Shown here piece after piece: positions 1-64,000 of a DNA stretch of 64,000 nucleotides. A program made the position numbers and the translations under genes. The notes beneath the pieces are model-generated. The model searched no databases. It had not been told where the DNA came from and worked only from the letters and a program-made list of their open reading frames with translations. Positions within the stretch are counted from its first letter, which is position 1; each line of letters starts with the position of its first letter. The DNA comes from Domibacillus sp. DTU_2020_1001157_1_SI_ALB_TIR_016 (GTDB taxonomy: Bacteria > Bacillota > Bacilli > Bacillales > Domibacillaceae). The DNA lies in the NCBI RefSeq assembly GCF_032341995.1, contig NZ_CP135439.1:248001-312000 (forward strand), read 5' to 3'.

Positions 1-824
1 ACAAATGGGCTTTCAAGCACGCCCGCCTGATCAGACGGAATCATGCCGGCCAAAACAAAAATCGATAAAACAAAAAACAGAAGCGTACGCCAGACAGACT
101 GCTTAATTGAACGGGGAATCGTTTTTTCCGGATGTTCACTTTCCCCTGCCGCAATCCCGATCAGCTCGGTGCCTTGAAACGAGAAATTCACCGCAATCAT
201 CGTAATGATAAGAGCAGAAAGACCATTCGGCAGCAGGCCGTCCTCGATATAATGAGAGAAATACGGTGCCTCCTGACCGCCTTTCATATCGATCAAGCCA
301 AACATGGCGGCGCCGCCTAAAATAATGAATAACACGATCGCCATAATTTTAATGCTCGAAAACCAAAATTCTGCTTCTCCGAACGCTTTTGCAGACAAGG
401 CGTTTAAAATAAAAAGTATACCGGCAAATACGGCAGACCATATCCATGTGGGCACATCCGGGAACCACCTGCCCATCAGCTGACCGGCTGATAGAAATTC
501 CAGCGCCACTGTAACAGCCCATCCGAGCCAGTAAATCCATCCGAGTGTAAAGCCGGTTGCCGGTCCGATAAATTTAGTGGTATACGTTTGAAAAGAACCT
601 GATACGGGCATAGCCACCGCCAATTCCCCGAGGCAGGCCATCGTTAAATACATCACAAAGCCGCCGACTAAAAAAGATAAAATGGCTCCGCCGGCTCCAG
701 CCTGGCTGATTGTATAGCCTGATCCAAGAAAAAGGCCGGTTCCAATCACACCCCCGAGCGAAATCATAAATAAATGCCGTGTTTTCATCGTGCGCTGAAG
801 CTCCTGGCTGCCAGGGTGCTGCAT
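1..824 (-). CDS. Amino acid permease (APC family), 3' end cut by window edge
   Basis: Integral membrane amino acid:cation symporter of the AAT/APC family, related to the LysP, AnsP and MmuP permeases; the substrate cannot be read from sequence. About 274 N-terminal residues are present (family length roughly 460-480). After a short N-terminal stretch the signature [17 protein letters not shown] marks TM1, followed by further hydrophobic helices with [13 protein letters not shown] after TM2. I start at the ATG at 822-824, with an AAGGAGGA ribosome site (831-838) 6 nt upstream. A perfect palindromic cre site lies just upstream in the leader (850-863), so CcpA-dependent carbon catabolite control is likely. 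No same-strand neighbour is close enough to suggest an operon inside the window. Confidence 0.88.
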
Positions 825-849
825 ACGATCTCCTCCTTACATCTTTAAT

Positions 850-863
850 TGGAAACGTTTCCA
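850..863. promoter_or_regulatory. cre site (CcpA operator), perfect palindrome
   Basis: TGGAAACGTTTCCA matches the cre consensus TGNAANCGNTNWCA at every position and sits inside the 16-bp palindrome TTGGAAACGTTTCCAA (849-864). It lies 26 bp upstream of the permease start, immediately ahead of the ribosome site, a position expected to block transcript elongation when CcpA/HPr-Ser-P is bound. Confidence 0.75.
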
Positions 864-1102
864 AGTAGTTCTTCTTATGGCTGTGTGCAAATTTAGTACT
901 ACATCTATTTTTCCGAAAACCGTTAAAAGACAAAGAATGCTAATGTGTGTGCCATTCGATTGATTGAAAGACAATCTTTTTTGCGTTTGGCTGCAAAATT
1001 TTGCAGGGGGTAAAGAACAGCCGACTTCTATTAAACACATAAAAAGGGGAATCGGTCAATCCATCTGAAGAACAGAGTTCATTCCAAAAAACGATTGAAC
1101 TG

Positions 1103-1138
1103 GAAAGAACCCTCTTTCTATAGAAAGAGGGTTCTTTC
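1103..1138 (-). terminator. Intrinsic terminator-like hairpin after the AEC carrier
   Basis: Near-continuous inverted repeat with arms GAAAGAACCCTCTTTC and GAAAGAGGGTTCTTTC around a TATA loop. It lies directly downstream (minus strand) of the AEC transporter stop; there is no long separate U-tract, so termination strength is uncertain. Confidence 0.65.
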
Positions 1139-1140
1139 AG

Positions 1141-2046
1141 TTAACCGCCAAGAAAAAACAGGATGATCGGAATAGTGAGAATGCTCAACAGCGTTGTGAT
1201 CAATGTTGTAAAGGAAACGAGGTCGGGTTCTGTGCCGAATTGAATCGCAAACATGGTCGTATTCGCCGCAGCCGGCATGGCTGCCAGAAGAATCATCACG
1301 TCCTTTAATAAATCGTTGGCCGGTATAAAAGAGACGATGGCGGCAGCGAGAAGCGGTGATACAACCATACGGATCACAGAGACCGCGTTTACGTATTTGT
1401 ATTCGACCCGCTTTGTCGCAATCACTGCCAGCTGCATGCCCAGCACAATCATCACGGTTGGAATCGAAGCATCTGCCACTAAGCTGATCGCATCCATAAA
1501 CGATGGCGGAATCGAAACATGCAGCAGCTGAAGCAAGACGCCGAGAAAGGCTCCGTACAAAACAGGCATCCGCACCACCCGCTGAAGCGACTGCTTTAAG
1601 GTCGTTTCTTCTTCGCCGCCAAGAGACGCCGCAAACAAGCCGATTGTATTCATTAGAAATGATTGAAAGACCATAATAATAACCGCGTATTCAAAGCCTA
1701 CAGCGCCAAAAGCAAACAGCACAACGGGTGCTCCGTAATTGCCGCTGTTCATAAAAACACCGCCCAATACCATCGCCGCCATTTTTTGGCGGCCGGCTTT
1801 CATAAAAAAGCCGGTAATGAGTACAACGACAATGAGGACAAGCGATAAAACGAGGCAGAAAACCGTAATGTACACGTAGTCCATCGTTAATTTATTGGCA
1901 TAAAAGGTTCGAAAGGCAAGAAAAGGCGACATTAAATACAGTGCAGCCATTGAAATTGAGCGGATTTCAAATCCGATCCATTTTTGTCCCAGATATCCAG
2001 TTAAAAAAATCAGGAATGCTGGCAGTACAATCATAAATAATTCCAA
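1141..2046 (-). CDS. AEC (auxin efflux carrier) family transporter
   Basis: Membrane carrier of the AEC/bile-acid:arsenite superfamily, of which bacterial members move dicarboxylates such as malate or malonate; the substrate here is unknown. About ten hydrophobic segments, with the family pattern MNSGNYGAPVVLF in the centre and MPAAANTTMFA near the C-terminus. An upstream in-frame ATG at 2124 would add 26 charged residues before TM1, but a ribosome site GGAGATGA lies 7 nt before the TTG at 2046, so I place the start there (301 aa, MELFMIVLPAF). It is divergent from the acetate-type transporter that follows and stands alone. Confidence 0.85.
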   Translation of the reverse strand: MELFMIVLPAFLIFLTGYLGQKWIGFEIRSISMAALYLMSPFLAFRTFYANKLTMDYVYITVFCLVLSLVLIVVVLITGFFMKAGRQKMAAMVLGGVFMNSGNYGAPVVLFAFGAVGFEYAVIIMVFQSFLMNTIGLFAASLGGEEETTLKQSLQRVVRMPVLYGAFLGVLLQLLHVSIPPSFMDAISLVADASIPTVMIVLGMQLAVIATKRVEYKYVNAVSVIRMVVSPLLAAAIVSFIPANDLLKDVMILLAAMPAAANTTMFAIQFGTEPDLVSFTTLITTLLSILTIPIILFFLGG

Positions 2047-2205
2047 AACGAGGTCATCTCCGTCCCATTTCAACTCTTTCTTTATCATACCAAAATTTTT
2101 TGTCGAAAACAGGCGAATTTCCATTCCTTGCTATAGGCGAGCGGAGCTGATTCGTGTACAATACAAGATGTTGTTTTTCAGAAGTAGAGAGAAATTATCT
2201 GAAAA

Positions 2206-2221
2206 AACCGACTAGTCGGTT
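2206..2221. promoter_or_regulatory. 16-bp perfect palindrome, probable TetR-type operator
   Basis: AACCGACTAGTCGGTT is a perfect dyad 22 bp upstream of the transporter start at 2244. Short CTAGTC-centred palindromes of this kind are typical operators of TetR/AcrR regulators. No TetR gene lies in the window, so the regulator would act in trans. Confidence 0.5.
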
Positions 2222-2243
2222 AAAATATATGTTGGAGGAAAGT

Positions 2244-2858
2244 ATGAACGAAACAAAACAAGTAAAAATTGTAACAGCTGATCCGTCAGCAATCGGCTTG
2301 TTCGGATTGGCCATTGTCACCCTTGTCGCTTCATCCCAAAAACTGGGCTGGACAGATGGATTGTCTCTAGTGATTCCGTGGGCCATTTTTCTAGGCGGTA
2401 TTGCGCAGTTTTACGCATCTATTTTAGACACAAAACACAATAACACATTTGGTGCCTCTGCTTTTGCAGCATACGGCCTGTTTTGGATGGGAGTCAGCTT
2501 ATCATGGCTGATGAATCTCGGTGTATTTGGCCAGGTCCTGCAGGAAAATGCGGATATGCACCAGCTTGGTTTTGCATTTATCGGTTATCTTATTTTTACG
2601 GTCTTTATGACGATTGGCGCACTGGAAACAAATAAAGTGCTGTTTATCATTTTCTTTTTAATTGATTTCTTATTTATTGGGCTGTCCCTTAGCTCATTTG
2701 GCATTATGGAGCATGCATCGCATCAGCTCGCTGCCTACTCAGAGCTGCTTATTTCACTGTTCTCGTTCTACGGAGCAGGAGCAGCTGTGCTGAACACGCA
2801 TTTCGGACGCGAGTTTCTTCCGGTTGGCAAGCCGTTTGGCATCATTAAAAAAGGGTAA
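2244..2858 (+). CDS. Acetate uptake transporter, GPR1/FUN34/SatP (YaaH) family
   Basis: 204-aa six-TM membrane protein of the acetate/succinate channel family. The N-terminus has the family pattern ADPSAIGLFGLAIVTL (compare NPAPLGL), then GGIAQFYASI and AFAAYGLFWMGVSLSW, both hallmarks of SatP-like proteins. The ORF opens further upstream, but the ATG at 2244 has GGAGGAA 4 nt before it and begins just ahead of the conserved domain. A 16-bp palindrome upstream suggests a TetR-type regulator. A terminator follows, so the gene is monocistronic. Confidence 0.85.
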   Translation: MNETKQVKIVTADPSAIGLFGLAIVTLVASSQKLGWTDGLSLVIPWAIFLGGIAQFYASILDTKHNNTFGASAFAAYGLFWMGVSLSWLMNLGVFGQVLQENADMHQLGFAFIGYLIFTVFMTIGALETNKVLFIIFFLIDFLFIGLSLSSFGIMEHASHQLAAYSELLISLFSFYGAGAAVLNTHFGREFLPVGKPFGIIKKG

Positions 2859-2866
2859 AGGATGTT

Positions 2867-2898
2867 CCGTCGGCGATTTGGCCGGCGGGCTTTTTTTT
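2867..2898 (+). terminator. Rho-independent terminator
   Basis: Stem CCGTCGGC / GCCGGCGG with one G.U pair, followed by T8 (2891-2898), directly after the acetate-type transporter stop. Confidence 0.8.
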
Positions 2899-2917
2899 AT
2901 GAAGTGAAAGGGCTATA

Positions 2918-3712
2918 ATGGGGGCATTGAACACGATTGGGGTGATTCGGTTGGACGCCTTGCTTGAGAAACAATATGACATCATGGACGTCAGCCTGCT
3001 GGCGGGAAAAATTATGCTGGAAAACGGCGCCGAGACGTACCGGGTAGAGGATACAATGATGCGGATTGCCCTGTCATATGGTATTGAAGAATCGCACAGC
3101 TTTGTAACGCCGACAGGCATCATGTTTTCGATTGAAACAGACGAACCGACAAAAACAAAATTAATACGGATTTCAAAACGAACGACGGATTTATATAAAG
3201 TAAGCGCGGTGAATGCTATTTCCCGGCGGATCAGTGCGGGGGAGCTGACCGTTTCCGAAGCATACAAGGAGTTGAAAGGCATTCAGAGAGCGCCCATGTT
3301 TTTTTCTTTTTTGGTACAGATTGCAGCGGCGGCTTCAACGAGCGGCTGTTTTGTGATTTTATTGAAAGGATCATGGGACAATATGATTCCGGCGATGCTG
3401 TCTGGAGCACTTGCTTATTTTCTTCTATTAAAAGTAGCCGATATCGTCCCGACGATGTTTTTCTCCGAATTTATTGCGGCTCTTGCCGGCGGCGCGGCTG
3501 CGTACGTGTTATTCCGGCTCGGGCTGGGCAGTGATCTTGATCGAATTATTGTCGGTACACTGATTCCGCTTGTTCCCGGCTTGTTAATTACAAATGCGGT
3601 CCGTGACTTAATGGCTGGCCACTTTCTTTCCGGACTGGCCAAAGGAGCAGAAGCGCTGTTAACCGCTCTTGCCATTGGAACAGGAATCGCTGTTGTCATG
3701 ACGTTTATTTAA
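2918..3712 (+). CDS. Threonine/serine exporter, ThrE N-terminal half (YjjP-like, DUF1212)
   Basis: 264 aa. A cytosolic N-terminal part with the signature GAETYRVEDTM and SHSFVTPTGIMFSI, then about five TM helices from residue 125. Bacteria often split the ThrE exporter into this large subunit and a small five-TM subunit, which here follows 13 bp downstream, so the two genes probably form one exporter. A TTG at 2951 behind GGGGTGAT is an alternative start that would shorten the protein by 11 residues; the conserved domain begins after both. Substrate (Thr/Ser or related metabolites) is inferred from the family only. Confidence 0.85.
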   Translation: MGALNTIGVIRLDALLEKQYDIMDVSLLAGKIMLENGAETYRVEDTMMRIALSYGIEESHSFVTPTGIMFSIETDEPTKTKLIRISKRTTDLYKVSAVNAISRRISAGELTVSEAYKELKGIQRAPMFFSFLVQIAAAASTSGCFVILLKGSWDNMIPAMLSGALAYFLLLKVADIVPTMFFSEFIAALAGGAAAYVLFRLGLGSDLDRIIVGTLIPLVPGLLITNAVRDLMAGHFLSGLAKGAEALLTALAIGTGIAVVMTFI

Positions 3713-3725
3713 GGAGGATGCGGGC

Positions 3726-4178
3726 ATGACCGTTTTAACAAATATGTTTTTTAGTTTTGTGGCAGCCGCAAGCTTCGGAATTATGTTTAATGTACCGAAA
3801 AGCCTGCTGTTCAAGTGCGGCACCGTCGGTATGGCCGGCTGGATGGTGTATTATTTTTTATCCGAGCACAGCATTGATTCGCTGCCCGCAACGATTGCTG
3901 CTTCCTTTACCATCGCATTGATCGGCCATGTATACGCGAGGGTGTACAAAACGCCGGTTATCATTTTTACGATTGCCGGGATTATTCCGCTTGTTCCTGG
4001 AGGCACGGCGTATCGGGCGATGCGTTCGTTTGTACAAAACGATTACAATGCCGGCATTAATCTGGCGGCAAAGGCATTTATGATTTCGGGTTCTATTGCA
4101 CTCGGACTGATCTTATCCGATGTATTTTACCAGCTGATTTTGAGGAAAAAAGCGCCTGCCGAAAAAAAGCAGGCATAG
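3726..4178 (+). CDS. Threonine/serine exporter, small subunit (YjjB-like, DUF3815)
   Basis: 150 aa with about five TM helices, corresponding to the C-terminal half of ThrE. The sequence ends in a lysine-rich cytosolic tail (KKAPAEKKQA). The motif IPLVPGGTAYRAM is the counterpart of IPLVPGLLITNAVRD in the preceding subunit, showing that the two halves share an internal repeat. It starts 13 bp after the large subunit, with the ribosome site AAGGAGG overlapping the end of that gene. Confidence 0.85.
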   Translation: MTVLTNMFFSFVAAASFGIMFNVPKSLLFKCGTVGMAGWMVYYFLSEHSIDSLPATIAASFTIALIGHVYARVYKTPVIIFTIAGIIPLVPGGTAYRAMRSFVQNDYNAGINLAAKAFMISGSIALGLILSDVFYQLILRKKAPAEKKQA

Positions 4179-4192
4179 AAAGAAGGGGCACT

Positions 4193-5104
4193 TTGCAAAA
4201 AATAAAACCATATTTACTGCTCATTTTAGTGATGATGATTTGGGGATTTAACGTGCCGCTTATAAAAATATTAGTCAGCACAGTCCAGCCGGTAACGATC
4301 ACCGCATTTCGTATTTTCACGGCATCACTTGTTGTATTTATTATTTTGACCAGAATGGGAAAAGTTCATTGGCCCGCTATTTATCATTGGAAGTACATTT
4401 TAGGCGGCGGCTTGTTTAACGTTTTTTTTCATCACTTGTTTTTAGGGCTTGGTGCAGCTGGAACAAGCTCTGTTCATACAGGCATTATATTGGGACTGGG
4501 CCCGATTTTAACGGCCTTCATGTCCGTTCTTTTTTTTCAGCGGGGATTGTCCGCGTTGCGGGTGCTTGGCTTTTTAACGGGAACAGCCGGTGTGCTGGTG
4601 ACAGTACTGGGCGGAGGAGCTGGATTAGGAGGATTTGTGCTTGGCGATTTGTTTATTTTCTTCTCGATTACAGCCCAGGCCTTCAGCTTTATTTTAGTGA
4701 GCCGCGCTGCGCGTGATATCGATCCGCTTTTATTGACCGGTTATATGCAGCTGTTCGGTTCATTAGGGCTGTTTGTAACAAGCTTTCTTTTAGAGCCGAA
4801 TGGCCTCGCATCGCTTCAAAACGTCCATTTCCAAACCGTCATTGTGTTCCTTGTCTCTGCAGTCGGGGCGACAGCGGTCGGCCATTTAGTGTACAACAAC
4901 ACGATTACAAAAATCGGCCCGGCCGAAGCGGCGATTTTTTTAAACTTAAATACTTTTTTCTCAATCGTCGGATCTGCGGTAATTCTGGGTGAACCGATTT
5001 ACTATTATCACTGGCTCGGGCTGCTGCTGATTGTGCCGGGTGTGTTAATGGGATCAGGCGCACTAGAAGAAATGATTCGCAGGCGCAGGCGCGCTGTAAG
5101 ATAA
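4193..5104 (+). CDS. DMT superfamily transporter (EamA family)
   Basis: 303 aa, about ten TM helices made of two EamA repeats; the second begins around residue 150 and holds the conserved ending (AAIFLNLNTFFSIVGSAVILGEPI). EamA proteins export amino acids or other metabolites; the substrate here is unknown. The start is a TTG at 4193, with AGAAGGGG 5-6 nt ahead, 14 bp after the ThrE small subunit, so it is probably cotranscribed with the two ThrE genes. A strong bidirectional terminator follows. Confidence 0.87.
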   Translation: MQKIKPYLLLILVMMIWGFNVPLIKILVSTVQPVTITAFRIFTASLVVFIILTRMGKVHWPAIYHWKYILGGGLFNVFFHHLFLGLGAAGTSSVHTGIILGLGPILTAFMSVLFFQRGLSALRVLGFLTGTAGVLVTVLGGGAGLGGFVLGDLFIFFSITAQAFSFILVSRAARDIDPLLLTGYMQLFGSLGLFVTSFLLEPNGLASLQNVHFQTVIVFLVSAVGATAVGHLVYNNTITKIGPAEAAIFLNLNTFFSIVGSAVILGEPIYYYHWLGLLLIVPGVLMGSGALEEMIRRRRRAVR

Positions 5105-5106
5105 AC

Positions 5107-5152
5107 AAAAAAGCCCGGCTTCCGTTTTTAAAGCGGAAGCCGGGCTTTTTTT
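5107..5152. terminator. Bidirectional intrinsic terminator
   Basis: A-tract, stem AAGCCCGGCTTCCG / CGGAAGCCGGGCTT and T-tract. It serves both the EamA gene (+) and the convergent FhuF-like gene (-), whose stop codon overlaps the T-tract. Confidence 0.92.
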
Positions 5153-5783
5153 AAAGTGTTTGCGCGGTTTCACAGTTTTTCTTTTTCAAAAGCGGACAGT
5201 ACGGACATTTCTCGCACCCCGGCACTTCCTTGTACAAGCAGCACGTCAGCCGGCTAAAGTTTGCCATTGCCTCCTCCGGTTGCTGCTTGCGTAAAAATCG
5301 TTCATATTGCGGCAGAAGCGCAAGGTCGCGGGTATCCTTTAAAATATGCACATACATCCAAAGCGCATAACCGAAAATATTTTCCCGGGAAATAACTGCC
5401 GGCAGCTTCGCTTCTTTCGCAATCTTTTGGATCACCGGCTCGGCCAGCCGGTTCAGTAAAAAGTCCGCTCCTTCGTCGCCGCAGGAAATCCAGTTTTCAT
5501 GCTTCAGCCGAAATAAAAGAGGCCATCCGTCTCCGCCTCCCATGACGATCTCCACTTCATCAGGATCACCGTCCCATATGCGCCGCTCTTTTGAAAAAAC
5601 GGCCAGGTGGCCGGCAAGAAACAGCCCATACCGCCGCATAAACATCGATGCCGCTGCTGGAAGAGACGTTACTTTTAAGTTCTGCTCCGCCGAAGCCATC
5701 AGCAGCTGTACATTACCTGTCCATTCTGTTACGGTTCCCATTGCTTCGCCTTCATTTCCAAACGCAAACATAGCACGGTCCAC
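5151..5783 (-). CDS. FhuF-like ferric-siderophore reductase, [2Fe-2S]
   Basis: Cytosolic iron-siderophore reductase-like protein. The C-terminus CCLYKEVPGCEKCPYC matches the FhuF pattern CC-x10-C-x2-C that binds a [2Fe-2S] cluster, with one extra Cys inside. The open frame extends to 5876, but a sigma-A promoter with a Fur-like operator (5808-5837) lies inside that extension. A GTG at 5783 sits 9 nt behind AAAGGGGG, so I start there (210 aa). Family knowledge: FhuF releases iron from imported ferric siderophores. The Fur-like box supports expression under iron limitation. No siderophore transporter is adjacent. Confidence 0.75.
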   Translation of the reverse strand: MDRAMFAFGNEGEAMGTVTEWTGNVQLLMASAEQNLKVTSLPAAASMFMRRYGLFLAGHLAVFSKERRIWDGDPDEVEIVMGGGDGWPLLFRLKHENWISCGDEGADFLLNRLAEPVIQKIAKEAKLPAVISRENIFGYALWMYVHILKDTRDLALLPQYERFLRKQQPEEAMANFSRLTCCLYKEVPGCEKCPYCPLLKKKNCETAQTL

Positions 5784-5807
5784 GCCGGCCGCCCCCTTTT
5801 TTTCTTT

Positions 5808-5837
5808 ATTATAAATGAATGTCATTCTCATAATCAA
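5808..5837 (-). promoter_or_regulatory. Sigma-A promoter overlapped by a Fur-like box
   Basis: Read on the minus strand: -35 TTGATT (5832-5837), 18-bp spacer, -10 TATAAT (5808-5813). The spacer holds overlapping TGATTAT/TGAGAAT/ATTCATT elements similar to the Fur 7-1-7 repeat TGATAATNATTATCA (not a perfect match). The placement between -35 and -10 fits repression by iron-loaded Fur. Confidence 0.6.
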
Positions 5838-5908
5838 TGTAAGCCGTCCGCCGTGTCGTTCGCTTCTTTCTTTCATACCGTGTGAGTAAACGAAAGGAGT
5901 GGCAGCAG

Positions 5909-6061
5909 ATGAAAAAATGCGGCTGTCGTCGATGCGGTTGCAAAAAAGATCCTAACTTCCGTCCTGGAAAAAAATCGAGTGAAAAGAGAGAAGAGAGCGG
6001 ACGGGCGAAAAGAAAAGCAGCATCTTCTGAGAAGAAAAGTTCTTTATCTAAAAAAAGATAA
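5909..6061 (+). CDS. Small cysteine-rich basic peptide, unknown function
   Basis: 50 aa. The N-terminus MKKCGCRRCGCKKDPN contains a C-x-C-x2-C-x-C cluster, and the rest is a lysine/serine/glutamate-rich low-complexity tail (RAKRKAASSEKKSSLSKKR). The ATG is preceded by GAAAGGAGT 8 nt upstream and the gene is closed by a strong terminator 4 bp later, so it has the layout of a real monocistronic gene. It is divergent from the Fur-controlled FhuF-like gene. The four cysteines could bind Zn, Cu or an Fe-S cluster and the tail could bind nucleic acid; both are guesses. I do not recognise the family. Confidence 0.6.
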   Translation: MKKCGCRRCGCKKDPNFRPGKKSSEKREESGRAKRKAASSEKKSSLSKKR

Positions 6062-6064
6062 GAG

Positions 6065-6113
6065 AAAAGCAGGTATTTAGGAGTGTTTTACACTGCCCAA
6101 TACCTGCTTTTTT
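6065..6113 (+). terminator. Rho-independent terminator
   Basis: Stem AAAAGCAGGTATT / AATACCTGC with a 21-nt loop and T6, 3 bp after the stop codon of the small cysteine-rich gene. Confidence 0.85.
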
Positions 6114-6202
6114 CATATTTTTTAAAATTTTTGTTAGAAAATCTGACAATTCGCAACATTAAGGCAGAGTTTATGGTATATTAAATTCAACAAATAAACA
6201 AA

Positions 6203-6230
6203 GTTGTTCAAAAAATAATAAATGAACAAC
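6203..6230. promoter_or_regulatory. Inverted repeat upstream of putB
   Basis: Perfect 8-bp arms GTTGTTCA / TGAACAAC separated by 12 bp, 30 bp before the putB start and downstream of a TATATT -10-like box (6177-6182). It is a candidate operator for the proline-responsive regulator of the put operon; the spacing of arm centres (20 bp) suits two adjacent major grooves. Confidence 0.45.
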
Positions 6231-6260
6231 AATGTATAAATAGAAAAGGAGGTACATAGA

Positions 6261-7172
6261 ATGGAACTAATGATGCGTAACGTATTTCAATTCATTGGAC
6301 AGAATCAATCGGCTAATAAATTAGCAAAGAAATATGGACTGCGTTTCGGTGCCGGCCGGTTTGTTGCCGGGGAAACGATCAGCACGGCCATTCAGGCGGT
6401 AAGAAAATTAAATGCAGAGAGCAAAGTGGTCACGCTGGACCATTTAGGTGAATTTGTTTTTACAGAAGAAGAAGCAGCCGAATCAACCGCTATGTGTATC
6501 CAGACACTTGATGCCATTGCTGAAGCGGGTGTTACATCGAATCTATCATTGAAGATGACATCGCTTGGTCTTGATATCAGTAAAGAGCTGTGCATGCGGA
6601 ATATGCGAAAAATTTTAGACCGTGCCGTACTTCATAATAATTTTGTCCGAATCGATATGGAAGATTACGCACACGCCCAAATCTCTCTTGATATTTATAG
6701 AGAGCTTCGCCTTGATTACGATAACGTTGGAATTGTCATTCAAGCGTATTTATATCGTACAGAGCAAGACATTGCCGACTTAAACGAGCAAAGAGCCAAT
6801 CTTCGCCTCGTAAAAGGAGCTTACAAAGAGTCGCCGGAGGTTGCGTTTCCAGAGAAAAAAGATGTAGACGACAATTTCAAAAAAATCATCAAGCAGCATC
6901 TGCTGAATGGAAACTATGCGGCTGTGGCGACACATGATGAGGACGCTGTCGCTTACACGAAAGAACTTGTCCGCACACATAACATTCCGAAAGAGCAATT
7001 TGAATTTCAAATGCTGTACGGAATTTGTGAGGATCTGCAAAACAAGCTGGTAGAAGAAGGCTACAAAGTCCGTGTATATGTACCATACGGAAATGACTGG
7101 TTTGGATATTTTACAAGACGGCTGGCAGAACGACCGGCAAACGTCTGGTTTGTACTAAAAAACTTATTTTAA
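6261..7172 (+). CDS. putB: Proline dehydrogenase
   Basis: FAD enzyme that oxidises L-proline to 1-pyrroline-5-carboxylate, first step of proline use. 303 aa, the same length as the single-domain Bacillus PutB. The barrel signatures are visible: KMTSLGLD, FVRIDMEDYA, QAYLYRTEQD, RLVKGAYKE, TCTHDE-like ATHDED and a C-terminal YVPYGNDWFGYFTRRLAERP, which forms the proline-binding helix. AAAAGGAGGT precedes the ATG. First gene of the putB-putC-putP unit; putC follows after 19 bp. Confidence 0.96.
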   Translation: MELMMRNVFQFIGQNQSANKLAKKYGLRFGAGRFVAGETISTAIQAVRKLNAESKVVTLDHLGEFVFTEEEAAESTAMCIQTLDAIAEAGVTSNLSLKMTSLGLDISKELCMRNMRKILDRAVLHNNFVRIDMEDYAHAQISLDIYRELRLDYDNVGIVIQAYLYRTEQDIADLNEQRANLRLVKGAYKESPEVAFPEKKDVDDNFKKIIKQHLLNGNYAAVATHDEDAVAYTKELVRTHNIPKEQFEFQMLYGICEDLQNKLVEEGYKVRVYVPYGNDWFGYFTRRLAERPANVWFVLKNLF

Positions 7173-7191
7173 TTAAAAGGAGACGGTAAAG

Positions 7192-8760
7192 ATGACAACT
7201 ACAATCGAGCGCACACCATTTAAAAACGAGCCATTCACAAACTTCGCGGATGAAGCAAACAAAAAAGCAATGCAGGATGCACTGGCAAAAGTAAAAAGTG
7301 AACTTGGCGGCACATTCCCGCTTGTTATTGGCGGAAAACGAGTGGAAACAGAAGAAGTACTAACATCTATTAATCCAGGGAACACAGATGAAATTGTTGG
7401 CTACGCATCAAAAGGAACATCAGAACATGCGGAAGCAGCGATGCAGGCGGCACTAGCAGCATTTGAATCGTGGAAGCACACAGCACCGGCAGAGCGCGCT
7501 GAGTATTTGTTCAAAGCGGCAGACTTAATGCGCCAGCGCAAGCATGAATTCTCTGCAGCGCTTGTATACGAAGTAGGGAAAAACTGGGCAGAAGCAGATG
7601 CAGATACAGCAGAAGCGATTGATTTCATGGAATTTTACGCACGTGAAATGATCCGTTTAAGCGAAACGAGCAAGCACCAGCCGCTAACACAAGTAGAAGG
7701 GGAAAAAACAGAGTTAACGTATATTCCGCTTGGTGTTGGTGTCGTGATTTCACCATTTAACTTCCCGCTGGCGATTATGGCTGGAACAACGGTTGCTTCG
7801 ATTGTGTCAGGCAACACAGTGATCTTAAAGCCGGCAGATTCTGCTCCAATCGTTGCGGCGAAATTCGTTCAGCTGATGGAAGAAGTCGGCCTGCCGGATG
7901 GCGTGTTGAACTTTGTACCGGGCGATGGCATTGAAGTAGGAGAATACTTGGTAGAGCATCCGAAAACAAGATTCATTTCTTTCACAGGCTCTCGTGCTGT
8001 TGGCTGCCGTATTTACGAGCGTGCTTCAAAAGTACAGCCAGGCCAACTATGGCTGAAGCGTGTCATAGCTGAAATGGGCGGAAAAGACGGCGTTGTCGTA
8101 GATGAAACAGCTGATCTAGATGCGGCAGCAGCAGCGATTGTTGCTTCAGCATACGGCTTCCAGGGTCAAAAGTGCTCAGCGGGCTCCCGTGCGATTATCG
8201 TTGAATCTGTTTATGACGAAGTGGTTGAAAAAGTAGTCGCGCTTACGAAAGAACTTCAAGTGGGCCTTCCGGAAGAAAATGCATCAATCGGACCGGTAAT
8301 TGATCAAAAATCATTCGATAAAATTATGGGATACATTGAAATCGGCAAATCAGAAGGCGTTTTAAAAACAGGAGGCCAAAAAGCGGAAGGAAACGGCTAT
8401 TATATCGAGCCAACAATTTTCGCAGATGTAGATCCAAAAGCCCGTATTATGCAGGAAGAAATCTTCGGCCCTGTACTGGCAATAGCAAAAGCGGCGGACT
8501 GGAAAGAAGCAATTGCAATTTACAATGACACAGAATACGGCTTAACAGGCGGATTCTTCTCTAAAGAAGAAGATCGTTTAAGCTATGCACTTGAAAACAT
8601 GCATTGCGGTAACTTGTATTTAAATAAAAAGTGCACAGGCGCTTTGGTTGGCGTGCACCCGTTTGGCGGATTTAACATGTCCGGCACGGATTCAAAAGCG
8701 GGCGGGTATGATTACCTTCTTCTCTTCACACAAGGGAAAATGCTGGCACGCAAGCTGTAA
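7192..8760 (+). CDS. putC: 1-pyrroline-5-carboxylate dehydrogenase
   Basis: NAD-dependent aldehyde dehydrogenase converting glutamate-gamma-semialdehyde to glutamate, second step of proline catabolism. 522 aa, close to the Bacillus PutC/RocA length. SPFNFPLAI and FTGSRAVG mark the NAD-binding region, AEMGGKDGVVV holds the general-base Glu and GFQGQKCSAGSR the catalytic Cys. It lies 19 bp after putB behind AAAAGGAGA. The hairpin that follows may reduce read-through into putP. Confidence 0.96.
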   Translation: MTTTIERTPFKNEPFTNFADEANKKAMQDALAKVKSELGGTFPLVIGGKRVETEEVLTSINPGNTDEIVGYASKGTSEHAEAAMQAALAAFESWKHTAPAERAEYLFKAADLMRQRKHEFSAALVYEVGKNWAEADADTAEAIDFMEFYAREMIRLSETSKHQPLTQVEGEKTELTYIPLGVGVVISPFNFPLAIMAGTTVASIVSGNTVILKPADSAPIVAAKFVQLMEEVGLPDGVLNFVPGDGIEVGEYLVEHPKTRFISFTGSRAVGCRIYERASKVQPGQLWLKRVIAEMGGKDGVVVDETADLDAAAAAIVASAYGFQGQKCSAGSRAIIVESVYDEVVEKVVALTKELQVGLPEENASIGPVIDQKSFDKIMGYIEIGKSEGVLKTGGQKAEGNGYYIEPTIFADVDPKARIMQEEIFGPVLAIAKAADWKEAIAIYNDTEYGLTGGFFSKEEDRLSYALENMHCGNLYLNKKCTGALVGVHPFGGFNMSGTDSKAGGYDYLLLFTQGKMLARKL

Positions 8761-8771
8761 GAGTGAATCTC

Positions 8772-8819
8772 GAGCTGCCTTTCTGGCTTTTCAGGTCTTG
8801 AAAGGCAGCTCTTCTTTTA
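8772..8819 (+). terminator. Intrinsic terminator or attenuator between putC and putP
   Basis: Stem GAGCTGCCTTTC / GAAAGGCAGCTC followed by TTCTTTTATT. It is located in the 80-bp gap between two genes of one pathway, so partial termination lowering putP expression relative to putBC is likely. Confidence 0.7.
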
Positions 8820-8840
8820 TTAAAAGGGGGAGAAGGAGAA

Positions 8841-10304
8841 ATGGATATCCAATTACTTATTCCAATTGGCATATACATGGTGGGGATGCTGTTGATCGGA
8901 TACGCAGCGTACAAACGAACATCGAATTTATCAGATTACATGCTTGGGGGCCGCTCGGTTGGACCGGCTGTTACAGCTCTTAGTGCAGGCGCTTCTGACA
9001 TGAGCGGATGGCTGTTAATGGGGCTTCCCGGGGCAATGTATGTACAGGGGCTGAGTGCTTCCTGGATTGCGATCGGTTTGACGATCGGCGCTTTTTTAAA
9101 CTGGCTGTATGTCGCACCTCGTTTACGTGTGTACACAGAGATTGCGAACAATTCAATGACCATTCCATCTTTTTTGGAAAACAGATTTGGGGATCGCTCT
9201 AATTTGCTCCGGCTGACATCCGGACTTGTCATTATCGTCTTCTTTACATTTTATGTATCATCAGGCATTGTTTCTGGCGGCGTGCTGTTTGAAACCTCGT
9301 TTGGGGTCGATTACAAAGTCGGTTTGTGGATTATTGCCGGTGTTGTCGTCGCATACACATTATTTGGTGGGTTTTTAGCCGTCAGCTGGACGGACTTTGT
9401 TCAAGGACTTATTATGGTAAGCGCTCTCATTGTGGTGCCGGTCGTAACCATTATGAAAATTGGCGGCATCGGCCCGGTTTTCACAGAAATGAATACGATG
9501 AATCCAGATCTGTTTAATATCTTTACCGGGACAAGCGTTCTTGGCATCATTTCATTAATGGCATGGGGACTGGGATATTTCGGGCAGCCCCATATTATCG
9601 TCCGCTTTATGGCGATTACCTCTGTGAAAGAAATTAAAAAAGCACGCAATATCGGCATGAGCTGGATGATTTTCTCAGTCGGCGGCGCGATGCTGACAGG
9701 GTTCCTTGGTCTCGCTTATTACTCGCAGCAGCAGGGAGAGCTTGCCGATCCGGAAACTGTCTTTATTACATTGAGTGAAATTTTGTTCCATCCATTTATA
9801 AGCGGCTTTTTGCTGGCGGCATTGCTGGCGGCTGTCATGAGTACAATTTCTTCGCAGCTTCTTGTGACGTCAAGCTCATTGACAGAAGACATTTACAAAA
9901 CGTTTTTCCGCAGGTCTGCATCCGACAAAGAATTGATGCTGATCAGCCGCGGTGCTGTGTTGGTGGTTGCTGTTCTGGCTGTTGGCCTGGCACTCAATAA
10001 TAACAGTACCATTCTTTCGCTTGTCGGCTATGCATGGGCAGGGTTCGGCGCTGCATTTGGCCCGGTTATTTTAATGAGTTTGTATTGGAAACGAATGAAC
10101 AAATGGGGAGCACTGGCTGGTATTATCGGCGGCGCTGTAACGGTTATCGTTTGGGCAAGTATTCCGTCTTTGGCAGGACTGCTGTATGAAATTATCCCAG
10201 GCTTCTTTGTCAGCACCGTCGCTGTCTGGGCAGTCAGCCTGATGACACCTGCGCCAAGCGCACAACTAACCCGCTCATATGAAAAATACGAGGAAACGGC
10301 ATAA
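8841..10304 (+). CDS. putP: Sodium/proline symporter
   Basis: Sodium:solute symporter (SSS) family, 487 aa, about 13 TM helices. Typical PutP segments are present: RTSNLSDYMLGGRSVGP near the N-terminus (TM2, substrate and Na+ region), GASDMSGWLLMGLPG, and the family signature around GFLLAALLAAVMSTISSQLLVTSS. It brings proline in with Na+. The start follows AAAAGGGGGAGAAGGAG. It sits between putC and glutamate dehydrogenase, with only 17 bp to the latter, so uptake, oxidation to glutamate and glutamate deamination are encoded together. Confidence 0.95.
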   Translation: MDIQLLIPIGIYMVGMLLIGYAAYKRTSNLSDYMLGGRSVGPAVTALSAGASDMSGWLLMGLPGAMYVQGLSASWIAIGLTIGAFLNWLYVAPRLRVYTEIANNSMTIPSFLENRFGDRSNLLRLTSGLVIIVFFTFYVSSGIVSGGVLFETSFGVDYKVGLWIIAGVVVAYTLFGGFLAVSWTDFVQGLIMVSALIVVPVVTIMKIGGIGPVFTEMNTMNPDLFNIFTGTSVLGIISLMAWGLGYFGQPHIIVRFMAITSVKEIKKARNIGMSWMIFSVGGAMLTGFLGLAYYSQQQGELADPETVFITLSEILFHPFISGFLLAALLAAVMSTISSQLLVTSSSLTEDIYKTFFRRSASDKELMLISRGAVLVVAVLAVGLALNNNSTILSLVGYAWAGFGAAFGPVILMSLYWKRMNKWGALAGIIGGAVTVIVWASIPSLAGLLYEIIPGFFVSTVAVWAVSLMTPAPSAQLTRSYEKYEETA

Positions 10305-10321
10305 AAGAAAGGATGAATCCA

Positions 10322-11581
10322 ATGATCGCGGCAGCAAAAACAGAGCAGCTTAATGTACTTGAACGTACACAACTTGTGATGGAGCAGGCACTGAACAAAA
10401 TGTCCTACGGAAAAGACGTCTACGAATTGTTAAAAGAACCGCAGCGCTTACTGACGGTCCGAATTCCAGTTCGAATGGATGACGGCACTACGACTGTTTT
10501 CACCGGCTGGCGCGCCCAGCACAATGATGCGGTCGGTCCAACAAAAGGCGGCATTCGTTTTCATCCGGACGTAACCGTAGAAGAAGTGAAGGCGTTGTCG
10601 ATCTGGATGAGTATGAAATGCGGCTTGGCCAACCTGCCATATGGAGGCGGAAAAGGCGGCATTCAATGTGATCCGCGGGCCATGTCGATGGGTGAACTCG
10701 AGCGCCTCAGCCGGGGATATGTCCGGGCGATCAGCCAAATTGTCGGGCCGACAAAGGATATTCCGGCACCAGATGTGTATACCAATGCACAAATTATGGC
10801 CTGGATGATGGATGAATACAGCCACATTCGCGAATTTGATTCACCAGGCTTTATTACCGGTAAACCGGTTGTGCTCGGCGGTTCACTTGGGCGGGATTCC
10901 TCAACGGCTAAAGGTGTGACCATCGTAATGAAAGAAGCTGCTCGTCTCGCTGGTTTTTCTGTGCAGGGAGCACGGGTGATCATTCAAGGCTTTGGAAATG
11001 CCGGCAGTTATCTGGCTCAATTTCTTCATAAAGAAGGCGCGATTATCGTCGGTGTATCCGATGCATACGGTGCTCTTTATGACCCTGATGGACTCGATAT
11101 TCCGTATTTGCTTGACCGCCGCGACTCGTTTGGAACGGTTTCAAATTTAGTAGAAAACTGCATCACAAATGAAGAGATGCTGCAAAAACCATGTGATATT
11201 CTTGTGCCGGCAGCCATTTCAAATCAGCTGACAGCAGCCAATGCGCCTCACATTCAAGCAAAAGTGGTAGTGGAGGCGGCCAATGGTCCGACGACGCTGG
11301 AAGGAACGAAAATCCTCACCGAACGAGGCATCCTTCTTGTGCCGGATGTACTGGCAAGCGCCGGCGGCGTGATCGTCTCTTATTTTGAATGGGTGCAGAA
11401 CAATCAAGGCTACTACTGGACAGAACAGGAAGTAGATGAAAAGCTTGAAGCGATCTTAACAGCTGCTTTTACGAATGTATACAATACAGCCCAGCAGCAC
11501 GAAACAGATATGCGCCTTGCCGCTTACATGGCGGGGCTGAAGAAAATGGTTGAAGCTTGCACGTACCGTGGATGGGTTTAA
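10322..11581 (+). CDS. NAD-type glutamate dehydrogenase (GudB/RocG class)
   Basis: Deaminates glutamate to 2-oxoglutarate and ammonia, completing the proline route. Catalytic and substrate residues are seen in TKGGIRFHP, MKCGLANLPYGGGKGG and the D of IPAPDVYTN; the Rossmann motif is GFGNAGS. Two in-frame ATGs exist; the first (10313) directly abuts the AAAGG ribosome site, so the second (10322, 419 aa) is the workable start. Length matches Bacillus RocG/GudB (about 424). Which of the two paralogues it represents cannot be decided, but the location behind putP argues for a catabolic role. A terminator follows. Confidence 0.94.
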   Translation: MIAAAKTEQLNVLERTQLVMEQALNKMSYGKDVYELLKEPQRLLTVRIPVRMDDGTTTVFTGWRAQHNDAVGPTKGGIRFHPDVTVEEVKALSIWMSMKCGLANLPYGGGKGGIQCDPRAMSMGELERLSRGYVRAISQIVGPTKDIPAPDVYTNAQIMAWMMDEYSHIREFDSPGFITGKPVVLGGSLGRDSSTAKGVTIVMKEAARLAGFSVQGARVIIQGFGNAGSYLAQFLHKEGAIIVGVSDAYGALYDPDGLDIPYLLDRRDSFGTVSNLVENCITNEEMLQKPCDILVPAAISNQLTAANAPHIQAKVVVEAANGPTTLEGTKILTERGILLVPDVLASAGGVIVSYFEWVQNNQGYYWTEQEVDEKLEAILTAAFTNVYNTAQQHETDMRLAAYMAGLKKMVEACTYRGWV

Positions 11582-11582
11582 T

Positions 11583-11612
11583 AAAGGAGCGCCCTTTGGG
11601 TGCTCCTTTTTT
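11583..11612 (+). terminator. Rho-independent terminator after glutamate dehydrogenase
   Basis: Stem AAAGGAGC...GCTCCTTT with a short loop and T6. Confidence 0.8.
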
Positions 11613-11654
11613 CTACTGAAAAAGATAGATAAAGGAGAAAGGAAGGGATACGGG

Positions 11655-12506
11655 GTGTCTTTTAAAATAGGCTTTCGCACGGTGAAAACAGCTGTGGCTG
11701 TGTCGGCAGCGATTGCCGCCGCAGGATTTCTTCAGCTTGAGTTTTATGTGTCGTCCGCAATCATTACGATCTTATGTGTGCAGCATTCACGTCAGAAGTC
11801 GCTTCAAAGCGCCCGTGACCGCTTTTTTGCCTGCATGCTGTCGATCCCGTTTTCGTTTGTTTTTTTCGAAGGATTCGGCTACCATCCGCCTGTGATTGGC
11901 GCACTGCTGCTGGTTTTTATTCCATTGACGGTTATGCTGAAAATCAATGAAGGCATTGTGACGAGTACGGTCATTCTTCTGCATATTTACGCATTTGGCC
12001 ATATGACAGCAGCGGTTGTGTTCAATGAAATCGGCCTCGTGGTGATTGGTATTAGCGCGGCGCTTCTGGTGAATTTGTATATGCCGGGGCTTGAACGCCA
12101 GCTCGCCCTTCAAAAAGAAACAATTGAAGCACGCTTTAAACATCTGCTGATTGACGTTGTTCTGTCACTGCGGGACGGAAACCCCTGCTGGAAAGAGGCG
12201 GATCTTTTCCATACGGCCCATTTAATCAAAGAAGCGCAGAAATTGGCAGCTCGGGAGCAGGAAAACCATTTTGGCCGTTCGGATGACAGCTTCTGTGCTT
12301 ATTTTGATCAGGCTGAGCAGAAGCTGGCTGCGCTGCGCCGCTTTCTAGACGTCGTTCCGCTTCATGAATCGAACGAAGAACTGGCAGATTGGATCGAATC
12401 ATTCAGCTATGGCAGCGAAATAAAAGACGGGAAACCCCCTCAGCCTGCCCGCCTTCTTCTTGCTATTTGGGAGATGAATCAGTTTATGGGCCAGCACCTC
12501 CGGTAG
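11655..12506 (+). CDS. Aromatic acid exporter family protein (ArAE/FUSC-like)
   Basis: 283 aa. N-terminal half with about five TM helices (FKIGFRTVKTAVAVS, then QLEFYVSSAIITILCVQ), the fingerprint of the ArAE_1 domain, and a C-terminal cytosolic helical half (from residue about 145) like the ArAE_1_C domain. Such proteins resemble the membrane part of AaeB/FUSC exporters for aromatic acids; the substrate is unknown. The frame is open from 11550, through the glutamate dehydrogenase terminator, but GTG at 11655 is 7 nt behind AAAGGAAGGG and starts right at the domain, so I choose it. Confidence 0.75.
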   Translation: MSFKIGFRTVKTAVAVSAAIAAAGFLQLEFYVSSAIITILCVQHSRQKSLQSARDRFFACMLSIPFSFVFFEGFGYHPPVIGALLLVFIPLTVMLKINEGIVTSTVILLHIYAFGHMTAAVVFNEIGLVVIGISAALLVNLYMPGLERQLALQKETIEARFKHLLIDVVLSLRDGNPCWKEADLFHTAHLIKEAQKLAAREQENHFGRSDDSFCAYFDQAEQKLAALRRFLDVVPLHESNEELADWIESFSYGSEIKDGKPPQPARLLLAIWEMNQFMGQHLR

Positions 12507-12511
12507 AAAGG

Positions 12512-12560
12512 ACCCTTCCTTTTATGGTAAGTTAAATAAAAAGGAAGAAAGGGTTTTTTT
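12512..12560 (+). terminator. Terminator hairpin overlapping the ribosome site of the next gene
   Basis: Stem ACCCTTCCTTTT paired with AAAAGGAAGAAAGGGT (4-nt bulge), then T7 running directly into the ATG at 12561. The 3' arm contains the purine-rich ribosome site of the regulator gene, so folding would both end the exporter transcript and hide that site in read-through RNA. Confidence 0.6.
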
Positions 12561-14036
12561 ATGGAACGCATCACCTTTCAGACGGTTCATCCGGACACAG
12601 CAGCGGCCGATGCAGGGCAGCAGCTGGCAAACTGCCATTGTATCGTCATTCAAAAAAGCGGGAATTATTATACAATCGAACAGCACGAAGCGGGCCTGCT
12701 TTCAGGCGAGGGCACTATTGGTGAATGGCTGGAAAGAAGCGGCTGGCTTCCGTCATCAGCGGTTCAGGCCGAAGGAGAAGGCGATTGGGATTGGCGCCGG
12801 CCTGTTCTTTACGTACGGGACAATGGCATTGACCAGATTGTCACCCCGGCTATGCGGATCCGCCTTTTAACGGGCTATTTTCACACACTGGCGGAAACCA
12901 TTAATGATTCCGTAACGGCAGTTGACAGAGAAGGAACCGTTCTTTTCTGGAATACAACGGCTGAAGAAACGTTCGGCATTTCCCGGGAAAAAATTATCGG
13001 GCAAAAAATCGGTGACCATTTCCAGGCCGAGTCGCTTGTGCTTAACAGTGTTCTGCAGCATGGCCAGATCGTCCGCGGGGAATACCACCGTCCGAATGAG
13101 ACCAACCACGTGCTCATTAACGCTTCTCCGGTTGTGGTAGATGGGAATATAGCTGGCGGCATTTCGACCGAGCACGATATTACCAATATGATGAAGCTGA
13201 ATGAAGAGCTTGATTCAGCGCTGCCGATGCATATACAGGCGAAAGATCCTTTTTCCTCTATTACGGGCAGCGATCCAAAGCTTGCGGCTTCTTTGGAAGC
13301 TGCGCGAAAAGCAGCGCACGCCAACATGCCGGTTCATTTAACAGGCGAGCCAGGCTCCGGGAAAGAAATGATGGCTCAGGCGATTCATTTCAGCGGCTCC
13401 AAGGCGGCCGAGCCGTTCGTTGCGATGAACTGCAGTGTGGTGCCGGAATCATTGCTTGAAATGGAGCTGTTCGGCTACGGAAACGACAGCCAGACGGGTA
13501 AGCTGAATCAAGCGCGGGGCGGCACATTGTTCATTGGAGACATCGACAAGCTGCCAGCACCGCTTCGGGACCGGCTGTTTGCTTCAACAGAGCACGTCCG
13601 GCTCATTACCGCCTCCAGCAGCCCCATTGTACTTGATCAAACAATGGCGATCACCATTGACATTCCGCCGCTTCGAAACCGGAAAGAAGATATTTTGCCG
13701 CTCGTAGAAACCTTCTTAAAAGAATTCAGCGCCAAATACAACAAACCAATGGATACGATCAGTCCAGATGCGGCGCTTATGTTCACTGAGCATGACTGGC
13801 CTGGCAACGTACGCGAGCTCCGCAATGTCATCGAGCGCTGCGTCCTGCTTGGCGACGGACCGGTACTCACCAAAAAGCACCTGCCGGAGGATATGGCCCG
13901 CCCCGCTAAAACAGATGAGGCGGCCGCCATCGAGCAGGCACTGCAAAAAACATACGGCAACAAGTCCGCAGCCGCCACCCTGCTCGGTATTTCCAGAGGC
14001 ACGCTTTATAACAAAATGAAAGAATATGGACTTTAA
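12561..14036 (+). CDS. PAS/AAA+/Fis-type regulator lacking the sigma-54 contact loop
   Basis: 491 aa with the order of a bacterial enhancer-binding protein: an N-terminal region of about 100 residues (possibly a degenerate CBS-like pair), a PAS domain (about 105-220, MNDSVTAVDREGTVLFWN-like), an AAA+ region (about 235-430) and a Fis-type HTH (about 455-491, KSAAATLLGISRGTLYNKM). Walker A is GEPGSGKE (about 262-269). The expected GAFTGA loop after ELFG is absent: ELFGYGNDSQTG leads straight to GGTLFIGDID, in which Walker B DE is GD. The sensor/arginine-finger stretch (FREDLYYRL) is also missing. It therefore probably does not drive sigma-54 but acts otherwise, as TyrR does. The put/glutamate dehydrogenase genes are plausible targets. 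Confidence 0.85.
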   Translation: MERITFQTVHPDTAAADAGQQLANCHCIVIQKSGNYYTIEQHEAGLLSGEGTIGEWLERSGWLPSSAVQAEGEGDWDWRRPVLYVRDNGIDQIVTPAMRIRLLTGYFHTLAETINDSVTAVDREGTVLFWNTTAEETFGISREKIIGQKIGDHFQAESLVLNSVLQHGQIVRGEYHRPNETNHVLINASPVVVDGNIAGGISTEHDITNMMKLNEELDSALPMHIQAKDPFSSITGSDPKLAASLEAARKAAHANMPVHLTGEPGSGKEMMAQAIHFSGSKAAEPFVAMNCSVVPESLLEMELFGYGNDSQTGKLNQARGGTLFIGDIDKLPAPLRDRLFASTEHVRLITASSSPIVLDQTMAITIDIPPLRNRKEDILPLVETFLKEFSAKYNKPMDTISPDAALMFTEHDWPGNVRELRNVIERCVLLGDGPVLTKKHLPEDMARPAKTDEAAAIEQALQKTYGNKSAAATLLGISRGTLYNKMKEYGL

Positions 14037-14045
14037 CAAAAGAGC

Positions 14046-14078
14046 CAGTTTCCTGCTGCGGCGGGGAGCTGTTTTTTT
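14046..14078 (+). terminator. Rho-independent terminator after the regulator
   Basis: Stem CAGTTTCC / GGGAGCTG (two G.U pairs), loop of about 10 nt, T7 at 14072-14078. Confidence 0.65.
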
Positions 14079-14086
14079 ATTTTTCG

Positions 14087-14211
14087 GCCGGAAAATGATT
14101 GCTCTGAGCCGGAAAAACAACTTTTGGGCCGGAAAATCCCTGTTCAAGGCCGGATTACGATTTTTCCGGCTTAAACAAACACTATTCCGGCCCAAAATAA
14201 AAAAATCCGGC
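14087..14211. repeat. Phased GCCGGA/TCCGGC array A (4 + 3 hexamers)
   Basis: GCCGGA begins at 14087, 14108, 14128 and 14149 (steps 21, 20, 21), then after 16 bp the reverse complement TCCGGC begins at 14165, 14186 and 14206 (steps 21, 20). The hexamers are usually extended by one G or C (GGCCGGA) and followed by A/T-rich spacers. The steps equal two turns of B-DNA. The array fills the gap between the regulator terminator and the Nudix gene. It contains no ORF and resembles array B at 23219-23322. Confidence 0.85.
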
Positions 14212-14294
14212 CTAACAGTGCTTAGGTATATTCTTATTCAGGGGTAATATTTCCTTATAAACCGAAAATGTTAATAGTAAGGGAGTTAGTTAAA

Positions 14295-14693
14295 ATGAAA
14301 AAAACAGTCCGTGTAGTAGGAGCGGTCATTGAAAATGAAAAAAGTGAAATTTTATGTGCATTACGTTCTCCAGACATGGCCTTGCCAAACTTATGGGAGT
14401 TTCCGGGAGGGAAAATTGAAGCGGGCGAAACACCTGAAGAAAGCTTAAAGCGTGAAATTCAAGAGGAGTTAGCTTGCGAGATTGAAGTGGGAGAGAAAAT
14501 TGAAGAAGTCACGCATGAATATGAGGCAGTGATCGTGAATTTATTAACCTATCGCTCTCGTATTTTAAGCGGGCTTCCAACTCCCGAGGAGCATGCGGAA
14601 TTGCGCTGGGTCTCACGTGATCGATTGAATGATTTAGAATGGGCCCCTGCCGACATTCCTACGATTACTCAACTAATGAACCGGTTAGGGTAA
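14295..14693 (+). CDS. Nudix hydrolase, MutT/8-oxo-dGTPase-like
   Basis: 132 aa single Nudix domain. The box GKIEAGETPEESLKREIQEEL fits GX5EX7REUXEEX with Ala in place of the last Gly, and the start RVVGAVIENEKSEILCALRS plus LWEFPGGK is the MutT-type entry. Likely sanitises 8-oxo-dGTP or hydrolyses CTP-like nucleotides (the NTP-PPase2 group). A longer frame opens at 14268, but the ATG at 14295 has AAGGGAG 10 nt upstream and precedes the domain directly. Codon use is more A/T-rich (TTA leucines) than in neighbouring genes, which may reflect transfer. Confidence 0.85.
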   Translation: MKKTVRVVGAVIENEKSEILCALRSPDMALPNLWEFPGGKIEAGETPEESLKREIQEELACEIEVGEKIEEVTHEYEAVIVNLLTYRSRILSGLPTPEEHAELRWVSRDRLNDLEWAPADIPTITQLMNRLG

Positions 14694-15080
14694 GAGCAAA
14701 TAAAGTTGAATAAGATAAAGGAACCGTACGACACAGAAAGCACAGACTATGCCACATTTGTGGCCAGGTCTGTGTAGCCTTTATTAAAAGATAAAAAAGG
14801 TAGTTTAATAGAAAAGTTGCTGAATTGGTTTACCTATACAGCTTTCCCCGTTTTTCTTCCATTTCCACCTTCTACAGCTAAGTCTCTCTCATAATTGTAT
14901 ATGTTAATTTATTACATTTAATAACTGTCTGAATAGTCATATTTCCAGCCTTGTATCATGTTATAATCATCCTAATATGGAACATAAAAATCAGTGTGTA
15001 AGCGTTATCTTTTTTTTAGAAAAAAGCACATAAGGGATCCATTTCTTTACAGGACCATTATGTGAAGCAGGAGGGGCATC
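14694..15080. other. 387-bp intergenic region between the Nudix gene and the histidine kinase
   Basis: Contains a hairpin at 14740-14775 (GCACAGAC...GTCTGTGT enclosing GCCAC/GTGGC), which may end Nudix transcription although its T-tract is weak. A TATAAT at 14962-14967 may be the -10 box of the kinase gene, without a good -35. I see no ORF with a ribosome site in the rest, which is A/T-rich. Confidence 0.6.
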
Positions 15081-18000
15081 ATGGAGATATTCAAAGGGAA
15101 GCCTGTTAATCAAAACTGTTGTACAAACGACGTCTCGACAGATGAAATGGCGTCTATTATAAATTTACACACATGGATGATTAAAACACTCGCCAGCGGC
15201 GATTCACTGCAGACAACGATACAAGCACTGACATCGAAGCTTGAGGAGTATTTTCAACGGAAAACGCACTGTTCTCTTTTGATGGTGAATGAAGAAAATA
15301 GACTTACTGTTGAATATGCACCAACTCTCTCTGAGGAGTATCAGCAGGCGATTCATCTTGTTGAAGCAGGTCCGACAATCGGATCATGTGGAGCTGCTGT
15401 ATGCCGGAAAGAAACCGTTATTTCTCCTGATATTGAGCATGATCCGCTTTGGGAAGATTTTTGTGAGGATGCTCTCCGTTTTGGACTGAAAGCCTGCTGG
15501 TCCAGTCCGATTCTTGTAGAAAACCGTGTTGTCGGTACATTTGCGGTTTACCACTCAGAGGTTTGCACGCCTGCTGCGCATGAAATCGAAATGCTTGAAA
15601 CGTGTGCCAGCCTGGCAGGGCTTGCGATTGAGCGGGACCGGCGGATCAAGCTGGAGAAGCAGCTGCAGGAAAGTGAGCAGCGGTTTAAATCGCTGTTTGA
15701 TTACTATCCTGACTCTGCTTATATTTTTTCACTAGAAGGTCATTTCCTAGATTTTAATCAAGAATCAGAGCCGCTATCCGGCTATAGAAAAGAGGAGCTG
15801 CTTGGGAAAAGCTTTCTTCCGTTCATTGCCTCTCAAGATAGAGAAAGAGTATGGGGTCATTTTAATGAGGCAAAGAAAGGAATCGTCCAGCATTATGAAT
15901 GTAGAGTTGAACATAGAAAAGGAAATCAGTTAATTGTAAGCTTGACCAATGTTCCGATTATGGTGAATGGCGAGGTTGTAGGTGTATACGGAATCGGCCG
16001 TGATGTTACCCGCGAGAAGGAATTGGAAGACGAACTGATGACAACTCATCAAGAAATGGACTACCTTTTTAAAAACCATTCTGGACTTATTTTTAAATAT
16101 AAAAGGGAAAATGACCGGTTTATCCATACATTCGGGGAAGGGCAGCTGCTCAAGCGGATGGGTTTAAAGATAGAAGAAGCAATTGGAAAAACGCTGTATG
16201 ATTTTTTCCCGGCAGAGCTTGCCGCGCGAAAAGAGACATTTTATCAAATGGGCTGGGAAGGAAAAAAAGCGGCCTATGAAGTAGCGTTCAACGATATTCA
16301 CTATAGAGCGGTGTTGAATCCAGTTTTTAAAGATGGACAAGTCGTTGAAGTCATTGTTACATGCAATGATATTACCGAGCTGAAGAAAGCACATGAAGAG
16401 CTGCGGGAGACAAAGGAGCTTTTAGAGTCTTTTGTAAATAATACAGCCGATGCAATCGTGACAGTGAACGATCACGGCCAGATCAACTATGTGAATGAGG
16501 CATATGTGGATTTGTTTGGCTGGCGGGAAGACGAGCTGCTGGGCAAAGAAATTTCGAATGTGCCGGACCACTGTAAGGAAGAATTCACTCATCTTGTCGA
16601 GCTTACCTTTTTAGAAAAAAAGATAAGCCGGTTTGAGACGGAGCGGCTGAGTAAAGACGGAAGAGTTATTCCGGTCAGTGTAACACAATCTCCGCTTAAA
16701 GATAAAAATGGGACGGTAACCGGGGCATCCGCCATCATCCGGGACATTAGCGAGCAGAAAAGGACAGAACGAGAGCTGGAGGAAAACAAGCAGCGTTACC
16801 AGTCTCTCTTCTACTACAATCCAGATCTTGTCTACAGTATGGATGTGAATGGTGCGCTGCTCAATACAAACCTTTCGTTTCATCAAGCATTAGGCTACAC
16901 GCCTGGGCAAGTGAAAGGGAAGAGCTGGGAGCGGTTTGTAGGAGGACAGTCTCTCAACGAAACGAAGCAATATTTTGAGGGGGCATTACAAGGAATGCCG
17001 CAAAGCTATGAGGCAGTCGGTGTTCATCAAAACGGCGAGGAAGTAATGGTTCATACAACGAATATGCCGATTATGGTAGACGGTCAGATTGTCGGTGTTT
17101 ACGGGATTGCAAAGGACATAACGGAACAAAAGAAAGCGCAGCAGGAAATTCTTTCGTTAAAACAACAAATGGAGCTGGTATTGGATTCAATTGGTGACGG
17201 CATTTACGCAATGAATGAAAACTGGGAAATCACTTTAATCAACCCGGCGGGCGCAAAAATGCTTGGTTATGACATACAGGAACTGTTAGGCAAAACACCA
17301 AAAGATACATTCAAGCATCTATATGATCTTGAATGTTGTATGTCCTATCAAACACTCCTTGATGGGAAGAATCGCCATGTAACAGATGAGCTCTTTTTTA
17401 GAAAAGACGGTACCAGCTTCCCTGTCGACTATATCGCTTCCCCTATCTTGGAAAACGGGGAAATTCGGGGAGTCGTTGTTGCTTTTAGAGATATTTCAGA
17501 GAAGAAAATGGCAGAAGAATATTTGCTGAAATCAGCCAAATTAGAAATGGCCGGACAACTGGCAGCGGGAGTGGCTCATGAAATTCGAAATCCACTCACG
17601 AGCATTCAAGGGTTTATTCGATTATTGGAAGAAACGGACAAGCGTGAACCGGAATATTTCTCGATTATAAGATCAGAATTTGAGCGGATTGAAGGCATTA
17701 TTAGTGAATTCTTGGCCCTCGCTAAACCGCAGGCGCTGAACTTTCAAAGAAATGATATAGGACTTATCCTTATGCAAACCATTCATTTAATGAATGCCCA
17801 GGCGATTATGCATAACGTGGAGATTGTTACGGTGATAGAAGAGAGTCTTCCTTTATTTCAATCTGATAAACATCAGCTGAAGCAGGTGTTTATTAATGTG
17901 ATAAAAAATGCGATTGAGGCCACTGCTTCTAAAGGAACATTGACTATTACCTGCAAAAAAACGAATTCCCATCTTCATATCCAATTTCAAGACCAGGGAG

Positions 18001-18194
18001 AAGGAATTTCACCAGAAAGAATCAAGCATCTGTTTGAACCTTTTTACTCTACTAAAGAAAAAGGAACGGGCCTAGGGCTAATGGTCAGTTACAAAATCAT
18101 CGAAGAGCACAAAGGAATGATGCGGGTTGAAAGTGAGGAAGGAAAAGGGACAATGGTTCATATTCTTCTTCCTCTTGCATCCCGGCTCTTATAA
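15081..18194 (+). CDS. GAF/multi-PAS sensor histidine kinase (sporulation-kinase-like)
   Basis: 1037-aa apparently soluble kinase. GAF domain about 25-185 (CGAAVCRKETVISPDI), then five PAS domains starting near 193, 321, 440, 565 and 690, a HisKA domain from about 816 with the phospho-acceptor His833 in GVAHEIRNPLTSIQGF, and a HATPase domain (N box NVIKNAIEA near 939, DQGEG near 970, GTGLGL near 994). No TM segment is visible, so it senses cytosolic signals. No response regulator is adjacent, as is usual for phosphorelay kinases of the KinA/KinE type feeding Spo0F; this target is an inference. The ATG follows AGCAGGAGGGG. Confidence 0.9.
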   Translation: MEIFKGKPVNQNCCTNDVSTDEMASIINLHTWMIKTLASGDSLQTTIQALTSKLEEYFQRKTHCSLLMVNEENRLTVEYAPTLSEEYQQAIHLVEAGPTIGSCGAAVCRKETVISPDIEHDPLWEDFCEDALRFGLKACWSSPILVENRVVGTFAVYHSEVCTPAAHEIEMLETCASLAGLAIERDRRIKLEKQLQESEQRFKSLFDYYPDSAYIFSLEGHFLDFNQESEPLSGYRKEELLGKSFLPFIASQDRERVWGHFNEAKKGIVQHYECRVEHRKGNQLIVSLTNVPIMVNGEVVGVYGIGRDVTREKELEDELMTTHQEMDYLFKNHSGLIFKYKRENDRFIHTFGEGQLLKRMGLKIEEAIGKTLYDFFPAELAARKETFYQMGWEGKKAAYEVAFNDIHYRAVLNPVFKDGQVVEVIVTCNDITELKKAHEELRETKELLESFVNNTADAIVTVNDHGQINYVNEAYVDLFGWREDELLGKEISNVPDHCKEEFTHLVELTFLEKKISRFETERLSKDGRVIPVSVTQSPLKDKNGTVTGASAIIRDISEQKRTERELEENKQRYQSLFYYNPDLVYSMDVNGALLNTNLSFHQALGYTPGQVKGKSWERFVGGQSLNETKQYFEGALQGMPQSYEAVGVHQNGEEVMVHTTNMPIMVDGQIVGVYGIAKDITEQKKAQQEILSLKQQMELVLDSIGDGIYAMNENWEITLINPAGAKMLGYDIQELLGKTPKDTFKHLYDLECCMSYQTLLDGKNRHVTDELFFRKDGTSFPVDYIASPILENGEIRGVVVAFRDISEKKMAEEYLLKSAKLEMAGQLAAGVAHEIRNPLTSIQGFIRLLEETDKREPEYFSIIRSEFERIEGIISEFLALAKPQALNFQRNDIGLILMQTIHLMNAQAIMHNVEIVTVIEESLPLFQSDKHQLKQVFINVIKNAIEATASKGTLTITCKKTNSHLHIQFQDQGEGISPERIKHLFEPFYSTKEKGTGLGLMVSYKIIEEHKGMMRVESEEGKGTMVHILLPLASRLL

Positions 18195-18322
18195 AGTTTA
18201 AAAAATTTACGGCTTGTAAATAAAGGACTTTCGAACGTCTGTGTGGAAAAAGAATGATGTATAGAAGCATTACCTTCCACCGATTGCTGGAAGAATCAAT
18301 ATGAGAAACAGGAGTGATTGGA

Positions 18323-18736
18323 ATGGCGGTTCAGCCATATTTAGTGTTTGATGGAAACTGCGAGGGTGTTCTTTCTTTTTATGAAAATGTATTCGGCACA
18401 GAAGCAAAGCGAATGACATTCGGTGAAGCGCCGCCACATCCAGATCACCCGCTGCCGGAAGAAGCAAAAAGCCGCATTATGCATGCAAATTTAGAAGTAG
18501 AGGGTACAACGCTTATGTTTTCCGATACGTTTCCGGGCACGCCATATGCACCGGGCAGCGCGATCAGCCTGGCACTCGTTGGCTCGGATATGGACAAGCT
18601 TCGCTCTTACTTTGAAGGACTGTCCGTAGGCGGAACGGTGACCATGCCGCTGCAGGAAACGTTCTGGAGCAAGCTGTATGGGCAGGTCCGCGATCCGTTC
18701 GGCATTGACTGGCAGATCAGCTATAGTGAACAATAA
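18323..18736 (+). CDS. VOC family protein (PhnB/YqjE-like glyoxalase-bleomycin fold)
   Basis: 137 aa with the PhnB-type VOC pattern: PYLVFDGNCEGVLSFYENVFG at the start, HANLEVEGTTLMFSD in the middle and DPFGIDWQISY at the end. Such proteins are often annotated as 3-demethylubiquinone methyltransferase-like; the actual reaction is unknown. A GTG at 18314 is in frame, but AGGAG lies 8 nt before the ATG at 18323, so the latter is the start. Monocistronic, closed by a bidirectional terminator shared with helD. Confidence 0.85.
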   Translation: MAVQPYLVFDGNCEGVLSFYENVFGTEAKRMTFGEAPPHPDHPLPEEAKSRIMHANLEVEGTTLMFSDTFPGTPYAPGSAISLALVGSDMDKLRSYFEGLSVGGTVTMPLQETFWSKLYGQVRDPFGIDWQISYSEQ

Positions 18737-18779
18737 GAAAAAACGTGCTCCGGCCCAAAATGGCCGAAGCACGTTTTTT
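18737..18779. terminator. Bidirectional terminator between VOC gene and helD
   Basis: A-tract, stem ACGTGCTCCGGCC / GGCCGAAGCACGT (one mismatch), T6; serves the two convergent genes. The helD stop overlaps the T-tract. Confidence 0.9.
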
Positions 18780-21105
18780 AATTTTCGATAATGGTATACG
18801 TTTGGGGCTCGACGGCCTGCATAAGCGGCGTTTCTTTTCCTGACGAAAACAGGTGAAGCTCATGCATGGCGCGGGTGCAGGCAGTATAAAACAAGTTTCT
18901 CTCCCATTCCCGTCCGTATACATCTTCAGATATGTTAAAAAGCAGAACCGCATCAAACTCGATTCCTTTCGCTAAATAAGTAGGAATGACGACCAGCCCC
19001 TGCTCAAACGTGTACGTTTCCTGGTCGAGCAGTTGAGCGGGAATGTGAGACGACAGCCACGCGTGTACACGCTGGCTCTCCTGCATCGTTTTACAGATCA
19101 CAGCGATCGTCTGATGCTGGTCTCCTTCAAGCATTGAGCGAATACGCGTTAACAGCTTTTGCTGAAGGTCTTCTTCATGATTCGCATATGTTAAAGTCGG
19201 TTTTGTCCCTTCCCGGTTAAATGCTTCAATTTGTTCGCCGCCTTCGATCAATTGTTGTGTAAATTCGACGATCGGCCGGGTGGATCGGTAACTGCGCGTT
19301 AGTGTAATTTTTTCATACGATTCCTTGTTGTCCGGTGTGTCTGTTAAAACGGATGATTCATTCAAGGCCTGCACAAAGATGGACTGGTTTACATCTCCCA
19401 GCAGTGTCATTTTGCTGTATGGAAACAGTGTTTTTAAATACGCAAGCTGAAAGGGTGAATAATCCTGTGCTTCATCAATAAAAACGTGGCGGATATGGGA
19501 AAAAGACTTTTTCCCTTTTAATTGGTCTTGAAAATACAAATAAGCGGTTGCGTCTTCCCAGTCAAGGGTGTGCTGGTCCAGTGTCTCGAGTGTCTTGGCA
19601 CAAACAGAAGCCCAAATAGGCGGGGCCGTCTGCGTACGTGTCTCGAACAGCTGCCGGAAATTGGCTCTTTCATCCACAAAGCCAAGCCGCTTTATCTTGT
19701 TTCTTAAAGGCTGGAATTGTTTGCGCACGACGCTTTTGCTTAAAATACGCCACTCCATGTCTACATCGTTAAAGGTATCTTCTTCCTTCGATTGTTTTTT
19801 CTGGCGCGCGCGGTACGCGTTTAAAAAATCTTCTTTATCTAAAAGCTCTACTTCGTCCCGCACCCATTCTTCGTTTTGTTCAAGGCGCTCCAGTTTTTGA
19901 AGCTTTTTCAGCAGCCATTCCGATACAAGCTCTAACCGGTTCGGCAGCAAAATGGAAGTGGCTAATGTATAAAAGTGCTCTCTTATTTCTTCCGAAGAAA
20001 TGAGAACTTTATCTCGAAAGACAATGTCGTGAAAAAGGAGGCCTTTCTGCGACAGAGAAGTGAGATAATCATCAATAATCTTTTTAAAATCGAGACTCGC
20101 TTTAAATTGAACAGATGCTGCTTCAGCAGGATTCTCCTGCTCTGTTCCCTCCAGCAAAAACTGTTCCAGCTGTTCAAACGGGCTTTGAACGGTGAAGGCA
20201 TTACCAATCCGGTCCTCTACATATTCTTTATAGGTTGTCTGGAGAATATTTTCCTCTCCGAGCTCAGGCAGTACCGTAGACACATAGCTATTGAAAAGGG
20301 GGTTGGGCGAAAATAAAAGCATATTTTCTGCCCGCAATGTCCGGCGGTTGGCGTACAGCAAAAAAGCAATGCGCTGCAGCGCGGCCGATGTTTTTCCACT
20401 GCCGGCTGCTCCCTGCACGATCAGCGTCTGGCTTTTTTGATTGCGGATAATTTGATTTTGCTCCCTTTGAATGGTGGCCACAATATTTTTCATTTGCGCG
20501 CTTGATTTTCCGCCCAAAACCGCCTGCAAAATATGATCGCCGATCGTTAAGCTTGTATCGAATTGGCCGGTAATCTCCCCCTGCTGAATGATAAACTGCC
20601 GTTTTAAAGAGATCTCTCCTTCAATCCGGCCTTCCATCGTATCGTAAGCAGCGGGCCCTGTTGTGTAATCGTAGTACATGCTTGAAATAGGGGCCCGCCA
20701 GTCATAAATTAAAAAATTCTCCTGTGCTTCATCCATTAAGGAAGCGATGCCAATGTAAATAGGTTCCGGCTTCGGTTCGCCGGATTCCTGGAAATCAATG
20801 CGGCCAAAATAAGGGGAACGACGCAGCCGGTCCAGCTTTTTCAGCTCGTTAAACAGCTGCCTGTGGCTTCTTTCTCTTTCCTGAAGCAATTCGGCCTGCT
20901 GCTTAATGCCGGCTTGTGTTTCAATGACATCATCTGGCTCGTCCATATTGACAGTTACATCTTCCCAAAAGTTTTTGCGAAGACCGATAATACCTTCTTT
21001 CAAAGAGCCTGTTTTTTCTTTGATGTCTTCTTCCTTTCGGTCGATCAGATCAATCACTTCGTTTACACGCTGCTGTTCTTTCAGCTGTTCTGTTTCCTGG
21101 TTCAT
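18778..21105 (-). CDS. helD: RNA polymerase recycling motor ATPase HelD
   Basis: 775 aa, the length of Bacillus HelD (774). UvrD-like superfamily 1 ATPase; Walker A IVQGAAGSGKTSAALQR near residue 230, Walker B FIDEAQDYS, motif IV-like TLTRSYRST and C-terminal motif VIPTYLAKGIEFDAV. The N-terminus is a long coiled coil (EQLKEQQRVNEVIDLIDRKE) that in HelD enters the RNA polymerase secondary channel. HelD pries polymerase off nucleic acid and supports recycling and rifamycin tolerance. Monocistronic; sigma-A promoter at 21150-21178. Confidence 0.95.
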   Translation of the reverse strand: MNQETEQLKEQQRVNEVIDLIDRKEEDIKEKTGSLKEGIIGLRKNFWEDVTVNMDEPDDVIETQAGIKQQAELLQERERSHRQLFNELKKLDRLRRSPYFGRIDFQESGEPKPEPIYIGIASLMDEAQENFLIYDWRAPISSMYYDYTTGPAAYDTMEGRIEGEISLKRQFIIQQGEITGQFDTSLTIGDHILQAVLGGKSSAQMKNIVATIQREQNQIIRNQKSQTLIVQGAAGSGKTSAALQRIAFLLYANRRTLRAENMLLFSPNPLFNSYVSTVLPELGEENILQTTYKEYVEDRIGNAFTVQSPFEQLEQFLLEGTEQENPAEAASVQFKASLDFKKIIDDYLTSLSQKGLLFHDIVFRDKVLISSEEIREHFYTLATSILLPNRLELVSEWLLKKLQKLERLEQNEEWVRDEVELLDKEDFLNAYRARQKKQSKEEDTFNDVDMEWRILSKSVVRKQFQPLRNKIKRLGFVDERANFRQLFETRTQTAPPIWASVCAKTLETLDQHTLDWEDATAYLYFQDQLKGKKSFSHIRHVFIDEAQDYSPFQLAYLKTLFPYSKMTLLGDVNQSIFVQALNESSVLTDTPDNKESYEKITLTRSYRSTRPIVEFTQQLIEGGEQIEAFNREGTKPTLTYANHEEDLQQKLLTRIRSMLEGDQHQTIAVICKTMQESQRVHAWLSSHIPAQLLDQETYTFEQGLVVIPTYLAKGIEFDAVLLFNISEDVYGREWERNLFYTACTRAMHELHLFSSGKETPLMQAVEPQTYTIIEN

Positions 21106-21149
21106 TCTCCAAACACATCCCGTTTTTCAAAGTTTTGCCTTCTACTCAT

Positions 21150-21178
21150 TCTATATCACCTTTTCATGCTTTACTCAA
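21150..21178 (-). promoter_or_regulatory. Sigma-A promoter of helD
   Basis: Minus strand: -35 TTGAGT (21173-21178), 17-bp spacer, -10 TATAGA (21150-21155), about 45 bp before the helD start. Confidence 0.6.
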
Positions 21179-21294
21179 ACAACGTATGCACGGCTTGAAC
21201 ATAGTATTTCCAAAAAAACGGTCTGGATCGCATTCCGGGCAGTTTTATGATTCAATGAAAGAGAGTGTACATACTGAATAAGGGAGATGGTTTT

Positions 21295-22272
21295 TTGAAA
21301 ACGTTACCGATTCAAAAGCACGGAGTAAACGCAAGCCGGCTTGTACTTGGCTGTATGGGATTCGGCGGAGGCTGGAGCCGTGATGCCATTACTGAGGAGC
21401 AGGTCAAGCAGGCACATGAAGCAGTGGATGCGGCACTTGAGTCCGGTATTAACTTCTTCGACCATGCAGATATCTATGCATATGGAAAAGCGGAGGAAGT
21501 ATTTGGCCGTGTCTTAAAGGAGCGTCCATCACTGCGCGATGATATTTTAATTCAGTCTAAAACAGGAATTACGTTTCCGGATAAAGAAGCTGGGCTGCCG
21601 ACACGCTACAACTTTTCAAAAGAATACATTTTAAACAGTGTCGATGGTATCCTTTCGCGGCTGGATACGACGTACTTGGACACACTGCTTCTGCACCGGC
21701 CGGATGCGCTAATGGAGCCGGAAGAGGTAGCAGAAGCGTTTCATCAGCTGAAATCGTCCGGAAAAGTGCGTTATTTTGGCGTATCAAATATGAGTGCCGG
21801 GCAAATTAAGCTGCTGCAAAGTGCGATCAGTGACCGCCTTGTTGTGAACCAGCTGGAAATGAGTCTGCATAAAATCGGCTGGCTCGAATCCGGCGTGCAT
21901 GTAAATCAGCCGGCATTTTGTGAAACAATTTTTCCAGAAGGCACACTTGAATACTGCCGGATGGAAAACATCCAAATCCAGGCCTGGGGTCCGCTGGCAC
22001 AGGGAATGTACTCGGGGGCGCCACTTGAAGACAAACCGGAGACGGTGCAGGAAACAGCCGCACTTGTAAAGAGAATGGCGGAGGAAAAAAACACGACTAC
22101 AGAAGCGATCGTACTTGCCTGGCTGATGAAGCATCCGGCCATGATTCAGCCGGTGATCGGCACAACGAGCCCGAAACGAATTCAGGCTTCGGCAAAAGCA
22201 GTCGATGTAGAAATGAGCCGGGATGAATGGTATACCCTTTATGTCGCATCACGCGGCGTGAATTTGCCATAA
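21295..22272 (+). CDS. Aldo/keto reductase (YdhF-like)
   Basis: 325-aa NADP-dependent TIM-barrel oxidoreductase. The catalytic set is visible: Asp/Tyr in FFDHADIYAYGKAEEVFG, Lys in LIQSKTGI and His in LLLHRPD; IGTTSPKRIQ near the C-terminus binds the cofactor. Similar to E. coli YdhF, physiological substrate unknown. The frame opens at 21265, but TTG at 21295 sits 6 nt behind AAGGGAGATGG and begins the family N-terminus (MKTLPIQKHG). Divergent from helD. Confidence 0.87.
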   Translation: MKTLPIQKHGVNASRLVLGCMGFGGGWSRDAITEEQVKQAHEAVDAALESGINFFDHADIYAYGKAEEVFGRVLKERPSLRDDILIQSKTGITFPDKEAGLPTRYNFSKEYILNSVDGILSRLDTTYLDTLLLHRPDALMEPEEVAEAFHQLKSSGKVRYFGVSNMSAGQIKLLQSAISDRLVVNQLEMSLHKIGWLESGVHVNQPAFCETIFPEGTLEYCRMENIQIQAWGPLAQGMYSGAPLEDKPETVQETAALVKRMAEEKNTTTEAIVLAWLMKHPAMIQPVIGTTSPKRIQASAKAVDVEMSRDEWYTLYVASRGVNLP

Positions 22273-22407
22273 AGAAAACCTGGGCCAAGAGCGTAGGCTT
22301 TTCTCAAGAGAGATCGATCTTTTCCAAAAAGAAAGAAATGGATTTGCCGCCGTTCCGCCGCTCGTTTATCATAAAAAGTAGATTGCATAGACAGGAGAGT
22401 ATGGGAA

Positions 22408-23217
22408 ATGTACAAATTAATTGCGATTGATATGGATGGCACGCTTTTAAACGATCACCATGAAGTAACCGATGAAGTGCGCAGCGCCCTTGATGAAGCT
22501 CGGGAACGCGGTGTGAAGGTGGTTCTTTGCACAGGCCGTCCGCTTGCCGGCGTGCGCCGCTACTTAAAGGACCTTCGTCTTGAGGATGAAGAGGATTATG
22601 TGATTGCCTATAATGGTGCTATCGTGCAAAACACACATACAAATGAAGTAGTGTTTAAGCAGTCGCTTGGCTATGAAGATTTCCGCGCACTGCATGATCT
22701 GAGCCTGACGCTTGATACGCCGATGCACTTTTTTGATGCAGAGTATTTATACACGACGAACAAACTGATCAGCCCGTATACTGTACATGAAGCGTTTATT
22801 ACGAAAATTCCATTTCTTCATACAACGGTAGAAGAAGTGCCGACTGACATTGCCATGCCAAAGGTCATGTATATTGATGAGCCGGAACGTCTAGACCGGA
22901 CCATTGCGGCGATTCCTGCTGAAATCAATGATAAATACATGATGGTGAAAAGTGCACCGTTTTATTTGGAGATTTTACATCGCGAAGTCAGCAAAGGAAA
23001 TGCGGTGAAACGCTTGTCTGAGAAGCTGGGCATTAAACAGGAAGAAGTCATGACAATCGGTGACAACGGAAACGACCTGTCAATGATTCAGTTTGCAGGC
23101 TGCGGCGTAGCGATGGAAAATGCGATTCCGATGGTAAAAGAAGCGGCTGATTTTCAAACAAAATCCAACAACGAGCATGGCGTGGCCCATGCAATTCGTG
23201 AATTGGTGCTTGTGTAA
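22408..23217 (+). CDS. Cof-type HAD-IIB sugar phosphatase (YidA-like)
   Basis: 269 aa. HAD motif I IDMDGTLLNDHH, motif II LCTGRP, motif III Lys in SKGNAVKRL and motif IV GDNGNDLSM; a C2B cap lies between. YidA-type enzymes hydrolyse small phosphorylated sugars; substrate not assignable. The ATG follows GACAGGAGAG. The stop codon is 1 bp before repeat array B, which fills the gap to the convergent dehydrogenase. Confidence 0.88.
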   Translation: MYKLIAIDMDGTLLNDHHEVTDEVRSALDEARERGVKVVLCTGRPLAGVRRYLKDLRLEDEEDYVIAYNGAIVQNTHTNEVVFKQSLGYEDFRALHDLSLTLDTPMHFFDAEYLYTTNKLISPYTVHEAFITKIPFLHTTVEEVPTDIAMPKVMYIDEPERLDRTIAAIPAEINDKYMMVKSAPFYLEILHREVSKGNAVKRLSEKLGIKQEEVMTIGDNGNDLSMIQFAGCGVAMENAIPMVKEAADFQTKSNNEHGVAHAIRELVLV

Positions 23218-23218
23218 G

Positions 23219-23322
23219 GCCGGATAAAAAGAATTTAGGCCGGATTTCTATCTGCGATGGCCGGAAAAAGAAGTTTCCGGCCATCAGCGGCTAAAATCCG
23301 GCCTATTTGTTATGTTTCCGGC
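23219..23322. repeat. Phased GCCGGA/TCCGGC array B (3 + 3 hexamers)
   Basis: GCCGGA begins at 23219, 23239 and 23260 (steps 20, 21); after 16 bp TCCGGC begins at 23276, 23297 and 23317 (steps 21, 20). Units pair as a nested dyad: the centre forms GGCCGGAAA...TTTCCGGCC and the next pair TAGGCCGGATT...AATCCGGCCTA. The array occupies the whole gap between two convergent genes, from 1 bp after one stop to the base before the other, so it may act as a bidirectional terminator as well. Confidence 0.85.
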
Positions 23323-24207
23323 TTAAACCAGGGTTTTTCGCTCGCCCGCCAGCAGTAAATAAATAGCCTGCGTCCCTTTATCGTCATGGCCCTGCTCTGA
23401 CAGTTTGTCGTACAGCGATTTAGCGAGTGTAAGGCCTGGTGTATTCATGCCCATGGCCTCAGCTGATTCGATCGCAATGTTCATATCTTTAATAAAGTGC
23501 TTAATGTAAAAGCCAGGTTCAAAATCACCTTTGATCATGCGCGGTGCAAGATTTGCCAGTGACCAGCTGCCAGCGGCTCCGCTTCCGATGCTGCCAAGCA
23601 CCTGCTCTGGATCGAGTCCTGCTTTTTCCGCATACACAATCGCTTCCGCGACACCCATCATATTCGACGCAATGGCGATTTGGTTGCACATTTTCGTATG
23701 CTGGCCTGCACCGGCCGGTCCTTGAAGAATAATATTTTGCCCCATTGCTTCGAGGACGGGTTTTACTGCGTCAAAATCAGCTTGATCCCCGCCGGCCATA
23801 ATCGTTAATGTACCGTTTTTGGCGCCCACATCCCCGCCCGATACCGGTGCATCCAAGACGTGAATGTCTTTCTTTTTGCCTTCTTCATACAGTTTCTCAG
23901 CTAAAAGGGGGCTTGAAGTCGTCATATCAATGGCATACGATCCTGGTTTAGCGTTTGATAAAATGCCATCCTCTCCAAGATAAACGGCTTCTACATCACT
24001 CGGATAGCCGACAATCGTAATGATTACATTCGCTGTCTGCGCCACTTCTGCCGGTGTATCTTTCCAGACAGCGCCTGCGTCGAGCAGTTCCTGCGCCCGT
24101 GCTTTTGTCCGGTTATAAACGACAACCGGGTAGCCTGCCTTCATTAAATGTCCGGCCATGCTTTTTCCCATTACACCTGTTCCGATAAATCCAACCGTTT
24201 TGCTCAT
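23323..24207 (-). CDS. 3-hydroxyisobutyrate dehydrogenase-family oxidoreductase (YkwC-like)
   Basis: 294-aa NAD(P)-dependent beta-hydroxyacid dehydrogenase. N-terminal Rossmann motif GFIGTGVMGKSMAGHL, substrate-binding DAPVSGGDVGAKNG, catalytic Lys in GQHTKMCNQIA, and an all-alpha C-terminal domain. Closest in pattern to Bacillus YkwC and to tartronate-semialdehyde or 3-hydroxyisobutyrate reductases; the substrate is undetermined. The ATG is preceded by AAGGAGT. Monocistronic. Confidence 0.88.
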   Translation of the reverse strand: MSKTVGFIGTGVMGKSMAGHLMKAGYPVVVYNRTKARAQELLDAGAVWKDTPAEVAQTANVIITIVGYPSDVEAVYLGEDGILSNAKPGSYAIDMTTSSPLLAEKLYEEGKKKDIHVLDAPVSGGDVGAKNGTLTIMAGGDQADFDAVKPVLEAMGQNIILQGPAGAGQHTKMCNQIAIASNMMGVAEAIVYAEKAGLDPEQVLGSIGSGAAGSWSLANLAPRMIKGDFEPGFYIKHFIKDMNIAIESAEAMGMNTPGLTLAKSLYDKLSEQGHDDKGTQAIYLLLAGERKTLV

Positions 24208-24327
24208 ATGTAATCGACTCCTTCCAAAAATTGCTTCCTTCTTTATTGTATCAAAAAAACCGGGCGGTTGTTTTAGATTTTACTGTAGGTGGTAAAATGC
24301 TAAAGATAAGAAAAGGAGGAGCACAAA

Positions 24328-25119
24328 ATGAAAGATGTCCAAACGAAACGGGTAGTGCTCCGTTTTCATAAAGGAACGGCAGAGCAGACGGAAGACCGCA
24401 TTGTGACCGAGCAGCCGGTAACGGTCAAAATCAATGGGAACGAGTTTGTTACCATGGTGTGTACACCGTCTTACATAGAAGATATGGTTATTGGTTATTT
24501 AGCGTCAGAAGGCGTTATTCGCCGTTATGAGGATATGAAGCAAATGCGAATAGACGATTCGGGCTTTGTTCATATAGAGCTGGCGCGTGTCAATCCATTT
24601 TTTGAACAGCTCCAAAACAAGCGGTATGTCACATCATGCTGCGGCATGAGCCGGCAGGGGTTCGTGTTTGCCAACGACGCGCTTACCGCGAAAAAAATGC
24701 ATGATATTCATGTGAAAGCAACACCGGATCTTTGTTTTTCATTGATGAAGCAGATGCAGGAAAATGCGGATGTGTTTAAAGAAACAGGCGGTGTTCACAA
24801 CGCAGCGCTTTGTGATGAATCGGGTATTTTGCTGCATCGAATGGATATTGGCCGGCATAACGCTCTCGATAAATTATATGGATATTGCCTGCGTAATGGC
24901 GTATCGACGAGGGGGAAAATCCTTGTGTTCAGCGGCCGGATTTCCTCGGAGATCTTACTTAAAGCAGCCAAGATCGGCTGTGAAATGGTTTTGTCAAAAT
25001 CAGCGCCAACAGAATTGGCCCTGCAGGCAGCCGAAGAACTAGGCATTACTACGGTTGGTTTTATCCGGGGCGGCTCTATGAACGTGTATACCGGTCCTGA
25101 ACGAATCATCTTGCGTTAA
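24328..25119 (+). CDS. fdhD: Formate dehydrogenase accessory sulfurtransferase FdhD
   Basis: 263 aa. FdhD carries sulfur from a cysteine desulfurase to the molybdenum cofactor before insertion in formate dehydrogenase. The flexible cysteine loop reads YVTSCCGMSRQG (adjacent Cys pair rather than the CxxC of E. coli), followed by the conserved GGVHNAALCD, DIGRHNALDK and SGRISSEIL, and a C-terminal IRGGSMNVYTG. It stands directly ahead of the formate dehydrogenase genes. AAAGGAGG precedes the ATG. The -35 box of a downstream promoter overlaps its stop codon. Confidence 0.95.
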   Translation: MKDVQTKRVVLRFHKGTAEQTEDRIVTEQPVTVKINGNEFVTMVCTPSYIEDMVIGYLASEGVIRRYEDMKQMRIDDSGFVHIELARVNPFFEQLQNKRYVTSCCGMSRQGFVFANDALTAKKMHDIHVKATPDLCFSLMKQMQENADVFKETGGVHNAALCDESGILLHRMDIGRHNALDKLYGYCLRNGVSTRGKILVFSGRISSEILLKAAKIGCEMVLSKSAPTELALQAAEELGITTVGFIRGGSMNVYTGPERIILR

Positions 25120-25139
25120 AAAGGGCCCTTTGCTATAAT
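25111..25139 (+). promoter_or_regulatory. Sigma-A promoter at the end of fdhD
   Basis: -35 TTGCGT (25111-25116), 17-bp spacer, -10 TATAAT (25134-25139). It would start a transcript near 25146 that meets two intrinsic terminators before reaching the formate dehydrogenase gene. Confidence 0.6.
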
Positions 25140-25186
25140 AGATAACGCTTACATGAAAAGGCTTCCTTCGGTGATGAAGGAAATAG

Positions 25187-25210
25187 AAAACGAGCCACCT
25201 CGTTTTTTTT
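25187..25210 (+). terminator. First terminator in the formate dehydrogenase leader
   Basis: 8-bp stem AAAACGAG / CTCGTTTT, CCAC loop, additional T4; about 50 nt after the predicted transcription start. Confidence 0.7.
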
Positions 25211-25255
25211 ATCATGATAGTAATGGCATTTCTTTCGACGGGAAACGAAAGAAGC

Positions 25256-25291
25256 AGACAGCATGCTCGCAGGAGCATGCTGTCTTTTTTT
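25256..25291 (+). terminator. Second terminator in the formate dehydrogenase leader
   Basis: 13-bp perfect stem AGACAGCATGCTC / GAGCATGCTGTCT, GCAG loop, T7. Confidence 0.88.
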
Positions 25292-25398
25292 GTTTATTTC
25301 TATTCCCGAAAGGGTATTTTTACAAAGTCTTTTGAAATGATAGAAAACGTTAAAAATGGGCAGGCACAATGATCATGAAAAAGAGGGGAGTTCTTGCT

Positions 25399-28356
25399 GT
25401 GACCGATTACGTGAAAGTGACGATTAATGGGCAGAAAATGAGTATTCCAGGAGACGTATCTATTTTGCAGGCACTTCAAGAGCAGGCGGTAGAGGTACCG
25501 CATGTTTGTTATCATCCGCAGCTGGGTGCCATCGAAACGTGTGACACGTGTTTGATTGAAGTGAATGGGGAATTTGTCCGCTCTTGTTCTACTCCTATTG
25601 AAGATGGGGATGTCATTGACACCGCTTCAGGTGAAGTAAAGCGGGTTCAGAATATCGCGATGGACCGGATTTTGCATAATCATGACTTGTATTGCACGGT
25701 CTGTGATTACAATAATGGACGCTGTGAAGTGCACAATACCGTTAAACAAATGAAAATTGAGCATCAAAATGAACCTTATGAAGAAAAGCCATACGCAGTT
25801 GACAATACAAACCCTTTTTACCGTTATGATCCGGATCAGTGCATCCTGTGCGGCCGCTGTGTAGAAGCGTGTCAGGATTTGCAGGTAACTGAAACGCTGT
25901 CCATTGACTGGAGCCTGGAACGGCCGCGTGTTGTGTGGGATGATGGGCGTCCGATTAACGAATCTTCATGCGTATCGTGCGGACACTGTTCTACTGTCTG
26001 CCCATGTAACGCCATGATGGAAAAAGGAATGGTCGGGGAAGCCGGCTTTTTGACAGGCATTAAACAAGATACGCTCAAATCCATGATTGAACTGACGAAA
26101 AACGCAGAAACGGGCTTTAGTTCCATTATGCCAATTTCTGATGTGGAAGCAGCGATGCGCCAGACGCGCATTAAGAAAACAAAAACGGTCTGCACATATT
26201 GCGGTGTTGGCTGCAGCTTTGAAGTATGGACGAAAGACCGGCATATTTTAAAAGTGGAGCCGACAGTAGAAGCACCGGCAAATGGTGTATCTACCTGTGT
26301 AAAAGGAAAGTTCGGCTGGGATTTTGTCAACAGCGAGGATCGTCTGACAAAACCGTTGATTCGAGACGGCGAAACATTCCGCGAAGCGGAATGGGAAGAA
26401 GCTCTTTCATTGATCGAATCGAAATTTAAAAACATAAAAGAAACATATGGCCCTGAATCAATGGCCTTCATTTCTTCTTCAAAATGTACAAATGAAGAAT
26501 CATACTTAATGCAAAAACTTGCCCGCGGCGTCATCGGTACAAACAACGTCGATAACTGCTCACGCTACTGCCAGACACCAGCAACAGTCGGGCTGTTCCG
26601 GACAGTCGGCTACGGTGGTGACTCTGGTTCTATCACGGATATTGAACAGGCCGGCCTTGTGATGATTGTCGGTGCGAACAGTGCTGAGTCTCACCCTGTA
26701 CTCGCTACACGGGTTAAACGGTCCCATAAATTGTTTGGCCAAAAGCTGATTGTTGCAGACCTTCGGAAAAACGAAATGGCAGACCGGGCTGACTTGTTTA
26801 TTCAGCCAAAAGCCGGTACAGATCTTGTCTGGCTCTCAGCAGTCACAAAATATATTGTGGACCAGGGCTGGGCTGATGAAGAATTCCTGCAAAAGCGGGT
26901 CAACGGCATTGAAGAATATATTGCCAGCATTCAGCCATATACACTCGAGTACGCCGAGCAAGTAACCGGTATTTCACAGCAGGAACTGATTACGATTGCC
27001 GAAACGATTCACAACACAAAATCAACGTGCATTCTTTGGGCAATGGGTGTTACACAGCACGTGGGCGGAAGTGACACAAGTACAGCCATTTCGAACCTGC
27101 TGCTCATTACCGGCAACTACGGAAAACCAGGTGCCGGAAGTTATCCGCTGCGCGGCCATAATAACGTGCAGGGTGCAAGTGATTTCGGAAGTATGCCGGA
27201 CCGATTCCCGGGCTACCAAAGCGTGAAGGATGACGCTGTCCGCGCTAAATATGAAAAAAGCTGGGGTACAAAAATCCCGGCAGAGCCAGGCTTAAACAAC
27301 CATGAAATGGTGTCCGGCATCCATGCAGGCAACGTGAAACTTATGTACTTAAAAGGCGAAGACATGGGCTTAGTAGATTCAAATTTAAACTACGTTCATT
27401 CTGCTTTTGAGAAACTGGATTTCTTCGTGGTACAGGATATTTTCTTATCTAAAACCGCTCAGTTTGCAGACGTCGTTCTGCCAGCTTCCCCATCGTTTGA
27501 AAAAGAGGGCACATTTACAAATACGGAACGCCGTATTCAGCGCTTGTATCAAGTATTCGAGCCGATGGGTGATTCAAAACCAGACTGGCAGATCATCATG
27601 GAAATAGCGAACCGTCTTGGCGCCGGCTGGGAATACACACACCCAGGCGACATTATGGCTGAGGCAGCAAGCCTGATGCCGATTTATTCAGGTGTCACAT
27701 ATGACCGCCTTGAAGGCTTTAACAGTCTGCAATGGCCGGTAGCGGAAGACGGAACCGATTCACCGCTGCTCTTTAAAACGCTGTTCCCGTTCCCGGACGG
27801 TAAAGCACGGCTTTATCCGGTCGAGTGGACCGAGCCGCTCCAATACGAGGAAGAATATGATCTTCATGTCAACAATGGCCGGCTTCTGGAGCACTTCCAT
27901 GAAGGGAACATGACGTATAAATCTGCTGGTATTTCTTCGAAAACACCGAGCGTCTTCCTGGAGGTATCGCCGGAGCTTGCGGCCGAGCGGGGGCTTGAAG
28001 ACGGAACCGTTGTCCGGCTGACATCACCGTATGGAAGCGTAAAAGTTCCATGTCTTGTTACAGACCGAGTGAAAGGCAAAGAAGTGTACCTGCCGATGAA
28101 CAGCCAGGGAGAAGGCGCGATCAACTATTTGACGAGCAGTTATGCTGACAAAGATACGGATACGCCGGCTTACAAAGAAATCAGTGCGAAAATGGAAATC
28201 TTATCAGCCAAGGGAGACAACCCATTGCCAAGCATCAATCACCGCAACGGCAATCCGCAGCCGCAAATCGGTGTACAAGTCGAGAAAAAATGGGCGCGGC
28301 CGGATTATGTGTTCCCTGGTGACTTGGTAACGAAAGGAGTGTCGAAGCGTGGCTAG
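25399..28356 (+). CDS. Formate dehydrogenase alpha subunit (YjgC/YrhE type, molybdopterin)
   Basis: Oxidises formate to CO2. 985 aa, the length of B. subtilis YjgC. N-terminal 2Fe-2S ferredoxin domain (VCYHPQLGAIETCDTCL), a His/Cys cluster segment (HNHDLYCTVCDYNNGRCEVHN), two 4Fe-4S motifs (CILCGRCVEAC, CVSCGHCSTVCPC), a further cluster (CTYCGVGCSF), then the bis-MGD domain. The Mo ligand is Cys (NCSRYCQTP, about residue 391), where E. coli FdhF has selenocysteine. ATG at 25369 lacks a ribosome site; GTG at 25399 lies 8 nt behind GAGGGGAG and is preferred. Coupled by overlap to the DUF1641 gene. Confidence 0.93.
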   Translation: MTDYVKVTINGQKMSIPGDVSILQALQEQAVEVPHVCYHPQLGAIETCDTCLIEVNGEFVRSCSTPIEDGDVIDTASGEVKRVQNIAMDRILHNHDLYCTVCDYNNGRCEVHNTVKQMKIEHQNEPYEEKPYAVDNTNPFYRYDPDQCILCGRCVEACQDLQVTETLSIDWSLERPRVVWDDGRPINESSCVSCGHCSTVCPCNAMMEKGMVGEAGFLTGIKQDTLKSMIELTKNAETGFSSIMPISDVEAAMRQTRIKKTKTVCTYCGVGCSFEVWTKDRHILKVEPTVEAPANGVSTCVKGKFGWDFVNSEDRLTKPLIRDGETFREAEWEEALSLIESKFKNIKETYGPESMAFISSSKCTNEESYLMQKLARGVIGTNNVDNCSRYCQTPATVGLFRTVGYGGDSGSITDIEQAGLVMIVGANSAESHPVLATRVKRSHKLFGQKLIVADLRKNEMADRADLFIQPKAGTDLVWLSAVTKYIVDQGWADEEFLQKRVNGIEEYIASIQPYTLEYAEQVTGISQQELITIAETIHNTKSTCILWAMGVTQHVGGSDTSTAISNLLLITGNYGKPGAGSYPLRGHNNVQGASDFGSMPDRFPGYQSVKDDAVRAKYEKSWGTKIPAEPGLNNHEMVSGIHAGNVKLMYLKGEDMGLVDSNLNYVHSAFEKLDFFVVQDIFLSKTAQFADVVLPASPSFEKEGTFTNTERRIQRLYQVFEPMGDSKPDWQIIMEIANRLGAGWEYTHPGDIMAEAASLMPIYSGVTYDRLEGFNSLQWPVAEDGTDSPLLFKTLFPFPDGKARLYPVEWTEPLQYEEEYDLHVNNGRLLEHFHEGNMTYKSAGISSKTPSVFLEVSPELAAERGLEDGTVVRLTSPYGSVKVPCLVTDRVKGKEVYLPMNSQGEGAINYLTSSYADKDTDTPAYKEISAKMEILSAKGDNPLPSINHRNGNPQPQIGVQVEKKWARPDYVFPGDLVTKGVSKRG

Positions 28357-28966
28357 AGCAATCACGGCGATACGCCGCTTAGAAATCAGTGAAGAAGAAC
28401 AGCGCCGCCGAGACCTTGAAGAATTGGGAACATTGCTCATCGAACACAAAGAAGTCATTAAAGATTTTCTGCATATGCTGAATAAAATTCAAGACCGCAG
28501 CGGCCTGGATGTGGTGACCGGCTTGTTTGATAGAGGCGATGAGGTACTGGATGTGCTGGTTAAAGCAACGGACAAGCCTGAAGTCGCGAAAATCATTAAA
28601 AACAGCCTGCTTCTGCTTGGCTCGCTTGGAAAAATCAACATTGAAGACATGAATCCATTTATTGATAAAATCAACGGCGGCTTACATCACGCTGTCCGCT
28701 CAGAGAATAAAGAAGCCGGCTACGGTTCCATGCTCCGGACCTTAGCCGCTCCGGAAACAAAAGAAGCGCTCGTATTTCTTCTTTCGTTCCTTAAAGGAAT
28801 GGGAGCAGGCGCGCCAAAGCCGCAGCCTGTGCCAAAGAAGAAAAAAGGGAAAAAGAGCTGGCTTTTAGCCGCAGGCCTGTCACTTGCCAGCGTCGTTCTT
28901 TTATCAAAGCAGTCGGATAAAACAGATTCGGAATCTCCCGAGTACGACGTCGTTCATCATCAGTAA
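28349..28966 (+). CDS. DUF1641 protein, formate dehydrogenase partner (YjgD/YrhD-like)
   Basis: 205 aa, starting at a GTG that overlaps the end of the formate dehydrogenase gene by 8 bp, which implies translational coupling. Helical DUF1641 core (LLLGSLGKINIEDMNPFID) and a C-terminal lysine-rich stretch followed by a single hydrophobic segment (WLLAAGLSLASVVLLS) that could anchor it to the membrane. In Bacillus this gene always accompanies yjgC/yrhE; it probably serves as a small subunit or scaffold, but its biochemical role is not established. Confidence 0.88.
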   Translation: MARAITAIRRLEISEEEQRRRDLEELGTLLIEHKEVIKDFLHMLNKIQDRSGLDVVTGLFDRGDEVLDVLVKATDKPEVAKIIKNSLLLLGSLGKINIEDMNPFIDKINGGLHHAVRSENKEAGYGSMLRTLAAPETKEALVFLLSFLKGMGAGAPKPQPVPKKKKGKKSWLLAAGLSLASVVLLSKQSDKTDSESPEYDVVHHQ

Positions 28967-28970
28967 AAAG

Positions 28971-29015
28971 AAAAAGCAGTGCGTTTAAAAATACGGGTTG
29001 CACGCACTGCTTTTC
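28971..29015 (+). terminator. Terminator between DUF1641 gene and FNT channel gene
   Basis: Stem AAAAGCAGTGCGT / ACGCACTGCTTTT with an 18-nt loop and a short U-rich tail. Confidence 0.75.
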
Positions 29016-29039
29016 TATTACAGACCAGGAGGGCTTCAG

Positions 29040-29828
29040 ATGGCTTATTATCCCCCTAAGAAAATTGCCCAGGTGGCCATAGAAGCAGGTAAAACAAAAA
29101 CAGAGCTCCCGCTTCCTCAAATGCTTGTATTAGGATTTTTAGGAGGCGCTTTTATTTCAATTGGATACTTGTTAGCGATCCGGGTATCAGCTGATGTTCC
29201 GCATGAATGGGGATCGTTTGCTTCTTTTTTAGGCGCAGCCGTTTTTCCGCTTGGCCTTATTTTAATTATCATTGGCGGAGGAGAACTGCTGACCGGCAAT
29301 ATGATGGCCGTTCCAATGGCATTTCTGGCTAAAAGAGTGACCCTTTCAAGATTGCTGCATAATTGGTTTTGGATTACGATCAGCAACTTTATCGGTGCCC
29401 TGTTTGTCGCATATTTTTTTGGCCACGTAGTTGGACTGACAGAAACCGGTCCATACTTGGAGAAAACCGTTTTAACCGCCCACGCAAAAGTAGATACAGC
29501 TTTTTGGCCGGCTTTCATTTCCGGCATCGGCTGCAACTGGCTTGTAGGGCTGGCTGTCTGGCTCGCGTACGGCGCAGACGATATTGGCGGGAAAATTCTG
29601 GCCATCTGGTTTCCGATTATGGGCTTTGTCGCGATCGGATTCCAGCATATTGTCGCCAACATGTTTGTGATTCCGGCAGCAATTTTTGCCGGAGAGTTAA
29701 CCTGGATGGACTTTCTGCGAAACTTTGTACCGGTATACTTGGGAAATGCCGTCGGCGGTTTCGTTTTTGTTGCCATGGTGTATTGGATTGCTTATGTGTC
29801 GAGAAGCTCCGTGCCGGCCGATAAATAA
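29040..29828 (+). CDS. Formate/nitrite transporter (FNT/FocA family)
   Basis: 262-aa pentameric channel protein with six TM segments. FNT signatures: GGAFISIGYLLAI, GGGELLTGNMM, GIGCNWLVGLAVW and HIVANMFVIP, the last carrying the conserved pore His. It would import formate for the preceding enzyme or release it; nitrite is possible. The frame is open from 28998, but ATG at 29040 has AGGAGG 8 nt before it. It has its own upstream terminator, so it may be expressed partly apart from the dehydrogenase. Confidence 0.9.
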   Translation: MAYYPPKKIAQVAIEAGKTKTELPLPQMLVLGFLGGAFISIGYLLAIRVSADVPHEWGSFASFLGAAVFPLGLILIIIGGGELLTGNMMAVPMAFLAKRVTLSRLLHNWFWITISNFIGALFVAYFFGHVVGLTETGPYLEKTVLTAHAKVDTAFWPAFISGIGCNWLVGLAVWLAYGADDIGGKILAIWFPIMGFVAIGFQHIVANMFVIPAAIFAGELTWMDFLRNFVPVYLGNAVGGFVFVAMVYWIAYVSRSSVPADK

Positions 29829-29872
29829 CATAAAAAACCACTCTCTTCATGAAGAGAGTGGTTTTTTATGTT
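29827..29872. terminator. Bidirectional terminator, perfect 46-bp palindrome
   Basis: Arms AACATAAAAAACCACTCTC and its complement around TTCATGAA; A-tract and T-tract serve the two convergent genes. Confidence 0.92.
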
Positions 29873-30650
29873 AATCAAGCAGTCCAACCATTTTTAAACC
29901 GTTTAAAATCCCGTCTGCATCAACATTGGTCGTCACATGCTTGGCGGCATTGATCGCTTCTTCGTGTCCATCGCCCATCGCTACACTGTTTACCACCATC
30001 TTCAGCATTTCTACGTCATTTAAGCCGTCCCCAAATGCATAAATATCTTCTGGTAAGATGCCAAGTTTATCAATGACTTTTTGAATTCCTTTTGCTTTTG
30101 ATCCGCCAGCCGGCACGATATCAACAGAGACAGGATGCCAGCGGACAAAATCAAACTCAGGAAACGCTTTTTCATATTCTTTGTCTTCCGGGTCCTGGCA
30201 GAACAACAGAGACTGATACAGGTCGCGCCCTTCATGGTAGGTCGGGTCATGCTCAGGGAAGTAATTGATTTTCAGTGAGTTAATACCCGTTGTAACATGC
30301 TCGTGTTCAGGAGTGTTGGCTTTCATATCTTCATGATCCATAAACACAACAGGATGCTTTCGTTCAACGGCTACATCTGTTAAGCGGAGCAAAGCTTCTT
30401 TATTTAGCGGATTTTTATAGAGCGGTTCTCCTTTGAAAACAACATACTGACCGTTGTAGCTGACGAATGTTTCAATACCCAGCTCCTTGCGCAGACCTTC
30501 GAACATGAATGGCGCACGCCCTGTGGCAATCGCTACTTCATGGCCGCGCTCTTGAAGCTCGCGGATAGCCTGCCGGGTAGAAGCCGGCAGCTTTTTGTCA
30601 TGATCGTATAATGTGCCGTCTATATCAAAAAAAATAATTTTTTGGCTCAT
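29871..30650 (-). CDS. Cof-type HAD-IIB phosphatase (YkrA-like)
   Basis: 259 aa. Motif [13 protein letters not shown], motif II IATGRAP, motif III Lys in [10 protein letters not shown] and motif [12 protein letters not shown]; a C2B cap separates them. Similar in length and pattern to Bacillus YkrA. Substrate unknown. Divergent from the acoA operon with a 202-bp gap that holds the aco promoter. Confidence 0.87.
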
Positions 30651-30723
30651 AAAAATCCCCTTCGCGTTTTATTTTCCCTTTATATACTAGCAAACGAAAG
30701 TCAATCGAACAATTGAAACGTTA

Positions 30724-30737
30724 TGTAACCGCTTTTA
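30724..30737. promoter_or_regulatory. cre-like site upstream of acoA
   Basis: TGTAACCGCTTTTA matches TGNAANCGNTNWCA in 13 of 14 positions (T for C at 13). It is about 40 bp upstream of the -35 box, so it could mediate activation or repression by CcpA. Confidence 0.4.
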
Positions 30738-30776
30738 ATTTTCAGAAAAGTAATCGCTTTATTTTTGCTTAAACTC

Positions 30777-30805
30777 TTGACGAAAAGAAGAGAAGGTTAT
30801 ATGCT
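30777..30805 (+). promoter_or_regulatory. Sigma-A promoter of the aco operon
   Basis: -35 TTGACG (30777-30782), 17-bp spacer, -10 TATGCT (30800-30805), followed 2 bp later by the SorC-type operator. Confidence 0.7.
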
Positions 30806-30807
30806 AT

Positions 30808-30842
30808 TTACAAATGTAACACATGAGAACAAAAGTAAAGGG
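30808..30842 (+). promoter_or_regulatory. 35-bp operator shared with the gut operon (aco copy)
   Basis: Begins TTACAAATGTAAC and continues through GAACAAAAGTAAAGGG, i.e. two direct ACAAANGTAA half-elements about two helical turns apart. It is identical in 30 of 35 positions to 45194-45228 and sits at the same distance from the -10 box. It covers the transcription start and reaches into the ribosome site. Two SorC regulators end this operon. Confidence 0.65.
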
Positions 30843-30852
30843 AGGAACAATC

Positions 30853-31836
30853 ATGGTAACTAAATTAAACCTGCCCACTTCAATCACGGATGAAAAACTA
30901 AGAGACTTATACAAAGAAATGTGGCTGATCCGTTATTTTGACGAGAAAGTAGACCAGTTTTTTGCGAAGGGGCTTATTCATGGAACGACGCACCTTTGTG
31001 TCGGACAGGAAGCATCAGCAGCCGGCTCGATCGCTGTACTCGAGCCTCGGGACAAAATTGTCTCTACACACCGGGGTCACGGACACTGTATTTCCAAAGA
31101 AGGCGATGTTAATAAAATGATGGCTGAGCTGTTCGGTCGTGAAACCGGTTACTGTAAAGGAAAAGGCGGCTCGATGCACATTGCAGACGTAGAAAAAGGC
31201 AACTTGGGTGCAAACGGGATCGTAGGCGGCGGCATTCCGCTTGCAGTTGGAGCAGCTCTGACCTCCAAAATGAAAAATGAAGACTATGTAGTGCTTTGCT
31301 TCTTTGGAGACGGGGCGTCCAATGAAGGAAGTTTCCATGAATCGGTCAACCTTGCGGCTATTTGGGATTTGCCGGTTGTGTTTATTTGCGAAAATAACCA
31401 GTACGGCATGTCAGGCCCGGTCAAAGACATGACCCGCGTTGAACATATTGCAGACCGCGCGAAAGCATATGGAATTCCGGGAGAGATTGTAGACGGCTGT
31501 GACATGATCGACATTATGAACAGCGTAGACAACGCTGTGCACCGGGCGCGTGAAGGCGGCGGGCCGACGTTAATTGAAATGAAAACATACCGCTGGAAAG
31601 GCCACTCAAAAAGCGATGCGAAAAAATACCGTACGCGTGAGGAGGAAAACGAGTGGAGAGCGAAAGACGGCATTAAGCGGTTTAAGGAAGCACTGATTGC
31701 CTCAGGTGTTTTAACAGAAGAAGAAGCGAAAGCCTTGCAGGAAGAAGCCAATCAGGAAATTGAAGAAGCGGTGCGATTTGCGGAAGCGAGTCCAGAACCG
31801 TCTATTGATACTTTAGAAGAAGACGTATACGCGTAA
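30853..31836 (+). CDS. acoA: TPP-dependent dehydrogenase E1 alpha (acetoin dehydrogenase type)
   Basis: 327 aa. With AcoB it forms the thiamine-diphosphate E1 that cleaves acetoin (or a related 2-oxo compound) and passes the acyl unit to E2. TPP/Mg motif [13 protein letters not shown]...[17 protein letters not shown] and [10 protein letters not shown] are typical of AcoA/PdhA. GTG/ATG codons further upstream exist, but ATG at 30853 follows AAAGGGAGG and is the start. The first of acoA-acoB-acoC-acoL and two sorC genes. The acetoin assignment is by similarity; control by SorC rather than AcoR makes the true substrate open. Confidence 0.88.
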
Positions 31837-31856
31837 AAACAGGAGGGATGGAGACC

Positions 31857-32864
31857 ATGACAACAGCCACGCCAGCAACAGGAAGAGAAATTACGTATCT
31901 AGAAGCCGTTCGGGAAGCCATGAGCCAGGAAATGCGCCAAAACAGCGATGTATTTATTCTTGGGGAAGACATAGGAGTATACGGAGGTGCGTTCGGTGTA
32001 ACGCGCGGCATGATTGAAGAGTTCGGTCCGGAGCGTGTGCGCAATACACCGATTTCAGAAGCAGCGATTTCTGGAGCAGCGGTCGGGGCGGCTTTGACAG
32101 GGATGCGCCCGATTTTAGAACTGCAATTCTCGGACTTTATTACAATTGCCATGGATCAGATGGTCAACCAGGCCGCCAAAACACGTTATATGTTTGGTGG
32201 TAAAGGAAAAGTGCCAATGGTGCTTCGCACACCGGCCGGATCTGGAACAGGCGCGGCTGCCCAGCATTCACAAAGCTTAGAAGCGTGGATGGCCCATATT
32301 CCAGGATTGAAAGTGGTTCAGCCTTCTACGGCTTACGACGCAAAAGGACTTTTAAAGGCAGCGATGGATGATGACAACCCGGTTGTTTTCTATGAACATA
32401 AGTTACTATATAGAACATCTGGTCATGTGCCAGAAGAACAATACTCTATTCCGCTCGGAAAAGCTGATGTAAAGCGGGAAGGAACAGACGTAACGATTGT
32501 CGCAACAGCCATTATGGTTCATAAAGCGCTTGAAGCAGCAGCGGAGCTCGAAAAAGAAGGCATTAGTGTAGAAGTAGTGGATCCGCGTACGATCGTGCCG
32601 CTCGATGAAGAAACCATTATTAAGTCTGTTAAGAAAACGGGACGTCTCATTGTGGTACATGAAGCGGTGAAGCGCGGCGGCATCGGCGGAGAAATCGCCA
32701 GCATGATTGCGGAAAGTGAAGCATTTGACTACTTAGACGCGCCGATCAAGCGCCTGGGCGGACTGGCAGTGCCGATTCCGTACAATCCGACACTTGAAAA
32801 AGCAGCGATTCCTCAGGTACCGGATATTATGGCAGCAGTAAAAGAAACGGTGAAAAACAAGTAA
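31857..32864 (+). CDS. acoB: TPP-dependent dehydrogenase E1 beta
   Basis: 335 aa transketolase-type beta subunit. Start region [18 protein letters not shown], glutamate contacting TPP in [10 protein letters not shown] and the K+ site region [11 protein letters not shown] are all typical. Of two ATGs 9 bp apart, the first overlaps the AGGAGGG ribosome site, so the second (31857) is the usable start. 20 bp after acoA. Confidence 0.93.
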
Positions 32865-32879
32865 GAAGGAGGGAGAACG

Positions 32880-34211
32880 ATGGCGAAAGAAATCTTTATG
32901 CCAAAGCTGAGCAGCACGATGGAAACAGGAACCCTCCTTCAATGGTTTAAGGAAGAGGGAGACAGCGTCGAGATTGGCGAGCCGCTTTTTGAAATTATGA
33001 CCGACAAAATCAATATTGAAGTAGAGTCATATGATGAAGGCGTTTTATTAAAGAAATACTTTGGAGAAGACGACCAGGTGCCGGTGAATCATGTAATCGG
33101 CTACATTGGAACCGAAGGGGAAGACGTACCACAGGAAGCGCCAGGTGTATCGGGTGCTGAAGCAGAAAAAGCCGCTCCAACGGAAAACCCAGAGCCGCAG
33201 CTTGTTGCAGCGGGAAGTGCAGAAGCAGTGATCACAGACGAAAAGCCGCGGGCTACACCGGCCGCCCGGCATCTTGCCCGGACAGAAGGAATCGAGCTTC
33301 GTGACGTACAGGGCAGCGGCCCAAATGGACGCGTGCATAAAAAAGATGTAACGGCTCACGCAGAGGGCAGTCCGGTCGAGGCGAAAGCAACACCGCTTGC
33401 CCGCAAGGTTGCAGCAGGAGAAGGTGTCGATTTGTCCACTGTACAGGGAAGCGGCGCCAATGGCAAAGTCGTGAAACAAGATGTGATTTCCGCCAAGCGC
33501 ACAACAGCGCCTGCTGCGGATACATCGACGCGCAAAAAAATGTCGGGTATGCGCAAAGTGATCGCTGAACGTATGGTACAAAGCAAGCAGACAGCACCTC
33601 ACGTCACGATGACGAGCGAGATTGATATGACAAAAGTAAAAGAACTGCGTGCATCGCTTCTGCCAGTTGTGGAAAAGCAGACGGGCTTCCGCTTGTCATA
33701 CACGGAAATTCTAATAAAAGCAACAGCCGCTGCTCTGGCAAGGCATCCGGAAATCAACGTATCGCTTGAAGGCGATGAAATCGTCCAGCACGGCCACGTT
33801 CACCTCGGCCTTGCCGTAGCGGTGGCGGACGGTTTAATGGTGCCGGTCATTAAAGATGTGCTCGCTAAGGGGCTGGCGGAGCTGACACAGGATGCGAAAG
33901 AAATCAGCCAGCGGGCGCGTGAAAACAAGCTGCTCCCTGATCAAATGAAAGGGTCTACGTTTACGATCAGCAATGTTGGGATGTATGCCGTTGATATGTT
34001 TACGCCGGTCATTAATCAGCCAGAAAGCGCGATCTTGGGCGTAGGACGGATGCAGGACAAGCCAGTCGCGGTAAACGGAGCGCTTGAAATCCGGCCAATG
34101 CTGACACTCAGCTTGTCATTTGACCACCGTGTGATTGACGGGGCACCGGCAGCCGCCTTTTTAACGGAGCTTAAAGACATTTTAGAAAATCCATATGAGC
34201 TGCTTGTATAA
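32880..34211 (+). CDS. acoC: Dihydrolipoyl acyltransferase E2 with tandem subunit-binding domains
   Basis: 443 aa. Lipoyl domain 1-75 with the lipoylated Lys43 in EIMTDKINIEVES, a linker, then two peripheral subunit-binding domains (about 124-160, ATPAARHLARTEGI...GPNGRVHKKDV; about 169-205, ATPLARKVAAGEGV...GANGKVVKQDV), and the CoA acyltransferase domain ending with the catalytic DHRVIDG (about 413-419). The protein is longer than the approx. 400-aa B. subtilis AcoC, mostly because of linkers. Tandem binding domains could hold both E1 and E3 at once. Confidence 0.93.
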   Translation: MAKEIFMPKLSSTMETGTLLQWFKEEGDSVEIGEPLFEIMTDKINIEVESYDEGVLLKKYFGEDDQVPVNHVIGYIGTEGEDVPQEAPGVSGAEAEKAAPTENPEPQLVAAGSAEAVITDEKPRATPAARHLARTEGIELRDVQGSGPNGRVHKKDVTAHAEGSPVEAKATPLARKVAAGEGVDLSTVQGSGANGKVVKQDVISAKRTTAPAADTSTRKKMSGMRKVIAERMVQSKQTAPHVTMTSEIDMTKVKELRASLLPVVEKQTGFRLSYTEILIKATAAALARHPEINVSLEGDEIVQHGHVHLGLAVAVADGLMVPVIKDVLAKGLAELTQDAKEISQRARENKLLPDQMKGSTFTISNVGMYAVDMFTPVINQPESAILGVGRMQDKPVAVNGALEIRPMLTLSLSFDHRVIDGAPAAAFLTELKDILENPYELLV

Positions 34212-34223
34212 GGAGTGTAACTT

Positions 34224-35609
34224 ATGACATCATACGATATCGTCGTTGTAGGAGGCGGGCCAGGCGGCTATGTCGCCGCGCTTCACGCGGCAGAGCTTGG
34301 CAAAAGGACAGCATTAGTAGAACCAGATTTTTTAGGCGGCACGTGTTTAAACCGCGGCTGCATTCCGTCTAAAACACTGCTCAAGCATGCAGAAATCATA
34401 GAATCCATCGAAAAAGCGAAGAGCTGGGGCATTGAAACCGGGGAAATGACGCTTTCGTTCGATAAAATGAAAAAGCGGAAAAATGACGTGATTGAACGGC
34501 TGCGCGGCGGCATTGCGTTTTTGCTGAAACAGGGCAAAATCGATGTCTATAACGGCTTCGGCTCTGTTAAAGAAGGCGGGCGTGTAGCGGTCAAAACGGA
34601 ATCTGATGAAGAAACGATTCAGGCGGCGAAAGTGATCGTCGCTACCGGTTCAACACCGGCTGTACCGCCGATTCCTGGCCTTGACTCAGTTCGCTTTGAT
34701 ACGAGTGACACGATTTTTGATATTCCAGAGATTCCAAAGTCCGTCGTCATTATCGGCGGAGGGGTGATCGGTGTAGAGTTTGCCTGCATCTTCGCTTCTC
34801 TCAAGTCAAAAGTCACGGTCGTTGAAGCAGCGGATCGAATTGTACCGACAGAAGACATGGAAGCTGCCAAGCTGTTAGCAAAAGCGCTGAAGAAAAAAGG
34901 CGTCGCGATTCAAACAAAAGCGAAAGTGCAGTCGGTACGGGAAGAAAACGGGATCAAAATCGTCACCTGTGTGGATGCGAAAGAAAAAGAGTTTGAGGTG
35001 GAAGCCGATACACTGCTTGTCAGCACAGGAAGACGGCCGAATGTATCTGCAACCGGCGAGCTGAACTTAAACATGAATGGGCCGTTTATCGCTGTAAACG
35101 AGCGAATGGAAACGAGCAGTCCGAACGTTTACGCGGTCGGTGATGTAATTGGCGGCTGGCAGCTGGCCCACGCGGCAAGTGCAGAAGGAGTCGTGGCGGC
35201 AAACAATGCAGCCGGCGTCCCAGATATGATCGACTACAAAGTGATGCCGCGCTGTATTTATACATTGCCGGAAATTGCGGGGGTTGGCTTAACAGAAGAC
35301 GAAGCAAAAGCGCAGGGGATAGACGTACGGGTTGAGAAATTTGATTTTGCCGGAAGCGGAAAAGCGCTGGCAGCCGGCGAGCCGGAAGGATTTACGAAGA
35401 TCATGTACGAAGCGAAGTACGGTGAAATCATCGGTGTGGTGATGGCCGGCCCGCACGTAACGGAAATGATCTCTGAGGCTTCTGCATTTATGTATTTAGA
35501 AGGCACAGTGGATGAAGCAGCCAAAATGATTCATCCTCACCCAACGATCTCGGAAACATTTTTTGAAGCAGCGGTTCACGCGGTCAATAAGCTGAAGAAG
35601 CAAGCATAA
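34224..35609 (+). CDS. acoL: Dihydrolipoyl dehydrogenase E3
   Basis: 461-aa FAD disulfide reductase that re-oxidises the E2 lipoamide and reduces NAD. FAD motif VVVGGGPGGYVAALHA, redox disulfide Cys41/Cys46 in GGTCLNRGCIPSK, NAD motif IIGGGVIGVEFA and the C-terminal active-site HPHPTISE. 12 bp after acoC, 20 bp ahead of the first sorC gene. Confidence 0.95.
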   Translation: MTSYDIVVVGGGPGGYVAALHAAELGKRTALVEPDFLGGTCLNRGCIPSKTLLKHAEIIESIEKAKSWGIETGEMTLSFDKMKKRKNDVIERLRGGIAFLLKQGKIDVYNGFGSVKEGGRVAVKTESDEETIQAAKVIVATGSTPAVPPIPGLDSVRFDTSDTIFDIPEIPKSVVIIGGGVIGVEFACIFASLKSKVTVVEAADRIVPTEDMEAAKLLAKALKKKGVAIQTKAKVQSVREENGIKIVTCVDAKEKEFEVEADTLLVSTGRRPNVSATGELNLNMNGPFIAVNERMETSSPNVYAVGDVIGGWQLAHAASAEGVVAANNAAGVPDMIDYKVMPRCIYTLPEIAGVGLTEDEAKAQGIDVRVEKFDFAGSGKALAAGEPEGFTKIMYEAKYGEIIGVVMAGPHVTEMISEASAFMYLEGTVDEAAKMIHPHPTISETFFEAAVHAVNKLKKQA

Positions 35610-35629
35610 CCAAAAAAGGAGGCAGGAAC

Positions 35630-36571
35630 ATGGGAGGGGACGAACAAAAGCTGATGGTGAAAACTGCTTCGCTTTACTACCACGATGAATGGACACAGGC
35701 GCAAATTTCCAAGCAAATCGGCATGTCCCGTCCCATTGTCTCCCGGCTGCTTCAGCGGGCAAAGGATGCGGGAATTGTCGAAGTGTTTATTAAGGATGAA
35801 ACGGTTCACACAGTTGCCTTGGAACAGCGGCTTGAAGCAGTATACGGCCTTGACGAAGCAGTTGTCGTGCCTCAAAGCCGGGCGCAGGGCCATTCTATGA
35901 AAAGTGCTGTTGCAGCAGCCGGTGCGTACTATGCCGCTAAAAAAACCAGGAATGTGAACCGCCTCGGTATTTCCTGGGGAACCACTGTGGCGGAGCTCGT
36001 GAAGCATTTTCCGTTTGATAAGCGTCCGGATTTGCACATTGTCCCGCTTGAAGGCGGGATGGGAAGGGCATCGATCGATATTCACGCGAATCACCTGGCT
36101 TATGAGCTGGCGAAAAAAAGCGGCGCCTCCTGTTCGTATTTATATGCACCGGCGATTGTGGATTCAGAAGAAATGAAAAATCACTTTATGAAGATGGCTG
36201 ACATTAAAAGTGTACTTCATGAAGGAGCCAGTGTGGAAATGGCGATTATCGGCGTAGGCAATCCGCACGAAGATTCGACGCTTGAGAAAGTAGGCTACCT
36301 TCGTAAAGAAGAAGCGGAATCTCTTAAAGAAGCAGGAGCAGCGGGTGATGTTGGATTTCGTTTTTTTAATGACCACGGCTCCGCCATTGATCACCCTTTT
36401 AACAACAGAGTGGTCGGCATTCCGCTTGAGCAGCTTAAACAAATTCCATCCGTCATGGCGGTGGCAGATGGAACGAATAAACAAAGAAGCATGAAGGGTC
36501 TTCTCGCAAGCGGAATCGTCAATGTATTAGTCATTGATGAAGGCTTGGCCATGGCGCTTCTGAACAATTGA
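35630..36571 (+). CDS. SorC-family transcriptional regulator, copy 1
   Basis: 313 aa. N-terminal winged HTH (about 8-55: LYYHDEWTQAQISKQIGMSR) and a C-terminal sugar-phosphate-binding domain of the SorC/DeoR-C type (RLGISWGTTVAEL, VPLEGGMGRASIDIHAN, VGVGNPH-like IIGVGNPHEDST). SorC proteins are tetrameric and respond to phosphorylated sugars or polyols. The gene is the fifth of the aco unit (20-bp gap), so it is probably autoregulated through the operator at 30808-30842. Clearly paralogous to the next gene. Confidence 0.9.
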   Translation: MGGDEQKLMVKTASLYYHDEWTQAQISKQIGMSRPIVSRLLQRAKDAGIVEVFIKDETVHTVALEQRLEAVYGLDEAVVVPQSRAQGHSMKSAVAAAGAYYAAKKTRNVNRLGISWGTTVAELVKHFPFDKRPDLHIVPLEGGMGRASIDIHANHLAYELAKKSGASCSYLYAPAIVDSEEMKNHFMKMADIKSVLHEGASVEMAIIGVGNPHEDSTLEKVGYLRKEEAESLKEAGAAGDVGFRFFNDHGSAIDHPFNNRVVGIPLEQLKQIPSVMAVADGTNKQRSMKGLLASGIVNVLVIDEGLAMALLNN

Positions 36572-36590
36572 TTGAGGCGCTTACAAAAGA

Positions 36591-36619
36591 ACACATCTGA
36601 AACAAGGTGTGTCTTTTTC
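36591..36619 (+). terminator. Terminator after the first sorC gene
   Basis: Stem ACACATCT / AGGTGTGT, 6-nt loop, CTTTTTC tail; ends the aco transcript. Confidence 0.7.
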
Positions 36620-36632
36620 TTCCTTTTCTTAA

Positions 36633-36646
36633 AGAAAACGCTCTCA
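36633..36646. promoter_or_regulatory. cre-like site upstream of the second sorC gene
   Basis: AGAAAACGCTCTCA fits the cre consensus in 13 of 14 positions (first T is A). It ends 14 bp before the extended -10 element, overlapping the -35 region. Confidence 0.45.
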
Positions 36647-36660
36647 TTTTTGCGTGTAAT

Positions 36661-36669
36661 TGTTATAAT
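36661..36669 (+). promoter_or_regulatory. Extended -10 promoter of the second sorC gene
   Basis: TGTTATAAT is a perfect extended -10 (TGNTATAAT); there is no good -35 box, which the extension can offset. 65 bp ahead of the start codon. Confidence 0.55.
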
Positions 36670-36734
36670 AAAATAGAAAGAGACGTATTACGTCCTGCAC
36701 ATTATTTATGACATAAACAAAAAGAGGGATTTCA

Positions 36735-37679
36735 ATGTTAAGCTGGGAAGAGCGCCGTCAACTTGTGAAGGTGGCGAATTTATATTATACGGAAGGCTGG
36801 ACACAGCAGCAGATTGCCAAAAAAGTCGGGGTGTCCCGTCCAGTGATTTCTAAAATGCTGCAGCGGGCAAAGGACGCCGGCATAGTAGAAGTGTACATAA
36901 AAGACGAAAGTGTGCATACGGTAGAGCTGGAGAAAGGATTGGAAGAAAAGTTCGGTCTTCAAGATACCGTAGTAGTTCCATCGGTCGGTTTTACACCAGA
37001 TATGGTGCGCCGTGCGGTCGGGCAGGCTGCTGCTCATTATGTGTCACGTCATTTAAAAACAGATGTGGAGCGGCTCGGCATTTCCTGGGGGACGACACTG
37101 TCTGAATTTGTAAAGGAATATCCATTTGAGCGGCGGGAGAATATGAATATTGTGCCGCTTGTCGGCGGCATGGGAACAAAAAGTGTAGAGATTCATGCCA
37201 ACCAGCTGGCGTACGAGCTGGCGAAAAAAATGAACGGCACCTGCTCATACTTGTACGCACCTGCCATTGTAGAATCAGTCGAATTAACTGAGCGGCTCGT
37301 ACAAATGCAGGATATTGCCCAGGTGCTCGAAGAAGGAAAAAATGTAGAAGTAGCGATTGTTGGAATCGGGAACCCGCACAAGGGATCTACGATGAAAGAC
37401 ATCGGCTATATCCATGAAACAGATATCCAAAGCTTGAAAAAAGCAGGAGCCATCGGAGACATCGGTTCCCGCTTTTTCGATCAGGATGGTGTCCCGATTG
37501 AACATGAATTAAACAAGCGGATTATCGGTCTCCGGCTGAGAGACTTAAAGAACATTCCGTACGTGATCGGCATTGTCGAGGGAACCTACAAAGCGGAAAG
37601 CATCGAAGCAGCCCTGAAAGGCGGCTACGTACAAACGCTCATTACCGATGAACAAACCGCATTAGCTCTTTTAAACTAA
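36735..37679 (+). CDS. SorC-family transcriptional regulator, copy 2
   Basis: 314 aa, same architecture as copy 1 and alike along the whole length (both share GWTQ-type HTH, SWGTT, GGMG, IHANQLAYELAKK, YLYAPAIV and GNPH motifs). It has its own extended -10 promoter and cre-like site and is separated from copy 1 by a terminator. The presence of two paralogues and of two matching operators (aco, gut) suggests a division of labour or a mixed oligomer. AAAGAGGG lies 8 nt before the ATG. Confidence 0.9.
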   Translation: MLSWEERRQLVKVANLYYTEGWTQQQIAKKVGVSRPVISKMLQRAKDAGIVEVYIKDESVHTVELEKGLEEKFGLQDTVVVPSVGFTPDMVRRAVGQAAAHYVSRHLKTDVERLGISWGTTLSEFVKEYPFERRENMNIVPLVGGMGTKSVEIHANQLAYELAKKMNGTCSYLYAPAIVESVELTERLVQMQDIAQVLEEGKNVEVAIVGIGNPHKGSTMKDIGYIHETDIQSLKKAGAIGDIGSRFFDQDGVPIEHELNKRIIGLRLRDLKNIPYVIGIVEGTYKAESIEAALKGGYVQTLITDEQTALALLN

Positions 37680-37695
37680 ATCATTGCCGTTTAAG

Positions 37696-37721
37696 CTGCC
37701 GGAGGTTTCTGGCAGTTTTTT
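37696..37721 (+). terminator. Terminator after the second sorC gene
   Basis: Stem CTGCC(GGA) / (TTC)TGGCAG followed by T6. Confidence 0.75.
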
Positions 37722-37774
37722 CATTTGTTTTGTTTCAGCACAATTGTGTACAAAGCGAAGGATAAAAACTGTGA

Positions 37775-37788
37775 TGAAAACGCATACA
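37775..37788. promoter_or_regulatory. cre-like site upstream of the Gat regulator
   Basis: TGAAAACGCATACA fits the cre consensus in 13 of 14 positions, about 50 bp ahead of the regulator start; suggests catabolite repression of the whole Gat operon. Confidence 0.5.
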
Positions 37789-37838
37789 TTTTTAGAAAAA
37801 ATCGTGATAGCATGTAATTAAGCAAGGAGGTCATATTG

Positions 37839-39950
37839 ATGTATCTGGACGAAAGAAGCAGCTTATTGTTAAAAGACCTCGTTTTCAATCCTCATGTTAA
37901 AAACAAGGATTTAGAGGAAAAGTACGGGCTGAGCCGGCGCCAGGTCGGTTACAGTATTAACAAAATTAACAGCTGGCTGACCTCAAATAATTTGCCTGTT
38001 ATTGAAAGGACAAAAAACGGATTTTTTATCATTCAAACAGAAGTCCGCTCTTACTTTAAAATGGATCATCAAGCAGAGGCCGCCGGGCAGCCGTACATTT
38101 TTTCTGAGAATGAACGGTCAGAGCTCATCTTACTTATGATTTTAAGCAAAAGGGAGGAATTGTCGCTTATCCATTTTACCAGTGCTCTATGTGTAAGCAA
38201 GAATACCATTTTAAATGATTTGAAAATGGCTCAAACGCTGCTGCAGCCGCACGGTCTTGAAGTAGGTTACTCCCGGCAGAGCGGGTACGAAATGATCGGA
38301 AGTGAGATTCAAAAAAGAAAATTTCTGATTCATCTTGTGCAAAGAATACTTGAAAAAGAGCATGGGGAATGGGCTCTTGAAAGTGTCAAAGAAATTCATA
38401 AACAAAGAAAAGCGGATATTCAGCAATGGCTTGAGCAAGTAGAACAGCAGTTGAATTTAACGTTTACCGACGAAAAAATGAAGCAGCTTCCTTACATCCT
38501 TGCGATTACACTGGAGAGAATTGAGCAATTTGAACGAATTGATGCGGCATTTTGTATTCATTACGAGGAACTGTCAGATACGAAAGAATATCAGGCGGTC
38601 GAGCTGCTTTTGCAAGGTGATAAAACCATTCCAAGGGAAGAGCGGCTGTTTATCGCCTTAAACCTCCTGGCATCCAATGTTTCTTCCTATGAGGTCCTGA
38701 CAGATACAGATCTTCCTGAACTCGTAAAAGCAGTAGAAACCACCTTGCACTTGTTTGAAAAAAATGCCTGCATTGAGCTAAAGGAAAAAGAAAACTTAAC
38801 CCGGCTTATTTTTATTCATATGAAGCCGGCTTATTACCGGATCAAGTATCATCTGACCACTTCTAACCAGTACGCCGAAAAAATTGATGCAGAATTTGGA
38901 GAACTTCATTTTTTAATTAAGCAGTCTATCGCGCCGTTAGAAGAACTGATTGGAGAGCCCATTCCAGAAAGTGAGATCGTCTACTTAACGATGTTTATAG
39001 GGGGATGGCTCGAACGGCAGGGGGACCGGATCGACAGCAAAATACGGGCGGTCGTGGTTTGTCCAAACGGATTGTCAGTTTCAAAGCTGATGAGACAAAC
39101 ACTTCAAACCATTTTTCCGGAGTTTTTATTTTGGGATTCTCTATCGATCAGAGAATTTCAGCAGTATACGCGCGAGTACGAATTGGTTTTTGCCCCGCAT
39201 GTACTGCTGACGGATAAACCCCTGTTTATTGTAAAGCAGCTGCCGACGGAAGAAGAGAAAATGCAGCTTAGGAAACGGGTGATGCAGGAGTTATATGGAT
39301 ATGTGCCATCCGCCCTGAATGTGGAAGAAATTTTTTCAATTATTCACAAGTATGGCCAGATCAAAGACGAAAAAAAGCTAAAAAAAGAATTACAGACACT
39401 GCTCGAGGCGAAGCAGGCAGGGGCAGGAATTCAAACGCTGAAAAAACAGGAGCGGCTGGACTTGACCCATTTTATCAACGAAAGCACGCTGACCATTGTC
39501 CCGTCTGTGTCCGATTGGAAAGAAGCCATCCGTCTGGCCGCAGCTCCGCTCGTTCAAGCCGGGAAAATCGAGCCGGAATACACAGAAGCGATGATCAAAG
39601 AACACAACTACGAAAATCCTTATATGGTTTTGGGAAAACATGTCGCTATCCCTCATGCGAGCCCGGAAAAAGGCGTGCACGAAACAGCGATGGGCCTGCT
39701 GTGCATCGAGGATGGTGTGCCATTTTCAGACCATTTTCATATTCATTTAGTGGTCGTGATCGCGGCAAAAGACAAAGAAAAGCATATTCGAGCATTGTTT
39801 CAGCTTTCACAGCTGGCGCTTGAGCACGAAGAAGTTCAGCGAATAGCAAAAGCAAAAAGCAAAGCGGACGCTGCCGGGAGAATTAAAATGTGTATAGAAA
39901 AGGGTGAGCAAAATGGACAGTCACATTACCTTAACGAAACAGCTGATTGA
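37839..39950 (+). CDS. PRD-containing transcriptional activator with EIIB- and EIIA-like domains
   Basis: 703 aa. N-terminal HTH (YGLSRRQVGYSINKIN) and a second HTH (about 105-160, CVSKNTILNDLKMAQ), two PRD domains (about 190-395), an EIIB(Gat)-like domain with Cys408 in VVVCPNGLSVSKLM and a C-terminal EIIA(Fru/Mtl)-like domain with His606 in VAIPHASPEKG. This is the MtlR/LicR architecture: the PTS phosphorylates the PRDs and EII-like domains to tune activation by sugar supply and by HPr. It heads the Gat-type operon and overlaps the EIIA gene by 38 bp. TTG at 37836 is possible, but ATG at 37839 has better spacing to AAGGAGG. Confidence 0.9.
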   Translation: MYLDERSSLLLKDLVFNPHVKNKDLEEKYGLSRRQVGYSINKINSWLTSNNLPVIERTKNGFFIIQTEVRSYFKMDHQAEAAGQPYIFSENERSELILLMILSKREELSLIHFTSALCVSKNTILNDLKMAQTLLQPHGLEVGYSRQSGYEMIGSEIQKRKFLIHLVQRILEKEHGEWALESVKEIHKQRKADIQQWLEQVEQQLNLTFTDEKMKQLPYILAITLERIEQFERIDAAFCIHYEELSDTKEYQAVELLLQGDKTIPREERLFIALNLLASNVSSYEVLTDTDLPELVKAVETTLHLFEKNACIELKEKENLTRLIFIHMKPAYYRIKYHLTTSNQYAEKIDAEFGELHFLIKQSIAPLEELIGEPIPESEIVYLTMFIGGWLERQGDRIDSKIRAVVVCPNGLSVSKLMRQTLQTIFPEFLFWDSLSIREFQQYTREYELVFAPHVLLTDKPLFIVKQLPTEEEKMQLRKRVMQELYGYVPSALNVEEIFSIIHKYGQIKDEKKLKKELQTLLEAKQAGAGIQTLKKQERLDLTHFINESTLTIVPSVSDWKEAIRLAAAPLVQAGKIEPEYTEAMIKEHNYENPYMVLGKHVAIPHASPEKGVHETAMGLLCIEDGVPFSDHFHIHLVVVIAAKDKEKHIRALFQLSQLALEHEEVQRIAKAKSKADAAGRIKMCIEKGEQNGQSHYLNETAD

Positions 39951-40392
39951 ACTTCAAGCAAATCACCGCTCAAGCTCAGCTGTTATTGAGCACTTGTTTG
40001 AAAAACTGCATACACACCAGTATGTAAAGGAATCTTTTTTAGAAGCCGTGTTGAAGAGGGAGGAAATCTACCCGACCGGATTGCCGCTTTCAAAAATGGG
40101 TGTGGCCATTCCGCACACGGACTCAGAGCATGTGTTAAAGCCGGCTATCGCGGTCAGTGTCCTGCAAAACCCGGTTGTATTCAATATGATGGGCAGCCCG
40201 GACACACAAATTAGTGTCGATATTGTACTGATGCTGGCAATCTCTGATCCGAAAAAGCAGCTGGCCATGCTGCAGCGGCTGATGAATGTTTTTCAGGATG
40301 AACAAGCGATGGAAGCCATTAAAAATGCCGAGGCAGAAGAAAAAATTGTCGAGCTGCTGAATAATAAATTGCAGCTTATCGAAATAAAGTAA
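39913..40392 (+). CDS. PTS EIIA component, galactitol type
   Basis: 159 aa PTS_EIIA_2 domain. His68 in GVAIPHTDSEHV is the phosphorylation site that takes phosphate from HPr and hands it to the EIIB 41861-42139. The sequence resembles GatA of the galactitol system. An in-frame GTG at 39904 overlaps the AAAGGGTGA ribosome site, so ATG 39913 is the start. Overlaps the regulator gene by 38 bp. Confidence 0.88.
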   Translation: MDSHITLTKQLIELQANHRSSSAVIEHLFEKLHTHQYVKESFLEAVLKREEIYPTGLPLSKMGVAIPHTDSEHVLKPAIAVSVLQNPVVFNMMGSPDTQISVDIVLMLAISDPKKQLAMLQRLMNVFQDEQAMEAIKNAEAEEKIVELLNNKLQLIEIK

Positions 40393-40394
40393 GG

Positions 40395-40408
40395 TGAAAG
40401 CGCTTTAA
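40395..40408. promoter_or_regulatory. cre-like site before the EIIC gene
   Basis: TGAAAGCGCTTTAA fits the cre consensus in 13 of 14 positions and lies between the EIIA stop and the EIIC start, where bound CcpA would act as a roadblock inside the operon. Confidence 0.5.
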
Positions 40409-40434
40409 TCTCATATTAATCAGGGGGTGTAAAC

Positions 40435-41841
40435 ATGATTAAAGATGTTGTGGATTTTGTATTAGATTTAGGGCCATCCATTATGCTTCCCATTATTATG
40501 CTTGCGTTTGGACTTATTTTAAAACAGGGATTTAATAAGTCGTTCCGAGCGGCTTTAACCATCGGTATCGGCTTCGTCGGAATTAATCTTGTGATTGGTC
40601 TGCTTATGGAAGCGCTCGGGCCTGCCACACAAGCCATGGTCAAATCATTAGGGCTCAGCCTAGACATCCTGGATGTCGGCTGGCCGATCGGCGCGGCTAT
40701 TTCATTCGGTACACCGGTGGCCCCGCTTATGATTCCGCTTATTCTCATATTGAATGTAATTATGCTTTCGTTAAACTGGACGAAAACATTGAATGTCGAT
40801 ATTTGGAATTTCTGGCACCTTATTTTCGCCGCTTCTATTGCGTACTATGCGTACGACAATATGCTGCTCGCTATTGTAGTCGGCCTGGTTGTTTCCGCGA
40901 TTACCTTGAAACTGGCGGACTGGACGGCTCCGACAATCGAGCATCACTTCGGGTTGAAGGGTGTATCGATGGCCCATTCCGAAACCGTTAACTTTGCACC
41001 ACTCATGTATGCATCTAACCGAGTCATTGACAAAATACCTGGACTGAATAAGCTGCATGCCGATCCTGAAACCTTGAAAAAACGCTTTGGTATTTTCGGC
41101 GAACCGCTTGTTATGGGGCTTGTGCTGGGGATGTTAATTGGCCTTCTTGGCGGATATGACGCGAAAGGCGTTCTGACGCTGGGCGTGCAAATGTCAGCTG
41201 TCCTCATTTTAATGCCGCGAATGGTTGCCCTGCTGATGGAAGGGCTTATCCCGATCTCGGAAGGCGCGCGCGATTATATTAACCGGAAATTTCCCGGGAA
41301 AAACGTGTACATTGGGCTTGATACAGCCATCGTCATCGGGCACCCGGCTAATATGGCTGTAGCGCTTTTAATGGTTCCGATCACAATCCTGCTGGCAGTG
41401 ATTCTGCCTTACAACAACATGCTTCCATTTGCTGATTTATCCGTGCTTCCATTTACCGTTGTCTGGGCAGTTGCTGCTGCTAGAGGCAATATTATTCGCG
41501 GATTAATTAACAGTATCTTTACGCTGATGATTGTGTTCTTTTTGGCAACAAACCTGGCAGATCTTGCAACGACGATGGGACGTGCAGTCGGCTTTGCTTT
41601 CCCTGAAGGGGCCACATTAATTTCGGGGATTGACCTTGGATCACACGTTCTTCCATGGATTATCCTTCGCCTGCTTGATCCGTCTAATCCTTATTTCTTT
41701 GCCGCAATCGGCGCAGCCGTTGTGTACGCCTCGCTTTGGTACTGGGTACGCAACGATATCCGCAAGCAGTACGCCAAGGAAATGGGCCTTGATGCACAGC
41801 CCGAAAATGGAGCAGATAAAAAACTTGAAAACATTAATTAA
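40435..41841 (+). CDS. gatC: PTS EIIC component, galactitol type
   Basis: 468-aa polytopic permease of the EIIC-Gat family. The N-terminal region (VLDLGPSIMLPIIMLAFGLILKQG) and AAISFGTPVAPLMIP match GatC-like proteins; about nine to ten TM segments. It moves and phosphorylates a hexitol or related polyol together with EIIA and EIIB. The specific sugar cannot be read, since this family includes galactitol, arabitol and other polyol systems. Ribosome site AGGGGGTG 6 nt before ATG. Confidence 0.9.
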   Translation: MIKDVVDFVLDLGPSIMLPIIMLAFGLILKQGFNKSFRAALTIGIGFVGINLVIGLLMEALGPATQAMVKSLGLSLDILDVGWPIGAAISFGTPVAPLMIPLILILNVIMLSLNWTKTLNVDIWNFWHLIFAASIAYYAYDNMLLAIVVGLVVSAITLKLADWTAPTIEHHFGLKGVSMAHSETVNFAPLMYASNRVIDKIPGLNKLHADPETLKKRFGIFGEPLVMGLVLGMLIGLLGGYDAKGVLTLGVQMSAVLILMPRMVALLMEGLIPISEGARDYINRKFPGKNVYIGLDTAIVIGHPANMAVALLMVPITILLAVILPYNNMLPFADLSVLPFTVVWAVAAARGNIIRGLINSIFTLMIVFFLATNLADLATTMGRAVGFAFPEGATLISGIDLGSHVLPWIILRLLDPSNPYFFAAIGAAVVYASLWYWVRNDIRKQYAKEMGLDAQPENGADKKLENIN

Positions 41842-41860
41842 TTATTAGGGGGAATAAAGA

Positions 41861-42139
41861 ATGGCAAAAAAAATATTGGTTTCATGCGGAACAGCAGTCG
41901 CTACGTCAACGGTTGTCGCTAAAAAAGTAGAAGAGACATTGAAAAACAAAGGGTATGACGTCGTTGTCGAGCAATGTAAAGCATCAGAGGTTCCTTATAA
42001 AGCAGCAGGTGCCGATGTGATTGTCACGACTACACCAATCAGCGATGCGGGAAGCACGCCTGTTATTCAAACCATTTCTTTTCTAACAGGTGTTGGAATC
42101 GACGCAGATATCGAAAAAATTATTCAGTACTTGGGATAA
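41861..42139 (+). CDS. gatB: PTS EIIB component, galactitol type
   Basis: 92 aa. Phosphocysteine Cys9 in KKILVSCGTAVATSTVV followed by the small EIIB-Gat fold. Placed 19 bp after EIIC. The order EIIA-EIIC-EIIB differs from the E. coli gat order A-B-C. Confidence 0.92.
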   Translation: MAKKILVSCGTAVATSTVVAKKVEETLKNKGYDVVVEQCKASEVPYKAAGADVIVTTTPISDAGSTPVIQTISFLTGVGIDADIEKIIQYLG

Positions 42140-42196
42140 AAAGGCGGAGGGGGAACTCTCCCCTCTTCTTATGATGCGATGGGGGAGGTGTTTTCG

Positions 42197-42631
42197 ATGT
42201 CTATTTACACGTACAGCAGATTATCAAAAAACATGACAATCTTTTTGCCAGTGCTGGTTATGGCTGGCCTTTTCGTCTGGGCCATCTATGGATTGCTGTC
42301 AGAAAACAGGTTTCCGTTAAATGAGCTGATTCTATATACAATGCCGGTGCTTCTTTTGTCTTCTTTTATCGGGCTTCACAATCCATCGAGTGTAAAAGTG
42401 ACCGACCAGTCGATTACCTTCAGCGGCTTTGGCCGAAGCCACACGTACACATGGGAAGAAGCGGGTGTTATTTTTATCCGGAAGTATGAGTATGTGGGAA
42501 AGACGTTTATCCGGCTTGGCAAGCCGCGCATTTTAGGCGGCAGATACTGGATTACACATGAAATGAATGACTATAAGGAGCTCCTCAGCCTTTTAGAACA
42601 GAAAAGCCAAAAGGACGTGAAAAGAGCATGA
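42197..42631 (+). CDS. Two-TM membrane protein with PH-like domain, unknown function
   Basis: 144 aa. Two hydrophobic helices (LPVLVMAGLFVWAIYGLLS and LYTMPVLLLSSFIGL) then a cytosolic beta-rich part (VKVTDQSITFSGFGRSHTY, EEAGVIFIRK, GGRYWITHEMNDYKELL) that reads like a bacterial PH-domain protein. The longer frame starts at 42179, but GGGGGAGG 8 nt before ATG 42197 fixes the start. It sits between PTS EIIB and the dehydrogenase and overlaps the latter by 4 bp (ATGA), so it is a true operon member. I do not recognise a role. Confidence 0.7.
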   Translation: MSIYTYSRLSKNMTIFLPVLVMAGLFVWAIYGLLSENRFPLNELILYTMPVLLLSSFIGLHNPSSVKVTDQSITFSGFGRSHTYTWEEAGVIFIRKYEYVGKTFIRLGKPRILGGRYWITHEMNDYKELLSLLEQKSQKDVKRA

Positions 42632-43656
42632 AGGCATCCGTTTTCTATGATAAACAAACCATTCAATACGAACAGCGGGCCATTCCGGAAATAGGACCTG
42701 GAGAAGTGCTGTTAAAAATGGAAGTGTGCGGACTGTGCGGCACGGATATTCACAAGGTGCTTGACGAATCCGTACCAGAATCAAGCATTCTCGGCCATGA
42801 AGTATCCGGTACGATTGTCCAAACAGGACAAGGGGTTTCGAATTTTAAAGAAGGAGACAGGGTATTCGTGGCCCATCATGTACCTTGTTTTACATGCCAT
42901 TACTGCCAGCGGAAAATGTATACCCTGTGCAGGCAGTTTAAAGAAACCAACCTGGATCCAGGAGGCTTCTCCGAATACATTCGTGTACCAGAGCTTCACG
43001 TTAAGCACACGGTGGGAAAACTGCCAGACAGCGTCACCTTTGAAGAAGGAGCACTTGTCGAACCCGTGGCCTGCTGCCTGCACGGATTTGAATCAATTCA
43101 AGTCAAGCCGGGAGACTCGCTTCTTATTTTAGGGGCCGGCCAAATTGGCTGTCTGCAGGTTCAAATTGCCCGTCATCTTTTAGCCGGACAAATCATTGTC
43201 AGTGATATTAATCCCTATCGGCTTGAACAGTCTCTTCAGTTTGGTGCAGATCGTGCGGTTAACAGTAAAGAGGAAGATCTGCTGGATACGGTGATGCGTT
43301 TGACGAACGGAAACGGAGCAGACCACGTAATTATCTCTGCAGGGATAGGCAGCCTGCTTCCTCAAGCAATGGAATGCGTGCGAAGAGGCGGCACGATTCT
43401 TGTTTTTGCTCCGTTTAAAAAGGAGTTCGTACAGATACCAGCTGAACGATTTTTTAATGATGAAATTAAAATAATCGGCTCTTATTCATCCAACCCTTAT
43501 AACTATGAAAGTGCACTTCGAATGATTCAACAAGGGATCATTCAAGCAGATAAAATGGTGACCCATCGTTTTCCGCTTTCACAGCTGCATGAAGCGATTC
43601 GCTGTGCACACGATCCGAATGAAAAAGTGCTCAAGGTACTCATTACCCCTTCATAA
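42628..43656 (+). CDS. Zinc-dependent polyol(-phosphate) dehydrogenase (GatD-like MDR)
   Basis: 342-aa medium-chain dehydrogenase. Catalytic Zn ligands in CGLCGTDIHK and GHEVSG, structural Zn cysteines in CFTCHYCQRKMYTLC, Rossmann motif LGAGQIGCLQVQIA. In the context of a Gat-type PTS it most likely oxidises the imported polyol phosphate (compare galactitol-1-phosphate 5-dehydrogenase). Starts at the ATG of an ATGA overlap with the preceding gene. Confidence 0.85.
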   Translation: MKASVFYDKQTIQYEQRAIPEIGPGEVLLKMEVCGLCGTDIHKVLDESVPESSILGHEVSGTIVQTGQGVSNFKEGDRVFVAHHVPCFTCHYCQRKMYTLCRQFKETNLDPGGFSEYIRVPELHVKHTVGKLPDSVTFEEGALVEPVACCLHGFESIQVKPGDSLLILGAGQIGCLQVQIARHLLAGQIIVSDINPYRLEQSLQFGADRAVNSKEEDLLDTVMRLTNGNGADHVIISAGIGSLLPQAMECVRRGGTILVFAPFKKEFVQIPAERFFNDEIKIIGSYSSNPYNYESALRMIQQGIIQADKMVTHRFPLSQLHEAIRCAHDPNEKVLKVLITPS

Positions 43657-43667
43657 GGAGAAGTGTT

Positions 43668-44339
43668 ATGAATATTACATTGCAGGAAAAAACGGTACTG
43701 CTGATTGGAGGAATCAGCCCAATCAATCAAGCACTTTGTGAAGCACTCGCTGAAGCAGGTGCAAAAGTGTGGCATCAAGTGTTTCAAGAAAAAGAAACCG
43801 TGATGAGCCCCTCCAGCAAAGTGATTGCAGCGGATGTCCGGCAGCCGAGCAAAGTGAAAAAACTGGCAGAATGTATTTTGGAAAAAGATAAAAAGATTGA
43901 TATTTTAATTCATTCTTTTCCAGCCCCTCCAGCCCGGTCTTTTTTGGAGACGGATCCAGAAGAATGGCTGTCTTTGTTCCAATACCATGTGGATGTGCCT
44001 TTTCTGATGTGCCGGGAAATCATGCCGCACATGGCAAAAGCACACGGCGGCATTGTAATCAATATTTCATCATCCGCAGCAGTGACAGGTGAAGGGGGTC
44101 CTCCTTTTGCCGCGGCAAGCAGCACATTACAATCGATGACGCGCGGCCTGGCCCGTGAGTATAAGGAGCAAAACGTACGTGTCAGCGGCATAGCACCTGC
44201 TCTGTTGGCAAAGGAAGAAAAAGAAAATGAGCAGGTCATTTCTTCAACCGTTGCCATGACGCTGCTGCTTTGTTCAGACTATGGAGGCTATATAAGCGGC
44301 GAATCGATTCTCATTGATGGAGGGAAAAGTGTTGGATAA
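43668..44339 (+). CDS. SDR-family protein without the catalytic Tyr/Lys (probable pseudoenzyme)
   Basis: 223 aa with overall SDR layout (Rossmann start KTVLLIGGISPINQAL, NISSSAAVTGEGG, C-terminal GGYISGESILIDGGKS). The canonical YxxxK is replaced by FAAASS (Phe for Tyr, Ser for Lys), and the TGxxxGxG nucleotide loop is altered to GGISPINQ. It is thus unlikely to catalyse the usual redox step. It overlaps the next gene, an intact SDR, which suggests a partner or regulatory role. AAGGAGA precedes the ATG. Confidence 0.8.
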   Translation: MNITLQEKTVLLIGGISPINQALCEALAEAGAKVWHQVFQEKETVMSPSSKVIAADVRQPSKVKKLAECILEKDKKIDILIHSFPAPPARSFLETDPEEWLSLFQYHVDVPFLMCREIMPHMAKAHGGIVINISSSAAVTGEGGPPFAAASSTLQSMTRGLAREYKEQNVRVSGIAPALLAKEEKENEQVISSTVAMTLLLCSDYGGYISGESILIDGGKSVG

Positions 44340-45060
44340 TGTACTCATCATTGGAGGTGCTGCAGGCATTGGACACCAGATTGCTTTAGACTTTGCCGAA
44401 AAAGGATGCTGTACAGCTGTGGCGGATATTGACCAGTCAGCTCTAACAGACATGACCCAGCAAAATCAAATACATGGATTTAAAGCAGATGTCAGCTCAT
44501 GGGAAAGCGTCTCGGAAATGATCGAACAAGTTATCGATAAGATAGGAAGCATTGATACGCTTGTGTTTTCGGCAGGCATAACGAAAAAAGGGAAGCTGGA
44601 AGAAACAAACTGGGCTTTATGGCAAAAAACAATGGCGGTTAACTTACATGGTCTGTTTTTCAGCATCAAAGCCGCCGCACCGCACATGATAGGCAGAAAA
44701 AAAGGAAAAATCGTTATTATCGGCTCTGGCTCTGCTATTACAGGATCGGGAGGAGGCATTCAATATTACGCCTCAAAAGGCGGTGCATTTGGACTTATGA
44801 GATCACTTGTGAAAGAGCTTGGAGAACACCAAATTAATATTAATGTGATCGCCCCGAGAGTCATTGAATCACAAATGCTTGATTCACTTTATCCAACGGA
44901 CGAGCTAAAACAAACGGTCAGAAATAAAATCCCGATCGGAAGACTGGGCAGGCCGTCCGATATTTCTGAACTGGTGCAGTATCTTAGTTCAGCTCAAGCG
45001 GATTATATTCATGGCCAAATCTTTCTTCTTGATGGCGGAAGAACGTATCAAGGAAACTAA
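44332..45060 (+). CDS. SDR-family oxidoreductase (catalytically complete)
   Basis: 242 aa. NAD(P) motif IIGGAAGIGHQIA, NNAG-equivalent FSAGITKKG, catalytic Ser in IIGSGSAITGSGG and YxxxK in YYASKGGAF, C-terminal FLLDGGRTYQGN. Likely acts on a polyol or keto-sugar phosphate made by the operon. The frame is open from 44314; a GTG at 44329 and TTG at 44332 follow GGAGGG at 4 and 7 nt, so TTG 44332 is preferred. It overlaps the previous stop by 8 bp, so the two SDRs are translationally coupled. A strong terminator ends the operon. Confidence 0.87.
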   Translation: MDNVLIIGGAAGIGHQIALDFAEKGCCTAVADIDQSALTDMTQQNQIHGFKADVSSWESVSEMIEQVIDKIGSIDTLVFSAGITKKGKLEETNWALWQKTMAVNLHGLFFSIKAAAPHMIGRKKGKIVIIGSGSAITGSGGGIQYYASKGGAFGLMRSLVKELGEHQININVIAPRVIESQMLDSLYPTDELKQTVRNKIPIGRLGRPSDISELVQYLSSAQADYIHGQIFLLDGGRTYQGN

Positions 45061-45062
45061 TA

Positions 45063-45125
45063 AAAAGGAAACACGCTATTTTTGCAACAGGATTGAACCG
45101 TTGTAAAAATAGCGTGTTTCCTTTT
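45063..45125 (+). terminator. Terminator of the Gat operon
   Basis: Long stem AAAAGGAAACACGCTATTTT / AAAATAGCGTGTTTCCTTTT (with inner GCAAC/GTTGT pairing), 11-nt loop, ending in TTTT. Confidence 0.88.
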
Positions 45126-45161
45126 GTCTGAAAATTTTTTCATAAAATCCGTGAATTACTG

Positions 45162-45191
45162 TTGACTTTAATTCATAGGATGGACTACAAT
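45162..45191 (+). promoter_or_regulatory. Sigma-A promoter of the gut operon
   Basis: -35 TTGACT (45162-45167), 18-bp spacer, -10 TACAAT (45186-45191); the shared operator starts 2 bp later. Confidence 0.7.
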
Positions 45192-45193
45192 CA

Positions 45194-45228
45194 TTACAAA
45201 GGTAACGTATAAGAACAAATGTAAAGGG
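45194..45228 (+). promoter_or_regulatory. 35-bp operator shared with the aco operon (gut copy)
   Basis: TTACAAAGGTAAC ... GAACAAATGTAAAGGG, identical to 30808-30842 at 30 of 35 positions, with the same 2-bp offset from the -10 box and the same reach into the ribosome site. Candidate binding site of one or both SorC regulators. Confidence 0.65.
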
Positions 45229-45238
45229 GTGATCTTCA

Positions 45239-45607
45239 ATGTGGGGTTATCTTCTTGCGGGGTTTGTCGTTTTATGGCTGCTTCAAATTTATTTGACCAT
45301 GCGTCAGATGAAGCATTATCGAATGACGATTCAACATATGAGCAGAAGAGAAAGCGGTTACTTAGGTGTTGGTGTTGAGAAAAAGAAACTTGGTTCCGGT
45401 ACCGTGCTGATTCTTGTTACAAATGAACAAGGGATTGTTGAAGAATGCCGGGTAATGAGCGGTGTCACGGTTTTTGCTAAATTTAAAAAATGTAAGCGGT
45501 TTATAGGTCAGCATATTTCCGTACTGCATGATGAACAATGGGAAAAGTCGCTCGAAATGGCCACTGATAAAATTAAACAGCAAATGAATACGGCTGTAAC
45601 CGTTTAA
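45239..45607 (+). CDS. gutM: Glucitol operon activator protein GutM
   Basis: 122 aa. One N-terminal TM helix (YLLAGFVVLWLLQIYLTM) followed by the GutM core MKHYRMTIQHMSRRESGYLGVGVEKKK and VEECRVMSGVTVFAKFK. GutM/SrlM accompanies glucitol PTS operons and is annotated as an activator, although its mechanism is not clear and the TM helix argues against a classic DNA-binding role. First gene of the gut operon; GTAAAGGGGTGAT ahead of the ATG overlaps the operator. Confidence 0.88.
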   Translation: MWGYLLAGFVVLWLLQIYLTMRQMKHYRMTIQHMSRRESGYLGVGVEKKKLGSGTVLILVTNEQGIVEECRVMSGVTVFAKFKKCKRFIGQHISVLHDEQWEKSLEMATDKIKQQMNTAVTV

Positions 45608-45641
45608 CTTTCATTATACAAGAAAGAGGAGGGAATGTAAG

Positions 45642-46175
45642 ATGGACTTTTTGGTAAAATTTGCAGAAGGATTTATCGGGATGTTCGAAAAAGGTGGAGA
45701 AACCTTTATGGGCATGTTTACCGGTATCATTCCGACACTCATTTGTTTGATTCTTGCTGTAAACGCTTTAATTAAAATTATCGGGGAAGAACGGATTGAC
45801 CGCTTCGCCCGTAAAACAACGAAAAATATTATTTTACGCTATACGCTGTTTCCACTCCTAGCTGTCTTCTTTTTAACAAACCCGATGGCTTATACATTCG
45901 GGAAGTTCCTGCCAGAGCGTCAGAAACCAGCTTTCTATGATTCAGCTGTTTCACTCGTCCATCCGATCACAGGGTTGTTCCCGCACGCCAATGCGGCAGA
46001 GCTGTTCGTGTACATGGGAATTGCCCAGGGAATTACGACGCTTGGCCTTTCAACGGGACCACTAGCGATCCGGTTTTTCCTTGTCGGCATGATTGTCATT
46101 TTAATCCGCGGGATTTTAACAGAACGTATTACCATTGCGATGATGAAACGCCAGGGTATTTCCATAACGGACTAA
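45642..46175 (+). CDS. srlA: PTS glucitol/sorbitol EIIC
   Basis: 177 aa. EIIC-Gut family: FAEGFIGMFEKGGETFMGMFTGIIPTL at the start and NPMAYTFGKFLPERQKPAFYDSA, with about four TM segments. Together with the EIIBC subunit it forms the membrane part of the sorbitol-type PTS. 34 bp after gutM; ribosome site AGAGGAGGG. Confidence 0.93.
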   Translation: MDFLVKFAEGFIGMFEKGGETFMGMFTGIIPTLICLILAVNALIKIIGEERIDRFARKTTKNIILRYTLFPLLAVFFLTNPMAYTFGKFLPERQKPAFYDSAVSLVHPITGLFPHANAAELFVYMGIAQGITTLGLSTGPLAIRFFLVGMIVILIRGILTERITIAMMKRQGISITD

Positions 46176-46196
46176 TGAAGAGAGGGGGAGAAGCAG

Positions 46197-47234
46197 ATGT
46201 CTGAAAATCAAGCAGTAAATCCACAGTATAAAGCAGTCAAAATTACCAAAGGCAGCAACGGATGGGGAGGGCCGCTTGTCATCCAGCCGGATGAGCAGAA
46301 AAAGTATGTCGTATCCGTTACTGGCGGAGGCATTCACCCGGTTGCCCAGCGCATTGCAGATTTAACCGGTGCACAGGCCGTCGACGGCTTTAAAACATCG
46401 ATTGAAAAAGACGAAATGGCCTGCGTTTTAATTGACTGCGGCGGTACAGCACGCTGCGGTGTGTATCCGAAAATGGGTGTGCTGACGATCAACCTGACGC
46501 CCACATCTCCATCCGGGCCATTAATGAAGTTTATTAAGGAAGACAATTTTGTTTCCGGTGTAAGAGAGCCGGACATTCAGCCGGCAGGCGGAGAAGCAGC
46601 ACCGTCCGTTACTGCGGCAGCACATCCGAAAAATGCCCAGCAGCTGAAAGCAGAAGCGCGCGAAAAAGTCGCACAGATGAAAACCAGCAGCGGTGAACCG
46701 CGCAAGCAGAACATCATTGAAAAGCTGGGCCGTTCGATGGGCGGCGTGATCGGGGTGCTGTACCAGGCAGCACGGGAAACGATTGAGCAGGTATTGAAAA
46801 ACATCATCCCATTTATGGCGCTTGTCAGCACCTTGATCGGGATTATTCTGTACACAGGTATCGGTGATGTTATTGCCAACTTTGTATCGCCGCTTGCCGG
46901 TAATATCTTCGGGCTTCTCGTTCTGTCGGTGATTTGTGCCGTACCGATCCTGTCACCGCTGCTCGGGCCGGGTGCCGTGATTGCCCAGGTCGTTGGTGTA
47001 CTCGTCGGGGTGGAGATCGGCAAAGGGAATATCCCGCCAAGCCTCGCTCTTCCGGCCCTGTTTGCGATTAACCCGCAGGTAGGCGCAGATTTTGTGCCAG
47101 TAGGATTAACACTTGGGGAAGCAAAACCGGAAACAGTAGAAGTTGGGGTGCCGGCTGTTTTAATGTCACGTTTAATTACAGGGCCGCTTGCGGTCGTGAT
47201 TGCATACTTCTTTAGCTTTGGCTTATACGAATAA
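46197..47234 (+). CDS. srlE: PTS glucitol/sorbitol EIIBC
   Basis: 345 aa. N-terminal EIIB-Gut with phosphocysteine in [18 protein letters not shown] ([15 protein letters not shown] at the start) and a C-terminal EIIC2 part from about residue 185 with four TM helices ([31 protein letters not shown]). An alanine/charge-rich linker separates the two. 21 bp after srlA. Confidence 0.93.
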
Positions 47235-47272
47235 TAGGAGGGGTCACTTTGAGTGTACTTGGAGGCGTAAAA

Positions 47273-47647
47273 ATGAAAACGATTTATCAGTCAACTGTTA
47301 CAGAGCTTGGTGCAGACGTGGAGATGTTTGCGGAAGAAAAAATGCTGATTATTTTCAATGAAAGCGCACCGAAAGACCTGCGTGACATCGCGGTTGTGCA
47401 CAGCATTGCGCCGCTTGAAGGTGTGATTGAAGCGGGCGATATTCTGACTTTTGGCGATCAGGCGTACAAGGTGACGTTTGTAGGAGACAAAGTAAACGAA
47501 ACGGTTGCAGAGCTTGGCCACTGCACAATTACGTTTAACGGAGCGGATCATGCAGACCTGCCAGGAACGCTTTGTGTAGAGGATAAAGACATGCCGGTCA
47601 TCTCGGTATCAACAACGATTACATTTCAAAAGCCTGAGGGGGCCTAA
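47273..47647 (+). CDS. srlB: PTS glucitol/sorbitol EIIA
   Basis: 124 aa. EIIA-Gut: IYQSTVTELGADVEMFAEEKMLIIF, with a histidine in DIAVVHSIAPLEG as probable phosphorylation site, then FGDQAYKVTFVGD and LGHCTITFNG. A TTG at 47249 behind AGGAGGGG could also initiate, but ATG 47273 aligns with the start of E. coli SrlB and follows GGAGGC. 2 bp before the SAF-domain oxidoreductase gene. Confidence 0.9.
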   Translation: MKTIYQSTVTELGADVEMFAEEKMLIIFNESAPKDLRDIAVVHSIAPLEGVIEAGDILTFGDQAYKVTFVGDKVNETVAELGHCTITFNGADHADLPGTLCVEDKDMPVISVSTTITFQKPEGA

Positions 47648-47649
47648 AC

Positions 47650-48939
47650 ATGTTGGGACTTAACCGAAAACTGATGCAGCTTGAGAAAGAAGGAAAGGAA
47701 ATTAAAGTCGGCTTGATTGGCTGCGGCCAAATGGGACGCGGCATGATTTCGCAAATTGAAAGCATGAAGGGCATGCGTGTAGCCGCGACAGCCGACTTGA
47801 AAACAGATATTATTCAAAATGCGTACATGACAGCCGGTGTGGAGCCGCAGCATATCGTTACCACAACAGAAATCGAAACAGCAGAAAAAGCATTAAGAGA
47901 AAACAAAGTGGTGGCCACTACCGATGTGTCTATGGTGATCGCGCTGCCGGGCATTGATGTTATTGTAGATGCAACAGGCATCCCAAACCTTGGTGCTGAA
48001 ATTGCCTGGAAAACGATTATGAACAAAAAGCATATTGTTATGCTGAATGTAGAAGCGGATATTACAGTCGGTCCATTGCTTCATCAAATGGCAGAAGCAA
48101 GCAGCGTTGTTTATACAGGATCTGCTGGTGATGAGCCAGGCTGTATTATGGAGCTGTATGACTTTGCCGATGCGCTTGGCTTTGACATCGTCGCTCTTGG
48201 GAAAGGAAAAAACAACCCATTAAACTATGAAGCAAATCCGGATTCAGCGGCAGCAGAAGCAAAAGAAAAAGGCTCAAGCCCGAAAATGCTCGCTTCCTTC
48301 CAGGATGGAACGAAAACAATGGTTGAAATGAACGCGGTCGCAAATGCAACAGGATTTTTACCGGATAAACCGGGCATGCATGGCCCGGAAGGCACGGTGA
48401 AAGAGCTGCCGGATATTTTCCGCCTGCAGGAAGAAGGAGGCATTTTAAAAAGCAAAAAGATTGTCGACTATGTAAATGGCGTTGCGCCGGGCGTCTTTGC
48501 CATCATTTCTTCCGAAAAAGAAGAAGTAAACCATGAAATGCAGTACTTAAAAATGGGCCCGGGACCAAATTATATTCTGTTCCGCCCTTACCACTTAACG
48601 AGCTTAGAAACGCCGCTTTCAGTGGCTCGGGCCTATTTAAACCAGTCAGCCACCATCGCACCTTGGCATGGCCTGCAGGCAGAAACCGTCGCAACAGCGA
48701 AAAAAGATCTGCAGCCAGGTGACCGCCTTGACGGCATCGGCGGATTTACAGTATACGGCACGCTGTACAGCCAGGAAGAATCCAAAGCCGCCAATGCTTT
48801 CCCAATCGGACTTGTAGATCCGAATGTGGTCTTAAAACGTGCAGTGAAAAAAGGCGACATTTTAACGTATGATGATATCGAACAGGAGCGGGAGTCAACG
48901 ATTTGGAAGCTGCGCTCTCTTCAAGCACAGAGCTTTTAA
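47650..48939 (+). CDS. SAF-domain, homoserine-dehydrogenase-like NAD(P) oxidoreductase
   Basis: 429 aa. N-terminal Rossmann domain (VGLIGCGQMGRGMISQI), VDATGIPNLGAEIAW and HIVMLNVEADITVG as in homoserine-dehydrogenase-like enzymes, a central catalytic part (SAGDEPGCIMELYDF, GKGKNNPLNY) and a C-terminal SAF domain (about 350-429; KKGDILTYDDIE). It is the last gene of the gut operon, 2 bp after srlB, in the place where srlD (sorbitol-6-phosphate dehydrogenase, an SDR) stands in enterobacteria. It probably oxidises the phosphorylated polyol brought in by the PTS; the exact substrate is unknown. Confidence 0.82.
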   Translation: MLGLNRKLMQLEKEGKEIKVGLIGCGQMGRGMISQIESMKGMRVAATADLKTDIIQNAYMTAGVEPQHIVTTTEIETAEKALRENKVVATTDVSMVIALPGIDVIVDATGIPNLGAEIAWKTIMNKKHIVMLNVEADITVGPLLHQMAEASSVVYTGSAGDEPGCIMELYDFADALGFDIVALGKGKNNPLNYEANPDSAAAEAKEKGSSPKMLASFQDGTKTMVEMNAVANATGFLPDKPGMHGPEGTVKELPDIFRLQEEGGILKSKKIVDYVNGVAPGVFAIISSEKEEVNHEMQYLKMGPGPNYILFRPYHLTSLETPLSVARAYLNQSATIAPWHGLQAETVATAKKDLQPGDRLDGIGGFTVYGTLYSQEESKAANAFPIGLVDPNVVLKRAVKKGDILTYDDIEQERESTIWKLRSLQAQSF

Positions 48940-48946
48940 GGAACGA

Positions 48947-48980
48947 AAAGGGATGCTGCCGTATATCGGGGCATCCCTTT
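48947..48980 (+). terminator. Terminator of the gut operon
   Basis: Stem AAAGGGATGC / GCATCCCTTT, 14-nt loop, weak U-rich tail. Confidence 0.75.
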
Positions 48981-49000
48981 AATTGTTTTGAACAGCTTGG

Positions 49001-49029
49001 TTTACCGGTCCCCCTGATTGGCATATAAT
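49001..49029 (+). promoter_or_regulatory. Sigma-A promoter of the zinc-ribbon gene
   Basis: -35 TTTACC (49001-49006), 17-bp spacer, -10 TATAAT (49024-49029), 39 bp before the GTG start. Confidence 0.6.
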
Positions 49030-49067
49030 AAAGAGAGAAAGAAATAGGTGTGAAGGAGTGAGGCTTA

Positions 49068-49400
49068 GTGAAAATTTCCGAAATGGAAGCCGGCCTTTAT
49101 TGCACGCGTTGTCATGATGAAACCATTCATCGGGTTGTGTATGTGAACAATAAAATTCAAAGCATTGAATGTGAGGAGTGCCATCGGCTGACTGGCATGA
49201 AAATCGATGCAAAAAAAGAATTATATAAAGAAATGTACGACCGTATTTCAACAAAGCCTTCACGAATGACACAGGAATATAAGCAGGACTTAAGCAAGTT
49301 TGTTTCCGGTATGCCGCTGCGGGTGATCAGCAAGCCATACAGACTCATCAAATATGTGAACGAAACGAGAAAAGTACTCAAACAGTCTAAACATTCTTAA
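49068..49400 (+). CDS. Small zinc-ribbon-like protein (bh protein family), unknown function
   Basis: 110 aa. The N-terminus has CTRCHDE and CEECHRL, two CxxC pairs about 24 residues apart that should bind one zinc ion; the rest is basic and helical. Widespread in Bacillaceae under the name bh protein, without a known role. GTG start 9 nt behind GAAGGAGTG. Monocistronic with its own promoter and terminator. Confidence 0.75.
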   Translation: MKISEMEAGLYCTRCHDETIHRVVYVNNKIQSIECEECHRLTGMKIDAKKELYKEMYDRISTKPSRMTQEYKQDLSKFVSGMPLRVISKPYRLIKYVNETRKVLKQSKHS

Positions 49401-49405
49401 CGCAG

Positions 49406-49437
49406 GCGGTATGCTTTTGAAGCAGCCGCTTTTTTTG
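49406..49437 (+). terminator. Terminator after the zinc-ribbon gene
   Basis: Stem GCGG-TGCTT / AAGCA-CCGC with small bulges, followed by T8. Confidence 0.8.
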
Positions 49438-49458
49438 TGCTCAAAAAAGACGGCACAC

Positions 49459-50334
49459 TTATTTGTGTCCGTCTGGTTCGATATGAATATGGGTCAAGCG
49501 GATGCCATGCTCCTGCAGCAGGGCTTCCTCTACATACTCGGTAATATCATGGCTTTCGATTACGTTTAAACCCGGGTCTACAAGAAGAACAACGTCTACA
49601 AGCGTAATGTTTCCGTGCGAGCGGGCTTTAATGCTCGGCACACCGCGGACACCCGGTACTTTTTCAACAGTTTTCTGCATCCCTTTTAATTCATCAAGGT
49701 CAAATGCATCCGTCAGGGCAAGAGATGCGTCAGAAAAAATATCCCAGGCGGTTTTTAAAATAATAAGGCCGACCACAAAAGCAGTGAGCGTATCAAGCCA
49801 GCCAAGGCCCAGGCGCGATCCGATAATCCCGACAAAGGCTCCTACGCTGACCAGAGCATCTGAACGGTTATCATGGGCAGCCGCCAAAATGGATTGGCTG
49901 TTAATTTTTTGGGCAAGCCGCCTGTTGTAGAGGTAAACGCCATACATGACCAGTGCAGCACCCAGAGCTGTCCAGGCGGTGAACATATCAGGTGCTTCAT
50001 GATTCGCTTGAAACAGGGATTGTCCGGCTGTAAGCAAAACTTGAATGGCAACGGATGCCATAATAAAAGCGGCTAAAAGAGAAGCAACCGTTTCTGCGCG
50101 AAAGTGGCCGTACCGGTGATTTTCATCCGGCGGTCTACGGGCGATGCGCAGACCGATCAAAATAGCGACGGAAGCGATAATATCTGTTGAGTTATTTAAA
50201 CCATCTGCTTTCAGCGCTTCGGAATTGCCGATCCAGCCGACGGTCAGCTTTACTGCGGAAAGGAATAAGTAGGCTGCGATGCTGATCCATGCACCGCGTT
50301 CCCCTTTTTTTAAATCTTCATATGCTGTTTCCAC
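49459..50334 (-). CDS. Cation diffusion facilitator (CDF) metal efflux protein, MneS/YeaB-like
   Basis: 291 aa with six TM helices and a cytosolic C-terminal domain. TM2/TM5 metal site residues in ADGLNNSTDI and AHDNRSDAL (N/D in place of the Zn-type H/D pattern), which is typical of Mn2+-selective CDFs; RYGHFRAETV is the family loop. The N-terminus DLKKGERGAWISIAAY resembles Bacillus YeaB (MneS), a Mn exporter. It is divergent from a ZIP-family gene. Confidence 0.87.
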   Translation of the reverse strand: METAYEDLKKGERGAWISIAAYLFLSAVKLTVGWIGNSEALKADGLNNSTDIIASVAILIGLRIARRPPDENHRYGHFRAETVASLLAAFIMASVAIQVLLTAGQSLFQANHEAPDMFTAWTALGAALVMYGVYLYNRRLAQKINSQSILAAAHDNRSDALVSVGAFVGIIGSRLGLGWLDTLTAFVVGLIILKTAWDIFSDASLALTDAFDLDELKGMQKTVEKVPGVRGVPSIKARSHGNITLVDVVLLVDPGLNVIESHDITEYVEEALLQEHGIRLTHIHIEPDGHK

Positions 50335-50523
50335 CTGTGGTTCCTCCAGAAAAGTTAGTGTTTATACTATACCAGCCCTCATTCGGGTGGGTCTACGGCA
50401 ACATGATTGCCGCTGGCTTAACAAGTTGCCCTCGTACTACAATTGTTCTTTTTCGCAAAAAAGAGAGTCAATTGCAAAACAACGGGGAAAAGAAAAAAGA
50501 ATAACAAATAGGTGGTGAAAACA

Positions 50524-51327
50524 ATGGAAACATTCAGCAGCCTGCACCCCGCGCTGCAGGCGTTAGCCGGCGGCATGATCAGCTGGGGAATGACAGCGCT
50601 TGGTGCAGCGGTCGTGTTTTTCTTTCGTAATATTAAAGAATCCATCATGAAAATGATGTTAGGATTTGCAGCGGGTGTGATGATTGCCGCTTCTTTTTGG
50701 TCGCTGCTGGCACCAGCCATTGAATTCAGCGAAAAAAGCGGACAGATTGCCTGGCTGCCGCCAGTAATCGGCTTTCTGCTGGGCGGCGTTTTTATTCGTC
50801 TGCTTGATGTCGTTGTGCCGCATGTGCATATCGGGCGGGAAAAAGGAGAAGGCCCGTCTACACAATTGAAAAAAACGACGCTCTTATTTTTAGCGATTAC
50901 GCTTCATAATATTCCAGAAGGGCTTGCCATTGGTGTGGCATTTGGAGCGGCTTCGCTGAATATGGATGGAGCCACTATAGCGGCTGCTCTGGCGCTTGCT
51001 TTTGGAATCGGCATTCAGAATATGCCAGAAGGAGCGGCGGTATCAGTACCGCTTCGCGGAGAAGGAATGTCACGGATGAAAGCATTTAACTACGGACAGG
51101 CTTCGGCGCTCGTTGAGCCGATTTCAGCTGTGATTGGAGCGGCGGCGGTCCTGTTTATTCAGCCTATTTTGCCCTACGCCCTTGCTTTTGCTGCAGGAGC
51201 CATGATTTTTGTCGTGGTCGAAGAGCTGATTCCGGAAGCAGAATCCTCGCGCAACACAGACCTTGCCACAATGGGTGTTATGGTCGGCTTTGCCCTGATG
51301 ATGGTGCTCGATGTCGCGCTCGGATAA
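50524..51327 (+). CDS. ZIP family metal transporter
   Basis: 267 aa, eight TM helices. The metal path is visible in LHNIPEGLAIGVAFG (TM4) and IQNMPEGAAVSVPL (TM5); PVIGFLLGGVFIRLLDVVVPHVH before the loop. ZIP proteins of the GufA type carry Zn2+, Mn2+ or Fe2+ and usually import them, so the divergent pair with the CDF exporter suggests metal homeostasis. The frame starts at 50512, but ATG at 50524 lies 8 nt behind AGGTGG. Confidence 0.88.
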   Translation: METFSSLHPALQALAGGMISWGMTALGAAVVFFFRNIKESIMKMMLGFAAGVMIAASFWSLLAPAIEFSEKSGQIAWLPPVIGFLLGGVFIRLLDVVVPHVHIGREKGEGPSTQLKKTTLLFLAITLHNIPEGLAIGVAFGAASLNMDGATIAAALALAFGIGIQNMPEGAAVSVPLRGEGMSRMKAFNYGQASALVEPISAVIGAAAVLFIQPILPYALAFAAGAMIFVVVEELIPEAESSRNTDLATMGVMVGFALMMVLDVALG

Positions 51328-51348
51328 TAAGAAAGCGGAAGGTACCTG

Positions 51349-51545
51349 GTTATCAGCGACAAACATAAGGAGCTGACTATAAAGAGTAAAGGCTAAAACG
51401 CAGCATCCTGCTGCAACGCCTTTGTGACTCACATTTTGTGAGCCTTCGAGCTGATGGTGCCTGGAGCTGGATAAGGTCCGTACCTGATAACGATAAAAGA
51501 AAAAACAGCCCTATTCTCAGTGGAGAACAGGGGCTGTTTTTTTTC
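51349..51545 (+). ncRNA. Candidate structured RNA with terminator in a 392-bp gap
   Basis: The gap 51328-51719 between two convergent genes holds a closing pair GTTATCAG (51349-51356) / CTGATAAC (51484-51491) that encloses AAAGGC/GCCTTT (51388-51423) around GCAGCA-TCC-TGCTGC (51400-51414), then CTCACA-TTT-TGTGAG (51428-51442), and is followed at once by a strong terminator (51501-51545). No coding potential is visible on the plus strand. It does not look like tmRNA, RNase P, SRP RNA or a T-box. A promoter is not obvious. Confidence 0.35.
51501..51545 (+). terminator. Strong terminator after the candidate structured RNA
   Basis: Stem AAAACAGCCC-TTCTC / GAGAA-GGGGCTGTTTT, then T-rich tail; also U-rich in the minus direction. 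Confidence 0.85.
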
Positions 51546-51624
51546 TTTTTAGCTCATAAAAAATAATCAGGCTTAAGCCGGGCAAATAAATAGAAGGTTT
51601 TCGTTCCACATTTTCGTCTGTCAA
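51517..51624 (-). CDS. Possible 35-aa peptide, unknown
   Basis: TTG start (51622-51624) exactly 8 nt behind GAGGAGG on the minus strand, giving MTDENVERKPSIYLPG followed by a hydrophobic LSLIIFYEL and a basic end KRKKTAPVLH. It lies 96 bp downstream of the GyrI-like gene on the same strand, with a 12-bp hairpin (51646-51674) just before the ribosome site. The 3' end overlaps the terminator stem, which argues for caution. Confidence 0.3.
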   Translation of the reverse strand: MTDENVERKPSIYLPGLSLIIFYELKRKKTAPVLH

Positions 51625-51645
51625 CGGTGATTCCTCCTCGTCCGA

Positions 51646-51674
51646 GCAAGTTCATACGTTTAGTATGAACTTGC
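51646..51674. repeat. Perfect 12-bp inverted repeat
   Basis: GCAAGTTCATAC / GTATGAACTTGC with a 5-bp loop and no T-tract on either strand. Could be an RNA hairpin protecting the 3' end of the GyrI-like transcript or controlling the small downstream ORF. Confidence 0.6.
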
Positions 51675-51719
51675 GGAGAAGGATTGTCAGCGAGTCTGTT
51701 AGAATTCCTTCCAAACAAT

Positions 51720-52187
51720 TTAAACCGCTTCTTCAGCTGCTTCACTGCGTTTATTCGCCAGCCGCCAGTATAAATGATGCTGCTCACCATGTATGGTCAC
51801 ATGAATCCGAAATTCATTAGGATCAAGCCGTATATGATGCTCGCGTGCCCATGCCAAAATAGACCGAAATCCGTTTTTCACATCTTTCTCTTGTCCGTCA
51901 AGCTCAAGTAAGGCATAGGAACCAGCCGGAATCGTTAAACTCGACATGCCGGACGGAATAATGTCGATATGGCTCACTTCCATGGCGATGCAGTGCGTAT
52001 ACAGCTGGCCAGCCCGCTTCAAGCAAATGTCCATTAAGTAGCCGTCTGTTTGAGAGGGAATTTGGCTGGCTGTTTCTAGAAACCGTTTTTTCCATTCAGG
52101 GCGCATAGCAGCAATTTCTTCTTCTGTACCGCTCATTTCAAATCCCACTACCGTGATTGCACGTACATCTACAAGTTTCGGATTCAT
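51720..52187 (-). CDS. GyrI-like effector-binding domain protein
   Basis: 155 aa stand-alone domain of the AraC effector-binding/GyrI type: PKLVDVRAITVVGFEMSG at the start (compare the VxxxPAxxVxGxxxxG pattern), IPAGSYALLELDG near the end and RIHVTIHGEQ. Such proteins bind small hydrophobic or aromatic ligands, sometimes as hydrolases; the role here is unknown. A longer frame reaches 52277, but AGGAGCTGAG directly before the ATG at 52187 fixes the start. Confidence 0.75.
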   Translation of the reverse strand: MNPKLVDVRAITVVGFEMSGTEEEIAAMRPEWKKRFLETASQIPSQTDGYLMDICLKRAGQLYTHCIAMEVSHIDIIPSGMSSLTIPAGSYALLELDGQEKDVKNGFRSILAWAREHHIRLDPNEFRIHVTIHGEQHHLYWRLANKRSEAAEEAV

Positions 52188-52300
52188 GATCTCAGCTCCT
52201 TTTTCCCTTCTTTTCCCGCTTTTAAATGTTTTCACACCGTTTCTTAAGGGAATAGCAATTGTAAAAACGATGAACAAAAGTTATACAAGGAAGGCTCCTC

Positions 52301-52676
52301 ATGAAAACAAATATATGTATTTCAGGAGGCCATGTGTCCGGTCTTTTAATCGGTATACTGCTTACGCAAGGCGACGTCGACATGATCGCTGCCGAAAGAG
52401 ACGCTGCGCCTTTGATGGACTGAAACGGTATACAACCATTGCTTTCTAACCACCACATTTCTCCGGCCTGAAAGCATAACAGAAGGCGAAATGATTGTAT
52501 GCGGTCATTCCTTTCCTGGATTTTTTCCTCTTCCTAATTTAAAGTTGCGCATGGTACTCCTTATTAAAAAAGAAGAGAACAAAGAGATGAAGCGAAGTGG
52601 GCCGCTTTGTGCAAATGGCGCAGAGTATCTATATACAGACGATGACGACTATCTTTGGAAAACAGGGGGAAGTAAC
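52301..52676 (+). pseudogene. Remnant of an FAD-dependent monooxygenase
   Basis: ATG at 52301 opens MKTNICISGGHVSGLLIG, which looks like the dinucleotide-binding start of a UbiH-type monooxygenase (VCIVGGGPAGLLLG) with decayed glycines; it stops at 52421-52423 after 40 residues (...AERDAAPLMD). About 70 bp later another frame reads EGEMIVCGHSFPGFFPLPN and LRMVLLIKKEEN, like the middle of the same family, and runs on into the methyltransferase. Most of the gene is missing, so this appears to be a deletion remnant. Confidence 0.5.
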
Positions 52677-53675
52677 ATGATTGCTGAATACCGAAAAATG
52701 TGGGAAGCACGAAACTGGCTGAAGAAAAATGAACCCTTTTTGCCGACATGGCAGGCATATGTCGGCTACCGGCTTGATTTGTTTCATAAACTCGCAGGCG
52801 GCGCGACACTTGAATCGCTTGCAGAGAACTACGGCTATGAAGAAACGCTTCTGAGTTCCTGGGCCGATACAGGAATCGTGCTGGGTCATTTAAAACAGGA
52901 CGGCGGCCGGCTTGTTCCTTCTAAAAAAATGCTGAAGTTTTTTTCACAGGAAAGTGATCATTCGGTTGGTGAGCTGCTCAAAGAATTATTTGAAATGCAT
53001 ATGCCTTCCCTGATGAACTATCCCCAAATGATCACATCCAATCAAAAAGGGCGGTTTAACGGAGAGGATTTTGGCAAAACAGTTGCGGCCACCTCCGCTT
53101 TAATTGAAAAAAAAGCATTTGGACATGTACTGTCGGAGATAAATGCCCAAAAACCACGCTGGGTGCTGGATATTGGCTGCGGAACGGGCGGCTATTTAAT
53201 AAAACTGGCCGATAAAATAAAACAAGGAACTTTCGTTGGGGTGGACATCAGTAAAGAATGTATTGAAGAAGCACGCCAAAAAGTCCGGAAGAAGAGCCTG
53301 GGGGAAAAAGTAAAGTTTTATTATGCAGATATCAATACGTGGGAAGTGCCAAGCCGTTTTTTTGATGTGATCATGATGAATAACCTTCTTCATTACTATT
53401 CGCAGGATGCGCGAAAAGAGCTGCTCGCCCGGGTTTCAAAGCTGATCAGCCAAAACGGGACCGTTATTATGATTACCCCCCTTTATCTGGAACGAGGCGG
53501 ACAGCGCTTTTCAGCTGCGTTTAATTCATTTATGGAAGCGCATGAAAATTTATACCCGCTGCCAAGAAAGGATGAACTTATCCGGGATGCAGAGGAAGCG
53601 GGACTCCAGTTAAAATCGATTAAAACGGTCGTGCGCGAAGGAAGCTGGTATTGTGTAAATTTTTCAAAAAAATAG
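52677..53675 (+). CDS. Class I SAM-dependent methyltransferase
   Basis: 332 aa. N-terminal helical region (winged-helix/dimerisation-like, TLESLAENYGYEETLLSSWADTG) and a Rossmann methyltransferase domain from about residue 155, with motif I VLDIGCGTGGYL, acidic motif II FVGVDIS and post-motif DVIMMNNLLHYYS. This layout is that of O-methyltransferases acting on small or polyketide-like molecules; substrate unknown. The frame is open 62 codons upstream through a monooxygenase remnant, but GGGGGA 6 nt before ATG 52677 and the domain start support the shorter form. Confidence 0.82.
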   Translation: MIAEYRKMWEARNWLKKNEPFLPTWQAYVGYRLDLFHKLAGGATLESLAENYGYEETLLSSWADTGIVLGHLKQDGGRLVPSKKMLKFFSQESDHSVGELLKELFEMHMPSLMNYPQMITSNQKGRFNGEDFGKTVAATSALIEKKAFGHVLSEINAQKPRWVLDIGCGTGGYLIKLADKIKQGTFVGVDISKECIEEARQKVRKKSLGEKVKFYYADINTWEVPSRFFDVIMMNNLLHYYSQDARKELLARVSKLISQNGTVIMITPLYLERGGQRFSAAFNSFMEAHENLYPLPRKDELIRDAEEAGLQLKSIKTVVREGSWYCVNFSKK

Positions 53676-53713
53676 ATATAATGAAGGAAACAAACTAAAG
53701 TGAGGCGGATAAA

Positions 53714-54544
53714 ATGGCAATTGGGTACTTGAACGGGAAAATCATAAACTCAGATGATCCCGTGCTGCCGATTGATGAACGCGGACATCAATTTGGTGAC
53801 GGAGTGTATGAATATATTCGTGTTTATGGCGGACGTCCTTTTATGATGAAGGAGCACCTGGACCGCTTTTTTAAAAGTGCTGAAGCGATCAAGCTGAATC
53901 TGGATCATTCACGCGAAGACATTGAAGAGATTACAGCCGACTTGATCAAGAGAAGCGGGCTGTCTGATTGCGATATATACATGCAGGCCACACGCGGCAT
54001 CGCTCCGCGCAACCACTTGTTTCCGAATGTACCCGCGTCGATTTCCATGACGGTCAAGCCGTTCCGAGCGATGGATGAAACGCTACGGGAAAATGGCGCT
54101 AGCATCAAGCTTCTGCCTGATGAACGGTGGCAAAACTGCTGGATTAAAACGCTCAATCTTTTGCCGAATCTCCTGGCGAAGCAGGAAGCGTTTGAAGCTG
54201 GTGCATTTGAGGCAGTGCTCGTCCGCGATGGTGTGGTAACAGAAGGATCAAGCTCTAATTTATTTCTCGTCAAAGAAGGAGAATTAATTACTCCGCCTGC
54301 GACAAAGCATATTTTGCATGGTATTACGCGCATGGCTGTGATTGATATCGCTGCAGAGCTTGGCATTCCGGTAAAAGAGGAGACATTTGCACCTGAAGCT
54401 GTTTTGAAAGCGGATGAAGTGTTTTTAACGAGTACCGGGATTGAGATTGTGCCGGTTACAACTGCGGATGACCAAAAGATTGGAAGCGGAAAGCCAGGCG
54501 ACATAACGAAAAAAATCTACGAAGCGTTTATGAAACGAGTTTAA
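53714..54544 (+). CDS. dat: D-amino acid aminotransferase
   Basis: 276-aa class IV PLP enzyme making D-glutamate from D-alanine and 2-oxoglutarate. Start GYLNGKIINSDDPVLPIDERGHQFGDGVYEYIRVY is diagnostic; PLP Lys145 in CWIKTLNLLPN corresponds to the known Bacillus DAAT lysine; EGSSSNLFLV and GITRMAV complete the pattern. It lies just ahead of the N-carbamoyl hydrolase, separated by a terminator. It may recover D-amino acids, besides feeding peptidoglycan. Confidence 0.94.
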   Translation: MAIGYLNGKIINSDDPVLPIDERGHQFGDGVYEYIRVYGGRPFMMKEHLDRFFKSAEAIKLNLDHSREDIEEITADLIKRSGLSDCDIYMQATRGIAPRNHLFPNVPASISMTVKPFRAMDETLRENGASIKLLPDERWQNCWIKTLNLLPNLLAKQEAFEAGAFEAVLVRDGVVTEGSSSNLFLVKEGELITPPATKHILHGITRMAVIDIAAELGIPVKEETFAPEAVLKADEVFLTSTGIEIVPVTTADDQKIGSGKPGDITKKIYEAFMKRV

Positions 54545-54551
54545 AACAAAG

Positions 54552-54575
54552 GCCCTTTAACAGAGGGCTTTTTTA
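54552..54575 (+). terminator. Terminator after dat
   Basis: Stem GCCCT / AGGGC with 7-nt loop and T6. Confidence 0.75.
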
Positions 54576-54640
54576 TTTTTGTGCAGAATTTTCTGTAAAA
54601 AATCTATTCAACTTTCTCTGTCTGTGCCATAATAAGAAAT

Positions 54641-54657
54641 ATTATTTATTGATTGCA
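54641..54657. promoter_or_regulatory. 17-bp motif shared with the pyrimidine operon (copy 1)
   Basis: ATTATTTATTGATTGCA, just downstream of a CATAAT -10-like box (54628-54633) and 36 bp before the amidohydrolase start. The exact reverse complement is at 57102-57118 in front of preT. Confidence 0.6.
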
Positions 54658-54693
54658 TTATTTTTTAAAAATATTTTTAAAGGAGGATGCAAT

Positions 54694-55920
54694 ATGAATG
54701 ATCAAAAACTAAAGATTAATGGTGAACGTCTGCAGGAATCACTTGAAACGTTTGCCGGGTTTGGCCGGACAGCCCGAAACGGTGTGACACGGCTCGCTTT
54801 ATCGGAAGAAGACCGCCTTGCACGCAATTATTTTCGCACATGCTGTGAAGAGATGGGCCTTTCTTTATCGGTGGACGATATGGGCAACATGTATGGGATG
54901 CTCCCGGGCCGTGAAAACAAACCGCCGGTTGTCATGGGTTCTCACCTTGACTCTGTTAAAGGCGGCGGACGCTTTGACGGTGTGCTTGGTGTAGCAGCGG
55001 GGCTTGAAGTCATGCGGACTTTAACAGAACACGGTGTAAAGCCAAGTGTGCCGGTTGTCGTCATGAATGTGACCAATGAAGAAGGCGCCCGCTTTGAACC
55101 GTCGATGATGTCCTCCGGTGTGCTTTCCGGAAAGTTTAACAAAGAAGAAATGATAGCCAAAAAAGATGTAGAAGGCATCACGTTTGCAGAAGCATTGCGA
55201 TCGATTGGTTATGAAGGCAAAGTGGAAAACAGGATGAAAGAAGCGGCAGCTTTCTTGGAATTGCATATTGAGCAGGGGCCGATTTTAGAAAGAGAGAAGC
55301 TGTCGATTGGCATCGTTGAATGTGTGCTCGGTATGGTCTGTTATGAAATTGAGGTAGCAGGTGAATCGGACCACGCTGGCACCACGCCGATGTCGATGCG
55401 CAGCGATGCCTTGTTTGCGGCAGTGGATTTAATTAAAGAAGCGAGAGAAAAGCTCGCTGCGCTTGGTGACGACCTCGTTTATACGATTGGGCGGATGAAC
55501 GTGTCGCCGAACATTCACACAGTCATTCCGAACAAAGTGGTTTTTTCATTGGAAGCACGGCATACTTCCGCGGAAAAGATTCAAAAAGTAGAGGACATCA
55601 TTCGGGAGATGCAGGGGTCTGCCGAAAGAGCAGCATGCAATGTAAAAGTTCAAAAATTGTGGGGACGTGAGACGGTCTGGTTTGAGCCGGCGCTCTGCGA
55701 TGCTTTTGAGCAGTCGGCTGCTTTACTCGGTTTTTCTCATAAGCGGATGGTGAGCGGAGCAGGGCATGATGCGCAGTTCATGGCTTCTTACATTCCGTCG
55801 GCGATGATTTTTGTGCCGAGCGTAAATGGGAAAAGCCACGATGAAGACGAATTAACGTCCTGGGAAGACTGTGAAAGAGGCGTGAATGTGCTGCTTGAAA
55901 CGGTCCTCACTTTGATCTGA
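54694..55920 (+). CDS. Zn-dependent N-carbamoyl amidohydrolase (M20; HyuC/beta-ureidopropionase type)
   Basis: 408 aa. Hydrolyses an N-carbamoyl amino acid, N-carbamoyl-beta-alanine or allantoate to the amine, CO2 and ammonia. Metal ligands in MGSHLDSVKGGGRFDG, NEEGARF and LELHIEQGP; ESDHAGTTPM and GAGHDAQFM complete the family pattern. Given a dihydropyrimidinase and PreTA unit 1.2 kb on, beta-ureidopropionase is the best guess. The frame opens at 54649, but AAGGAGG 7-8 nt before ATG 54694 decides the start. It shares an operator motif with the preT operon. Confidence 0.88.
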   Translation: MNDQKLKINGERLQESLETFAGFGRTARNGVTRLALSEEDRLARNYFRTCCEEMGLSLSVDDMGNMYGMLPGRENKPPVVMGSHLDSVKGGGRFDGVLGVAAGLEVMRTLTEHGVKPSVPVVVMNVTNEEGARFEPSMMSSGVLSGKFNKEEMIAKKDVEGITFAEALRSIGYEGKVENRMKEAAAFLELHIEQGPILEREKLSIGIVECVLGMVCYEIEVAGESDHAGTTPMSMRSDALFAAVDLIKEAREKLAALGDDLVYTIGRMNVSPNIHTVIPNKVVFSLEARHTSAEKIQKVEDIIREMQGSAERAACNVKVQKLWGRETVWFEPALCDAFEQSAALLGFSHKRMVSGAGHDAQFMASYIPSAMIFVPSVNGKSHDEDELTSWEDCERGVNVLLETVLTLI

Positions 55921-55924
55921 AAAA

Positions 55925-55955
55925 GGGGCTCGATCATTTATAATGATCGAGCCCC
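55925..55955 (-). terminator. Left copy of a duplicated terminator hairpin
   Basis: Perfect palindrome GGGGCTCGATCATT / AATGATCGAGCCCC. Read on the minus strand it is followed by CCCCTTTTT; on the plus strand the T-tract is missing and a repeat element starts. On the minus strand it also spells the codons for LDHYK-stop, a copy of the end of the gene at 56113. Confidence 0.75.
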
Positions 55956-56080
55956 AGGCTGTTGAAAAACGCCCGCTTTCGGCGTCACTGGCTGTCTGTG
56001 AATGCTCATGACCCCGAAAAGGTCACTCCGCTTCCCAGCCAGCTGCGTTCCTGGAAAGGCAGGCGCTTTCAATCAGCCTG
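55955..56080. mobile_element. MITE-like element, 126 bp, with terminal inverted repeats
   Basis: Left end CAGGCTGTTGAAAAACGCC, right end the complement of CAGGCTGATTGAAAGCGCC: 19-bp imperfect inverted termini. There is no ORF inside. The element sits between two near-copies (21 of 23 bp in the core) of the same hairpin at 55925-55955 and 56104-56139, as expected if insertion duplicated its target. No transposase is in the window; it would need one in trans. Confidence 0.55.
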
Positions 56081-56103
56081 CTTTCTAACTTTGTCTATAC
56101 CCT

Positions 56104-56139
56104 AAGGCTCGGTCATTTATAGTGATCGAGTCCTTTTTT
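56104..56139 (+). terminator. Right copy of the duplicated terminator hairpin
   Basis: AAGGCTCGGTCATTTATA / GTGATCGAGTCC, then T6 on the plus strand. It overlaps the stop codon of the minus-strand gene at 56113, and lacks a T-tract in that gene's direction. Confidence 0.7.
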
Positions 56140-56490
56140 AAAGATTTCTAAAATGATGTCATGCTGGGTTTTGCTCATCACATGCTGGCGAATTTCATTC
56201 AGCTCGGCAACGAGGCCGGCATCTAAATGCAGGTTGACGGTTTTTCCTTTGTCGGCCTGCTGCACATCAAAGCCGCCTTCACGTTTTTTCACCTGTCCTT
56301 CAAGCACGGTAATGTCGCCAAAAGGAACACTGTCCGGCACTTGAATCATACTGCCTTCAAAAAAGATCTCTTTGGCATCTTCTGAAAAAGAAATGGCCAG
56401 CGAATGCCCGCTGTCACGGTTTTCATCCCGGATAAGCCGCGCTTTTCCCTGGTTGTCTCGTGTATTTTGAATGGAAATTTTGGCCTTCAC
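56113..56490 (-). CDS. Small protein with ribbon-helix-helix-like C-terminus, unknown
   Basis: 125 aa, GTG start at 56490 behind AAGAGGTG. Residues 1-80 are beta-rich and charged without a recognised domain; residues 85-125 (KTVNLHLDAGLVAELNEIRQ ... HDIILEIFKKGLDHYK) have the strand-helix-helix pattern of ribbon-helix-helix DNA-binding proteins. The start codon nearly touches the stop of the HTH gene upstream, so the two form one unit. Function unknown. Confidence 0.65.
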   Translation of the reverse strand: MKAKISIQNTRDNQGKARLIRDENRDSGHSLAISFSEDAKEIFFEGSMIQVPDSVPFGDITVLEGQVKKREGGFDVQQADKGKTVNLHLDAGLVAELNEIRQHVMSKTQHDIILEIFKKGLDHYK

Positions 56491-56491
56491 G

Positions 56492-57016
56492 TTACACCTC
56501 TTCCCCTCGCAAGCAGGATTCTTTAACCCCTTTTTGTATAGTAAAGGTTGATTCTATCTGCACTGTATAATGAAACTCCCCTTGTTGAAGAACGGAATCC
56601 ATCACCATCGCACGCTCCGATCCAATCCATACCTGGTCCAGCACCTCAAAAGCAGGGGCCAAATAGCCTTTTTCAAACAAGAAATGATACACACTTTCTT
56701 TCGGATAGATAAACCGCTTCTTGCCCTGTTTTGTGCGGAGCGCCGGGAATGCCTGCTTTTCATCCAGCACCTCGCCAAGATAGCCTTCATCTGCCCATCT
56801 TTTAATTGTAGACATATTTAATTCACGACCCGTGTGCTGCCGGATGAGCTCGATGATTTCTTTGGATGAGACGAACTGTTTACGCTCTTCTTCCTGCTCG
56901 GAAACAGCCGCCAGCTGGCCGCGAAGCTGTTCAAGCTGGGACTCATATTCATTGATTCGCTGCTCCAATTCGTTCCTGTTCACATGTGTCACTTCTTCCG
57001 TTGGTATTCTCTTCAT
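56492..57016 (-). CDS. Coiled-coil plus MerR-like HTH protein, unknown
   Basis: 174 aa. Residues 12-45 are a coiled coil (NELEQRINEYESQLEQLRGQ); 48-85 a winged HTH of MerR type (SSKEIIELIRQHTGRELNMS, then TIKRWADEGYLGE); the rest is an unrecognised domain. It is divergent from preT, with one copy of the shared 17-bp motif in the gap, and is cotranscribed with the RHH-like gene. It could be the regulator of the pyrimidine genes or part of an independent module. Confidence 0.7.
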   Translation of the reverse strand: MKRIPTEEVTHVNRNELEQRINEYESQLEQLRGQLAAVSEQEEERKQFVSSKEIIELIRQHTGRELNMSTIKRWADEGYLGEVLDEKQAFPALRTKQGKKRFIYPKESVYHFLFEKGYLAPAFEVLDQVWIGSERAMVMDSVLQQGEFHYTVQIESTFTIQKGVKESCLRGEEV

Positions 57017-57085
57017 CCTACACTAAAATAAAGTTCGTTTGTCAGAAAATATACCAAAAATGATGTGTGCGTTTTTTGTTTGCTG

Positions 57086-57118
57086 TATAAATATTTTAAG
57101 GTGCAATCAATAAATAAT
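57086..57118 (+). promoter_or_regulatory. preT promoter region with the shared 17-bp motif (copy 2)
   Basis: -10-like TATAAA at 57086-57091 followed by TGCAATCAATAAATAAT (57102-57118), the exact reverse complement of the motif at 54641-54657. 35 bp upstream of preT. Confidence 0.6.
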
Positions 57119-57153
57119 CAATAGACAGAAAACATGCAAGGGGGGAACGAACG

Positions 57154-58536
57154 ATGCACATGAATCGAATGAAGAACCGTTCTGTTTCACTAACGGACCT
57201 GTCTCAAAATTTTCTCGAAATTGAACCTGATTTAACGGCCAAGGAAGCAACGGATGAAGCAAATCGCTGCTTGTATTGCTATGACGCACCTTGTATTACA
57301 GCTTGTCCAACCTCGATCAACATTCCGTCGTTTATTAAAAAAATTGCTTCAGGCAATTTGAAAGGATCGGCCAAAGTGATTATGGAAGCCAATCCGGTCG
57401 GGGCAAGCTGTGCGCGTGTTTGTCCGACAGAAGAATTGTGTGAAGGTGCCTGTGTCCTTAACCACGCGTCACAGCCAATTATGATCGGCAACCTCCAGCG
57501 GCATGCCACTAACTGGGCGATACATAATCACGCGCAGCTGTTTAAGGCAGGAGAGAAAAATGGAAAGTCGGCCGCAATTATCGGCGGCGGTCCGGCGGGG
57601 CTGTCCGCAGCGCGTGAACTGGCGCGCCTTGGATTTGAAGTTACCATTTTCGAAGCGAAGGAAAAAGCGGGCGGCCTTGATACTCATGGCATCGTATCCT
57701 TCCGTCTTCCGCAGCGCGTATCCATGTGGGAGGTCGAGCAGGTGGAGAGCCTGGGCGTTACCATTCGTACAAACACCATTGTCGGCCGCGATATCAGTCC
57801 GGAAGACATTTTGGAGAGCTATGATGCTGTGGTGCTCGCGGTTGGAATGGCCAGTGTTCCGCCTATCGGCATCCAGGGAGAAGGGGCCAAAGGCGTTTAC
57901 GATGCGATTGAATTTGTAGAATCGACAAAAATACCGCCGATGGATACCCATTTGATCGGAAAGAAGGTAGTCGTCATTGGTGCTGGCAACACGGCGATTG
58001 ATGCAGCGACATGCTCGGTCCGGCTCGGTGCCGCCGATGTGAAAATGCTGTATCGGCGAACTGAAGCCGAAATGACCGCTTATGAATTTGAGTACGAATT
58101 TGCCAAGCAGGAAGGAGTGGAGTTCCGCTGGCTTACACAGCCGGTTGGAATTGTACAGGATGAGAAGGGGGCAGTTAAAGGCGTAACGTGCATCCGAATG
58201 GAGCTTGGCGCTGCTGATGAATCCGGCCGCCGCCGGCCCGTACCGGTTGAGGGTTCCGAGTTTACCGTCGAAGCGGACGCGGTCATTCGTGCGATTGGGC
58301 AGAAGCGTTATACCGGCTTGATTGAAGCATTTGGGTTAACTCATAAATGGGGCACCGTGAAAGTGGACCTGGACACACTCCAGACCTCTAATCCGAAAGT
58401 GTATGCGGCAGGAGATGTGATTTTTGGTGACGGGCAGGGGGATGCGATGGTCGTTACAGCAGCAGAACAGGGAAAACGGGCGGCTTACTCGATTTACAAA
58501 CAGCTTGTCGGCTCTGGCATGGCGCAAACATCTTAA
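57154..58536 (+). CDS. preT: NAD-dependent dihydropyrimidine dehydrogenase, PreT subunit
   Basis: 460 aa. GltD-like FAD/NAD protein: N-terminal cysteine clusters (CLYCYDAPCITACPTSINIP; CARVCPTEELCEGAC) for two 4Fe-4S, FAD motif IIGGGPAGLSAARELA, NAD motif VVVIGAGNTAIDAA and C-terminal AAGDVIFGDGQGDAMVV. With PreA it reduces uracil and thymine using NADH. Ribosome site AAGGGGGG 7 nt before ATG 57154. First gene of a five-gene operon. Confidence 0.93.
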   Translation: MHMNRMKNRSVSLTDLSQNFLEIEPDLTAKEATDEANRCLYCYDAPCITACPTSINIPSFIKKIASGNLKGSAKVIMEANPVGASCARVCPTEELCEGACVLNHASQPIMIGNLQRHATNWAIHNHAQLFKAGEKNGKSAAIIGGGPAGLSAARELARLGFEVTIFEAKEKAGGLDTHGIVSFRLPQRVSMWEVEQVESLGVTIRTNTIVGRDISPEDILESYDAVVLAVGMASVPPIGIQGEGAKGVYDAIEFVESTKIPPMDTHLIGKKVVVIGAGNTAIDAATCSVRLGAADVKMLYRRTEAEMTAYEFEYEFAKQEGVEFRWLTQPVGIVQDEKGAVKGVTCIRMELGAADESGRRRPVPVEGSEFTVEADAVIRAIGQKRYTGLIEAFGLTHKWGTVKVDLDTLQTSNPKVYAAGDVIFGDGQGDAMVVTAAEQGKRAAYSIYKQLVGSGMAQTS

Positions 58537-58551
58537 AAGGAGGAGATTTAG

Positions 58552-59814
58552 ATGGCAGACTTACGTATAAACTTTGCAGGGATTCAATCACCTAACCCGT
58601 TTTGGCTGGCATCCGCACCGCCGACCAATTCCGGCTATCAGGTGCAGCGAGCGTTTGAAGCCGGCTGGGGCGGCGCCGTATGGAAAACACTCGGTGACCC
58701 GATTATTAATACATCCTCCCGGTTTGCGGCGCTGCACTTTAACGGCCAGCGTGTGGCAGGCTTTAACAATATCGAGCTCATTACAGACCGGCCGCTTGAA
58801 GTGAATTTAAAAGAAATTTACGAAACGAAAAAACGGTTTCCCAATCATGCTGTCATCGCTTCCTTGATGGTTGAACCGAAGCAGGAAAAGTGGCATGAAA
58901 TTGTGAAAAAAGTAGAAGCCGCCGGCGTGGACGGGCTCGAATTAAATTTCGGCTGCCCGCATGGCATGGCAGAACGCGGTATGGGTGCAGCGTCCGGACA
59001 AGTGCCGGAGCTGGTGGAAAAGCAGACGATGTGGGCGAAGGAAGCCGCCCGTACACCTGTTATTGTCAAGCTGACACCAAACATTACCGATATTACGGCC
59101 ACTGCTTGGGCAGCTGTACAGGGCGGGGCGGATGCGATCAGCATGATTAATACGATCAACAGCCTCGCCGGTGTGGATCTGGATTCGTGGAATACGATTC
59201 CGCACGTGGCAGGAAAAGGAGCACATGGCGGCTACTGCGGCCCGGCCGTAAAGCCAATTGCTTTAAATATGGTGGCGGAATGCGCACGCAACCCGGAAAT
59301 TAACGTTCCGATCTCGGGCATTGGCGGCATTGGCACATGGAAAGATGCGGCCGAGTTTATCTTAATGGGTGCTGGCAGCGTTCAGGTATGTACAGCGGCA
59401 ATGCACCACGGGTTTAGCATTGTTGAAGATATGATCGACGGCTTAAGCAATTATCTCGACAGCAAAGGACTTGCTTCTGTTGAAGAGTTAATGGGCCGGA
59501 CCGTTCCGCGTTACTCCGACTGGGGCAATCTCGACTTAAATTACAAAGTGGTCGCCCATATCAACCGCAATACATGCATCAACTGTAATAAATGCCATAT
59601 CGCCTGCGAAGATACAGCACATCAATGTATCGAGATGCTGACGTCTTCAGATGGCAGCAAATATTTGCAGGTTCGTGAGGAGGACTGTGTCGGCTGCAAT
59701 CTTTGCTCCATTGTCTGCCCGGTGGACGGCGCTATCGACATGATGGAAATTCCAAGCGGCCCGCCAATGACATGGAACGAACGCCAGGCGGCTATTAAAC
59801 AGCCAATTGTTTAA
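58552..59814 (+). CDS. preA: NAD-dependent dihydropyrimidine dehydrogenase, PreA subunit
   Basis: 420 aa. FMN-containing DHODH-like barrel (PNPFWLASAPPTNSGYQ, LNFGCPHGM, KLTPNITD, GIGGIGTWKDA) and a C-terminal ferredoxin part with CINCNKCHIACEDTAHQC and CVGCNLCSIVCPVDG for two 4Fe-4S clusters. It carries the pyrimidine site of the enzyme and takes electrons from PreT. 15 bp after preT. Confidence 0.95.
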   Translation: MADLRINFAGIQSPNPFWLASAPPTNSGYQVQRAFEAGWGGAVWKTLGDPIINTSSRFAALHFNGQRVAGFNNIELITDRPLEVNLKEIYETKKRFPNHAVIASLMVEPKQEKWHEIVKKVEAAGVDGLELNFGCPHGMAERGMGAASGQVPELVEKQTMWAKEAARTPVIVKLTPNITDITATAWAAVQGGADAISMINTINSLAGVDLDSWNTIPHVAGKGAHGGYCGPAVKPIALNMVAECARNPEINVPISGIGGIGTWKDAAEFILMGAGSVQVCTAAMHHGFSIVEDMIDGLSNYLDSKGLASVEELMGRTVPRYSDWGNLDLNYKVVAHINRNTCINCNKCHIACEDTAHQCIEMLTSSDGSKYLQVREEDCVGCNLCSIVCPVDGAIDMMEIPSGPPMTWNERQAAIKQPIV

Positions 59815-59833
59815 AGAAAAGGAGCGGATAAGC

Positions 59834-61246
59834 ATGAAAAAAATCATTAAAAACGGTGTCATTGTAACGGCAGTCGATCAATACGAAGCGGATCTGCTTA
59901 TTGAAAACGGCAAAATCACCCAAATTGGTGCTGCACTGAAGGAAGCGGCAGATGAAGTGATTGATGCAAAAGGTGCTTACCTGTTCCCGGGCGGTGTTGA
60001 TCCTCATACACATCTGGACATGCCGTTTGGCGGCACAGTCACAGCAGATGATTTTGAAACGGGGACGATGGCAGCGGCATTCGGCGGCACAACGACCATC
60101 ATTGACTTCTGTCTGACAAACAAAGGGGAGCCGCTGCAAAAAGCGATCCGTACGTGGCATGAGAAATCAAAGGATAAAGCCGTTATTGACTACGGCTTCC
60201 ACTTGATGATTGGGGAAGTAAATGACGCGGTGCTGGCGGAGATTCCGGAGGTGATTGAAAAAGAAGGCATTACATCCTTTAAAGTGTTTATGGCATATAA
60301 AAATGTTTTCCAGGCGGATGACGCAACGCTGTTTCGTACGCTGCTCACAGCAAAAGAGCATGGCGCTCTGGTGATGGTTCATGCGGAAAATGGTGATGTG
60401 ATCGATTACCTCGTAAACGACGCCCTGGAAAAAGGGCATACAGAGCCGATTTACCACGCGCTTACACGCCCGCCGGAAGTAGAAGGAGAAGCAACCGGAC
60501 GTGCAGCCGCGCTGGCCGGCCTGGCAAATTCCCAGCTGTACGTTGTGCATGTGTCGTGTGCGGAAGCTGCCCATAAAATTGCAGAGGCACGCCAAAAAGG
60601 CTTCCAAGTTTGGGGCGAAACATGTCCACAATATTTGCTGCTCGACCAGCATGATTTAGAAAAGCCGGATTTTGAAGGCGCTAAGTACGTCTGGTCACCG
60701 CCTCTCCGTGAAAAGTGGAACCAGGATGTACTGTGGGACGCACTGAAAAATGGCCAGCTGCAAACGATCGGCTCTGACCAATGTTCTTTTAACTTTAATG
60801 GGCAGAAGGATCTCGGACGGAACGACTTCTCAAAAATTCCAAACGGGGGCCCGGTCATTGAGGACCGATTTAGCCTGCTGTTTTCGGAAGGAGTGAAAAA
60901 AGGGCGCATTTCCATTCACCAGTTTGTTGATCTCGTGTCGACCCGCTCAGCAAAACTATTCGGCCTGTTCCCGCAAAAAGGCACGATTGCGGTCGGCAGC
61001 GATGCGGATATCGTCATCTTTGATCCAAACAAAGAGCGTGTGATCTCTGCTGAAACCCATCATATGAACGTCGATTACAGCGCCTTTGAAGGAATGAAAG
61101 TAACAGGTGAGCCCGTCTCCGTACTCTCGCGTGGTGAATTTGTCATTCGGGAAGGAGAATTTACCGGCAAGCCGGGAAGCGGACAGTACATTAAAAGAAG
61201 CCGCTATAACAGTACGCAGGCGCGTCAGGCTATCATTGCCCAATAA
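59834..61246 (+). CDS. hydA: Dihydropyrimidinase / D-hydantoinase
   Basis: 470-aa cyclic amidohydrolase that opens dihydrouracil (or 5-substituted hydantoins) to N-carbamoyl acids. Metal ligands in GGVDPHTHLDMPFGG, carboxylated Lys in SFKVFMAYKN, His in MVHAEN and YVVHVSC, Asp/Ser in IGSDQCSF. The frame opens at 59807 within preA, but AAAAGGAGCGG before ATG 59834 gives the start. Its product is the expected substrate of the amidohydrolase at 54694. Confidence 0.95.
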   Translation: MKKIIKNGVIVTAVDQYEADLLIENGKITQIGAALKEAADEVIDAKGAYLFPGGVDPHTHLDMPFGGTVTADDFETGTMAAAFGGTTTIIDFCLTNKGEPLQKAIRTWHEKSKDKAVIDYGFHLMIGEVNDAVLAEIPEVIEKEGITSFKVFMAYKNVFQADDATLFRTLLTAKEHGALVMVHAENGDVIDYLVNDALEKGHTEPIYHALTRPPEVEGEATGRAAALAGLANSQLYVVHVSCAEAAHKIAEARQKGFQVWGETCPQYLLLDQHDLEKPDFEGAKYVWSPPLREKWNQDVLWDALKNGQLQTIGSDQCSFNFNGQKDLGRNDFSKIPNGGPVIEDRFSLLFSEGVKKGRISIHQFVDLVSTRSAKLFGLFPQKGTIAVGSDADIVIFDPNKERVISAETHHMNVDYSAFEGMKVTGEPVSVLSRGEFVIREGEFTGKPGSGQYIKRSRYNSTQARQAIIAQ

Positions 61247-61274
61247 TCATCCAATGAAAGAGGAGGAATCATAA

Positions 61275-62753
61275 ATGAAAGAGCCCAGCCGTTATTTAAA
61301 ATCGCCGGATTTACTTCCGATTGCCCACCGTGACCGTAAAATTGGCACGTTTGGTTTTGCGCTTATGTGGATTGGGATGGCGGTTGTTCTGGCTGCTTTT
61401 GCCATCGGCGGAGCGGCTGTGGAACAAATGCCGCTTTCATGGGTGCTTGCCGCCTCTTTTATCGGCTGTGTGCTGATTGGCCTGTTTATTTCCATTATTG
61501 CAGATATCGGGATCGAGCATGGGCTATCTTTTCCTGTTTATATGCGGGCGCCGTTTGGAACAATCGGAACACATATCCCATCAGCGATCCGCGGTATTGC
61601 CGCATCCATGTGGTTCGGAATCAATACGTATTTCGGCGCTATGGCGATCAACGGTATTTTAAATGTGATGTTTGGCTTTGACAACTGGTTTGTCTGCTTT
61701 TTAGCTTTTGTGGCGGTGCAGGTCGCCAATACGATTATTGGGATCAAATCGATTGAAAAATTTGCAGATTTAGCTGCGCCTATTATTATTTTAATTTCAC
61801 TCTGGATGTATGTCACACTTGCCGACCAGGCGGCGGCTGCCGATAAAAATGTTTGGTCCTGGGTGGAAAACCCGCTTACCGGCGGTTTGCTGTTTAATGC
61901 TTTTATGGTTGTGGTTCTTGGGAACATGGGGTATTGGTCGACGCTGGCGGCCGATATTTCTTCGATTTCCCGTTTTATTAAAGCGCCGCAATTTGAGCGG
62001 AACTGGATCAAACGCAATAAAAGTGTGCTGGTCGGCAGTTTAATTGCCATGCCGCTTACGCAAACCTTTGTAGTAGCGATTGGCGGTGTTGCTTTTATTG
62101 CAGTCGGCAACTATGATCCGGTTGCCGCCTTGCAGGAAACATCCAGCGGGCTTGTACTGGCTGTTTTGCTGCTGCTTATCGTCTTTGCCCAGTGGTCCAC
62201 GAACACAGCGGCCAATCTTGTCCCGGCTGCCACTGTGTTTTCAAATATTGGCGGCCCGAAAGTACCGTTTTATGCGGGTGTAATCGCAGCAGGCGTGATC
62301 GGTATGGTCACCCAGCCGTGGAACTTATTTAACGTTTTAATGCCGTTTCTGCTTGTTGTCGGCGGGGTGCTTTCCGCCATTGTCGGCATTTTGTTTGCAG
62401 ACTATTATTTAATCCGAAAGCGCCGTGTGAATGTGCCGGACTTGTATGAAATGAAAGGACAGTACCGCTATCATTACGGCGTGAACTGGGCTGGCATTAT
62501 TTCCTGGGTAATAGGCGGTACGCTTGCCGTCATCTTTTCAACCTATTCGTTTTTTGTCGGCTTTGCGGTCGGCGCCGCTGCATATTATGTATTAGCGAAG
62601 TTTTGGTGGTTCCGCTCATACAAGCAGGCTGAGCTGGAAGACCCAAGTGACGACAAATACCTTGGCGTGACGGTCGGCCGTGATTGGACCATTCCATCAG
62701 AAAGCGAAACGGCAGCTGGTGAACTGCCGCCGGCTGCGATTGAAAAATTGTAA
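61275..62753 (+). CDS. NCS1-family nucleobase/hydantoin:cation symporter
   Basis: 492 aa, twelve TM helices. NCS1 pattern: NGDLLP-equivalent SPDLLPIAHRDRKIGTFGF at the start, RAPFGTIGTHIPSAIRGI, WFGINTYFGA (substrate-contact Trp/Asn) and QWSTNTAANLVPAA. Within the pyrimidine operon it should import uracil, thymine, dihydropyrimidines or hydantoins; allantoin/cytosine permeases belong to the same family. Ribosome site AAAGAGGAGGAAT. Confidence 0.92.
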   Translation: MKEPSRYLKSPDLLPIAHRDRKIGTFGFALMWIGMAVVLAAFAIGGAAVEQMPLSWVLAASFIGCVLIGLFISIIADIGIEHGLSFPVYMRAPFGTIGTHIPSAIRGIAASMWFGINTYFGAMAINGILNVMFGFDNWFVCFLAFVAVQVANTIIGIKSIEKFADLAAPIIILISLWMYVTLADQAAAADKNVWSWVENPLTGGLLFNAFMVVVLGNMGYWSTLAADISSISRFIKAPQFERNWIKRNKSVLVGSLIAMPLTQTFVVAIGGVAFIAVGNYDPVAALQETSSGLVLAVLLLLIVFAQWSTNTAANLVPAATVFSNIGGPKVPFYAGVIAAGVIGMVTQPWNLFNVLMPFLLVVGGVLSAIVGILFADYYLIRKRRVNVPDLYEMKGQYRYHYGVNWAGIISWVIGGTLAVIFSTYSFFVGFAVGAAAYYVLAKFWWFRSYKQAELEDPSDDKYLGVTVGRDWTIPSESETAAGELPPAAIEKL

Positions 62754-62769
62754 AAAGGAGCGAGGGAGA

Positions 62770-63027
62770 ATGTCCGATTACAAAGGGTTTATAAAAGAAA
62801 AGGAAGCCATCGATGCACTCCTCGATGACGGCTACCGGATTATCGCAGTAAGAGAAACGCTTGAAGGGGATTTTATCGAGTTTGAACGGCATATTGAACG
62901 AAAGGAACTACACCTTTTAACAGCTGATGCACGCAAATACATTGGAACGCTCATTGTCGAAGCGAAAAGGGAAAGTAAAAACTCATGCGGAGGCACATAC
63001 GAAGAAGCGGGTGCAGCCGGATCCTGA
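62770..63027 (+). CDS. Small protein at the end of the pyrimidine operon, unknown
   Basis: 85 aa. EKEAIDALLDDGYRIIAVRE and GDFIEFERHIERKELHLLTAD suggest a compact alpha/beta fold; no motif is recognised. ATG 62770 follows AAGGAGCGAGGGAG 16 bp after the permease gene, so it is transcribed with the operon. A longer frame to 62680 overlaps the permease and has no ribosome site. Confidence 0.7.
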   Translation: MSDYKGFIKEKEAIDALLDDGYRIIAVRETLEGDFIEFERHIERKELHLLTADARKYIGTLIVEAKRESKNSCGGTYEEAGAAGS

Positions 63028-63068
63028 CCGCTTTCTCATGAAAGATTAGCAGTAAAAGATCTTAAAAC

Positions 63069-63108
63069 AGCCTTTATCCGTTTTACTTATACGGATAAAG
63101 GCTATTTT
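63069..63108 (+). terminator. Terminator of the pyrimidine operon
   Basis: 12-bp stem AGCCTTTATCCG / CGGATAAAGGCT, 11-nt loop, ATTTTCT tail. Confidence 0.75.
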
Positions 63109-63236
63109 CTGTTTGAAAAACGAAAACACAAATAAATTTATGTTAGAAAATATTACATGAAATGATAATTAAACGTGTAAAGCGTATATAGTGAAAATTG
63201 TATAATATATTCGTAGCAGCGGAAGGAGACGGTTTA

Positions 63237-64000
63237 ATGAAGCTTAAAAAAATGATAGGTGCATCTGTTATGTCTGTTTGTTTATTAGCTCCAGGAGCAG
63301 GGGTTTATACTGGTTTATCCGTACAGGCAGCTACAACAACTGCTTCTACAACGGTTAAGAGTGCGGACACCGATCTGCCAAACGTGAAAATTTTAGCAAC
63401 CGGCGGTACGATCGCAGGCTCTTCTGCGAGCAATACGGATACAACGGATTACAATGCCGGGGAACTCGGTGTGGAAACCTTGATCAAAGCTGTTCCGGAA
63501 ATGAAAAAGCTGGCTGATGTGAGCGGAGAGCAAATTGTAAACGTCGGCAGTCCGGAAATTAACAACGATATTTTACTGAAGCTTGGCAAGCGTATCAATA
63601 CGTTGCTTGCGTCCGATGATGTGGATGGAATTGTCGTCACACACGGGACAGATACATTAGAAGAAACAGCTTATTTTCTTAATTTGGTCGTGAAAAGCAC
63701 AAAGCCGGTCGTGGTGGTCGGTGCGATGCGTCCGGCTACAGCCATTAGCGCTGATGGGCCGATGAATTTATATAATGCTGTGAAACTGGCGGCGAATCCA
63801 TATGCGAAGAAAAAGGGTGTTATGGTCGCGTTTAACGACCGAATTGGTGCAGCGCGTTACATAACAAAAACAAACACAACAGCTCTCGATACATTTAAAT
63901 CCGTAGAGCAGGGCTATTTAGGCAGTTTTGCAGGTGAGAGTGTTTATTTCAGCTCCATCTTAAATAAGAAGCATACTACACAGACTGCTTTTGATATTTC
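63237..64000 (+). CDS. ansZ: Type II L-asparaginase, secreted; 3' end cut by window edge
   Basis: About 254 residues present. Signal peptide: KLKK then [18 protein letters not shown] and a likely cleavage after SVQA; then [12 protein letters not shown] with the nucleophile Thr, [15 protein letters not shown] with the second Thr-Asp-Lys triad part, and [23 protein letters not shown]. Hydrolyses asparagine to aspartate and ammonia outside the cell or at the cell wall. ATG 63237 follows GGAAGGAGA; TATAAT at 63201-63206 is a likely -10 box. Confidence 0.93.

Follow-up and report, generated by a model that had tools for sequence, protein, structure and literature searches.

Twin putative SorC/DeoR-type operators on an acetoin-dehydrogenase-type operon and a gut-DRL operon of Domibacillus sp. 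suggest a regulon for methylerythritol catabolism

The window analyzed here, a stretch of 64,000 nucleotides from Domibacillus sp., carries two operons on the plus strand, separated by a block of gat genes. The first comprises, in this order, the genes of E1-alpha, E1-beta, E2, E3, SorC1 and SorC2, and the second those of GutM, GutA, GutE, GutB and a DRL-family protein. The features are as follows.

30777..30805, plus strand: sigma-A-like promoter of the E1/E2/E3-sorC operon, predicted from sequence, TTGACG (30777-30782)-17-TATGCT (30800-30805)
30808..30838, plus strand: predicted operator O1, half-sites 30808-30819 (TTACAAATGTAA) and 30827-30838 (GAACAAAAGTAA)
30853..31836, plus strand: E1 alpha, TPP-dependent dehydrogenase component (PF00676), of a clade apart from the genome's AcoR-linked AcoA
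31848..32864, plus strand: E1 beta, from the open reading frame and comparison with homologues
32880..34211, plus strand: E2, lipoyl-bearing acyltransferase (PF00364, PF02817 twice, PF00198)
34224..35609, plus strand: E3, dihydrolipoamide dehydrogenase
35630..36571, plus strand: SorC1, SorC/DeoR-type regulator (PF04198)
36735..37679, plus strand: SorC2, SorC/DeoR-type regulator (PF04198), nearest solved chain Lmo0547 (4r9n)
37836..45060, plus strand: gat block, with an MtlR-type regulator with EIIA, GatA, GatC, GatB, a small protein with no Pfam match, a Zn-dehydrogenase and two SDRs
45063..45125, plus strand: terminator-like hairpin between the gat block and the gut promoter (-39.6 kcal/mol, z -10.8)
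45162..45191, plus strand: sigma-A-like promoter of the gut-DRL operon, predicted from sequence, TTGACT (45162-45167)-18-TACAAT (45186-45191)
45194..45224, plus strand: predicted operator O2, half-sites 45194-45205 (TTACAAAGGTAA) and 45213-45224 (GAACAAATGTAA)
45239..45607, plus strand: GutM-family protein (PF06923)
45642..46175, plus strand: GutA, glucitol-type PTS EIIC part, from position, size and comparison with homologues
46197..47234, plus strand: GutE, glucitol-type PTS EIIBC part (NF049924 above cut-off)
47273..47647, plus strand: GutB, glucitol-type PTS EIIA, start picked by eye (mechanical reading frame 47249-47647)
47650..48939, plus strand: DRL/DXR-II-family oxidoreductase (PF21135, SAF), last gene of the gut operon

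The PTS gene set (GutM, EIIC, EIIBC, EIIA) is complete and, as judged by protein family, of the glucitol type. Both regulators belong to the SorC family, with PF04198 matched at 2.7e-66 and 5.9e-79 and the HTH recognized through weak matches to several HTH families. They lie between the two sets of structural genes, as the preliminary description of this DNA had it, but a whole GatABC PTS block lies there too. This block varies among relatives, being absent in the Domibacillus genome G009 and represented by an MtlR-like piece in G016; in Lysinibacillus piscis (L067) the same block stands upstream of the gut genes, and in Salinicoccus loci GatABC adjoins DRL. Upstream of the aco-type operon, at 24328-29828, FdhD-like, molybdopterin formate-dehydrogenase-like, small DUF and formate/nitrite-transporter-like proteins are encoded (named by eye).

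The 35-bp elements at 30808-30842 and 45194-45228 are identical at 30 of 35 positions, and each follows the -10-like box of its operon by 2 bp, which confirms the earlier description. Both contain ACAAANGTAA twice at an offset of 19 bp and reach into the Shine-Dalgarno sequence. The two direct half-elements described earlier are indeed repeated, but each half is itself an imperfect palindrome (left TTACA-AA-TGTAA, right GAACA-AA-[T/A]GTAA, centres 19 bp apart), so that the 'direct repeat' is really a pair of tandem dyads. A degenerate pattern, which like the motif pattern was built from the two window sites themselves, finds these 2 places in the window, whereas 100 shuffles contain no match. 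In the genome of 5,102,716 bp (2 contigs) the pair ACAAANGTAA-N9-ACAAANGTAA has two perfect matches, namely O1 and O2; when up to 3 mismatches are allowed, 14 matches appear, the 12 non-perfect ones all with 3, vs 38 for the reversed control. The paired element is not a product of chance. A large regulon was dismissed, as only two genome sites lie below 3 mismatches; likewise, the element was not found in the genome-wide search ahead of many unrelated genes, a result that would have spoken against a shared regulon, given that perfect copies of the pair number just two. The consensus of 54 sites with up to 3 mismatches is TTTACAAANGTAA[C/T]-N6-GAACAAATGTAAA. The 35-bp elements are best read as putative operators of the SorC/DeoR type, with two tandem dyads, at the spacing suited to a tetramer, over the predicted transcription start.

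The known systems nearest to this arrangement are those of Bacillus subtilis DeoR and CggR, which, according to PMC11229326, combine an HTH with a PF04198 effector domain and bind as tetramers to the two halves of an operator with palindromic signatures. The DeoR right half-operator printed there, TTTACATATGTTCAA, is matched by the right half of the Domibacillus operators in its reverse complement, TTTACAWWTGTTC, and by our own count on the printed sequences the half-site centres are 19 bp apart here vs about 20 for CggR and 23 for DeoR (PMC11229326). Unlike in the DeoR and CggR systems, here two operators serve two operons and lie over the predicted start. In the alignment, the lysine of the DeoR QLKGG motif, which we take to be the Schiff-base residue, is replaced by V in SorC2. 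Planococcus-type loci with a single SorC gene have one closest to SorC2. Lmo0547, the solved chain nearest to SorC2, belongs to Listeria lmo0542-lmo0547, in which lmo0542-0544 carry a sorbitol-PTS annotation; a Listeria DXR-II is present in a table of PMC3847144, and its accession numbering suggests that its gene is lmo0546. A SorC tetramer would bind the two palindromic halves over the transcription start and repress both operons, and the repression would be lifted by a sugar phosphate, most likely MEP or DXP.

Conservation of the motif was surveyed in 86 loci, namely 80 named DRL loci (the best 80 of 297 confirmed DRL relatives among genome contigs) and 6 from relatives; in this sample L058 and L066 come from the same genome, L096 and L097 from the same species, and the palindromic site of L070 is read on both strands. 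With up to 2 mismatches, 44 matches were obtained (20, 10 and 14 at 0, 1 and 2) in 42 distinct places, vs none in either the reversed or the complemented control, while at 3 mismatches there were 46 matches vs 14 and 14 for the two controls. The gene following the 44 matches was that of E1-alpha in 22 cases, GutM in 15, GutB in 3, and SorC2 (in L075), GutA, DRL and none in 1 each. As a point against the overall explanation given below, the motif (up to 2 mismatches) hardly occurs outside Bacilli, being found in 27 of 35 Bacilli loci (L065-L098, L137) vs 1 of the 45 other named loci by our own count. When the best site with up to 3 mismatches was sought from -200 to +120 of the frame, it was present at 31 of 53 GutM and 23 of 49 E1-alpha genes, and at none in the controls; the genes with no site are mostly of Clostridia, in which E1-alpha often comes after DRL in the operon. 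The Domibacillus genomes G016 and G009 have a perfect pair before both E1-alpha and GutM, and G017 has one before E1-alpha, its gut operon lying off that contig. In the genome G012, of the same species, the perfect pair precedes both operons of a second, rearranged copy. That copy (L061, L062) also carries sugar ABC transporter genes and those of a glycerol-3-phosphate-dehydrogenase-like FAD protein and a Zn-dehydrogenase, all named by eye from the translations. Loci reached through E1-alpha rather than DRL give a consistent picture: of six cluster-clade homologues outside the own genome, 5 have the motif, mismatched at no more than one position, and 4 of these 5 were new relative to the named DRL loci. 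L070 (9541-9593) has, ahead of GutB, an operator variant that is palindromic throughout (TTACAAATGTAAC...GTTACATTTGTAA). Comparison with other Bacilli thus recovered the motif upstream of both the E1-alpha and the GutM gene.

The overlap of both window copies with the Shine-Dalgarno sequence, which had been described correctly, might point to an action in the mRNA or to recognition by some regulator besides the two SorC proteins. We regard this as very improbable. The overlap is not conserved, the motif standing 183-221 bp before the E1-alpha frame in Brevibacillus (L093, L096, L097; distances in the 86-locus survey were measured to stop-to-stop frames), and the RNA fold of both leaders was no better than that of shuffles (z -0.35, 0.75), for which reason an RNA element was dismissed. 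The match of one half to the DeoR half-operator, the constant presence of a SorC neighbour and the motif before a SorC2 gene also argue for a SorC-type regulator.

The genes of E1/E2/E3, the Gut-type PTS, SorC and DRL group together across Bacillota. Among the best 80 of 297 loci, E1-alpha or E1-beta was found in 47, Gut EII in 60, SorC in 55 and all three in 43; the 50 loci whose flanks reach 9 kb or more on each side of DRL gave 35, 42, 41 and 35, respectively. E1 was not found within reach of DRL in 15 of these 50 full-flank loci, two of which (L065, L067) are truncated within the gat block. DRL and Gut genes occur with no E1 in some loci, and in Faecalicoccus (L132) a split transketolase (L132:11415-16493), an aldolase and TIM-like genes take the place of E1. 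In L132, L123 and L133, DRL has neighbours of kinds other than E1/E2/E3, among them class II aldolase, UPF0047 and TIM-like proteins. The motif conservation and this gene neighbourhood support the earlier proposal that the acetoin-dehydrogenase-type complex and the Gut-type PTS form a single regulon; with the operator binding itself putative, the twin elements very probably mark one regulon for both operons.

The name 'aco', given to the first operon in the preliminary description, fits the type of complex, although acetoin is probably not its substrate. A separate operon at C2:580768-586356 encodes a sigma-54 activator (AcoR-like) with AcoA, AcoB and AcoC, so the SorC-linked complex is the second one in the genome; the two E1-alpha proteins are 51% identical. 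In the E1-alpha tree, which has long branches elsewhere, the cluster genes and six other homologues form a clade of 57 rows with support of 100/98, and the genome's AcoR-linked AcoA falls in a 14-row AcoA clade (100/100), for 1 of whose 14 members the AcoR neighbour was looked at. The label 'cluster' needs 6 changes on this tree, as six homologues from a 120-genome search lie inside the clade, two of them sequence-identical to listed loci. The GHSKSD loop residue K253 is Lys in 51 of 51 cluster rows vs Glu in 14 of 14 AcoA-clade rows, counting only rows that passed the identity and coverage filters, and Met in human PDH; a basic residue here would suit a phosphorylated substrate. At the E1-alpha loci of the AcoA clade the motif was found in 0 of 14, the best sites having 4 to 6 mismatches. 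The complex thus shares its E1/E2 type with AcoR/sigma-54 acoABCL operons, but differs from them in having SorC genes for the sigma-54 activator in the window, an E1-alpha of another clade, DRL and PTS neighbours, and an operator with no counterpart at 14 of 14 loci. The departure from AcoR/sigma-54 systems claimed earlier is therefore upheld by the SorC neighbours, the other E1-alpha clade and the AcoR-like gene beside the other copy. Acetoin as substrate was rejected, given the distinct AcoR-linked operon and the other clade of E1-alpha.

Decisive for the reading of the pathway is the DRL gene, which closes the gut operon and had no place in the preliminary description. Sorbitol-6-phosphate dehydrogenase, expected from glucitol gut/srl PTS operons, with which the locus has GutM and the EII parts in common, is absent from the operon, and DRL stands instead. 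The protein is closely related to the solved DRL of the DXR-II clade, matching chains 3upl/3upy with E 6.5e-107, and three of the four clade residues (G121, T229, H250) are retained, V351 being replaced by Q (positions counted by eye). PMC3847144 reports that 11 DXR-II clade members make MEP in complementation, among them that of Finegoldia magna, a genome that yielded no further MEP or mevalonate gene; the paper leaves unexplained why DXR-II occurs beside DXR-I and in two Firmicutes with no other MEP or mevalonate genes. The Domibacillus genome, too, carries DXR-I. In the pathway proposed here the family is the published one (PMC3847144), but the direction would be catabolic, from MEP to DXP. 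The Gut-type PTS would take up 2-C-methyl-D-erythritol, a branched isoprene-related sugar alcohol, to give MEP, DRL would act in reverse to form DXP, and the TPP/lipoyl E1-E2-E3 complex would convert DXP into acetyl-CoA, NADH and glyceraldehyde 3-phosphate. The DXR reaction is reversible. DXP is, like acetoin, an acyloin (alpha-hydroxy methyl ketone), and since it has the same CH3-CO-CHOH- group, an acetoin-dehydrogenase-type complex could split it. Purified PDH forms 1-deoxyxylulose, and a mutant PDH yields DXP in vivo, wild-type PDH having given no rescue, according to PMC3424233. In the open-licence literature, in which few subscription journals are represented, no work was found on catabolic DXR-II or methylerythritol use, and nothing on DXR reversibility.

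The isoprenoid context was assessed by a whole-genome pathway search in 36 genomes, chosen by hand, of the 80 loci. IspF was found in 31, GcpE in 31, DXR-I in 25 (24 strong, one partial) and HMG-CoA synthase in 5; the five in which IspF and GcpE were not found are the same five that have HMG-CoA synthase (Oceanobacillus chungangensis, Ornithinibacillus contaminans, Virgibacillus subterraneus, Lentibacillus halodurans and Virgibacillus oceani). In each of these five genomes a single locus brings together E1-alpha, E1-beta, E2, E3, SorC, GutM, A, E, B and DRL. Convincing DXR-I was not found in them, a doubtful partial match in G027 (E 8.2e-4, 47/129 positions) being formally over the cut-off. 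As IspF and GcpE were not found, isoprenoids cannot be made from MEP by the known route in these five genomes, where DRL can hardly serve isoprenoid synthesis, and MEP is therefore favoured as a substrate. Two DRL genes are present in Fervidicola (L100, L104) and in Anaerosalibacter (L110).

It was considered whether DRL might throughout serve isoprenoid synthesis as a spare or fosmidomycin-tolerant DXR, with the PTS and E1/E2/E3 as a salvage or DXP-making route. This agrees with the function published for DXR-II (PMC3847144) and with 7 of the 36 cluster genomes, which have GcpE and IspF and gave no DXR-I match, and in which, for this reason, DRL probably makes MEP and is biosynthetic. As a general account it is improbable, in view of the five mevalonate genomes and of the sugar-type repressor and PTS in the DRL unit. 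A substrate other than methylerythritol is a less remote, though still unlikely, alternative: the same regulon and logic would then serve another polyol or deoxy sugar alcohol, from which DRL would form another 1-deoxy or an ordinary ketose phosphate for cleavage by the lipoyl complex. Gut EII is annotated for glucitol, DRL is assigned by family and has Q at V351, some clusters include aldolase, TIM-like and RpiB-like genes, and GatABC genes recur next to DRL in several loci. The MEP formation reported for the 11 DXR-II members and the three retained residues speak for methylerythritol. The substrate may vary among loci, since some of those with no E1 carry transketolase, aldolase or TIM-like genes.

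Sequence itself shows the two operators with their conservation, the clustering of the genes, the protein families and the genomes with no MEP pathway, whereas we infer SorC binding, the effector, every reaction direction and the substrate. Twin SorC/DeoR operators of one regulon together with a methylerythritol pathway make up the best overall explanation, to which we assign a probability of roughly 0.6. That the regulon is a catabolic one for 2-C-methyl-D-erythritol is thus fairly probable, and we lean, slightly less firmly, towards a widespread and hitherto undescribed 2-C-methyl-D-erythritol catabolism in Bacillota, which would comprise a Gut-type PTS, a reversed DXR-II, a lipoyl 'DXP dehydrogenase' and a SorC regulon.

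The interest of the locus rests on the DRL link. If the proposed reading is true, DXR-II, so far described as an isoprenoid maker, would be primarily catabolic in many hosts, which would explain its occurrence beside DXR-I and in genomes with no MEP pathway at all, and acetoin-dehydrogenase-like complexes would gain a phosphosugar substrate. The 2-methyltetrols of aerosol are products of isoprene oxidation, and the pathway would therefore name a biological sink for them. The catabolic role could be assayed through growth and enzymes in ordinary soil and marine Bacilli.
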